Shown: one piece after another, positions 1 through 39,146 of the stretch | Layout: every line of letters starts with the position of its first letter | How positions within the stretch are numbered: the first letter of the stretch is position 1 | NCBI GenBank assembly: GCA_016191165.1 | Contig: JACPPF010000067.1 | Span: 1 to 39,146, forward strand | Reading direction: 5' to 3' | Length of the DNA stretch: 39,146 nt | Source: Planctomycetota bacterium | GTDB lineage: Bacteria; Planctomycetota; Planctomycetia; Gemmatales; Gemmataceae | Translations under genes and position numbers: made by a program | The notes under the pieces: generated by a model | Seen by the model: the letters and a program-made list of their open reading frames with translations, nothing else | Told to the model about the DNA's origin: nothing | The model's database searches: none

Positions 1-95
1 GACGCCGATCCTTCGGGATCACTACCGCTTTAAGCGGTTCAATCATTGAGGCTGCGAAAGCAAACCTCGCCGATCGACCGGAGCCTTTTTTATTG
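1..95 (+). other. Structured segment ending in a T-run; possible terminator or 3' end of an RNA or gene to the left
   Basis: Three small hairpins lie in a row: GATCCTTCGGGATC at 7-20, CCGCTTTAAGCGG at 25-37, and a GAGG/CCTC stem closing a GCGAAAGC-type loop at 48-68. A GGAGCC followed by six T residues at 86-91 comes next, and AGGCT at 49-53 could pair with AGCCT at 82-86. This is compatible with a rho-independent terminator of something beginning left of the window, or with the 3' end of a structured RNA. I do not recognise an RNA family. A single degenerate CRISPR-like unit cannot be excluded, but nothing is repeated within the window. Confidence 0.35.
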
Positions 96-136
96 ATTAA
101 CCAAAACACGCCTCGTCGGTCTGAGGCGGAGCCTCG

Positions 137-255
137 TTAGGGTAACAAACCAACAGCGAGCCGCCGGGCGTGTCCCGGCGGTGAACCAAGGCGGATCGGG
201 ATGAACCGCCGGGACAAGCCCGGCGGCTCGCTGCGACTTTCACTTGAACCAGGCC
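137..255 (+). repeat. MITE-like repeat, copy 1 (left end missing)
   Basis: This copy shares the block TTAGGGTAACAAAC, the paired GCGAGCCGCCGGG and CCCGGCGGCTCGCTG arms, and the right terminus TTGAACCAGGCC with copies at 25087-25226 and 39011-39146. The left terminus GGCCTGGTTCAA seen in the other copies is absent; before base 137 the sequence is unrelated. The right terminus abuts the stop codon of the lipoprotein gene at 255-257. There is no coding potential of its own. Confidence 0.8.
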
Positions 256-1868
256 TATTGTTTCGCCGGAATCACTGGGATCATGGGCAGGTCAGGCCGG
301 GATCCGGGCAACAGATTCGTGGGCGGTATCGGCGGCAGCGTGATCGGTTCACGGGCCTCATTGGTCCGGCTGGCCGGCAGGATCGGCGTCTTCGGCGCCG
401 GCAGCTCGATGCCGCTTCCCTTCGTGTCCTTCGTCCCTGGATTTGGGATCAACGGTACCGGCGGCAGATCGCTGAGGCCCTTGTCCTTCTTTTCGATCGG
501 ATTCGGAATCGGCGGAATGAACGGTTTGTCCACGTTCGTCGGCAGCGGGACCACCGGAATGATCGGGGCGGGCTTGGTATTGTCCTCGCCCTTGAATCCC
601 GGCGGCGCCGGTAGATTCAACGCCGGCAGGCCGATCTTGTTTCCACCGTCGTCCTTCGGCGCCGGGACGATTTCCTTCTTCGGTTCCGGGGTCTTGCCAT
701 TGGATGCCTCGGGCATCTTCGGCAATTGTTTCGGGATGGCGCCCGGCCCGGTCGGTTTGAACTGCAACGGGAACGGAATCTGCATCAACGGCGGCACAAA
801 ATGGCCCGGCGGCTTTTGCGACGCAGGCGCCCCGCCGGGAACCGCTGAGGTCATCCCCGGCGAATGCTGCAAGCCCTGGTCGATGTTGCCGATACGCAAA
901 ACGAGCAAAATGCTGCCGCGCCGCAGCGCTTCCTGGATCGGGTCCTGGCCCGGTTCGAGCCGGGTCGAGACGATCTCGTCGGGTCCGGCTCCGGCGGCGT
1001 CCTGGAACTGCGGGTCGGGCAGGTAAATCACCTTTACGATATAATTCCTATCCACGACCTGCTTGAAGTCGTCCTCGCTGAACTCCACCGGCACGCTGTT
1101 GTGGGCCAGGAATTCGTTGGTCTTTGGACTGGTCGGCACGACTTCCAGCGTCGGATACAGTTCCAGCGCCGGTCGGCCGGGGATGTGTGTCAACTTCAAG
1201 CGATAGATGGCGCTCTGGGCAAAATTGTATCGGCCCGGGGTTTCCAGGGGCGTCGTGGAGTAATTCGGCTTGCCATCGGCGCTTTTGGTGAACCAGTAAA
1301 TCTTCATGCCCGCCGGCTTGGAGAAGAAGACCTGCGTGCGCTGGGCGGGAAATAGCGCCCCCGGGGCGCCGTTGTTGGCGAACTGCGCCAGCTGGACGCC
1401 GCCGGGCATGTTCATGCCGCCTGGCGGGACGTTGGCGTTCATGAGGCCGCCGCCTGGCATCATGCCAGCGAGGGCAGTCTTTTGAAACGGTCCCGCTGGC
1501 GCCGCGCCCGGATAGGGGGGCAATCCTGGCGGGGAAATCAAACCATTGCCAGGCATCCGCATCGGAAGGCTGCTTCCCGGAGGACCGCCCATTCCCATAC
1601 CGGGCGGGTGCATCTGGATGCGGTTCAGCGGCTGATTCTGCGACATCATCATGCGCGCCGCATATTCGCTGCCCGGCGGGGCCATGTTGTACGGCGCCGC
1701 CATCGGGACGCCTTCCCCATGGGGGCCCTTCACGCCGGGGACCATCGGCGGCCCGGCGCTTTGGCCGTAATTCGCGCGGGCGCCGCCCGTTTCCGGACCG
1801 TGATCGACGTTCACGCAACCGCTCAAAAATCCAGCCAGCAGCAAAGCGCCCAAGATACGCCGTTTCAT
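255..1868 (-). CDS. Proline/glycine-rich lipoprotein of unknown function
   Basis: A 537-residue protein begins with a lipoprotein signal peptide: MKRR, a hydrophobic core, then the lipobox LSGC with Cys18 as the predicted lipidated residue. It is therefore probably an envelope lipoprotein. Residues about 25-175 are a low-complexity Gly/Pro/Met/Asn-rich stretch. Residues about 180-340 form the only folded-looking part, containing VIYLPDPQFQD and a segment ending in GSILLVLRIGNIDQGL. I recall this block from planctomycete hypothetical proteins, but no function is known to me. The C-terminal 190 residues are Pro/Lys-rich and probably extended. The start is supported by AGGGGA about eight bases upstream of ATG. 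The stop codon touches the end of the MITE-like repeat at 137-255. It is transcribed divergently from the next gene. Confidence 0.8.
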   Translation of the reverse strand: MKRRILGALLLAGFLSGCVNVDHGPETGGARANYGQSAGPPMVPGVKGPHGEGVPMAAPYNMAPPGSEYAARMMMSQNQPLNRIQMHPPGMGMGGPPGSSLPMRMPGNGLISPPGLPPYPGAAPAGPFQKTALAGMMPGGGLMNANVPPGGMNMPGGVQLAQFANNGAPGALFPAQRTQVFFSKPAGMKIYWFTKSADGKPNYSTTPLETPGRYNFAQSAIYRLKLTHIPGRPALELYPTLEVVPTSPKTNEFLAHNSVPVEFSEDDFKQVVDRNYIVKVIYLPDPQFQDAAGAGPDEIVSTRLEPGQDPIQEALRRGSILLVLRIGNIDQGLQHSPGMTSAVPGGAPASQKPPGHFVPPLMQIPFPLQFKPTGPGAIPKQLPKMPEASNGKTPEPKKEIVPAPKDDGGNKIGLPALNLPAPPGFKGEDNTKPAPIIPVVPLPTNVDKPFIPPIPNPIEKKDKGLSDLPPVPLIPNPGTKDTKGSGIELPAPKTPILPASRTNEAREPITLPPIPPTNLLPGSRPDLPMIPVIPAKQ

Positions 1869-1963
1869 GGCACGGTCCCCTTTCGGACTTCACAGAAAAA
1901 CGCCTGACGTTATACTCGGCCAGGGTCGGCAAGGAACTTTCGTCAAAATCGGAAAAGTCTGCC

Positions 1964-2785
1964 ATGCTCACACGCGCGATCTTTCTCCTGTCGCTCACGC
2001 TGACCGGTCTTTTCATTTACGCGATTGCCCGGCCTGACCCATCTGCGCCGACTGCCGAAGTTCCTGATGTCGCCTTTGTGCCGCAACTCGCCGCGCTTGA
2101 CGCGAAACTGGATATTCACAAGATCCTGCGTGACGTGTGTACCGAGCTTTCCGCTCAGAAAGCGCCGTGGCTGGCCGTCAAATTTCGCCAGGCCATGCGG
2201 GATGGGTCGCGGAGTTTTGTCACGCAGGGTTCGTTTCAGCGGGGTCCCGCCGGCTGTGCGCGTCTGGAACTGGAAATCATTGACGGACCACCCCTGGCCA
2301 AACTGACGGTTGTCAGCGACGGGGAGTTGCTGGCGCAGGCCCGGCGAATCGGCCTGGGTGAGCCCTCGGTTACCATCGCAAAAATCCCAACCTCGGATCG
2401 CCACCGCCAGGATGGCTTCCTCATCAACGCGGGCTGCGGCGGGCCCGGGGCGGTGCTTGAGCAAATGAACCAGCACCTTCAGGGCGCCACGCTCCAGAGC
2501 GGCCACCTGGGCGATCGCGCGGTGACGCTGGTCGAAGGGGAATTCGACCGCGCTCCGGCAAACCTGCCGCCCACCATCCGCGCGCGCGTGCGCGCCGGGC
2601 GCATTTACCTGGACGCTCAAACCCGCTGGCCATGCCGACTGGAGTGGTGGGCCGCCAAGCCCTCGGCCGAGCGCCGACCCTTGCTGAGCGTGGATTACCT
2701 CGACCTCGAACTTGGCCGGCAGCTGTCCGACGAGGATTGCAAGAAGACGTTTTCGTATCATCCGGATTCGCCGGCGAAAAAATAG
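1964..2785 (+). CDS. Exported or membrane-anchored protein, possibly LolA/DUF1571-like
   Basis: A 273-residue protein has an N-terminal hydrophobic segment (residues about 3-22, LTRAIFLLSLTLTGLFIYAI) that could be a signal peptide or a single membrane anchor. The remainder is soluble. A central part containing LELEIIDGPPLAKLTVVSDG and a later RIYLDAQTRWPCRLEWW resemble the strand pattern of LolA-like lipid-carrier folds and the planctomycete DUF1571 family, in which a sugar- or lipid-like load is often assumed but unproven. This assignment rests on general resemblance only. The Shine-Dalgarno is weak. The gene is divergent from the lipoprotein gene across 95 bases, so a shared promoter region is likely. 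It is followed after 116 bases by the PD40 gene in the same direction. Confidence 0.65.
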   Translation: MLTRAIFLLSLTLTGLFIYAIARPDPSAPTAEVPDVAFVPQLAALDAKLDIHKILRDVCTELSAQKAPWLAVKFRQAMRDGSRSFVTQGSFQRGPAGCARLELEIIDGPPLAKLTVVSDGELLAQARRIGLGEPSVTIAKIPTSDRHRQDGFLINAGCGGPGAVLEQMNQHLQGATLQSGHLGDRAVTLVEGEFDRAPANLPPTIRARVRAGRIYLDAQTRWPCRLEWWAAKPSAERRPLLSVDYLDLELGRQLSDEDCKKTFSYHPDSPAKK

Positions 2786-2901
2786 TCCGCGCCGGGCATG
2801 GAACATTTTGCCTCGTTCTTGCGTCCATCCCGGAAAGGCAATAACCTTAGGGAAGTGCCCCCCGGCCTCGCCATTCCATCACTACCATCCGGAGCCTGCC
2901 G

Positions 2902-3738
2902 ATGATGCGATTCTCGATTGCGGCAATGTTAGTTCTGCTGATGACCGGCCGACCCGAGGCCGGGGAGACGAAATTGGTCAAGGTCTTCAACCTCGGCAAG
3001 GTCAACACGCCCGGCAACGAGGAGGATCCCAGCGTGACGCCTGACGGAACGCGACTTTTCTTCGTTCGCAAGGGGAAGAAGAACCTCGACATTCTCCAGG
3101 CCAAGCGCACCGTCTCCGGGTTTGGGCCTGGCAGTCCGTTCCTTTTTGACCGCGGCGCGGATGTGCGTTCGCCGTTTGTTCACAAAACCAAGCTGTACTT
3201 CTCCACGAACGAGGTCCCGGACAAAAAATTCGAGGACATCAAGAACTTCGATCTGCGCTGGCAGACAGGCACCCAGGCGGCGCTTCCCATTCTGGGCAAC
3301 ATCAACACGCCGGCGGACGAAATGTACCCCTGGGTCACGCCGGGCGGTTCGGAGATGTACTTCAGCAGACGCACCAAGGAGGGCTGGAAGTTGTTCATCG
3401 CCCGGGGTCCGATGCCAGGTCCAATCGGCCAGGCCAAAGAGGTGGGCTTCTCGGCCGGGTTTCATCGCGCTACCTTGAGCGGCCAATCGCTAACGATGTA
3501 CCTCCAGGGACCGCTGGAGAATGGACGCATCGGCATCTTCCGCAGCCGGCGCGCCAAGCCAGGGCAGGCCTGGTCCAAACCCGAGCCGGTCAGCGGGCTC
3601 AATCATCCCGAAAGCAAACTGGGAGATATGCAACCGGCCCTCAGTTACGATGGACTGCGGCTATATTTCGTCTCGGATCGACCGGGTGGCCAGGGAGGGC
3701 TGGATATCTGGTACGCGCCGACTTCGCAATTGAAGTGA
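2902..3738 (+). CDS. Exported PD40 (WD40-like / TolB-type) beta-propeller protein
   Basis: A 278-residue protein opens with a signal peptide (MMRFSIAAMLVLLMTG, predicted cleavage near residues 20-21) and is probably periplasmic or secreted. Repeated propeller-blade motifs follow: DPSVTPDGTRLFFVR near residue 45, SPFVHKTKLYFSTNE near 93, YPWVTPGGSEMYFSRR near 145 and QPALSYDGLRLYFVSDRPGG near 245. The pattern of Asp/Gly-turn, aromatic strand and final GGLDIWYAP is typical of PD40 repeats as in TolB. Blade spacing suggests four or five visible blades, so it may be an incomplete propeller or may dimerise. These proteins usually mediate protein contacts. No catalytic residues are evident. Confidence 0.8.
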   Translation: MMRFSIAAMLVLLMTGRPEAGETKLVKVFNLGKVNTPGNEEDPSVTPDGTRLFFVRKGKKNLDILQAKRTVSGFGPGSPFLFDRGADVRSPFVHKTKLYFSTNEVPDKKFEDIKNFDLRWQTGTQAALPILGNINTPADEMYPWVTPGGSEMYFSRRTKEGWKLFIARGPMPGPIGQAKEVGFSAGFHRATLSGQSLTMYLQGPLENGRIGIFRSRRAKPGQAWSKPEPVSGLNHPESKLGDMQPALSYDGLRLYFVSDRPGGQGGLDIWYAPTSQLK

Positions 3739-3742
3739 TTAT

Positions 3743-3819
3743 GCGACCAGCCCCCAGCGCAAGCTGGGGGTGTTGGAGGGCTGCCCAATCCCCACGCTTG
3801 CGCGTGGGGCTGGTATCGC
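3743..3819. repeat. Double palindrome between convergent genes
   Basis: Two strong hairpins lie side by side: CCCCCAGCGCAAGCTGGGGG at 3751-3770 and CCCCACGCTTGCGCGTGGGG at 3790-3809. They are nested inside an outer inverted pair (CCAGCCCC near 3747 against GGGGCTGG near 3805). The two inner hairpins are related in sequence, so this looks like a REP-type composite. Its place between convergent PD40 and pepA genes suggests it also stops transcription in both directions, although no T-run is present. Confidence 0.7.
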
Positions 3820-3843
3820 TTCGCTTGACGAACGGTCCTGGGG

Positions 3844-5328
3844 TTAGCCGGCATCGTAGGCCCGCGCCAGTTCAACAAGCGTGCGCACGAAGCAGCCGGT
3901 TCCGCCCGAATCACGCAAGGCGCTGTCTTTCTCGGCCCAGGACGGGCCGGCGATATCCAGGTGAACCCACGGCGTAGCGCCGACGAACTCCTCCAGGAAC
4001 TTGGCCGCCGAGATGGCGCCGGCATAGCGCGAGCCGCCCGTGTTTTTGATGTCGGCCACGTCGCTCTTGATCATCTCGCGATAGTGCGGGAACATCGGTA
4101 ACGGCCAGGCCTTCTCGCCGGACACCGCCGCGGCGGCCAGCACTTTTTGGCTCCACGTTTCGCTATTGCTCATCAACCCGGCCACGTCGTAACCCAGGGC
4201 CACCATGCACGCGCCGGTCAACGTCGCCAGATCGACCAGGTGGCTGGCCTTTTGATCGACGGCATACGCCAGCGCGTCGGCCAGGATAAGCCGGCCCTCG
4301 GCGTCGGTATTGAGCACCTCGATCGTCTTGCCGTTGCGCGCTTTCAGCACGTCCCCAAGTTTCATCGCCTTGCCCGAAGGCATGTTCTCGACCAGGGCCA
4401 TCACGCCCAGGACATTAACCGGAAGCCGCAATTCGGCGATGGCTTGCATGGCGCCCAGCACGGCCGCGGCGCCGGCCATATCGCATTTCATGTCCACCAT
4501 TTGGTCCGTGGTCTTGAGCGAAAGCCCGCCCGAATCGAACGTGACTCCTTTGCCGACGAACGCGAGCGTCGGGCGGCTGCCGCCCAGGGCATGCTTGAGC
4601 AGCACGACGCGCGGCGGCCTTTCCGAACCCCGCGCCACCGCCAACAGCGAATTCATGCGCTCCACGACCAACTTTTGCTCGTCGAGGATTTGCAGTTCAA
4701 GCCCGGTCCTGACCGCGATGTCCCGAGCCCGTTCGGCAAAGGTCTCGGGGTAAAGATCGCAAGGGGGCAGGTTCACCAGTTCACGAGCGAGGTTGGTGCA
4801 GCGCCCTTCAATTTCAGCGCGGCGGACGCTCTCCAGCAGAGAGGTTTCGGGGGATGTGCCGAGAATCACCAGTTCCGCGGGCGGCGTGCGCTCGTTTTCA
4901 CTTTTGCGCAGTCCAGCCGTACTTGAACCCTGAAAAAAACCGGCGACCACGGCGCGCAGAACGGCATCCGCGTCCATCGGGCTCGCGTCGGGCAGTGCCA
5001 CGGCGATTTGCCTGGCTTTCCTGGTGGAGAGCATCCGCCCCGAAGCGGCGGCACAGCAGAGAAGCGAGGCAAAATCGCTTTTTCCACGCGCGCCCAGGCC
5101 CATCACCAAAATCCGGCGTGCCGCGATCCCGGTAACCTGGTAAAGCGGCGTCAATTCGCGCGCCTTGCCCACGGCGTCGCCCTGCTCGCGCAACTTCGTC
5201 AGCATGCCGCCCAGCTTTGCGTCCAGCTCGGCCGAGACGCCGACGAGGGGCTCGTCTTCCCAGATTCCGATCACAAGCCAGTCGGCCGCAACCACCGACA
5301 ACGGCAACGTTTGGTAAATGATTTGCAT
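3844..5328 (-). CDS. pepA: Leucyl aminopeptidase (family M17)
   Basis: A 494-residue cytosolic metallopeptidase removes N-terminal residues from peptides. The N-terminal half (about 1-170) is the variable M17 domain. The C-terminal catalytic domain contains VGKGVTFDSGGLSLK near residue 255-270, MKCDMAGAAAV near 280 and the family signature NTDAEGRLILADAL near 338-351. These supply the expected lysine, aspartate and glutamate ligands for two metal ions, and all appear intact. Its length matches the family's usual 480-500 residues. It begins with ATG at 5328, is the last gene of the long minus-strand run and converges on the PD40 gene. It is separated from the upstream membrane/spermidine-synthase-like gene by 84 bases holding a 13-bp inverted repeat. 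Confidence 0.95.
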   Translation of the reverse strand: MQIIYQTLPLSVVAADWLVIGIWEDEPLVGVSAELDAKLGGMLTKLREQGDAVGKARELTPLYQVTGIAARRILVMGLGARGKSDFASLLCCAAASGRMLSTRKARQIAVALPDASPMDADAVLRAVVAGFFQGSSTAGLRKSENERTPPAELVILGTSPETSLLESVRRAEIEGRCTNLARELVNLPPCDLYPETFAERARDIAVRTGLELQILDEQKLVVERMNSLLAVARGSERPPRVVLLKHALGGSRPTLAFVGKGVTFDSGGLSLKTTDQMVDMKCDMAGAAAVLGAMQAIAELRLPVNVLGVMALVENMPSGKAMKLGDVLKARNGKTIEVLNTDAEGRLILADALAYAVDQKASHLVDLATLTGACMVALGYDVAGLMSNSETWSQKVLAAAAVSGEKAWPLPMFPHYREMIKSDVADIKNTGGSRYAGAISAAKFLEEFVGATPWVHLDIAGPSWAEKDSALRDSGGTGCFVRTLVELARAYDAG

Positions 5329-5346
5329 GGCCTTGAGTGGAATACC

Positions 5347-5400
5347 CCGCCTGCCGTTTTGCGATTCTGCGGGGCGCCGCGAACGCTAAACGGCAGGCGG
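5347..5400. repeat. Inverted repeat with perfect 13-bp arms between pepA and the upstream gene
   Basis: CCGCCTGCCGTTT at 5347-5359 is the exact reverse complement of AAACGGCAGGCGG at 5388-5400. The right arm is preceded by CGCT, giving the CGCTAAACG core also seen in palindromes at 18173-18212 and 19780-19820. It could act as a transcription attenuator before pepA, or simply be a REP-like element. Confidence 0.75.
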
Positions 5401-5412
5401 AATGTCTGGATG

Positions 5413-8322
5413 CTATCGCCAGCGCACGACGGACAGGAGGTTGTAATAGTCATCGGTCCAGACGTACCTCTCGCTGCTCGCAACGGTTTCCCAGTAGGGA
5501 TCGCTGCGGTTTTTGCGACCGATGGCTGTCTTGTAGGCCCGCAGGAAATCGCTGTCGCCGGTCAGGTGAGCCAGGTCCTTCGAGGTGCGCGCCACCATGA
5601 CCCATTCTGACGTATAGTGTCCTTCGCTGTGGTTGTCATTGATGTCGTGCCCGCGCAGGTGGGCGAAGCCCAGGTCCGCGGAGACGGCCGACACAACCAG
5701 GGGAAGGTCGACAAAGCGATTGGACGTATGAACGCACAGGATGCCGTCCTTGGTCAGTTTGGAGAAGTACATCTTGAACGCCTCGCGCGTCAGGAGGTGC
5801 GCGGGGATGGCGTCGGAGGAGAAGGCGTCCACGACCATCATGTGATAGAAGTTGTTCGGCCCGCCGCCGCGATCGGTTTCATCGGTCCTGGGCTGGCCGT
5901 TGTTGTCCAGGTAATGGTTCTCATAGGGCAGGTTCATGCGCAGGCGGGCGTCCCCCATGAGGACCTGGACAGCGGCGCCGCGCTCAAGCGCCTGCTCGAG
6001 GTAATTGAAGTAGACGGTGCGACTGCTTTTCTGCTTGGCCTTGCCGTATTCCAGCCAGTTGCCAAACTCGCGCGTCGGCGCCGCGAACGACAGGCGCTGG
6101 ACCTGGTTGTCGATCTCGTAGAAATGCACGTGCTGATAGGGCCGGCCGTAGGATGCCATCGTGCCGGTTCCCAGGCCAATAGTTGCGATCGGCGGCTCCG
6201 ACCAGGCGGTCACGAGTTCCGTCAGCGGCAGGTTGCCGACCCCCACATCGGCCAGGGCGTTGAAAATCAGCGATGCGGGCAAACGCGCGTCGGCGTGAAA
6301 CGTGTTCGGGTCGCCCTTGGACCAGTTGAATTTTTCCATCACGCGCCCGGCCGGCCCTTCGCGATGGTAGTACGTGGTGGCCAGTCGGCTCCGGTCCTTG
6401 GCCGGATCGCCGCGATCGGCCTTCTTTTCCGGGACGAGGTAATTCATGCCGTGGTCGATATGGCCGTGAATGAGCTGGCGATACGGACCAAAGCCGCGGT
6501 TCATTTGCTTGACACTGATGGCGCCGAAGTAGCTGCGGCTGGATTTTAGCGTGACTTCGGATTCCGCCTGCGCGACAAAGATGACGTGCAACAGCAGCAC
6601 GGCGCCGATGCCCAGGCCGAAACGAAACGGCCGGGAAAAGCAGGCCATGCAAAGAACCAGTGGGATGCCATACTGGAAAAGGTTGCGCACGATGTGCGAC
6701 ATATCGCGCGGCAGGACCAGACCGGCGATCAGCGTGAGGGCGAGGATCACGCCAGGCCAAACGAAATCCAGGTTGCGCACGAGCGATTCGTTGGCCGTCA
6801 CCCCGATCGAAACCGGCGCGTGATGATGTTTGCCGCCCTTTTGCTTGGTGACCGGCGCTTCGGGCTGGCTTTCAAACAAGCTTGCCAAAAAGTTATCCCC
6901 CAGGCCGATATCGAACATCTTGGGCCGGGCCAGCGCCGCGGCGAAGATCGCCAGCGGGAACTCCCAGTACTTCGGGAAGATGACCGGCGCGATCAGGGCG
7001 TTGAACATGCCGCCAACCATGCCGCCGACCGACATCCAGAGGTAGAACTCGGTAAGGAATCGCGTGCTGGGGCGATCCTTAGCCAATTCGCCGTGACACA
7101 CCATCGTCGTGGTAAAAAAGCCCATGACGTGGGCGAAGATCGCCACCTTCAATAGGCTCGGGTCTGAGGCCAGATTCCACACGTCCGACATGATCATGCC
7201 GGGGAGAAAGAGCACCTGGGCGTAGAGGAAAACAACGTGCGGCGTCTCGGTCCAGACCACCGGCCAGCGCGCGAACACCAGGATGAATGAGCCAAGGTAA
7301 AGGATCAGCGGAATGAGCCAGAACATCGGCTGCGGCGATAAGTCAGTCGTGATGTGGGTCGTGATGCCTAGCATCAGGCTCGACGGAATGGCGGCCAGCA
7401 TCACCCAGCGGAAGCGCCGAGCGAAGTTCATGTCATCATTGGCAACCGCAACCGAAGGCGCCGGCGCATGGGAGCGGCCCGCGCCATGGGCGCCCTTGCC
7501 GTGCTTGCCTGGCGCGCCGGCCTTGACACTGGTGGCGGCGGGCGCCGTCGGCGCGGCCGCCGGCGCGCCCGCGGCGATGCCGGTCTGGGCGTCCGGCGCG
7601 CTCGCCTGCGCCGCGGCCGGGGCGGGCTCGGGTTTCGGCTCCGGCGCGGGCGCCGCCTTCGGCAGGAAGGCGTCCTTCGCATTCCACACCATACCGGCGC
7701 AAACCGCCATGAACGCGATCAACGTGATGTAGCCGATGGCGTAGGTCCACCCCTGATTGGTCAGCGACACGTACGGCTCAATGAACAAGGGGTAGACGAT
7801 CAACGACGACATGCTGCCGAAGTTGCTTGCCCCGTAAAGAAAGTACGGATCGCGTGCCGCCGGATGCCCGGTGTGGACGAACCACTTCTGCAACAGCGGG
7901 GCGGACGTCGCAACTACAAGGAACGGCAACGCCACGTATGCGAAAAGTACCGCCAGCGTCGAGGGAATCGGGTTGGAACCCAGGTCTGGCACGAAACCCC
8001 ACAGGCTGTTGGGATTGGTGATCATCCCGTCCACCATGTCGGCGCCGCCAATCGCAAACGGGAACGGCAATAACAAAGTCAACGGCAGCAAAAGCAGCGC
8101 GCCATGAGCGATCAACTGCTGGCGCAAGGTGAGCCGCGTCGTCGCATTGTGGGTGTAGGCGTAACCCGCCAGCAGCACCATCTGAAAGAACACCATGCAC
8201 GTGTTCCAGACCTGGGGCGTGCCGCCCAGTTTTGGCAGAATGATCTTGCCGACGATCGGCTGAACCAGAAACAAAATGAACGCGCTGACGAACAGCGTGA
8301 GAGCATAAATCGGCAGTGCCAA
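5413..8322 (-). CDS. Fused polytopic membrane / spermidine-synthase-like protein, paralogue 1
   Basis: A 969-residue protein. The N-terminal part has paired membrane helices beginning with LALPIYALTLFVSAFILFLV, the conserved block LPKLGGTPQVWNTCMVFFQ and further helices. An Ala/Pro-rich linker (about residues 215-300) and another membrane block follow. The C-terminal part is a Rossmann methyltransferase-like, spermidine-synthase-type domain: GLGTGTMASYG near residue 712, EID at the end of the next strand, and DAFSSDAIPAHLL near 828. The family is often labelled fused MFS/spermidine synthase; the actual substrate is unknown. I place the start at TTG 8322, preceded by GGAG. An in-frame ATG at 8481 would overlap the upstream paralogue and adds 53 residues without family resemblance. 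Both other paralogues have the same TTG arrangement. Confidence 0.85.
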   Translation of the reverse strand: MALPIYALTLFVSAFILFLVQPIVGKIILPKLGGTPQVWNTCMVFFQMVLLAGYAYTHNATTRLTLRQQLIAHGALLLLPLTLLLPFPFAIGGADMVDGMITNPNSLWGFVPDLGSNPIPSTLAVLFAYVALPFLVVATSAPLLQKWFVHTGHPAARDPYFLYGASNFGSMSSLIVYPLFIEPYVSLTNQGWTYAIGYITLIAFMAVCAGMVWNAKDAFLPKAAPAPEPKPEPAPAAAQASAPDAQTGIAAGAPAAAPTAPAATSVKAGAPGKHGKGAHGAGRSHAPAPSVAVANDDMNFARRFRWVMLAAIPSSLMLGITTHITTDLSPQPMFWLIPLILYLGSFILVFARWPVVWTETPHVVFLYAQVLFLPGMIMSDVWNLASDPSLLKVAIFAHVMGFFTTTMVCHGELAKDRPSTRFLTEFYLWMSVGGMVGGMFNALIAPVIFPKYWEFPLAIFAAALARPKMFDIGLGDNFLASLFESQPEAPVTKQKGGKHHHAPVSIGVTANESLVRNLDFVWPGVILALTLIAGLVLPRDMSHIVRNLFQYGIPLVLCMACFSRPFRFGLGIGAVLLLHVIFVAQAESEVTLKSSRSYFGAISVKQMNRGFGPYRQLIHGHIDHGMNYLVPEKKADRGDPAKDRSRLATTYYHREGPAGRVMEKFNWSKGDPNTFHADARLPASLIFNALADVGVGNLPLTELVTAWSEPPIATIGLGTGTMASYGRPYQHVHFYEIDNQVQRLSFAAPTREFGNWLEYGKAKQKSSRTVYFNYLEQALERGAAVQVLMGDARLRMNLPYENHYLDNNGQPRTDETDRGGGPNNFYHMMVVDAFSSDAIPAHLLTREAFKMYFSKLTKDGILCVHTSNRFVDLPLVVSAVSADLGFAHLRGHDINDNHSEGHYTSEWVMVARTSKDLAHLTGDSDFLRAYKTAIGRKNRSDPYWETVASSERYVWTDDYYNLLSVVRWR

Positions 8323-8352
8323 GGGACGTTCTCCGGAAGCGAGGATGGTTGC

Positions 8353-8370
8353 TTGTTTGTTTGTTTGTTG
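8353..8370. repeat. Short tandem tetranucleotide (TTGT/GTTT) run
   Basis: Four and a half copies of TTGT lie about 30 bases upstream of the chosen TTG start of paralogue 1 (transcribed leftward). This tract is AT-rich compared with its surroundings and is a possible slippage site. The rest of the gap 8323-8446 shows nothing else I can name. Confidence 0.7.
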
Positions 8371-8446
8371 ACAAAAACGCTGGCCGCCCGCGGCGTGGCA
8401 AGCGCCTTGCGGCGCGAATGCCAAACCGCCGGCGGCGTCGCGGACC

Positions 8447-11400
8447 TCAGCGCAAAACGCCGAGGATGTACGAGTAGTCATCGGTCCAAAGTGCGTCGCG
8501 AGCGGTCACCGGCGACTTCACCAGCCGGCGGTTGCGCACTTCGGTGTGGTCGGTATAGGGGTCATACCATTCCACGTTCGCGTTGAGAATTTGCAAACCG
8601 TCCGGCGCCCGGCCGAACTGGGCGTCTTCCTGATCCTTGGCTTGCGGCAGAGGTTTCATGGTGCCGTCCTTGATCAACTTTTCTTTCTCTTTTTCCAGGC
8701 CGCGGACGTAGTTGGTGAAGAAATCTCCTCGGTAAATCATCACGTATTCGGAGGAGAAATGCCCCATGTAGATTTCCTTTTCGCTGCGGTCCTTGCCGAC
8801 GAGGCAGTTGATCTTCGGCCCGCCGGCCGCCTCGGATTTCTTGGATAGCTCCATCGCGATGCGCGCGACCGGCCGGACAAGGTCCATGTGGCGATTGGAA
8901 GTGTGCATGCACAGCACGCCGTCGTCGGCGAGTTTGTCCATGTAGAGCTTGATCGCCTGTTCGGTGCAGAGGTGAATCGGGATCGCGTCGGAGCTGAACG
9001 CGTCGACGTTGATGACCTTGTAATACCGTTCGCGCATCGGCATTTTCGAAACGACGGGATCGAGGTATTTCGCTTTGCCGGTTGAGAAGTCGCTGGCATA
9101 GACTTCCTTGTGCTTTTCCGGAACGAAACTACCGTCCAGGATCGATTTCATGATCTTGGGTTCGCGTTCGAGAGCCTGGCGGGCATCGCCCATGATGACT
9201 TCCAGATTCACGCCGCGGCGGAGCGCGCCTTGGAGGTACTTGAAATAGGCGTCGTTCTTGTCCTCGGGCAACGAGAAGGAGCGGATGACCTCATCGATTT
9301 CATAGTAGGTCATGTGCTGGAACGGCCGGGCATAGGAGACCATGGTGCCGGTGCCCAGGCCGATGGTGGCGAAGGGCGGCTCGGACCAGGTGTGCAGCAC
9401 GGCGCCGAGGGGCCCGGCCATGTTGCCGCCGGGCGACGCCAGCAGGCCGACGATGCCGACCGGCGAACGCACATCGGCATGGAAGCTGTTTTGTTTCCCC
9501 GCCCCCTTCGCTTCGCCCACCTTCTTCGCACCGGCGGGGTTGGTCACCCAGTTATAACGCTCCATGACGATCCCCACCGGGCCGTAGCGGTGGTAGTAGG
9601 TGGTCGCCAACCGGCTAATGTCCTTGCGGAAGGGCTTCAACTCGTCACTTTCGTTGGAATAATAGTTACGGCCGTGGTAGGTCGTGCCGTGCATGAGGTA
9701 GGTGAACGGATAATGGATCTGATAGTTCTTGCCCTTGATGATGGCCGGTTCCACGCGGAAATCGGCGGCCTCCTCTTCATCGTGGGGCACCTCATTATCT
9801 TTTCTCACTTGCAACAGGCCGAAATAGGTGCGCCGCGATTCCAGGATATCGCTGCGATCCCGGCCCGCCATGTAAAGGTGACCCAAAAGGATACCAGCCA
9901 CCGCGAGGGTGATGCGCAAAGGCCGACCGGCAAAAAAGAAGCAGAACGTCGCCGGGATCATGAACACGATCACGATGCCGGTGTTTTGCAACCACCAGTC
10001 GCTCATCGGAATGAACTTCACGAACTTCATGATGCCGATGACCGTCCGCCGCGCATCGATGTTGTTATAGGGCCAAAACTTGATGGTCAGAAAGTAAACC
10101 AGAAACAGGATGAAGAACCCGAGCAGGATATCGAGGAAATAGTTGAACATATAAGTCGTGCGCGGCGGCGTGCGGCCGAACGACTTGGCCATCTCGTCTC
10201 CCTGGCTGCGGGCCCAGTTCTGAATGCCGGGGAAGGCGTTCAGGATCAGCTCGTCGAACCAGCCGCTGGAGACATATTGCGGCCTGACCATGCAGGCGAT
10301 GACGATGGCGATGTAATACTCAAGAACGCCGGACTGAAAAACGATTGGCGCGAACAGAGCGTTGAACGTGCCGCCCAGGGCGCCGCCGACCGACATGAGC
10401 AGGAAATATTCCGTCAGATGGCGCGGGTTGGGGCGGTCGACTGCCAGTTCGCCGTGGCAAGCAAGGGCGGAGGCGAAGAAGCCAATCATCACCATGGAAA
10501 CGGCGACGAACGGGTCGAAGCCTCCCTTCATCACCACCAGGCACAGGATCAGAATGCCGATCGGATGGCCGACGTAAAGCGCGATCTGGTGCGGCGTGTA
10601 ACCCTGGCCGCCAAAGTTCCCGGCGTGAGTGCCGGTCCAGAACTTCATGTAGACAAGAATGAAAGAAAGCAGGTAGAGGGCCAAAGGAATGACCCACACG
10701 AGTGGGAACGGCGACAGGTCGGTCGAGATATAGTTCGTGACGCCCAGCATCAGGCTTGACGGCACCGCTGCCAGCAGAACCCAGCGCACACGGCGAAACC
10801 AGCTCATCTCGGCGGTGGCGCCGGTCAGGATGGGCGGCGCGATTTCGCGCTTGGCGACCGAGGCGGCTTCGTCGGGTTTGACCGGCGCTTTCATGCCTTT
10901 TTTGCGCTGAATGCCGCGCCCACCTGGCGCCGGTCCGGATTTGACCGCCGTGGAAGCTTGCACCGCCGGTGCGGGTTCCGGCGCCGGAGCAACCGCTTCG
11001 GGCACCTCCGCGGGCGGGGGCGGCGCCGCGGCGGCCTCTTCCGCCGCCAGCACCGAATCGGGCGGCGCCAGTTTGTAGATCGTGTAGGCACAGTAGACGA
11101 CCATCCCCGCGAAGGCGATGTAGCCGATCCGCCAGATCGTCGTCTGTTGCGCCAGGAACGTCATCGGCTCGACCAGGGCGGGATAAAGCAGCAGGGACAG
11201 CAAGCTGCCGAGGTTGCTGGCGCCATAAAGAAAATACGGGTCCTTGGCCGACGGATCCCCGCTGTAAGCGAACCAGCGCTGCAACAGCGGCGCGCTTGTG
11301 GAGACCACAAAGAAGGGAATGCCGACCACGATGGCCAGCAGCTTCAAGGCTTCCGGAATCGGATTGCCCTCCGTCGGCGGATCCCATTCGCGAACGGTTT

Positions 11401-11671
11401 CATAGAACGGAAAGGCGAACAATAAAAGAATCGGCACGAACAGGACCGCGCCGTGAAGCATCATCTGCTGGCGCAACTTGAGCCGAGTGCTCACGGAGTG
11501 GGTGTAGGCATACCCAAGCAGGAGCACCGACTGGAAGAACACCATGCATGTGTTCCAGACCTGCGGCGTGCCGCCCAGCTTCGGCAGGATCAACTTGCCG
11601 ATCATCGGTTGAACGAGAAAGAGGAGAAACGCGCTAACGAAAAGCGTGATCGCGAAAATCGGCAGGGCCAA
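8447..11671 (-). CDS. Fused polytopic membrane / spermidine-synthase-like protein, paralogue 2
   Basis: A 1074-residue protein, the longest of three paralogues. The N-terminus (LALPIFAITLFVSAFLLFLV, then LPKLGGTPQVWNTCMVFFQ) is nearly identical to paralogue 1. Membrane helices are interrupted by an Ala/Pro/Glu-rich linker at about residues 220-290. Further helices follow near 300-400 and 530-620. The spermidine-synthase-like domain has GLGTGTMVSYARP near residue 768, EID after it, and VDAFSSDAIPIHL near 890. In true spermidine synthases the first motif is GGGDGG; here it is GLGTGT, so polyamine synthesis should not be assumed. TTG at 11671 is the likely start because GGAGGTGG lies five bases upstream. 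The next paralogue begins 124 bases downstream. Confidence 0.85.
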   Translation of the reverse strand: MALPIFAITLFVSAFLLFLVQPMIGKLILPKLGGTPQVWNTCMVFFQSVLLLGYAYTHSVSTRLKLRQQMMLHGAVLFVPILLLFAFPFYETVREWDPPTEGNPIPEALKLLAIVVGIPFFVVSTSAPLLQRWFAYSGDPSAKDPYFLYGASNLGSLLSLLLYPALVEPMTFLAQQTTIWRIGYIAFAGMVVYCAYTIYKLAPPDSVLAAEEAAAAPPPPAEVPEAVAPAPEPAPAVQASTAVKSGPAPGGRGIQRKKGMKAPVKPDEAASVAKREIAPPILTGATAEMSWFRRVRWVLLAAVPSSLMLGVTNYISTDLSPFPLVWVIPLALYLLSFILVYMKFWTGTHAGNFGGQGYTPHQIALYVGHPIGILILCLVVMKGGFDPFVAVSMVMIGFFASALACHGELAVDRPNPRHLTEYFLLMSVGGALGGTFNALFAPIVFQSGVLEYYIAIVIACMVRPQYVSSGWFDELILNAFPGIQNWARSQGDEMAKSFGRTPPRTTYMFNYFLDILLGFFILFLVYFLTIKFWPYNNIDARRTVIGIMKFVKFIPMSDWWLQNTGIVIVFMIPATFCFFFAGRPLRITLAVAGILLGHLYMAGRDRSDILESRRTYFGLLQVRKDNEVPHDEEEAADFRVEPAIIKGKNYQIHYPFTYLMHGTTYHGRNYYSNESDELKPFRKDISRLATTYYHRYGPVGIVMERYNWVTNPAGAKKVGEAKGAGKQNSFHADVRSPVGIVGLLASPGGNMAGPLGAVLHTWSEPPFATIGLGTGTMVSYARPFQHMTYYEIDEVIRSFSLPEDKNDAYFKYLQGALRRGVNLEVIMGDARQALEREPKIMKSILDGSFVPEKHKEVYASDFSTGKAKYLDPVVSKMPMRERYYKVINVDAFSSDAIPIHLCTEQAIKLYMDKLADDGVLCMHTSNRHMDLVRPVARIAMELSKKSEAAGGPKINCLVGKDRSEKEIYMGHFSSEYVMIYRGDFFTNYVRGLEKEKEKLIKDGTMKPLPQAKDQEDAQFGRAPDGLQILNANVEWYDPYTDHTEVRNRRLVKSPVTARDALWTDDYSYILGVLR

Positions 11672-11901
11672 GGGCCACCTCCAGGTTGACTGCAAGAAAA
11701 CGACATCGTCTCTCCGCGGGGTAAAAAGCGCCGACCGTGACGCTTGCGGAGACCAAACGCAATTTCAGTTCGTCATTCTAGGAATTTCGATACCCGGCGG
11801 GCAGCGGTGATTTCAGGGAATCCTGGGCCACACATCCCGATTGCGCCGCGCGCCCACGGAAACTCGCGCCCCGTGCTCGCCCGGGAGGAGCGGTTTTTGG
11901 C
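11672..11901. other. Intergenic gap between paralogue 2 and the membrane sigma-factor gene
   Basis: This 230-base gap holds the leader of paralogue 2 (transcribed leftward) and follows the 3' end of the sigma-factor gene. I see no convincing hairpin terminator, no gene and no copy of the repeat families found elsewhere. A promoter for paralogue 2 should lie here, but no clear -35/-10 or -24/-12 pair can be picked by eye. Confidence 0.4.
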
Positions 11902-13530
11902 CTAATCCTTCGCTCGCAAAGCGTTTCGGGCGGCAATGGCCAGAGCGCGGCTGTGTTCGGAGTCGGCGGACATCTGGACGGATACGATCATACCCACGCG
12001 CAGATCGGCCAGGGTTCGGGTTTTGCCGTCCACCAGGACATGAGCGTCGGTTGCCACGCAAAAACCGTCCGCAATGCCGTCCAGCGAAAGCGTACGCTTG
12101 TCCACGACAACCGCCTTGACCCGGCCGACCACCTTGGGGCCAGCGCTGACGCCCACGACCTTCTTTTTCCCCGGCGGAACCTGCAACACCACCTTCATCT
12201 TCTTTTTCAACTCGCCGTATTTGGCCTTCTTGCCATTGATGTAGACCCAGGCGCCCCTGGCCAGGACAAAGGTTTCCGCCACCGGCTCGCCGTTTTTCAC
12301 GTCGGTATGAAGCGTCACGGAATCCTCGTCAATCGCCTGAACGACGCCGACGATCGGCCGGCCGACGATTTCGACGAGCACGGCGTGGCGCTCGCCGGCC
12401 TGGTTGCGTTCTAGCTCCAGGCGCAGAGTCATGCCGGCATGCAAATCGGCGAGCGTTCCTTCCTTGTCCCCCACCATGATCCGGGCATCTGGGCCGACGC
12501 GCACATCGAGGATTTCGCTGCCGTGCCCGGCGTCGGAGATTCGTGTGGCCTGAATCGTGCGCCTGGCAAGATCGACGTGTTCCACCAGGCATTCCTTGAC
12601 TTCCTCGGGCTTGTCCTTACGGGCTTCTGGCTTGTCAGGCACAAACGGGACGTTCTCCGTGCGTCGGGAACGATCGGCCAAAACGGAAGGAAGGAAGGAA
12701 CCCACCACCAGCCCCAGAAGGGCCAACGCCATGAGCGCGCCGGCGGCGATCTGGGTCCGGGTCCAGGATAACGAGGCGGCGACGGCGTCGGTCAACGCGC
12801 CGACCGAACCGGCAATCGGCTTCCCCGCGGCGACTCGCACCGCAGCCTGGGCCGTGGATGCCGTCAGGGCGAGTGGGACTTCCTCGGGAGTCCGATCCGA
12901 AAGCAGGTTGGCCAGGGCCCCGGCTGAAATGATCAGGTTCTTGCGCGCAAGCCGTTTGGCCAGCATGACCCGGGCCCGCGCCAGCCGGCTGGCGACGGTG
13001 CCTTCGGGCACGTGCAAGGCGCGGGCGACCTCCTTGCGAGTTTGCCCCTCCAGGTCGCAAGCGACCAGCACGAAGCGGTACTTGTCGGGCAGCCGGCTCA
13101 ACTCCTGATCCAGAAGGGGTTTCAGGTCCTGCCAATCGCTCTCCGGTTCAGGGCGAGGCATTTCGCACCTCTTTCTCTCGCGGTTGCGCCGCCGCGCTGT
13201 CAGCTTTTTGGATTCCAGGGCCGTCCGATACGCCACGCCGTAAAGCCAGTTGCCAACCATTTGGCGCGGCTGGATCGTTTCCGCCTTGCGGACCAGCACG
13301 AGAAAGACGGCCTGGAAGCAATCCTCCGCATCGTGTCGATTGTCGAGAACCCGTCGGCACACGCCAAGCACCATCGAGCCGTGCCGCCGCACCAGTTCGG
13401 CAAACGCGAGATCGTCATGGGTGTAGATGAAGCGGTCCAGGAGTTGGCCGTCGCTGGTCTCGTCCTCGGCGCGCGCCATCGGCGCGGGGGCGAGGAGAGG
13501 TAAACCCTCGGAAAATGTGATCGTTGCCAT
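11902..13530 (-). CDS. ECF RNA polymerase sigma factor with transmembrane C-terminal extension
   Basis: A 542-residue protein. Sigma region 2 spans about residues 30-110 (FAELVRRHGSMVLGVCRRVL, then DAEDCFQAVFLVL). Region 4 spans about 135-195 (LDQELSRLPDKYRFVLVACDLEG, then EVARALHVPEGTVASRLARAR), a complete DNA-binding helix-turn-helix. A hydrophobic segment at about 258-282 is a probable membrane helix. The remaining 260 residues would lie outside the cytoplasm and contain three related units ending in a GK...LADL..GM-type pattern (near 345, 430 and 500). Planctomycete ECF proteins with long C-terminal extensions are known; the extension presumably replaces a separate anti-sigma factor. The ATG start has AAGGAC directly upstream. 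The gene sits between paralogues 2 and 3 of the membrane/spermidine-synthase-like family. Confidence 0.85.
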   Translation of the reverse strand: MATITFSEGLPLLAPAPMARAEDETSDGQLLDRFIYTHDDLAFAELVRRHGSMVLGVCRRVLDNRHDAEDCFQAVFLVLVRKAETIQPRQMVGNWLYGVAYRTALESKKLTARRRNRERKRCEMPRPEPESDWQDLKPLLDQELSRLPDKYRFVLVACDLEGQTRKEVARALHVPEGTVASRLARARVMLAKRLARKNLIISAGALANLLSDRTPEEVPLALTASTAQAAVRVAAGKPIAGSVGALTDAVAASLSWTRTQIAAGALMALALLGLVVGSFLPSVLADRSRRTENVPFVPDKPEARKDKPEEVKECLVEHVDLARRTIQATRISDAGHGSEILDVRVGPDARIMVGDKEGTLADLHAGMTLRLELERNQAGERHAVLVEIVGRPIVGVVQAIDEDSVTLHTDVKNGEPVAETFVLARGAWVYINGKKAKYGELKKKMKVVLQVPPGKKKVVGVSAGPKVVGRVKAVVVDKRTLSLDGIADGFCVATDAHVLVDGKTRTLADLRVGMIVSVQMSADSEHSRALAIAARNALRAKD

Positions 13531-13630
13531 GTCCTTAGCCTTTTTTGGCCCGCAGGTTATCGTCCCTTGGAATCATTGGACGCCATGGGGCCGATTGTTC
13601 CACAAATTTACACCTGACGTGTCTAGCCGT

Positions 13631-16462
13631 TCATTTTCGCCACGGGTTCAGCCAGGGCATGACCTTGGGGTTGAGGAGGTTGGAATACCCGTCGGTCCAG
13701 GCGGGACCGTCGAGAGGGCGCACCTCCTGCCAGCGCTCGTCCTCGATTTCCGTGCGATCGTCATTCCGAACGACAATGCCTTTCCAGGATAGCCGAACCC
13801 GCGTGGATTCCAGCCGTTCGCGGATGGGTCGGCCGCCATTGCGATAGGCCCCCTTGTCGATCTTGCGCTGGAGGACGACCCAGTCCGCGGAAAAGCGATC
13901 CGGATGATCGCTGGGGTACGTGAAATCAGGGCAGTAAAGGCAATCCAGATCGAGATCGCGCGCGATGGCCGACAGAACGTTCTCAATACGCACGAATTTA
14001 TTCGTCGTGTTGAAGACCAGCACGCCCCCCTCGGCCAACTTGTCCAGATACATCTTCACCGCGTCTGAGGTGAGCAGATGCACGGGAATCGCATCCGAGC
14101 TAAAGGCGTCGAGGACGATGACGTGATAGTATTTCTCCGGGGCTTCCCTTTTCATGACGAGCCGACCGTCACCCAGTTTCACGCTGACGTGAGCCCAGCG
14201 CTCGGTCGCATCCTGCACGTAGTAGAAGGTCGGGTCCGGCACCTTGTAATCGGCTGCCCGGCGATCGTGCCAGGGCGGCAGATAATCCGGCGGAACCGAC
14301 AGGTTTTTCACCAGCGGATCGATTTCATAAATATCGACGCGCTGAAAGGGCTTGGCATAACAGGCCAGGATGCCGGTTCCCAAACCCATGACGGCGTAGG
14401 GCGGTTCCGACTGCGTGTTGGCCAGCATCGTGAAGGTCGCCTGCTGGCCGGAGGCTAACCCAAACATCGACGCCGGCATGCGAATGTCCGAGACGCCGTT
14501 CATGTTAGTGACCGCCGACACTGGCTGCCCTTTGGTCCAGCACAGCTTGTAGAAGACCTCGGCAATGCCGTTGCGCTCATAAAAATAGGTGATCGGCTCG
14601 CGGCGTTTGCGCAGGTTCATCTCCGGGGTTTCTTCCGTTTCGATGCCGAGCTCGTTTTCGTACTTGTACCGGACGACCTGGCTGCCATGATTGATACCGC
14701 CGTGAATCAACGTGCGGTAGGCCTTCCATTCATGCGGGACCGGTTCGTCCTCGAAATGTTGCGGCATCTGCGACCAGCGTCCCTCGTGTTCTTGCACGCG
14801 CAACAACCCGAAGAAACCGCGGCCTTCATAAAGGTACGCCTCATTGCTGCGATCGTAGATGCCGATGGCCAACATCAAGGCGCCCACGGCCAGCCCGAAA
14901 CGCACGGGCCGCAGGGACAAACCGAGGATGGCGATGACCATGCCTGCCATGACCCAGTTCTTGCCCCGGGCGATATTGGGCATGGCGTCGAAGGCTTGAC
15001 TCAGGTAGTAGGCGCCGATGCCAATGGCAATGGGCAGGCCGAAATCGAGAGCGTAGCCGAGCCGTGTCGAGCGTTCGGCGGTTGAATCGCCGGGGAAAAG
15101 TGTCTTGCCGAGATCGACGAGATTGGGCCGGAGGAGGCAGGCGAACGCCATGGCGATCGGGTATTCCCACAGGCCGTGCTGAAAGACGATGGGTGCGAAC
15201 AGGGCGTTGAACAACCCGCCGAGAACGCCGCCCAGCGACATCCAGAAATAGAATTCGGTCAGGTGTTTGGTGCTGGGCCGATCCTTGGCCAGTTCGCCAT
15301 GACACATCAGGGCCGTGGTAAAGAACGCGGCCAGGTGCAGGAAAAAAGTGACGACGGTGTCCCATCCCGCCAGCCACGAGATATTATCGACCGTCAGATT
15401 GCCGATCATTTTCAGGACCAGGAACAGCAAGATGCACGGTTGCAGAAACGACACGACCGTGTGCGGCTGTCCCGTCCAGACCGTCGGCCAGCGCGCGAAG
15501 ACCAGGATGAACGTGAGAAGGTAAAGCGCCAGCGGAATGATCCAGAAAAACGCGACGGCGGCAATGTCCGTGGTGAGGTAGGTCGTGGCGCCCAGCATCA
15601 AGCTGGTCGGCGCCGCGGCCAGGCCGATCCAGCGCAGGCGGCGCAGCAGCGTGATGTCGTCGTTCACCTGCGCCGCATTGGAGACCGGCCTCGGAGCGGG
15701 TGTCTTTGGGGCGACGGTCTCGATCCGGCCGCCGCGGCGTTTGGGGGCGGACGCGGTCACGGCGGTTGCCTGTTCCGCCGGCGCGATCGGTTGCGGTGTT
15801 GGCGCGGGCGTTGCGCTGGCACTCGCATCCGGCGCGACTTGCTTCGCCAGCGATTGCCATACGATCACCGCGCAGCCGACGACGAGAGCGACGAATATCG
15901 CATAAAGGAACGTCCAGAAATGCACCTGGGTTCGCCAGGTGGCGTCCCCCGCCGGCGCCGTCACTTGCAGCAATGGCTCGATCACGGTCGGGTAAAGCGC
16001 CAGTCCCAACATGCTGCCGAAATTGCTGGCGCCGTATAGAAAGTATGGATCCTTGGCCGACTCATGCCCGGTGTGGAAGAACCACTTTTGCAAGAGTGGC
16101 GCGGTCGTCGAGACCAGAAAGAACGGCAAGCCAACCATCACGGTCAGCTTGAGCAAAACCTCGAAAATCGGATTGGCGTCCGTCGGTGGCTCCCAGTTTC
16201 CCACCGAGAACGGCAGAACGACAAAGGGCAGAAAGAGCAGCACTCCCTGGATCAAGACCTGCCGGCGCGTCGATTGCGTCGTCGTCAGCAGGTGGGTATA
16301 GCCGTAGCCCACCAGCAGCACACCCTGGAAAAAGACCATGCACGTGTTCCACACGGCCGGGGTGCCGCCCAGGTGCGGCAAGATCATCTTGCCGATCATC
16401 GGCTGCACGAGAAAAAGCAGCGCCGCACTGACAAAAAGCGACACACCAAAATACGCAAGCAA
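13631..16462 (-). CDS. Fused polytopic membrane / spermidine-synthase-like protein, paralogue 3
   Basis: A 943-residue protein related to paralogues 1 and 2 but more diverged. The N-terminal helices (LLAYFGVSLFVSAALLFLV) and LPHLGGTPAVWNTCMVFFQ correspond to the conserved block in the others. An Ala/Pro-rich linker sits at about residues 210-270, with further helices at about 285-390 and 455-530. The C-terminal domain has VMGLGTGILACYAKP near 689, EID after it, and LDAFSSDAIPVHLL near 785. I place the start at TTG 16462, which has GGAGGTGGCC immediately upstream, matching paralogue 2. The longer frame from 16729 would run back into the carboxyltransferase gene. The membrane sigma-factor gene starts 100 bases downstream, so both may share a transcript. 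Confidence 0.85.
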   Translation of the reverse strand: MLAYFGVSLFVSAALLFLVQPMIGKMILPHLGGTPAVWNTCMVFFQGVLLVGYGYTHLLTTTQSTRRQVLIQGVLLFLPFVVLPFSVGNWEPPTDANPIFEVLLKLTVMVGLPFFLVSTTAPLLQKWFFHTGHESAKDPYFLYGASNFGSMLGLALYPTVIEPLLQVTAPAGDATWRTQVHFWTFLYAIFVALVVGCAVIVWQSLAKQVAPDASASATPAPTPQPIAPAEQATAVTASAPKRRGGRIETVAPKTPAPRPVSNAAQVNDDITLLRRLRWIGLAAAPTSLMLGATTYLTTDIAAVAFFWIIPLALYLLTFILVFARWPTVWTGQPHTVVSFLQPCILLFLVLKMIGNLTVDNISWLAGWDTVVTFFLHLAAFFTTALMCHGELAKDRPSTKHLTEFYFWMSLGGVLGGLFNALFAPIVFQHGLWEYPIAMAFACLLRPNLVDLGKTLFPGDSTAERSTRLGYALDFGLPIAIGIGAYYLSQAFDAMPNIARGKNWVMAGMVIAILGLSLRPVRFGLAVGALMLAIGIYDRSNEAYLYEGRGFFGLLRVQEHEGRWSQMPQHFEDEPVPHEWKAYRTLIHGGINHGSQVVRYKYENELGIETEETPEMNLRKRREPITYFYERNGIAEVFYKLCWTKGQPVSAVTNMNGVSDIRMPASMFGLASGQQATFTMLANTQSEPPYAVMGLGTGILACYAKPFQRVDIYEIDPLVKNLSVPPDYLPPWHDRRAADYKVPDPTFYYVQDATERWAHVSVKLGDGRLVMKREAPEKYYHVIVLDAFSSDAIPVHLLTSDAVKMYLDKLAEGGVLVFNTTNKFVRIENVLSAIARDLDLDCLYCPDFTYPSDHPDRFSADWVVLQRKIDKGAYRNGGRPIRERLESTRVRLSWKGIVVRNDDRTEIEDERWQEVRPLDGPAWTDGYSNLLNPKVMPWLNPWRK

Positions 16463-16571
16463 AGGCCACCTCCGCGCGCAAGCGCGAACAATCGCTGGTT
16501 TGGCAACTGTCACTCTATGGAAGCACGCACGCCGGGAAATGAAGAAAATTGGATGACGCCGGAGTCTTTTT

Positions 16572-18140
16572 TCACGTTTGCAATACCCCGGTCTTGAACT
16601 CGCGCCCGTCATCGTGCCGCAGCGCCACCGACAGCGCCAGCAGCAAGGCTTCGCGCGTCCTTGCCGGGTCGAGGATCGCGTCCACCCACAGCCGGGCCGC
16701 GGCGTAGCGGATGTCGGTCTGCTCCGCATAGTCGGCGTGAATGCGGTTCTTGAGCGCCGTCAACTCGTCGGCATCCGGATCGTGGCCTTTACGCTTCAAA
16801 GCGCCAATGGTGATGTCGAGCAACGTCTCCGCCGCCTGTTCGCCGCCCATGACGGCGTATCGCGCCGTGGGCCAAGCGAAAATGAAACGCGGATCAAATG
16901 CCTTGCCGCACAGGGCATAGTTGCCCGCGCCATAAGAGCCGCCGAGGATGAGCGTGATCTTTGGCACCACGCTGTTGGAGATGACGTTGACGAGTTTCGC
17001 CCCGGCGCGGATGATGCCCGCGGCTTCGGAATCGCGGCCCACCATGAAGCCGTTCACATCCTGTAAGAAGATGATCGGCATCCGCGTCTGATTGCAGTCC
17101 ATGATGAAGCGAGCAGCCTTGTCGGCGGCATCGACGTAGATGACGCCGCCGATTTGCACCTCGCCCTTGGGGGATTTCGTTCGTCGCTTTTGATTAGCCA
17201 CTACGCCCACTGCCACGCCGCCGAGTCGGCCGTAGCCACAAACCAGGGTCGGACCGAACTCCGCCTTGTATTCGTCGAACAGGGCGTCGTCGAGGAGGTG
17301 GGGGAGAAGGTCGCACACGTCGTATTCTTGGGGGAGTGATCCCAGGGATCCCCGGGGTTCGCTGCGCTCACCCCTGGGCTTCAACGTGAGGTCCACCCGG
17401 GGCCTGTCTTCGGGCAACATGCCGATCAGTCGCTGGAGCCGATCCAGACAGGCGGGGTCGTCTTTTTCACGAAAGTCGATGGTGCCGCTGATTTGCGCGT
17501 GCATGGCGGCGCCGCCGAGGTCCTCGCTGTCCACGACTTGCCCGATGGCCGCCTTCACCAGGGCCGGGCCTGCCAGATAGAGGCCGCTGCCTTCGGTCAT
17601 TAACAGTTTGTCGCACAAGACTGGCAAATAGCCGCCGCCGGCAACGCAGTTGCCCATGATGGCGGCGAACTGGGGGATGCCCATGGCGGAAATGACGGCG
17701 TTGTTGCGAAAGATGCGGCCAAAGTCGTCCTCGTCGGGGAACACTTCGTCTTGCAGTGGCAGAAAGACGCCGGCGGAATCGACGAGGTAGACGAGCGGCA
17801 GGCGATTATCCATCGCGATGCGCTGAGCACGCAGGACCTTCTTGGCGGTCATCGGGAAAAAGGCGCCTGCCTTCACGGTTGCATCATTGGCGATCAACAT
17901 GACCTGCCGACCGGCGACCGTGCCGATCCCCGTGACGACGCCGGCGGACGGCGCACCGCCGTGGTCGGCGTACATGTTCCAGGCGGCCCAGAGGCCCAGT
18001 TCAAAGAAATCGCTGGAGAGTTGGGCGATGCGTTCCCGCGCTGTCAGCCGGCCCTTGGCATGTTGCCGTTGGATTGCAGCCGCGCCGCCGCCGGTGCGAA
18101 TGACGTCGGCAATTTGGCTGTGGGATTGGTGGCCGGGCAT
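16572..18140 (-). CDS. Acyl-CoA carboxylase carboxyltransferase (beta) subunit, methylcrotonyl-CoA type
   Basis: A 522-residue protein that transfers a carboxyl group from carboxybiotin to an acyl-CoA. The N-terminal subdomain has KGRLTARERIAQL near residue 30, VYLVDSAGVFLP near 120 and the oxyanion-hole region MGNCVAGGGYLPVLCD near 165. The C-terminal subdomain has IFLQDVNGFMVG near 355 and GGSYGAGNYALCGKAFDP near 400. The pattern is closest to methylcrotonyl- or propionyl-CoA carboxylase beta chains. No biotin carboxylase or biotin-carrier gene is nearby, so its partner must be elsewhere. Residues about 250-268 (PRGERSEPRG and flanks) are encoded by a repeat element also found elsewhere in the window. 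They fall in the linker between subdomains, so function is probably kept. Start ATG 18140 has AAGGGA upstream. Confidence 0.9.
   Translation of the reverse strand: MPGHQSHSQIADVIRTGGGAAAIQRQHAKGRLTARERIAQLSSDFFELGLWAAWNMYADHGGAPSAGVVTGIGTVAGRQVMLIANDATVKAGAFFPMTAKKVLRAQRIAMDNRLPLVYLVDSAGVFLPLQDEVFPDEDDFGRIFRNNAVISAMGIPQFAAIMGNCVAGGGYLPVLCDKLLMTEGSGLYLAGPALVKAAIGQVVDSEDLGGAAMHAQISGTIDFREKDDPACLDRLQRLIGMLPEDRPRVDLTLKPRGERSEPRGSLGSLPQEYDVCDLLPHLLDDALFDEYKAEFGPTLVCGYGRLGGVAVGVVANQKRRTKSPKGEVQIGGVIYVDAADKAARFIMDCNQTRMPIIFLQDVNGFMVGRDSEAAGIIRAGAKLVNVISNSVVPKITLILGGSYGAGNYALCGKAFDPRFIFAWPTARYAVMGGEQAAETLLDITIGALKRKGHDPDADELTALKNRIHADYAEQTDIRYAAARLWVDAILDPARTREALLLALSVALRHDDGREFKTGVLQT
17341..17383 (-). 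repeat. GCTGCGCTCACCCCTGGG-type repeat inserted in the carboxyltransferase gene
   Basis: The core GGTTCGCTGCGCTCACCCCT followed by GGGCTTCA matches copies at 24095-24128 and 29889-29922, with a diverged copy at 34849-34882. It lies entirely inside the coding sequence and is read in the one minus-strand frame without a stop, giving the peptide KPRGERSEPRG. Confidence 0.85.
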
Positions 18141-18172
18141 CAGCGGTTTTCCCTTGGTTCATGCGCCTCTCG

Positions 18173-18212
18173 TCGTTTAGCGTCCGCGCGGCGCCGGGCG
18201 GTCGCTAAACGA
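18173..18212. repeat. TCGTTTAGCG / CGCTAAACGA palindrome
   Basis: Perfect 10-bp arms at 18173-18182 and 18203-18212 enclose a GC-rich centre. It sits between the rpoN stop and the carboxyltransferase start. A related copy with one mismatch lies on the other side of rpoN at 19780-19820. It could form a strong hairpin in the transcript and attenuate readthrough into the carboxyltransferase gene. Confidence 0.8.
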
Positions 18213-18246
18213 AGATAGCGCTGATTGAGGGCGCAAAGTCCAGCGC

Positions 18247-19752
18247 TTATTCCGCCCACACCTTCCGCTGGCGCGACGACTGAATGCCCAGCATCTTGCG
18301 ATATTTGGTGACGGTCCGTCGTGCCACGGGATAGCCGGCCTCGGATAGCTTGGTGACAAGGTCTTCATCGGAGAGCGGGTTCTCCTTGTCCTCGTTGCCG
18401 ATGACGTCGAGAAGCTTTTGCTTGATCGTCTCCCAGGCAACCTCTTCACCGCTGGCCGTCTGCGTGCCGCCGCCGAAGAAGCGTTTCAGCGGGAAGACGC
18501 CGCGCGGGGTTTGCACCCATTTATCGTCCACCGCCCGGCTAACCGTGGTGACGTGGACGCCGACGACATCGGCGATCTGCTGCATCTTGAGCGGTTCGAT
18601 GCATTCGGGCCCCGTGTCCAGGAAGGCACGTTGATGGTCGATGATCGCCCGGGTCACCTTCTTTAACGTCGAACGGCGCTGCTCGATGGCGTCGATCAGC
18701 CACTTGGCGGATTGAATCTTGCGCTGGAGGAACTCCCGCGCCTTGTCGTCGGAATGCTTGTCCCGAAGCATTTCAAAATAGCGCCGGCTGATGTAGATGT
18801 TCGGCGTCCAGTCGTCCACGAGGCGGATGTCGTATTCGTTCTGGTCGTTCTTCTCCACGATGATATCGGGGATCACGTATTGAACACTGTTGGTCGCGAA
18901 CTGGGCGCCGGGCTTCGGGTTCAAGTGCTTGAGCACCTCGATCGCCTCGTGAAGGGTCTTCATGTCGCAGCCGGTCTGCTTCTGAATCAACGGCAAGCGG
19001 TTGTGCTGAATGTCCTCCAGGTGGCCGATCAGCGCGCGGACGACATCGCGGTGCGGTGTGTCGCGCGTGATCTGCAACAACAGGCATTCCTCGACCGTGC
19101 GCGCTCCGACGCCGAGCGGGTCGAGCCCTTGCAAGTCCTCCAGCGTTTCTTCCACTTGCTGGATTGTCACCTCGCCGTCGAACGACTGGCGGATGTCCTC
19201 CAGCGGCGTCGTCAGGTAGCCGCGCTCATCGAGATGCGAAATCATGTAGCGCAACAGGTCGAGGTTGACAATCTCGGTATCGAGATAGGGGAGTTGCTCA
19301 TCGAGGAAATCCTGAAGGGACTGCGGCCGATCGGCCATGTTGGCCATGGCGTCATGCTTTTTGTCCATCTCTTCCGAGATGCGGTTGGCGGAGGGGCGGG
19401 ACTCCTCGTCGAAGTAATTGGACCAATCCTCGTTGATGGCCTCCATGCGCTTGAAATCATCCTCGCCGCTCTTGGCGTCGATGACCAGGTCTTCGTCGGG
19501 TTTTTCGAGCAGCGCCTCTTCGGGGGGTTCGGGCACTTCAACTGCCTCACCGAGTTCCGGCTCATTGGGGTAGCCTTCGTCTTCCGAGCCGGCCTCGCGT
19601 ATTTCCAATACGGGATTTTCTTGAAGCTCATGCTCGATACGTTCCTGCAGCGCCATGACGGGGAGTTGGAGGATCTCCATCGACTGAATCATGCGCGGCG
19701 AAATCACCTGGGCGAGTTCCGTCCGCATCGAAGTGCCGAGGTTCAGTTGCAT
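18247..19752 (-). CDS. rpoN: RNA polymerase sigma-54 factor
   Basis: A 501-residue sigma factor that directs RNA polymerase to -24/-12 promoters, which need an AAA+ activator for opening. The N-terminal region I is LAQVISPRMIQSMEILQLP and ELQENPVLEI (residues about 13-50), the activator-contact region. An acidic linker (about 55-100), the core-binding domain, a helix-turn-helix (MQQIADVVGVHVTTVSRAV near 395) and the C-terminal RpoN box (ARRTVTKYRKMLGI near 475-490) follow. All expected parts are present and length is normal. Start ATG 19752 has GGAAG upstream. The gene lies 73 bases after recR and is bracketed by related TTTAGC palindromes. Confidence 0.96.
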   Translation of the reverse strand: MQLNLGTSMRTELAQVISPRMIQSMEILQLPVMALQERIEHELQENPVLEIREAGSEDEGYPNEPELGEAVEVPEPPEEALLEKPDEDLVIDAKSGEDDFKRMEAINEDWSNYFDEESRPSANRISEEMDKKHDAMANMADRPQSLQDFLDEQLPYLDTEIVNLDLLRYMISHLDERGYLTTPLEDIRQSFDGEVTIQQVEETLEDLQGLDPLGVGARTVEECLLLQITRDTPHRDVVRALIGHLEDIQHNRLPLIQKQTGCDMKTLHEAIEVLKHLNPKPGAQFATNSVQYVIPDIIVEKNDQNEYDIRLVDDWTPNIYISRRYFEMLRDKHSDDKAREFLQRKIQSAKWLIDAIEQRRSTLKKVTRAIIDHQRAFLDTGPECIEPLKMQQIADVVGVHVTTVSRAVDDKWVQTPRGVFPLKRFFGGGTQTASGEEVAWETIKQKLLDVIGNEDKENPLSDEDLVTKLSEAGYPVARRTVTKYRKMLGIQSSRQRKVWAE

Positions 19753-19779
19753 GGTCTTCCGTTCTCCCTAAACCGAAGA

Positions 19780-19820
19780 TTCGTTTGCGTTCGCCTGGCG
19801 CCGAGCGGGCGCTAAACGAA
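19780..19820. repeat. TTCGTTTGCG / CGCTAAACGAA palindrome
   Basis: The imperfect arms at 19780-19789 and 19810-19820 are of the same family as 18173-18212, with G in place of A in the left arm. It lies in the 73-base gap between recR and rpoN and includes part of the rpoN leader. Confidence 0.75.
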
Positions 19821-19825
19821 GTCAA

Positions 19826-20467
19826 TCAGAATGCGCGGCGACCTTCGAGAGCGTCGGCAAGCATTTGGGTGTTCGCGAATTCGAGGACCGAGCCCGAAGG
19901 CAAGCCGCGGGCCAGGCGTGTGATTTTCACGCCGGTCCCCGCGAGCAAGTTCGAGACGTAAAGGGCGGTACCGTCGCCTTCGAGCGTCGGGTTGGTCGCC
20001 ATGATGATCTCTTTGACGCCCCCCTGGTTGACACGCTGCATGAGCGAATCGATGGTCAGATTCTCCGGACCGATGCCCTCCAGCGGAGCGAGTCGGCCTT
20101 GCAACACGTGATAGAGACCGCGGTAGGTTCCCGCGCGTTCGATCGACATCAGGTCGCGTGGTTGCTCGACGACGCAGATCGCCGACGGATCCCGCTTGCC
20201 ATCCATGCAGATGTTGCAAAATTCACCCTCGGTGAGGTTGCAACATCGGCGGCATGGATGAATTTTCGTGACCACGTCCCGCAGGGCATCAGCGAGGGCG
20301 AGCACGTCCCGGGCCTGGGACGCGAGCAGGAAATGCGTGATCCGTTCCGCGGACTTGGGCCCGATGCCGGGCAACTTCCCTAGCTCGTCCATCAAGCGGG
20401 TGATCGCTCCCTCGGGTGCGGTGCTGGCCAATGGTTTTCTCCAACCGGACCTGTTCGGGCTGGTCAC
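19826..20467 (-). CDS. recR: Recombination mediator protein RecR
   Basis: A 213-residue protein of the RecFOR pathway, which helps load RecA onto SSB-coated single-stranded DNA. Visible parts are a helix-hairpin-helix (LPGIGPKSAERITHFLL, residues about 33-49), a four-cysteine zinc motif (CRRCCNLTEGEFCNIC, about 72-87) and a Toprim domain (ICVVEQPRDLMSIERAG, then LQGRLAPLEGIGPENL). The length is slightly above the usual 200 because of an N-terminal extension. The start is GTG at 20467, overlapping the ybaB stop as GTGA, so the two are probably translationally coupled. It is the third gene of the dnaX-ybaB-recR unit. Confidence 0.95.
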   Translation of the reverse strand: MTSPNRSGWRKPLASTAPEGAITRLMDELGKLPGIGPKSAERITHFLLASQARDVLALADALRDVVTKIHPCRRCCNLTEGEFCNICMDGKRDPSAICVVEQPRDLMSIERAGTYRGLYHVLQGRLAPLEGIGPENLTIDSLMQRVNQGGVKEIIMATNPTLEGDGTALYVSNLLAGTGVKITRLARGLPSGSVLEFANTQMLADALEGRRAF

Positions 20468-20805
20468 GTCGGCAACTGAATCCCCGGCGGCAACGCCATG
20501 CCGAGGCCCGACGCCATTTTCGACGTCTCCTCCGCGACCGCTTGCCGCGCCCTCTGGATCGCCTGATTGATGGCGGAGCGCACCAGGTCTTCCAGCAACT
20601 CCTTGTCGTTAAGCTTCATCAACTCATCGCTGATGACGCACGCGATAACTTCCATGTGGCCGTTGACCTTTGCCTTCACCATGCCGGCGCCGGCGTCCCC
20701 GTCCGCGACGACTTGAGCGATACGGCCCTGGAGTTTGCCCATCTCCTCCTGCATTTTGGGGAGGTTCTTCATCAGGCTGGCGATCTGGCCGAGTTTTTCA
20801 AACAT
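20464..20805 (-). CDS. ybaB: Nucleoid-associated protein, YbaB/EbfC family
   Basis: A 113-residue DNA-binding protein. The family motif is visible in the N-terminal helix (MFEKLGQIASLMKNLPKMQEEM) and in GMVKAKVNGHMEVIACVI. YbaB proteins form small dimers that coat DNA. The start at ATG 20805 is chosen over an in-frame ATG at 20892 because AGGAGG lies seven bases upstream and the family begins here. The gene overlaps the 3' end of dnaX by eight bases and its stop overlaps the recR start. This is the conserved dnaX-ybaB-recR order seen in many bacteria. Confidence 0.93.
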   Translation of the reverse strand: MFEKLGQIASLMKNLPKMQEEMGKLQGRIAQVVADGDAGAGMVKAKVNGHMEVIACVISDELMKLNDKELLEDLVRSAINQAIQRARQAVAEETSKMASGLGMALPPGIQLPT

Positions 20806-22591
20806 CGTCGTCCTCCTCTTGGGCCTCATCCGTGGATGCGGCCGGCACGGTCGCAGCACCGAAGCCCTCGTCGACGCGCATGATTTGCGCACCGAGAATC
20901 TCCGCCGCGTTTTTCACGAACGGAAGCTGCATCATTCCGGCGCGCGTCTGACGTTGCTGGCCCATGGCCAAGGCCGCCGAACTTTTGGACGCGGCTCCGG
21001 CCTCGCGCGGGGCGTCGTCGATCCATTCGATGCTGATCTTGCAAGGCTGCCCGACAATGCCGTTCAACGTCTCGCCGACCTTCGACAGGCGAATCGGATC
21101 GAGAAACATCGCACTGGGAGCATTATACCTGCGCGGAACCCGAAAAACCAGAGCGTTTGGCCCGGAAATTGCAGCAGAAGTGATCTTGCGAAGTTCAGCC
21201 TGAACCGCAAAGCCTGAATTTGAAATGAGTTGCTGTAATACATCAGCGGCTGACTGCTCGGTCAAATCGATGCGATGGCTTGTGTTTTCCGGCCCGGAAT
21301 CATCCGCTAGCTTTTTTTTTTCCGGTCCCGGAGCACTCGCAGCTGCGGAGGACGGACGGGCGGGGGAGGGGGGCTTTGAGCCTTGGGCTGCGCCTTCCCG
21401 GGACAGCCACTGGGCGATTTGCGTGATTGAAACGAGATCGTCGAGTTGGCAGATGCGCACCAACCCCATTTCCAGAATCGCGCGGGCATGGCTGCTGCGC
21501 CCCATGCGCGTCTTGGCCGTCACCAGGATGTCCATCCCCGCGAGGATCTTGTCCAGGCTCGGCTGTTTGGCCTGGTCCTTGAGCAGATCGCGGCGAGCGC
21601 TGGAGACGCTGACCGATTGTCCCTCGATGCCGGCGCAGTTCACGACCATCAGATCGCGCCAATATTCGATCAGTTGATCGAGCAGTTCGCCGATCTGCTG
21701 CCCCTGGTTGGCGATTTCGTTGAGCAGGTCCAGCACCTTTTTCGTGTCCTTCGCGATGGCGGCGCCGGCGAGAGCGGTTACGTGCTCCTCATGGGCCGTT
21801 CCCAGGAGTTGATGCACGGTATCCACGGTCAGGTTCTGCCCACTGAAGGCGAGCAATTGATCCAGGAGCGACTGTGCATCGCGCATCGACCCGCCGGCGC
21901 GACGGGCCACGGTCTCCAGCGCCTCGTCGTCGGCCTGCATCTTTTCGGACGCCACGATTTCTTTGAGACGGTCGAGAATGCGCGTGATGCTGATGCCGCC
22001 GAAATCGAAACGCTGGCAGCGCGACAGAATGGTGATGGGAACCTTGTGAATTTCCGTCGTGGCGAAGATGAACTTCACATGGGCGGGCGGCTCTTCCAGC
22101 GTTTTCAGGAGTGCGTTGAAGGCCGCGGTGGAGAGCATGTGGACTTCATCGATGATGTAAATCTTGTAGCGTGATCGGCTCGGCCTGAACTGCACGTTGG
22201 CGCGGAGTTCGCGGATGTTGTCCACGCCATTGTTGCTGGCGCCGTCGATCTCAAGAACGTCGGTGTCTTCGCCTGACGTGATCGCCTGGCAGATCTCACA
22301 TTCATCGCACGGGGTCGGCGTCGGTCCCTTGGCGCAGTTGAGTGCCTTGGCGAGGATGCGGGCCGCGCTCGTCTTGCCGACGCCGCGCGCCCCGGTGAAG
22401 ATATAGGCATGGGCCACGCGATTGCTTTGCAGCGCGTTGATGAGCGCTTGCGCGACCGGCTCCTGGCCGATCAGTTCGGCAAACTGGCGCGGGCGATAAC
22501 GGCGGGCGAGGACCGTGTACTCAGCGCCGGGCGTGGGCGCCGGTTCTTCGACGTCAGGCTTGGTGCTCTTTCGTTTTGCCATGAACATCAT
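20798..22591 (-). CDS. dnaX: DNA polymerase III subunit gamma/tau
   Basis: A 597-residue clamp-loader ATPase that loads the sliding clamp and couples polymerases at the fork. Residues 24-45 contain YRPRQFAELIGQE. Walker A is GARGVGKT (67-74), zinc-binding cysteines lie near 85-103 (PCDECEIC), Walker B is IYIIDEVHML near 150, and a helical lid domain follows to about 390. Residues about 400-450 are a Pro/Ala-rich linker. The C-terminal 130 residues are the less conserved tau-specific part. Three starts are possible (ATG at 22591, 22588 and 22582), none with a strong Shine-Dalgarno; the first is given. The SRP RNA gene lies just upstream in the same direction. I saw no obvious slippery A-run for a programmed gamma frameshift. 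Confidence 0.95.
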   Translation of the reverse strand: MMFMAKRKSTKPDVEEPAPTPGAEYTVLARRYRPRQFAELIGQEPVAQALINALQSNRVAHAYIFTGARGVGKTSAARILAKALNCAKGPTPTPCDECEICQAITSGEDTDVLEIDGASNNGVDNIRELRANVQFRPSRSRYKIYIIDEVHMLSTAAFNALLKTLEEPPAHVKFIFATTEIHKVPITILSRCQRFDFGGISITRILDRLKEIVASEKMQADDEALETVARRAGGSMRDAQSLLDQLLAFSGQNLTVDTVHQLLGTAHEEHVTALAGAAIAKDTKKVLDLLNEIANQGQQIGELLDQLIEYWRDLMVVNCAGIEGQSVSVSSARRDLLKDQAKQPSLDKILAGMDILVTAKTRMGRSSHARAILEMGLVRICQLDDLVSITQIAQWLSREGAAQGSKPPSPARPSSAAASAPGPEKKKLADDSGPENTSHRIDLTEQSAADVLQQLISNSGFAVQAELRKITSAAISGPNALVFRVPRRYNAPSAMFLDPIRLSKVGETLNGIVGQPCKISIEWIDDAPREAGAASKSSAALAMGQQRQTRAGMMQLPFVKNAAEILGAQIMRVDEGFGAATVPAASTDEAQEEDDDV

Positions 22592-22662
22592 CTCACAATC
22601 CGTCGCCCCGCGCGCCGCTTGCGGTTTCGCGTCGCGACTCTCGACGATGCCAGTCTACAGAC

Positions 22663-22696
22663 AAAAAGCCCGCGGAAAACCTCCGCGGGCTTTTTT
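22663..22696 (-). terminator. Rho-independent terminator after the SRP RNA
   Basis: An eight-base GC stem (GCCCGCGG pairing with CCGCGGGC) is flanked by A5 on one side and T6 on the other, so it can work in both directions. In the minus direction it ends with TTTTTG directly downstream of the SRP RNA and about 70 bases before dnaX. This implies that dnaX has its own promoter in 22592-22662. Confidence 0.85.
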
Positions 22697-22702
22697 GGAC
22701 CG

Positions 22703-22830
22703 GCCGCGCCGGGATGGCTGAGAGAGGTTGATCCACTGCACAAGATCCACTGCTTATGGCTGCACCTTCCGGCCTGACCAGATTCACAGCTTCCCCTTGC
22801 GTGGGTCCCCTCCCAGCCTCCTGACGCGGC
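22703..22830 (-). ncRNA. ffs: Signal recognition particle RNA (bacterial small type)
   Basis: Read on the minus strand, the apical domain is GTCAGGCCGGAAGGTGCAGC (22758-22777). This is the universally conserved SRP domain IV: the GGAA tetraloop closed by CC/GG, with the symmetric (TCAGG) and asymmetric (GCAGC) internal-loop strands that bind Ffh. Flanking segments pair into a long stem: GCCGCG at the 5' end with CGCGGC at the 3' end, and GGCTGGGAGG with CCTCTCTCAGCC. The RNA is followed at once by a strong terminator. Placement upstream of dnaX is seen in several other bacteria. The exact 5' and 3' ends are estimated from pairing. Confidence 0.88.
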
Positions 22831-22845
22831 ACGGCGAATGTAAAC

Positions 22846-23292
22846 TCAGTCGGCCTGGTCGATTGCCTTGCCGTTTCCCTGAGTGTATCGTTCCCTTAGC
22901 GACCGCACGATTTGCTTGCGTTCCTTCAGGGCAATTAAATCTCGATCGCGAAGCATGAACGCCCGGGTCGCTTCCGAATACTGCGGCAACAAGGCCTCAC
23001 GGTGGAGTTTTTCCATGAGCGAGATTTCACGTTTTCGATGACAGATGGCCTCGCCAATCTTACCCTGAAGTTCGCAGGCCAATGCCAAACCTTCCTCGCG
23101 GAGCATTGCCGTTTCGTGCTCCCGAAGTTCCGCCAGGACCCTGCACAATCGCACCAAGTAACGCTCGCCTTCCCGGGGCTGTCCTCGGTCATAGAGCCAG
23201 AAACGCAGTTTTTTGCAGAGGTAATCCAGCTCAGTCCACGGGCTCGAAAATCTTCGTTTGGTAGCGGGTGGTTTTCGTTTCTTGACCAACAT
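22846..23292 (-). CDS. Small charged helical protein of unknown function
   Basis: A 148-residue protein beginning MLVKKRKPPATKRRF. It is mostly predicted helix and rich in Arg, Glu and Leu (for example VRLCRVLAELREHETAMLRE). I recognise no domain. The pattern of helical pairs resembles TPR-like or coiled-coil proteins, but no clear repeat can be drawn. The frame remains open far upstream into antisense of the cyclophilin gene. The ATG at 23292 is chosen because the protein composition becomes natural from there and because it follows the small basic gene by ten bases. Its Shine-Dalgarno is weak, so translational coupling is likely. It lies directly upstream of the SRP RNA. Confidence 0.6.
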   Translation of the reverse strand: MLVKKRKPPATKRRFSSPWTELDYLCKKLRFWLYDRGQPREGERYLVRLCRVLAELREHETAMLREEGLALACELQGKIGEAICHRKREISLMEKLHREALLPQYSEATRAFMLRDRDLIALKERKQIVRSLRERYTQGNGKAIDQAD

Positions 23293-23302
23293 GACGCACC
23301 GT

Positions 23303-23500
23303 TTATCGCGGCCTGAGAAGTTCCGGATCAAGTTCAGGGCGCATTCGACGTGCCGTCTCGGACATTTCTTCCCACGCCCTTTTTGCTTCCTCGTATATTC
23401 TAGCCGCTTGAGCTTTTTTGCGGGCCGCTCTTTTTTGGAAGGCACGTTTTCTTGACGGATCCGATTTCTTGCGATGTCCGCGTGCGGGCGTGTGGGCCAT
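23303..23500 (-). CDS. Small, strongly basic protein of unknown function
   Basis: A 65-residue protein with an Arg/Lys-rich N-terminal half (HRKKSDPSRKRAFQKRAARK) and a more acidic helical second half (IYEEAKRAWEEMSETARR). It is likely to bind nucleic acid or an acidic partner, which is inference from charge only. The start is well supported: AGGAGG lies nine bases before ATG 23500. It precedes the 148-residue gene by ten bases, suggesting a two-gene unit between the cyclophilin genes and the SRP RNA. I do not recognise a family. Confidence 0.6.
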   Translation of the reverse strand: MAHTPARGHRKKSDPSRKRAFQKRAARKKAQAARIYEEAKRAWEEMSETARRMRPELDPELLRPR

Positions 23501-23525
23501 GTTCGAGCGCCTCCTAATCGCGGCG

Positions 23526-24062
23526 CTATTTCGGCGTTTCCTTCACGACCGCCTTCTCGATCACGACGCTCTCGATCGGTTTTTCGTTGCGCGTCTTCAC
23601 AAGGGCGATCGCATTGACGACATCCTGCGATGCCTGGTCGAGCACTCTGCCGAAGGCGGTGTAGTTGCCGTCGAGGAAGGTCGCGGGCTCGTGGCAGATG
23701 AAGAACTGCGTGCCGGCGGAATTCGGATCGTTGCTGCGCGCCATGGAAAGAACACCGGCCGCATGGGAGGTCTTGTTGAACTCCGCGTTGATGCGATACC
23801 CACCGCTGCCCGTGCCGGTGCCTTGCGGGCACCCGCCCTGGATCATGAAGCCTTCGATGACGCGGTGAAAGTTCAGCCCGTCATAGAACCCGATCTTGCA
23901 CAGGGCGAGAAAGTTCTTGACATGCCCTGGCGCAACGTCCGGCAAAAAGCCCAACTGGATCACGCCTTTGCTGGTGGTCAGATCCACCGTGTAGGTTTTT
24001 TTCGTAAAGTCAATATCGGCCTGGGCCTTGTCCACTTCGGCTTTGCAGTTGCTCTTGTTCAA
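23526..24062 (-). CDS. Peptidyl-prolyl cis-trans isomerase, cyclophilin type
   Basis: A 178-residue protein catalysing proline isomerisation during protein folding. The cyclophilin domain runs from about residue 25 to the end. FHRVIEGFMIQGG holds the catalytic Arg plus Phe and Gln, and GTQFFI carries the conserved Gln-Phe pair. There is no signal peptide with the chosen start, so it is probably cytoplasmic. The start is TTG at 24062, with AGAGGA seven bases upstream. An in-frame ATG at 24116 would begin inside a repeat element (peptide MSAANLWD), which argues against it. It follows the lipoprotein cyclophilin gene after 63 bases. Confidence 0.88.
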   Translation of the reverse strand: MNKSNCKAEVDKAQADIDFTKKTYTVDLTTSKGVIQLGFLPDVAPGHVKNFLALCKIGFYDGLNFHRVIEGFMIQGGCPQGTGTGSGGYRINAEFNKTSHAAGVLSMARSNDPNSAGTQFFICHEPATFLDGNYTAFGRVLDQASQDVVNAIALVKTRNEKPIESVVIEKAVVKETPK

Positions 24063-24094
24063 GGGGGTGTTCCTCTGGAAGGTAAAGATCAGAT

Positions 24095-24128
24095 CCCAGA
24101 GGTTCGCTGCGCTCACCCCTGGGCTTCA
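24095..24128 (-). repeat. GCTGCGCTCACCCCTGGG-type repeat at a gene end
   Basis: Same family as 17341-17383 and 29889-29922. Read on the minus strand the element starts with TGAAGCCCAGGGG, and that TGA (24126-24128) is the stop codon of the upstream lipoprotein cyclophilin gene. Confidence 0.85.
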
Positions 24129-24989
24129 CTCGGCCATCGTGCGTATCGTGACAGTCTTGATCCCGACGGGCTGCTTCGGTCGATCCAATTCTTGCACTTC
24201 TCTTCTATTGATTGTATGCACCACGTCCAGCCCGTGCGTTACTTTGCCGAAGATGGTGAAATAGCCGTCCATCTGCGGCATGGCGGCGGCAGTGAGGTAG
24301 AACCGGCAGGCGGCTGAGTTGGGATCCTCGCCGAGGCACGCGCCCAGCACGCCATCACCGTGGGTCAGCTTGCTGTCGATTTCGGGGCGAAGCCAGTAGC
24401 CGATGCTGCCTGAGCCGAATTCACCGGTGCCGCGTGGGCAGCCCGTTTCGATATAGGCGATATCGTTGTCCTCGCTTTTTCGTTTTGGGGTGCGATAGAA
24501 GCTCATGCCATCGTAATAGCCCAATTTGGCCAGGCACACGAAACTGCGCACGTGATTCGGCGCCGAATCGCCGTATAGGTCCAGGCGTATTTCACCCAGC
24601 TCAGTGGAAATCGTCGCTTGATACTTGATCCCCTTCCCGGCCGCACTTTTGAACGTGACCTTGTCCCAGAGATCATTGGCAATGGATTCGAAGATTTTAA
24701 CGGCGTTCTTGTCGGTGGAGGTTCGATCCGGGGGCTGCAATTCATTCCTGGGCACCTCGTTGGCCAGGATGACGGCTTGCTGAAACGAAAGGAGCTTCAA
24801 CCCCTTGTTGAAACCGACGGTCTGGGCGGGGATTTTCTTTCCCTGATTATCCTGCTTCGCCTCGATCTGCCCATCGGGCCTTGGCGTGTCGGTTTTGTTT
24901 GCGCGGTCTGCCTCTTTCGTGCATCCAGCCAGGGTGACCGTTAGGACGCAGAATCCCCAACCAATCCATCGTATGGTGCGCGCGTGCAT
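24126..24989 (-). CDS. Cyclophilin-like lipoprotein with altered active site
   Basis: A 287-residue protein. The signal peptide ends in the lipobox LAGC (Cys22-23 region), so it is probably anchored in an envelope membrane. The cyclophilin-like domain starts near residue 120 (ISTELGEIRLDLYGDSAPNHV). In SFYRTP the catalytic Arg position is kept. However, the usual GFMIQGG is replaced by IAYIETG and the usual GTQFFI by ACRFYL, so two glutamines that line the proline pocket in active enzymes are missing. It may bind peptides without efficient catalysis. It sits immediately before a conventional cyclophilin gene. Its stop codon lies inside a repeat element. Confidence 0.85.
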   Translation of the reverse strand: MHARTIRWIGWGFCVLTVTLAGCTKEADRANKTDTPRPDGQIEAKQDNQGKKIPAQTVGFNKGLKLLSFQQAVILANEVPRNELQPPDRTSTDKNAVKIFESIANDLWDKVTFKSAAGKGIKYQATISTELGEIRLDLYGDSAPNHVRSFVCLAKLGYYDGMSFYRTPKRKSEDNDIAYIETGCPRGTGEFGSGSIGYWLRPEIDSKLTHGDGVLGACLGEDPNSAACRFYLTAAAMPQMDGYFTIFGKVTHGLDVVHTINRREVQELDRPKQPVGIKTVTIRTMAE

Positions 24990-25345
24990 GTTTGTTTACC
25001 TCATCCGTGATCGAAACATCGCCATGAAAGGATCCGATATAGTTCAACGGCGAAGGCGCGTCAATCCGGTTAGTTGGAAATGCGAACCTGGTTAATGTAA
25101 AGGTCAAAGCGAGCCGCCGGGCTTGTCCCTGGGGTGCATTCCGATTCGGCTTGGTTCACCGCTCGGACAAGCCCGGCGGCTCGCGGATGGTTTGTTGCCC
25201 TAAAATCGATGGATTTGAACCAGGCCGAAAGACAAGCAGCCGAGGGTATTCGTCGCGGCGGTGTCGCTGGCTTCCCCCGTACAATTGACCGTGTTGCCCT
25301 GGCTGCTAGAATAAGGCTATTTCCCTCGTCAGCGAAAGCATCTTC
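24990..25345. other. Gene-free stretch holding a MITE-like repeat
   Basis: This 356-base divergent gap contains the MITE-like copy at 25087-25226 and nothing else recognisable. The promoters of the lipoprotein cyclophilin gene (leftward) and of the membrane-protein gene (rightward) should be on either side of the repeat. The short open frame at 25134-25349 is made largely of repeat sequence and has no Shine-Dalgarno. Confidence 0.6.
25087..25226 (-). repeat. MITE-like repeat, copy 2 (near complete, inverted)
   Basis: On the minus strand it opens with GGCCTGGTTCAA, continues with ATCCATCGATTTTAGGG and the GCGAGCCGCCGGG / CCCGGCGGCTCGC arms, and ends in a decayed terminus (TTAACCAGG in place of TTGAACCAGGCC). 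This gives about 140 bases with inverted termini and no gene inside, in opposite orientation to copies 1 and 3. Confidence 0.85.
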
Positions 25346-26107
25346 ATGAGAGAGATCGTGTTAGGCTTCTTCGCGCTGCTCGCATTTCTTTTGCCCATTG
25401 GGGTCTATTGCAGCATCCTGGCATCGATCAATCGCCGCAACAAACCGTTGCTCGTCGGCGGCGCGTGGGACTCCGTCGGCCTACTCTTTGCGTGCGCCGG
25501 GTTCTTCGTGGTCACGGTGCCGATGCTTTTTTCGGAGTTTTACGCACGCGCCATCACCGGCCAGCAGGCCGATCATTTTCTGTCGACCTGGACTCAGCAC
25601 TGGATTCTCTGGCTCATCTACACGCTGATGTTGTTGACGGGCAGCGCCCTGATTCTACTATGGCGCGCGCACAAGACGATGATTTACAATGTCGATACCC
25701 AGCAATTCGGGAAGGTGCTCGAGCAAACATTCACGGCGGTCGGTTTGATTGCGACACCTCAGAAGCCGCGGTTGATCCTGACTCCCAGCCTAGCCACGTC
25801 GAGCCAGGAAAGCACGGGCATCACCGAGGCGGCGCCCAAGCCGGCGTCTCCGGCGACGGACCATCGTTATGCCGAGGTGTCGGTCGAGACGTTCGCGGCG
25901 ATGTGCCATGTCACACTTCATTGGGACAACTACCTGCCCGAAGTTCGCCACGAAATCGAGCAGGAATTGCAAAAAACTCTGGAGCTGGCGGCGCCGATGG
26001 AAAACCCGGCCGCTGGCTGGTTCCTCAGCATTAGCGGCTTGATTTTCGGCGTCCTGACGATGATCGTGCTCGCGGTGGCGTTTTTGGTTTTCTTCCCGCG
26101 CCGTTAA
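25346..26107 (+). CDS. Membrane protein of unknown function
   Basis: A 253-residue protein with four predicted membrane helices: residues about 4-27, 42-65, 86-107 and 225-249. Between the third and fourth helices lies a soluble segment of about 110 residues, with an Ala/Pro-rich stretch (EAAPKPASPATDH) followed by a compact part (VETFAAMCHVTLHWDNYLPEVRHEIEQELQ). No family is recognised. The Shine-Dalgarno is weak. It is followed after 53 bases by mutS2 in the same direction, so the two may be cotranscribed. Confidence 0.7.
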   Translation: MREIVLGFFALLAFLLPIGVYCSILASINRRNKPLLVGGAWDSVGLLFACAGFFVVTVPMLFSEFYARAITGQQADHFLSTWTQHWILWLIYTLMLLTGSALILLWRAHKTMIYNVDTQQFGKVLEQTFTAVGLIATPQKPRLILTPSLATSSQESTGITEAAPKPASPATDHRYAEVSVETFAAMCHVTLHWDNYLPEVRHEIEQELQKTLELAAPMENPAAGWFLSISGLIFGVLTMIVLAVAFLVFFPRR

Positions 26108-26160
26108 ATTATCCGCTGGGCGGCTTCGTTTCGCGCATTAAGCAATCTCGGAAAGGCTAC

Positions 26161-28131
26161 GTGGACGCACACACGCTCGAACTTCTGGAGTTTCACAAGA
26201 TCCGCGAACTCGTCGCCGACTACGCCTTTTGTTCCCTGGGTCGCGATCTCGCCCTGGCAGCGGAGCCGAGCGTGAACACGGACGGTATTCGCGCGGAGTT
26301 GGAACTGGTTGGCGAAATGGTGGAAGTGCTGGGTCAGGGCCAATCGCCGCCTTTCGTCGGGTTGAAAGATGTGCGCCTGCTGGCCCGTCGCGCAGCCATC
26401 GGGGCCATGCTGTCCCCTGAGCAACTGCTCGACCTCGCCGGCGTTCTTACCTGCACCGGTCATATGTACCGCTTTCGGATGCGCTTGAGCGAATTGCAAC
26501 CGCGCCTGATCACGCTGCTGGCGCCGGTCGAGGATCTCGGCCTGGTTGCAAAAGCGATCAGCGGCTGCATCGACACGCGCGGCCACGTGCTCGACATGGC
26601 GAGCCCTGACCTGGCGCATGTTCGTCAGCAGATTGCCGGGCTAGACGAACGAGTGCAAACTCGCATTCGCCACTTGCTGCGCGACCCCAGAGTGCGCGAG
26701 ATCCTTCGCTACCCCAATGCGACCGTGAGTGGAGACCACTACGTTTTGCCGGTCGCGGTCAATCATCGCCATCGGCTCGCCGGCGTAATTCATCGCACAA
26801 GCGGCACGGGCGAAACCGTGTTCATCGAACCGGCGGAGGTCGCGCATCTAAGCGCCGAGCGCGTCGTCCTCAAGAGCGACGAGGACCGCGAGGTCAAGAA
26901 AATCCTGCGCAAGCTCACCGCGGACGTTGGCCGGGTCGCTCGGCCGCTGGGCAATGCCATCGAAGCGATGGCCAAGCTCGACTACGTCACCGCCAAGGCC
27001 CGGTACGCGCGTGACTTCAATCTCACGTGCCCCGACGTCAACACCGAAGGCATGCTCTGGCTGCGCATGGCACGCCACCCACTTTTGGAACACCTATTCC
27101 GCCAGGCGGCTCGCGCTCCAGCGCTCGCAGACGACATCCAGGCGCCCGTGCCCAATGCGGCGGGCCCGAACCCGCAAGCGGCCGAGCGGCAGGTTGTCCC
27201 CATCGACGTCCACCTCGGCCAGCCGTTCAATCTGCTCATCATCACCGGGCCCAACACCGGCGGAAAAACCGTCACCCTGAAGACGACGGGCCTGCTTTGC
27301 CTGATGGCCCAAACGGGTATGCACATCCCGGCAGGGCAGGGGAGTTGCGTCCCGGTTTTTTCACAAATCCTCGCCGATATCGGCGACGAGCAAAGCCTCG
27401 AGCAATCGCTGAGCACCTTCAGCTCGCACATCTCACGCATCGCCCACATACTGAAAAATTCCGATGCGAAAAGTCTCGTATTGCTCGACGAACTCGGCGC
27501 CGGCACCGACCCGGTCGAGGGGGCTGCCCTGGGACGAGCCATCCTCGATCAACTCGATCAAATTGGCTGCCGGGCCATGGTGACGACCCATCTGGGCGAC
27601 CTGAAGACGTATGCATTCAACAACGAGCGTGCCGAAAACGCCGCGGTCGAATTTGACATCGAGACCTTGCAGCCCACCTACCGCCTCCACATCGGCCAGT
27701 TCGGCATGTCCAACGCGCTCAAAATCGCCCGGCGGTTGAAGTTGCCGCGCGATCTGCTCAAACGTGCTCACCGCTATCTAAAGCGCCGCCAAAAACGCGC
27801 GCCGGAGTTGATCCAGCTTCAACAAAAACGCGAGGAAGCCGAGAAGGCGCGGACCGAGGCGATGCAAGCGCAACTGGAAGCCCAGACGCAGCGCGAAGAA
27901 TATACCCAAAAAGTCGCCGATCTCGAACGGCAACAACGCGAAGCGGAACGGATGCGCGCCTGGCGCGCCGCTCTGAAAACCGGTGACAGCGTGTGGGTAC
28001 CGAAATATGACAAGGTTGGCCGGATCATCCGCGTTGATGCCCGGCGCGGCAGCGCGATCGTGGCGCTGGGGTTAGGCCAATGGGAAGTAATGTTCGACGA
28101 AATATTCCCGGAGAAAAAGCCCGACGTTTAG
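26161..28131 (+). CDS. mutS2: MutS2-family ATPase lacking the Smr domain
   Basis: A 656-residue MutS homologue of the MutS2 branch, known for DNA-junction or stalled-ribosome processing rather than mismatch repair. The N-terminal core and lever domain span about 1-330. The ATPase has LLIITGPNTGGKTVTLK (Walker A near 363-370), Walker B LVLLDELGAGTD near 439-450 and GAALGRAILDQL after it. A long Arg/Glu/Gln-rich coiled coil lies at about 545-605, and a small beta-rich KOW-like end (SVWVPKYDKVGRIIRV) follows. The protein stops there. Family members commonly continue to about 780 residues with a C-terminal Smr nuclease domain, which is absent. The stop TAG is provided by a GTTTAGC palindromic element shared with the end of cbiM. 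Start GTG 26161 has GGAAAGG upstream. Confidence 0.92.
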   Translation: MDAHTLELLEFHKIRELVADYAFCSLGRDLALAAEPSVNTDGIRAELELVGEMVEVLGQGQSPPFVGLKDVRLLARRAAIGAMLSPEQLLDLAGVLTCTGHMYRFRMRLSELQPRLITLLAPVEDLGLVAKAISGCIDTRGHVLDMASPDLAHVRQQIAGLDERVQTRIRHLLRDPRVREILRYPNATVSGDHYVLPVAVNHRHRLAGVIHRTSGTGETVFIEPAEVAHLSAERVVLKSDEDREVKKILRKLTADVGRVARPLGNAIEAMAKLDYVTAKARYARDFNLTCPDVNTEGMLWLRMARHPLLEHLFRQAARAPALADDIQAPVPNAAGPNPQAAERQVVPIDVHLGQPFNLLIITGPNTGGKTVTLKTTGLLCLMAQTGMHIPAGQGSCVPVFSQILADIGDEQSLEQSLSTFSSHISRIAHILKNSDAKSLVLLDELGAGTDPVEGAALGRAILDQLDQIGCRAMVTTHLGDLKTYAFNNERAENAAVEFDIETLQPTYRLHIGQFGMSNALKIARRLKLPRDLLKRAHRYLKRRQKRAPELIQLQQKREEAEKARTEAMQAQLEAQTQREEYTQKVADLERQQREAERMRAWRAALKTGDSVWVPKYDKVGRIIRVDARRGSAIVALGLGQWEVMFDEIFPEKKPDV

Positions 28132-28153
28132 CCGCTCGCCTCAGGCGAGCGCG
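28123..28153. repeat. GTTTAGCCGCTCGCC palindrome shared by two convergent stop codons
   Basis: GTTTAGCCGCTCGCCT then CAGGCGAGCG form a hairpin. The GTTTAG end contains TAG (28129-28131), the stop of mutS2. The same bases on the other strand (GCTAAAC) contain TAA (28128-28130), the stop of cbiM, whose last codons (RSPEASG) are encoded by the palindrome. A related element lies inside uvrA at 33970-33995. Confidence 0.8.
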
Positions 28154-29015
28154 GCATCGACGGATTGGCCGGCGCTACCATGATCCCCAGCATCTCCGGC
28201 TTCACCCGTGCCAGGAAGCCCACGGCAAAGCCGAGAATCACGCCTTCAATCACGGCAAACGGCATGTGGGCGATGACCAGCACGAGTGGTGCAATCGGCC
28301 AGTGTCGTTCGCCGCCCTGGATTAGCACGACGCAGTTCAGCCCCGCCGTCCCCAGCACGGACAACAGGCCAATCAAAAAACCCAGCGGAAACTCCGGCGT
28401 GTTCTCCAAACGCCGTTCGATCAGAATCGCCCCGATCGCGAAGGTGAGGGCGGACAAAAGAAACCACGGATTGAGCAATCTGGCGTTGGCCAACTCGATT
28501 GCCGAAGCCTCCAAACTTCGTAGCGACGCATTGGACACCAGAGTCAAACTGTAAACGCCGCAAAGAAACCATATGAACGCGCCAACGCCGACCAGGAGAC
28601 CGCGGCCGAACGGCGCCCTGAGCGCATCAAGTCGATGCAAGGCCTGGAAAAAAAAATAAGCCAGCAAGGCCGGAACCGACATCACGCAGGTGTTGACGCC
28701 CAACGTGAGGTAGCCGCCATGCTGCATCAACAACACCTGCAAAAGTAAACCGACGAAGATCGCCAGCGCCGCCCGTGGCCCCAGCACCACGCCGACGAGC
28801 CCGGTCAAGAGAAGATGAATCGACGTCGGCGGCGCCTTGATGTGAATCAGAGATGAAACAAAAAACGCCGCCGTCAGCAACGCGATGCGGGGCACCTCCT
28901 CCTCACGCAACCGCCAGACGCTGATCCAGAGAAAGAGCGCCGCCAGCGCAAAACCCGCAGCCAGCCAGGGCCAGGCAAGGACGCCATCGCTGATGTGAAC
29001 GGCGAATAGCATCAT
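28128..29015 (-). CDS. cbiM: CbiM/NikM-like substrate-binding membrane subunit of a cobalt/nickel ECF transporter
   Basis: A 295-residue integral membrane protein with about eight hydrophobic helices. The N-terminus MMLFAVHISDGVL holds the HISDG motif, where family members use the N-terminal amine and the following histidine to bind the metal ion. Here the histidine is at position 7 rather than 2, so the usual amine coordination would need processing or a different geometry. Another conserved block is HIKAPPTSIHLLLTGLVGVVLG (two histidines near 60-70), and GVNTCVMSVPALLAY follows near 107. The start ATG overlaps the stop of the DUF4198 gene. No cbiQ/cbiO-type energising genes are in the window. 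Confidence 0.88.
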   Translation of the reverse strand: MMLFAVHISDGVLAWPWLAAGFALAALFLWISVWRLREEEVPRIALLTAAFFVSSLIHIKAPPTSIHLLLTGLVGVVLGPRAALAIFVGLLLQVLLMQHGGYLTLGVNTCVMSVPALLAYFFFQALHRLDALRAPFGRGLLVGVGAFIWFLCGVYSLTLVSNASLRSLEASAIELANARLLNPWFLLSALTFAIGAILIERRLENTPEFPLGFLIGLLSVLGTAGLNCVVLIQGGERHWPIAPLVLVIAHMPFAVIEGVILGFAVGFLARVKPEMLGIMVAPANPSMPRSPEASG

Positions 29016-29782
29016 TTTTTCTCGTTCACGTGAACCCAGAGCGTGGCTCGCTCAATGTGATTCTCGGCGCCCCGCTTGATTGCGGTCATGCCCCACCAGC
29101 CTGGTTCAGGTAAGGTCGTGACGAAGTAGCCGTGCCGATCGGTCTTGGTCTTGAACGTGATCAACTCGTCCGGCGGCAGTTTCTTCGGGGGTTTCTCGTT
29201 GTATTTTTCGATCTCGACCGGCAAGCCACTGACGTATTTGAAATCATCGACGTTGGCGTGCCTTACGACCTGGCCCTTGAAGACCATGCCGGCCAGCAGC
29301 CCGTAGGGCCGAGTCTGAGGCACGATGTCGGGTTCCAACAGGAATGGCAGCTTGGCTTGATCCCAGCCGTTTTGGGTTTGCACATGCAATACGACGCGAA
29401 CGACATCCACAACCTCCGGACCTTTTTCATGTTTGATCCGCGGCGTCTTGAGAAAAACGGTGAAATCGCCGCGTTGCTCCGGCGTGAAGGTAAACTGCCA
29501 GGCGGTGACCTTCTTGCCGTCGGCGCCGTCTTTCTTGATGGCCTTGAGATTCTTGTCCACGTCGATGGCAAGGGTTTCACCGCGCGGATTGACGACGCGC
29601 ACCAGGCTTGGCATCGGCGCGTCGGAGAGCTCATGCTCGTAGGGATGGCCGTACTGGTAGGTGAACGTGACCTTCTCGCCCTTCGTCGCCCAGGGCTTGT
29701 CGGGGAACAGCATGTTGTAGTGGGCGAAACTGGTGGCCGCGACGAGCAGCGACGCCAATGTTGCGAAAGTGAAAAGGCGCAT
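29012..29782 (-). CDS. DUF4198 (NikK-like) periplasmic metal-transport accessory protein
   Basis: A 256-residue exported protein. The signal peptide MRLFTFATLASLLVAATSFA is followed by HYNMLFPD, putting a histidine at the predicted mature N-terminus, as expected for this family. Beta-rich domains follow, with YQYGHPYEHEL near 50, HVQTQNGWDQAKLPFLLEPD and a C-terminal DRHGYFVTTLPEPGWWGMTA characteristic of DUF4198. Such proteins accompany NikM/CbiM subunits and are thought to capture nickel or cobalt outside the membrane. The start ATG 29782 is preferred (GGAAAG upstream, signal peptide begins there) over an in-frame ATG at 29863 inside repeat sequence. The stop overlaps the cbiM start. Confidence 0.87.
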   Translation of the reverse strand: MRLFTFATLASLLVAATSFAHYNMLFPDKPWATKGEKVTFTYQYGHPYEHELSDAPMPSLVRVVNPRGETLAIDVDKNLKAIKKDGADGKKVTAWQFTFTPEQRGDFTVFLKTPRIKHEKGPEVVDVVRVVLHVQTQNGWDQAKLPFLLEPDIVPQTRPYGLLAGMVFKGQVVRHANVDDFKYVSGLPVEIEKYNEKPPKKLPPDELITFKTKTDRHGYFVTTLPEPGWWGMTAIKRGAENHIERATLWVHVNEKK

Positions 29783-29843
29783 GGTAGCTTTCCATATGAT
29801 GCATACGAATTCTAGATTTATCATACGCACAAAACGGGGCAGG

Positions 29844-29922
29844 CCCAGGGGTGAGCGCAGCAAACCCCAGGGATCGGGTTTGCGCCATCCCAGGGGTTCG
29901 CTGCGCTCACCCCTGGACTTCA
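29844..29922. repeat. Inverted pair of GCTGCGCTCACCCCTGGG-type repeats
   Basis: One copy (29844-29873, shortened) and one full copy (29889-29922) face each other across about 15 bases. The full copy contains the uvrA stop codon TGA (29920-29922). The pair occupies most of the uvrA-DUF4198 gap, could fold into a long hairpin and may end uvrA transcription. Confidence 0.85.
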
Positions 29923-32900
29923 GCGAGTGAACATCTCACGAAAGCCCGCCAAATGTTGTTGCAAGATTTCACGCAGTGCCTGCGCGTGAACATGATTGTC
30001 GTGCTGAAAATGCAACACGAGCGCGTCGCCCTCGGAGGTGGCCTGAAGCTGCGGGTCGAGCCCAAATCTCTCCACCTGATTCAGATTGAACTGCCCCTTC
30101 TTGCCCAGGAATCGGCATTGCAGCGCCTCGTTGTCCTTGGTTCGCAGCATCGCCCAGGCTCGCGATACGCCGGGCACGCTGACGCTGATGTGAGCGCGAT
30201 TGTCCCACGCAATCTCAAGGCCCGGCTCAACCTTGCGAAACACCTCCAGCACGCGCGGCAGGATCGCGCGATCCCAGTACATCTTGCGGCCCGGCGGAAA
30301 ACCCTTCTCGCCGAGATGCCATTTTTCGCCATTGACCTTCCAGGGCATCACGTCCTCGGGTTTGGCGTTCATGCGTTGAAGCGTGTTGCCAAACGAGGCG
30401 GCGGCCTTGTGAAGGAACTCGTCGAAAGCAGGCGTTTCGATTTCGTCGAGCTTGTGAACGAGCATCCAGACTTCCTGCCAGGGCCCCTTGCGATTGGCGA
30501 CGTGAACGCGTGCTTCGTTGGAGTAGACCTCGATGCCGGGCGTATCGTTGAGCGTCGGGAGGCCGAGTCTGCGATTGAGATCTTCCTGCTTGAACGTATT
30601 CTTGGCGACGCGAAAGATGAGGCGGACGAGCCATTCCATGTTGGTGTGAGCGTGAAAGAACCAGCCGAGTGACTTGGAAGTGGCTGCAATTTCGACGGTG
30701 GACTGGTGCTTCCAGTTGGTGGGCGCGAAATCGCCGAGGGTGTGGATTTTTTCGTCGATCCAGGCAAGGACGTTGCCGTCCCAGCGGCAGGGCTTTCCGT
30801 GATGGGATAGGCGGTTCTTGGTATGCCAGAGCTTGCCGTCGGTCTGCCAGGGCATGGCGGCGTCCTTGCCGACTTTTTCGAGATCGACATCGCCGTCGCG
30901 TTTTTTGCCAGCGGCGAGTGGATCAAAGCGAGGCCGCTCGGCGTGCGGTCCGGCGGCGAGCGCGTCGGCGACAAACTTGGCGGTATGAGAAAGGTTCGCC
31001 GCTTGCGGCCTGGCGCTCGCTTGCCCGCTCGCGGACGCCAGGCTGTAAGCGGCGATTTCTTCCGGCGTTCCCTCGGCGACGACGCGCCCGCCTGCATCGC
31101 CGGCCTCGGGGCCCATGTCGATGATCCAGTCGGCTGTCTTGATCACGTCCAGATTGTGTTCGACCACGATGACCGTATTGCCCAGATCGACCAGGCGATT
31201 GAGCACCTCCAGCAACTTGCGAATGTCGTCGAAGTGCAATCCCGTCGTCGGCTCATCCAGGATGTAGACGGTCTTGCCCGTGTTCGGCCGCGCCAGCTCC
31301 GCCGCCAGCTTGACGCGCTGCGCCTCCCCGCCCGAGAGCGTTGGCGCCGCCTGCCCCAGCGCCAGGTAATCGAGCCCGACGTCGGCGAGCGTCTGAAGGA
31401 TTTGCCGAATCTTCGGGATGTTGTTGAACAGCTCCAGCGCCTCACCGATGCGTATCGCCAAAACGTCGGCGATGCTCTTGCCCTTGTATTGCACGGCCAG
31501 CGTTTCGGGGTTATAGCGTTTCCCGGCACAGGTGTCGCATTCGACCCAGACATCGGGAAGGAAGTGCATCTCGATTTTTTTCTGGCCATTCCCCTCGCAC
31601 GCCTCGCAGCGGCCGCCGGGCTTGTTGAAGCTGAATCGCTTGGGCTGCCAGCCGCGCACGCGAGCTTCGGGAAGCTGGGCGAAAAGCTGGCGGATGAGAT
31701 CGAAGACGCCGGTGTAGGTCGCTGGGTTGGAGCTGGGCGAATTGCCAAGCGGATCCTGATCGACGTTGATGACCTTGTCGATCAAATCCAGGCCGACGAT
31801 TTCATCATGGGCGCCGGCGACCAGGCTGGCACGATGAAGCTTGCGAGCCAGGGCGTTGTAGAGGATTTCATGGACGAGCGACGACTTGCCCGACCCGCTG
31901 ACGCCCGTAACGGCGATGAACGCGCCGAGTGGGAAGGCAACGTCGATGTGCTTGAGGTTGTTCTGGCGGGCGCCTTTCACAAGCAAAAAGGAAAAAGGAA
32001 AAAGGGAAAAGTCTGAATTCAATTCGTTTTTTCCCTTTTCCTTTTTACTTTTTACCGGAATTCGGCGATTCGTCGGCACCGGGATCGCTTTCTTGCCGGA
32101 CAAATACTGCCCGGTCATCGATGCCTTGGCTTTCAAAACTTGCCGCGGCGTTCCCGATGCGGTGATCTCGCCGCCCAGATCGCCCGCGCCGGGGCCGAAG
32201 TCGAGGAGATGGTCGGCAGCCGCGATGACTTCGCGATCGTGTTCGACCAGGATAAGCGTGTTGCCCAGGTCGCGCAGATTCTGCAAGGCTTTGAGGAGCC
32301 GACGGTTGTCGCGCGGGTGCAGCCCAATGGTCGGCTCGTCAAGAACGTATAGCACGCCGGTCAGCCCGCTACCGATCTGGCTGGCCAGGCGAATGCGCTG
32401 CGATTCCCCGCCCGAAAGCGTCGGCGTCGATCGGCCCAGCGTGACGTAGTCGAGGCCGACATCGACCAGGAATTGAATGCGATTTTGTATTTCCCGCAAC
32501 ACCTCCCCGGCAATCTGGCGCTGGTCTTTTGTCAAATCGAGTCTCTTGAAAAAATCAAATGTCCGCCCCAGGGGCCAAGAACAAATCTCACCGATCGTTT
32601 TTCCCTGGAATCGGCAGGCGGCCGCGTAATCGCGCAGGCGCGAGCCGGCACAGGTGGTGCAGGGCACGTCGCTGACAAGGGAGTCGAGCCGCTGACGAAA
32701 AAACGCGCTCAAGCGCGATGCTTCGCCCAGGGCGGGCATGACGCCCTTGTACTGAAAGCTCCAGGTTTTGGAAGCGTTAGGGAGGGGTTCCTGGGCTCGG
32801 CCCCGTCGCTTGCGCTCCGGGCTGGTATAGGATTTGATCCAGGCGTCGCCGGTCCCGTAGAGCACCAGCCGTTGATGCTGCGGGTCGAGTTGTCCCCACG

Positions 32901-35900
32901 GTACATCGAGCGAGAAGCCACCGTGCCGGGCCAGCGCTTCCGCGAATGTCGTAAATGGCTGCTCCGGGGTCAAGGTCGGCCACTCCGTCAGGGCGCCTTT
33001 TCGTAGCGTCAAGGCGGGATCGCGAATCAACACCGCGGGGTTGGCGCCCTTCTGAACGCCGAGCCCTTCGCACGCTGGGCACCAGCCGAGACCGCTGTTG
33101 AAGGAAAAATGATGCGGATTGAGCGGCTCGAAGCTTCGTCCGCATTGATCGCACGCGAAGTGCTGGCTGTAGCGATCCACCTTCCATTTCGGCTCCTCAC
33201 GCGTGTCATCCACATGCGCGACGTGCATCACCCCCTTGCCAAGCGCCAGCGCCGTTTCCACTGCCTCGGCGAAACGGCCACGCTGATTCTTGCGTACGAT
33301 CACGCGATCGACGACCACCTCGATCGCATGTTTGCGGCGATGGTCGATTTCGGGGGGCGACTCGACGTTGAACGATTTGCCGTCCACGCGCATCCGCACG
33401 AATCCGCTGCGGCGAATCTCCTCGAAGACCGCTTCATACTTCTCCTGCCCGCGGCGTTCGATGGGCGCCATCAAGTACAGCTTGGAGCCTTCCGGCAGGT
33501 TGAGGATTTTCTCGATGATCTCGTCGGACGACTGCGTGCCGATCGCCACGTCGCACTTCGGACAATGCGGCTGCCCAAGGCGGGCAAACAGGATACGAAG
33601 ATAATCGTATACCTCGGTGACGGTACCCACGGTCGAGCGCGGGCTCTTGCTGGTCGATTGTTGCTCGATGGCGATGGCTGGCGACAGGCCGGTGACGTGC
33701 TCGACCTTCGGCTTCTGCACCTGGCCGAGGAACTGGCGCGCGTACGACGACAGCGACTCGACATAGCGGCGCTGCCCCTCGGCGAAGATCGTATCCATCG
33801 CCAGGGACGATTTTCCCGACCCGCTGGGGCCACAGAAAACGGTCATCTGATCGCGAGGCATCGCGGCGGTGACGTTTTTCAGATTGTGTTGCTGGGCGCC
33901 GTGAACTGTCAAATGCGTCAGGGGCTGTTCGGTTTTTCGTTTAGGCGCGGGCCTTCGGCCCGCGCGCGCGCTCGCCAAAGGCGAGCGGCTAAACAACGCA
34001 TGCAGCGCCTGGCCGGTGTAGGACGCGGCACATTTTGCGACGGTTTCGGGCGTCCCGGTGCAAACCACATTACCGCCGCCGGCGCCGCCTTCCGGGCCGA
34101 GGTCGATCACCCAGTCCGCGGTCTTGATGACGTCGAGATTGTGCTCGATGACGACAACCGAGTTGCCCGCGTCAGCGAAACCATGCAACACTTGCAAGAG
34201 CTTGCTGATGTCGTCAAAGTGCAGTCCGGTCGTTGGTTCATCGAGGATGTAAAGCGTCTTGCCGGTCGCGCGGCGGCACAGTTCGCGGGCGAGCTTGATG
34301 CGCTGCGCCTCGCCGCCGGAAAGGGTAGGGGAGGGCTGCCCGAGTTTGACGTAATCGAGACCGACGTCGTGCAGCGTTTGCAGCATGTCGCGAATCTTGG
34401 GGATGTTCGCGAAATGCTCGAGCGCTTCCTGCACGTCCATCTCGAGCACGTCGAATATGTTTTTGTCCTTGAAGCGAATTTGCAACGTCTCGCGATTGAA
34501 GCGATGATTCTCGCACACGGGGCATTTCACCCAGACATCGGCGAGGAAATCCATCGGCAGGCGATTCGACCCGTTGCCCTCGCACGATTCACAGCGGCCG
34601 CCCGGCTTGTTGAAGCTGAACCGTCCGGCCTTGTAGCCGCGAATCTTCGCCTCGGACATGAGCGCGAAAAGCTCGCGGATCTGATCGAACACCTTGATGT
34701 AGGTCGCTGGGTTAGAGCGCGGCGTGCGTCCGATGGGGGATTGATCGATGTCGATCACTTTGTCGATTTGGTCGAGGCCGGAGATAAGGTCATGGCTCCC
34801 GACTTGATGTGGCGTTGAGTCTTCATCGTCGGAGTCATCGTCCTCGGTCCCAGGGACTCGCTGCGCTCGCCCCTGCGCTTCGCGGGCGCCCTCCCGAAGG
34901 ATATCGTTGATGAGCGACGACTTCCCCGACCCGCTAACGCCGGTGACGCAAACGACCATGCCCAGCGGGATGTCCACGCGGATATTCTTGAGGTTGTTGT
35001 GTCTGGCGCCGACGATGGTGATGGCGCGCTCGCCTCGCTTGCGGCGATTCTTGGGAATGGCGATTTCCTTTTTTCCCGCGAGGTATTGGCCGGTGATGCT
35101 GTCAGGCTTGTTGACGATGTCGTCATAGGCGCCGGCCGCGACGACGTGACCGCCGCGCACGCCGGGGCCGGGGCCGAAGTCGACCAGAAAATCGGCGGCA
35201 CGCATCGTGTCCTCGTCGTGTTCGACGACGAGGACCGTATTGCCCAGATCGCGCAGAGTTTCGAGGCTCTGGAGGAGGCGTTCGTTGTCGCGCGGATGCA
35301 GGCCGATGGAGGGTTCATCGAGAATGTAAAGCACGCCGACCAGGCCCGAGCCGATTTGGCCCGCGAGGCGAATACGTTGCGCCTCGCCTCCGGAGAGAGT
35401 AGGGGCGGTGCGATCCAGGGAGAGATAGTGCAACCCGACGTTGAGGAGGAAGGCGACGCGGGCGCGGATTTCTTTCAGGACCTCCGCGGCGATGTGTTGC
35501 TGAACGTGGTCGAGCGCTTCTTCCAGACCAGCGCGGGGCGCGTGCGACGGGGAGTCGCATCTTGAACCCGTGGCTTGCGCTCCGGGCTGGTTGGATCCAA
35601 GCCACGCCGCCAGATCGCCAATGGGCATTGCCTCGACGTCAATCAACGTCTTGCCGGCAACCCGCACCGCCCGGGCTTGTGCGTTGAGGCGATTTCCTTG
35701 ACAGGTTGGGCACCGCATCACGCGCATATATTTTTCAAGCTGCAAGCGGCGTGGCCCGGCTGCCGTCTTTTTGAAGCTGCTCAACAACTGCGGGATGACT
35801 CCCTCCCAGGGGCCGCCGTGTTTCCACACCGCGCCGCCGCGCATCTTCCACTCGAAGGTGATGTGCCGGTCGCCCGTGCCGTGAAGGAGAGCGTTTTGCT

Positions 35901-37020
35901 GTTCTTGCGAGAGGTCTTTCCAGGGTTTCTTGACGTCGATGTCGAGGGTTTTGGCGACGCCTTCATAGATGTGCTTGCGCCAGCGGCCCATTCCCTTCAA
36001 CGGTCCGACAATTGGTATGGCGCCCTCGTAGAAACTCTTGGTCGGATCGGGGACGAGCAGGTCCGGATCAAAAGAATAGCGCGTACCCAGGCCATCGCAA
36101 TCCAGGCACATGCCATGTGGGCTGTTGAAGCTGAAAAGCTGGGGGCTCGGCGGCTCGTAGCTTTTGTCGCAGTGCGTGCAGGCGTAATGGGCGGAGAGGA
36201 TGATGTCGCTGCCGATGTGCTGAGTGCTGAGTGCTGAGTGCTGAGGGTCTTCTTCTGCGTTTGCTCTTCGCTTTTCGTCCTTGGTCTTTTCTTCATCGCT
36301 GGCCTCGATCGAGACGATGAGGTTGCCTTCCGCGAGAGTCAGGGCTTGCTCGACGGCTTCCGCCAGGCGGGTGCGGATTTTCGCGTCCACCTGCAAGCGA
36401 TCGATCACGATGGCAATGTCGTGTTTGATCCGCCGGTCCAGTTTGAGATCGTCGGTGAGCCGGACGATTTGGCCATCGACGCGGGCCCGCAGGTAGCCGC
36501 GTTTGAGCATGTCTTGAAAGAGGTCCTTGTATTCTCCCTTCTGCCCGCGCACCACGGGCGCCAGGACCAGGAAACGCGCGCCGGTGGGCAGCGCGAGAAT
36601 GCGATTGAGGATTTGTTCGCGCGATTGCGCGGTGATGGGCCGATCGCAATCCGGGCAATGTCCCTGACCGACGCGCGCGTAGAGAACGCGAAGGTAATCG
36701 TGAATCTCGGTGATGGTGCCAACCGTGGAGCGCGGATTTTTACCGGCGGCTTTTTGCTGAATGCTGATCGAGGGCGCCAACCCGCCGAGGTAATCGACGT
36801 CGGGTTTCTGGAGCTGGCCAAGAAACTGACGCGCGTACGATGACAGCGATTCGACATAGCGGCGCTGCCCCTCGGCATAAAGAGTATCAAACGCCAGGGA
36901 TGATTTACCGGAGCCGCTGACGCCCGTGAAAACGATGAGTTGGTTGCGTGGCAGTTCCAGTTCAATATTCTGAAGGTTATGCTCGCGGGCGCCGCGGATG
37001 ACGATGGTATCGTTTTGCAT
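29920..37020 (-). CDS. uvrA: Giant tandem UvrA: two fused UvrA units plus a C-terminal extension
   Basis: A 2366-residue protein; a normal UvrA is about 950. UvrA recognises bulky DNA damage and loads UvrB. Unit 1 (about 1-1000) and unit 2 (about 1035-1985) each have two ABC ATPases. Walker A motifs (G.SGSGKSS) lie near residues 33, 693, 1062 and 1705; LSGGE(A/S)QR signatures lie near 541, 900, 1535 and 1893, each followed by an ILDEP- or VLDEP-type Walker B. Both units keep their zinc-binding CxxC pairs (for example CTHC and CLDC, CESC and CPVC). Residues about 2010-2366 form an extension with two similar halves, each opening with MPW....G..WH. Start ATG 37020 has AGG upstream; the open frame continues to 38946 only antisense to other genes. 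At least seven repeat-derived segments interrupt it in frame. Confidence 0.93.
31003..31056 (-). repeat. Repeat-like insertion in uvrA, end of unit 2
   Basis: A GC-rich palindromic stretch (GCCGCTTGCGGC at 31001-31012; CTCGCTTGCCCGCTCG beyond) encodes [18 protein letters not shown]. This has no place in UvrA and separates unit 2 from the C-terminal extension. Boundaries are approximate. Confidence 0.55.
31978..32056. repeat. Purine/pyrimidine palindrome inserted in uvrA
   Basis: An A/G-only arm (31985-32010) is nearly the reverse complement of a T/C-rich arm (32027-32054), around a TCTGAATTCAATTCG centre. It is AT-rich in a GC-rich gene. On the minus strand it reads [20 protein letters not shown], in frame, between PVKS and the [10 protein letters not shown] that begins the fourth ATPase. 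Confidence 0.85.
32765..32835 (-). repeat. GCTTGCGCTCCGGGCTGGT-type repeat in uvrA, unit 2
   Basis: It contains the 19-base core GCTTGCGCTCCGGGCTGGT at 32808-32826, identical to 35573-35591. Here the minus strand is read in the frame giving SPERKRRGR. It interrupts unit 2 between a conserved YGTGDAWIK and the FQYKG that should follow closely. Confidence 0.85.
33925..34000. repeat. GTTTAG...CTAAAC palindromic repeat between UvrA units
   Basis: GTTTAG (33939-33944) and GCTAAAC (33989-33995) enclose two hairpins, GCGGGCCTTCGGCCCGC and GCTCGCCAAAGGCGAGC. It encodes [17 protein letters not shown], in frame, as the junction between UvrA unit 1 and unit 2. It is related to 28123-28153. Confidence 0.8.
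34849..34882 (-). repeat. Diverged GCTGCGCTCACCCCTGGG-type repeat in uvrA, unit 1
   Basis: CCCAGGGACTCGCTGCGCTC then GCCCCTGCGCTTCG aligns with the family at 17341, 24095 and 29889. It encodes [11 protein letters not shown] just after the second ATPase's Walker A, next to an acidic DDDSDDED run that is also absent from unit 2. Confidence 0.7.
35525..35595 (-). repeat. GCTTGCGCTCCGGGCTGGT-type repeat in uvrA, unit 1
   Basis: It carries the same 19-base core as 32808-32826 but is read one frame apart, giving [10 protein letters not shown] run containing [18 protein letters not shown] follows. It replaces the short loop that joins AAWLG to the helix before the signature motif. Confidence 0.85.
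36217..36244 (-). repeat. Tandem heptamer GTGCTGA x4 in uvrA
   Basis: Four perfect copies of the seven-base unit lie end to end. On the minus strand they encode QHSALSTQH. Because seven is not a multiple of three, the number of copies affects the frame; four copies plus flanks keep it open. The site is a loop just before the first zinc-binding CTHC. Confidence 0.9.
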
Positions 37021-37067
37021 ATCAAACCTGTTTGGCCGCCCGCCTCCGGCGAGCTCGGACGCCGCAC

Positions 37068-37100
37068 TTGTACGATTGTGCAGTTTCAGATAATGTACAA
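37068..37100 (+). promoter_or_regulatory. Possible promoter or dyad operator upstream of the ECF sigma gene
   Basis: TTGTAC (37068-37073) and GTACAA (37095-37100) form an inverted repeat. The same segment also reads as TTGTAC, 17 bases, TAATGT, which resembles a -35/-10 pair for the rightward sigma gene starting at 37177. It lies in the 156-base divergent region shared with uvrA. This is a by-eye call. Confidence 0.3.
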
Positions 37101-37176
37101 CCCCAGGCAGGAAAGAAAGCACGCGAATTCGGAACCAAATCAACCCAACCCACGTCCAATTGGGCAGTAGGACATC

Positions 37177-37749
37177 GTGAGCGCCGACGATAACCGCTTG
37201 ATTGCCGAATGCCGTGCCGGCAACCCAGCCGCGTTTGGCGAGTTGGTGTCGCGCTATCAGGATCGGCTGTTCAACACGGTCTTGCGTGTCGTCAACAATG
37301 CCGAGGACGCGCGGGACGTGGTGCAGGAGGCGTTCCTGCTTGCCTACCAGGCCTTGCATTCCTTCAAGGGAGACTCGCTCTTTTTTACCTGGCTTTACCG
37401 AATCGCAGTCAATACCGCGATGAGCCTGAAGCGCAAGCAGAAGCCGATGCTTCGCATTCACGCCGCGGGCGACGGTGACCGTCCGCTTGACCCGCTCGAC
37501 CCCGCGGAGGAAAGCCGCCCCGGTCACGCTCTCGAAATGGCCGAAGAAGAACGCGCGGTCCATGACGCGCTGGCCCGGCTTTCGCCGGAACATCGGGCCG
37601 TCCTTGTGATGAAGGACATGGACGGAATGAAGTACGAGCAGATCGCGGAGGTTCTCGGCGTTCCCGTGGGAACCATCCGCAGCCGATTGCATCGGGCACG
37701 CCTCGAAATGCGTGATGTCCTGACGCAGCAAGAAAAACGCGAAGCGTAG
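37177..37749 (+). CDS. ECF-type RNA polymerase sigma factor (RpoE-like)
   Basis: A 190-residue sigma factor of ordinary ECF length. Region 2 spans residues about 18-88: FGELVSRYQDRLFNTVLRVV, then DARDVVQEAFLLAYQAL and FFTWLYRIAVNTA for -10 recognition. Region 4 is at about 125-183: LARLSPEHRAVLVMKDMDGM, then YEQIAEVLGVPVGTIRSRLHR, a typical helix-turn-helix ending. The start is GTG at 37177, with TAGGA five bases upstream. The next gene, 42 or 54 bases on, encodes a membrane protein with an anti-sigma-like N-terminus, so the two are expected to form a regulatory pair. It is divergent from uvrA. Confidence 0.93.
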   Translation: MSADDNRLIAECRAGNPAAFGELVSRYQDRLFNTVLRVVNNAEDARDVVQEAFLLAYQALHSFKGDSLFFTWLYRIAVNTAMSLKRKQKPMLRIHAAGDGDRPLDPLDPAEESRPGHALEMAEEERAVHDALARLSPEHRAVLVMKDMDGMKYEQIAEVLGVPVGTIRSRLHRARLEMRDVLTQQEKREA

Positions 37750-37803
37750 CCGCCGGCGTTTTTCGCTCGTCCGCCCCGCGGCAAACATGATGTGGTAACC
37801 GAC

Positions 37804-38925
37804 ATGCTTTCCGAAAAAATGATTCAACTCGTGACCGCTTTTGTCGATGGCGAATTGACCCAGCGCCAGCGCAAGGCGGTGGTGCGCCTGCTTGAGAAAT
37901 CGTCGGCAGCGCGTGCGCTGTTGAAGGAATTGCAGGAGAATGCCCATCGACTCAAGAAACTGCCGCAGCGGAAAGTGGAGCCAAGCCTGGTCGAAGACGT
38001 GCTCAAGGCAATTGCGGAAACGCAAGCGCAGCCGGCCGCGCCGGCGCCGGTTCGGGGGGCCCGGCGCCGCTGGCTTCCTCACGTCGCTGCTTCTCTGGCC
38101 GCTTCCTTGCTGATCGTCGCGCTCGGGATCGTCTGTTGGAATGCGTTCCAGGAACCCGGGGGCCCGGCCACAGATAAATCCATCGCCAAGAACGACGGTA
38201 CACCCAAGAAAAAAGTGGAGCCGAAAGCCAAACCGGGGCCCGTCGTGACCCCGACGCCGAAACCAGTGAACCCGCTCATCGGCGAGATCATCGCCGGGAC
38301 GGCCCGCGACTTTGGGGCCACCGATCCGGTTGTGCAAGTGTTCGCCGCTCAGTTTCAAGACTTTCAAAAGCCGATGGTCCTGGATCGCTTCTCCACGGAG
38401 CTTCGTGAAAAACGGACCGTTCAATTCGATGTGACGGTCAAAAACAACTTCGTCGCCATGGAACGGCTCAAGGCCGCGCTCAATGAGCACGGCGTGTTGA
38501 TCGAGTCCGACCCTAGCGCGACCAAGGACTTGCAGGGCAAGGCCAAACGCGAATTCTGGGTCTACGCCGACAACCTGACACACGAGGAGTTGACGCAGAT
38601 CGTGCAAGAACTCGCCAAGGCGGACACGACCGGCAAAGGCAAACGCGTCGAATCCCCCTACAAGAAACTCACGCTGACCCCAATCACCAGCGCGGAGACT
38701 CAAAAGGTCGCCAGGCTGCTCGGCGTGGAACCGAGCAAATTGCAGCTTCCCAAGGATAAAGTAGGCAACCCCAAACGCGATCCGTCCAAGCGCTGGGACC
38801 GCTCCGTCGTCGTCCTGCCCACGACGCCTGGCGCGACGCCCTCGGAAGAAATTCGCCGCTTCGTCAACCAACGCCGGCCGCAAGGCGACTCCATTCAAGT
38901 CCTGATCAAGATTCGGCAGAACTAA
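37804..38925 (+). CDS. Probable membrane anti-sigma factor
   Basis: A 373-residue protein. The N-terminal segment LVTAFVDGELTQRQRKAVVR with following helices matches the anti-sigma domain that wraps an ECF factor, but the HxxxCxxC zinc motif of many members is absent. A single membrane helix follows at about 91-115 (AASLAASLLIVALGIVCW). A Lys/Pro-rich linker (about 125-150) comes next, then a periplasmic part with a beta-alpha pattern (KRTVQFDVTVKNNFVAMERL, then FWVYADNLTHEEL) resembling ACT-like or ferredoxin-like sensor folds. The ATG at 37804 is preferred; a GTG at 37792 in the same frame would add four residues and neither has a clear Shine-Dalgarno. Location after the ECF sigma gene supports the role. 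Confidence 0.8.
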   Translation: MLSEKMIQLVTAFVDGELTQRQRKAVVRLLEKSSAARALLKELQENAHRLKKLPQRKVEPSLVEDVLKAIAETQAQPAAPAPVRGARRRWLPHVAASLAASLLIVALGIVCWNAFQEPGGPATDKSIAKNDGTPKKKVEPKAKPGPVVTPTPKPVNPLIGEIIAGTARDFGATDPVVQVFAAQFQDFQKPMVLDRFSTELREKRTVQFDVTVKNNFVAMERLKAALNEHGVLIESDPSATKDLQGKAKREFWVYADNLTHEELTQIVQELAKADTTGKGKRVESPYKKLTLTPITSAETQKVARLLGVEPSKLQLPKDKVGNPKRDPSKRWDRSVVVLPTTPGATPSEEIRRFVNQRRPQGDSIQVLIKIRQN

Positions 38926-38938
38926 CAACCTACCCCTC

Positions 38939-38961
38939 GTTCCCAAACTCTGTTTGGGAAC
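38939..38961. terminator. Perfect hairpin after the anti-sigma gene
   Basis: GTTCCCAAAC and GTTTGGGAAC form a perfect ten-base stem with a TCT loop, 14 bases after the stop codon. No T-run follows, so it is either a non-canonical terminator, an mRNA 3' end protector or another REP-type element. Confidence 0.6.
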
Positions 38962-39010
38962 GCAAGTAGGGAAACTCCATTTCGATGCGGTATTGCTCTC
39001 GCGAAAAAGA

Positions 39011-39146
39011 GGCCTGGTTCAAATCCATCGATTTTAGGGTAACAAACAATCAGCGAGCCGCCGGGCTTGTCCCGGCGGTTACCCAAGGCTATTCGGAATG
39101 CACCGCGGGGACACGCCCGGCGGCTCGCTGTGACCCTCACTTGAAC
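39011..39146 (+). repeat. MITE-like repeat, copy 3 (cut by the window edge)
   Basis: It starts with GGCCTGGTTCAA and ATCCATCGATTTTAGGG, has the GCGAGCCGCCGGG / CCCGGCGGCTCGCTG arms, and reaches CTCACTTGAAC at the last base. In copy 1 the same point is followed by CAGGCC, completing the right terminus. The orientation is the same as copy 1. Confidence 0.88.

Follow-up and report, generated by a model that had tools for sequence, protein, structure and literature searches.

Results

Genes A, B and C and their genomic context

The window, 39,146 nucleotides long, makes up an entire contig of a planctomycete genome (Gemmataceae; 7.2 Mb, 95% complete). It carries three open reading frames on the minus strand, gene A (13631..16462), gene B (8447..11671) and gene C (5413..8322), whose products of 943, 1074 and 969 amino acids fit the length of 940-1070 residues given for them in the original prediction. 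All three genes start with TTG, which is preceded by a ribosome-binding site in A and B (GGAGGTGGCCT/C-TTG) and by a weaker one in C (CGGAGAACGTCCC-TTG). Identity to A is 41% for B and 44% for C, and the homology is full-length (a search with C matched A with E 1.6e-136 and B with E 1e-118). The genes had been described as three in tandem. This is correct for B and C, which lie next to each other with 124 bp between them, but A is separated from B by a gene for an ECF sigma factor (11902..13530, minus strand; TIGR02937, Pfam Sigma70_r2/r4). The sigma factor has a long C-terminal extension (~340 residues), and a Pfam search of this protein gave no match beyond the sigma regions.

The order A-sigma-B-C recurs in relatives, with the sigma gene at the same position in L048, L052, L061 and L065, whereas A, B and C are contiguous in L054 and the sigma gene is absent there; the duplications thus seem to be older than the sigma insertion. 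We considered the co-located sigma factor as a part of the system and discarded it, as it occurs in one group of close relatives and is missing in L054. The adjacency of B and C is kept in L048, L054, L056, L060, L061 and L065, with A close by in several cases. In the genome studied here, four further loci encode relatives, two of them at full length (C3, C26) and two as the enzyme domain only (C63, C183).

Elsewhere in the window, a UvrA-type protein of 3008 residues (29920-38946, minus strand), about three times the length of an ordinary UvrA, matches two UvrA interaction domains, two UvrA DNA-binding domains and several ABC-type ATPase regions. A MutS2-like protein with MutS domain V is encoded at 26161-28131 (plus strand).

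Domain architecture and fold

AlphaFold2 models were obtained for A (pLDDT 86, pTM 0.87) and C (pLDDT 82, pTM 0.85). Both consist of a 12-helix MFS fold, three more membrane helices and a domain with the spermidine-synthase fold, so that the description of these proteins as membrane-bound and spermidine-synthase-like is upheld by the predicted models. In A, the MFS-like domain comprises residues 1-450 (15113..16462, minus strand, as for all features below) and is closest to SLC37A4 (VIA-align Z 17.0, 347 aligned residues, rmsd 5.0), NorA (Z 16.8) and SotB (Z 16.8). The corresponding domain of C (residues 1-470; 6913..8322) matches G6PT1 (Z 19.9), SPNS2 (Z 19.3) and PepTSt (Z 19.2). Altogether, solved 12-helix transporters were aligned to the two predicted models with Z 15-20 over 313-370 residues. 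The Ala/Pro-rich linker, reported previously at the same place in all three proteins, is indeed found there and connects helices 6 and 7 in the transporter-like half; in A it forms the central loop of the MFS domain (residues 210-271; 15650..15835) and is modelled with low confidence (pLDDT 41-70). The three extra membrane helices (in A residues 467-540, 14843..15064, with helices 467-493, 495-513 and 519-540; in C residues 512-588, 6559..6789, with helices 512-536, 543-560 and 565-588) are conserved throughout the family. They are followed by the SAM-type domain (A, residues 543-943, 13634..14836; C, residues 591-969, 5416..6552), whose best structural match is 3gjy (Z 20.2, 245 aligned residues, rmsd 3.1 for A; Z 19.2, 248 aligned residues, rmsd 3.2 for C), with other spermidine synthases, e.g., 1xj5 and 4yuv, scoring lower (Z 16-17) against the predicted models. 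By alignment, B has the architecture of A and the longest loops of the three, and alignment columns place its spermidine-synthase-fold domain at 8450..9838.

Attempts to identify the membrane half by sequence were abandoned: a PDB sequence search with it gave no match, Pfam searches with 39 membrane domains of the family returned no general MFS model and a single weak match to PTR2, and only structure comparison succeeded. The fold matches listed were filled by MFS proteins and spermidine synthases, and the absence of other methyltransferases, including those resembling the fungal enzyme NHMT (see below), among them is uninformative either way. Across phyla, mean column identity is 35% in the membrane half and 21% in the enzyme half, as calculated from alignments with different sequence numbers. 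The membrane half is thus the more conserved one and probably does more than anchor the protein.

Conserved motifs and the polyamine question

The sequences GGTP(Q/A)VWNTCMVFFQ, GLGTG and DAFSSDAIP, on which the original prediction was based, are present in A, B and C. In A, motif I (GLGTG) occupies residues 693-697 (14372..14386), and DAFSSDAIP, the counterpart of the spermidine synthase sequence DSSDPIGP, occupies residues 785-793 (14084..14110). Spermidine synthases require Asp or Glu in the motif GxG(D/E)G for binding of decarboxylated S-adenosylmethionine (PMC10349129, PMC11107197). The proposed departure from GGGDGG is real: in the profile alignment its Asp is set on the Thr of GLGTG (Thr696 in A), the residue being Thr in B and C as well, and none of 96 family sequences has Asp or Glu at this fourth position, i.e., the acid is missing family-wide. 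The other motifs of the fold are well preserved. Among 81 sequences from many phyla, Gly693, Gly695, Gly697, Gly764, Asp765, Asp785, Asp790, Pro793 and His795 are invariant and Glu713 and Asp715 are conserved in at least 90%; EID(P), GDxR (GDARL) and DAFSSD are nearly unchanged across phyla in the fused members. This conservation suggests that the domain is likely to be an active SAM-type enzyme.

No AdoMet decarboxylase (SpeD) was detected with PF02675 in this 95% complete genome or in six congeners, control genomes being positive. In 149 planctomycete genomes, occurrence of the family was not linked to that of AdoMet decarboxylase (7/36 versus 27/113, Fisher p = 0.65). Neither PF01564 nor TIGR00417 matches A, B or C, and PF01564 weakly matches 8 of 48 enzyme domains of the family. 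A role as a true synthase of spermidine or another polyamine, coupled to polyamine transport, could be argued from the fold, from this weak profile similarity and from the name that the databases use at present, yet the acid is missing in all members and the decarboxylase neither was found in the genome nor co-occurs with the family. We consider such a role highly improbable and dropped the ordinary spermidine synthase as a candidate. Judging from their motifs, A, B and C are not aminopropyltransferases, which bears out the doubt expressed in the original prediction.

Distribution and phylogeny of the family

A single scan revealed 543 places that encode relatives, and the best 77 of these 543 span at least 10 bacterial phyla, being found in Planctomycetota, Acidobacteriota, Nitrospirota, Cyanobacteriota, Melainabacteria, Pseudomonadota, Myxococcota, Thermodesulfobacteriota, Verrucomicrobiota, Omnitrophota and Armatimonadota. 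A typical member has ~740 residues. The architecture is the same as that of NCBIfam NF037959 ('fused MFS/spermidine synthase'), which is matched by all 48 enzyme domains searched (48/48). With 35.9, 21.8 and 23.2 bits, A, B and C stay below its cut-off of 40 bits, whereas the five typical members tested all pass, one exceeding the cut-off by far; shorter homologues score 57.7-70.7 bits. A, B and C nevertheless share one alignment and one tree with members above the cut-off, but they are longer, have long linkers and carry an insert ahead of motif I. The family is therefore already known, by annotation alone, and A, B and C are its divergent Gemmataceae members; our literature search found no paper on fused MFS/spermidine synthases and no experimentally tested member.

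In the phylogenetic tree (FastTree), A, B and C form three old orthogroups in Gemmataceae and close relatives (local supports of the groups 99-100), B and C being sisters. Linkers and loops do differ in length, as originally noted, but the divergence of substrates suggested on this basis is not supported by our data; the three are conserved orthogroups with the same catalytic motifs. One could imagine instead that A, B and C are not enzymes for three substrates and form a hetero-oligomer. The conserved neighbourhood of B and C with A near them in several relatives and the pairs of members in other planctomycetes and in Oscillatoria would fit such a complex, while the complete catalytic motifs in all three proteins and the other numbers of members in many genomes do not. 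On balance we regard a hetero-oligomer as rather unlikely; it would be compatible with the explanation favoured below and is judged separately from it.

Neighbouring genes gave no hint at the function, as they differ between lineages: a comparison across phyla showed no shared neighbours, only lineage-specific ones. In L074, L099 and L116 (delta-proteobacterial-type), a short member is followed by a gene resembling that for a CcsA/HemX-type membrane protein and by hemA, and in another Gemmataceae subgroup (L071, L077, L084, L091) the neighbours resemble genes for an ATP-grasp protein and methenyl-tetrahydromethanopterin cyclohydrolase (both judged by eye).

Stand-alone copies of the enzyme domain

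Nine stand-alone copies of the enzyme domain were inspected. As judged by eye, six of them begin with a signal-peptide-like sequence (C63, L128, L132, L167, L168, L171) and three with a single N-terminal membrane anchor (C183, L130, L131). Motif I or DAFSSDAIP is lost in every copy whose full sequence was inspected; L167 and L168 were covered at their N-termini only. One gene on contig C63 (L009, 5669-8068) encodes a single chain with a signal-peptide-like start and a pair of decayed spermidine-synthase-like domains, which share 53% identity with each other. The stand-alone copies included in the tree fall on the B/C side within the Gemmataceae clade. L171 belongs to another genus and lacks the insert of this clade, and looks like a separate event. 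As the secreted copies are decayed, they tell where the fold can live and not where the active enzyme works.

Membrane topology

Both termini of an MFS domain are cytoplasmic. Three more crossings after such a domain would place the enzyme domain outside the cytoplasmic membrane. Charge counts over 81 sequences are partly in line with this: the loop between helices 14 and 15 (RPxRFGL) has a net charge of +2.0 and is positive in 96% of the sequences, the loop between TM2 and TM3 (+2.4) is positive in all of them, and the loops expected outside are mostly negative. The loops expected inside between TM4 and TM5 and between TM6 and TM7 (the linker) are not net positive and fit an outside C-terminus poorly. 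A simple hydrophobicity-based topology predictor, which among 19 E. coli controls found the correct side of the C-terminus for 18 under the best setting and for 16 and 13 under two further ones, put the C-terminus outside in 52-74 of the 81 proteins, depending on the setting, if the globular domain was masked. Without masking it was put inside in 51-56 of 81, a result that we set aside as unreliable because β-strands of the enzyme domain were called as helices. A weakness of the outside assignment is helix 12, which the model of A shows with 11 residues: should this short helix fail to span the membrane, the enzyme domain would lie inside.

Another, distantly related type of fused MFS/spermidine synthase is encoded in the same genome (L174 on contig C69); its motif, VGCGAGVTAG, is also without the acid. 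For this type, the predictor found 13 helices, an odd number, at two of three settings and favoured an outside C-terminus at all three. Given the odd helix count, the outside placement may extend to a wider group.

Several lines agree here, each of them weak individually, and we regard the extracytoplasmic location of the enzyme domain as probable. With the domain inside, the protein would be a fusion of a cytoplasmic synthase with an exporter, which would methylate or otherwise alkylate a small molecule and release the product through the MFS module. SAM is cytoplasmic, the joining of an enzyme to its own exporter has a simple logic, and the unmasked prediction or a non-spanning helix 12 would permit this orientation. 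The opposite orientation is favoured by the MFS fold together with three conserved helices and by the positively charged RPxRFGL loop that precedes the last of them, and the stand-alone copies of the enzyme domain bear export signals. We take such a fusion to be rather unlikely.

Discussion

Our preferred, still tentative, explanation is that A, B and C are membrane transferases with an extracytoplasmic SAM-type domain, which probably methylates a target in the envelope and is served by the protein's own MFS module. The enzyme domain would be situated outside the cytoplasmic membrane and would use S-adenosylmethionine or a close analogue as donor to modify, probably methylate, some component of the cell envelope; the MFS module would export the donor, or else carry either the spent donor or the acceptor through the membrane, and transport and transfer would be coupled in one polypeptide. 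The presence of free SAM outside the bacterial cytoplasm is not an established fact. The outside placement could be explained without periplasmic SAM if the SAM-fold domain were a non-catalytic sensor or receptor for a polyamine or a nucleoside-like compound, by which uptake through the MFS module would be gated or fed; the decayed stand-alone copies, which could be binding proteins, would suit this idea. In the fused members, though, DAFSSD, GDARL and EIDP are nearly unchanged, as expected for a catalyst, and they are lost in the decayed copies, which makes a mere receptor distinctly improbable.

Within the transferase explanation, the methyl chemistry is suggested by the lost acid and by the precedent of NHMT, and the supply of the donor by the MFS module is a guess by analogy. 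SLC33A1, which carries acetyl-CoA across a membrane to transferases, is a functional analogy only. Methyl transfer combined with donor delivery is for us a doubtful proposition. The broadest version of it, a widespread bacterial family whose MFS-fold module would export SAM to its own extracytoplasmic methyltransferase for envelope modification, and which multiplied in Gemmataceae, where it also yielded secreted dead copies, appears unlikely.

Databases call the members of this family spermidine synthases, and genome-based predictions of polyamine synthesis will be wrong wherever the family occurs. The probable extracytoplasmic topology was unexpected, and the family has a side branch of copies that are secreted and apparently dead. 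An outside location of the enzyme domain would pose the question of how a SAM-type transferase operates in a place where SAM is not expected, and of whether its donor comes from the fused transporter. If the proposed function is true, these proteins would be the methyl-group counterpart of membrane systems that bring acyl groups to transferases on the outside.

A, B and C combine features of several known systems. With MFS transporters (G6PT1, SPNS2, PepT, NorA, SLC33A1), A and C share the 12-helix fold and only 6-13% identity. With SpeE (PF01564), they share the fold (Z 20 with 3gjy and 16-17 with plant and protozoan enzymes), the motif order and the D..SSD motif, but they lack Asp/Glu in GxG(D/E)G, no SpeD was detected in their genome, and they are membrane-bound and probably extracytoplasmic. 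The Corynebacterium glutamicum protein 3gjy, the best structural match to the enzyme domain in both models, likewise has a motif without the acid (GGGACT), but its solved chain of 317 residues has no membrane domain, and the record names it only as 'probable spermidine synthase'. The fungal NHMT, a membrane protein whose methyltransferase domain is spermidine-synthase-like, is also without this acid and acts on secreted LPMOs, which it methylates once their signal peptide has been cleaved (PMC10349129). In both systems, a membrane domain is followed by a spermidine-synthase-like SAM domain in which the acid is replaced, by Ile in NHMT (PMC10349129) and by Thr in A, B and C, and the SAM motifs are kept in A, B and C (GLGTG; EID, GDxR, DAFSSD). 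NHMT, however, is restricted to filamentous fungi and has seven helices of a unique kind, whereas A and C have 15 helices with an MFS fold.
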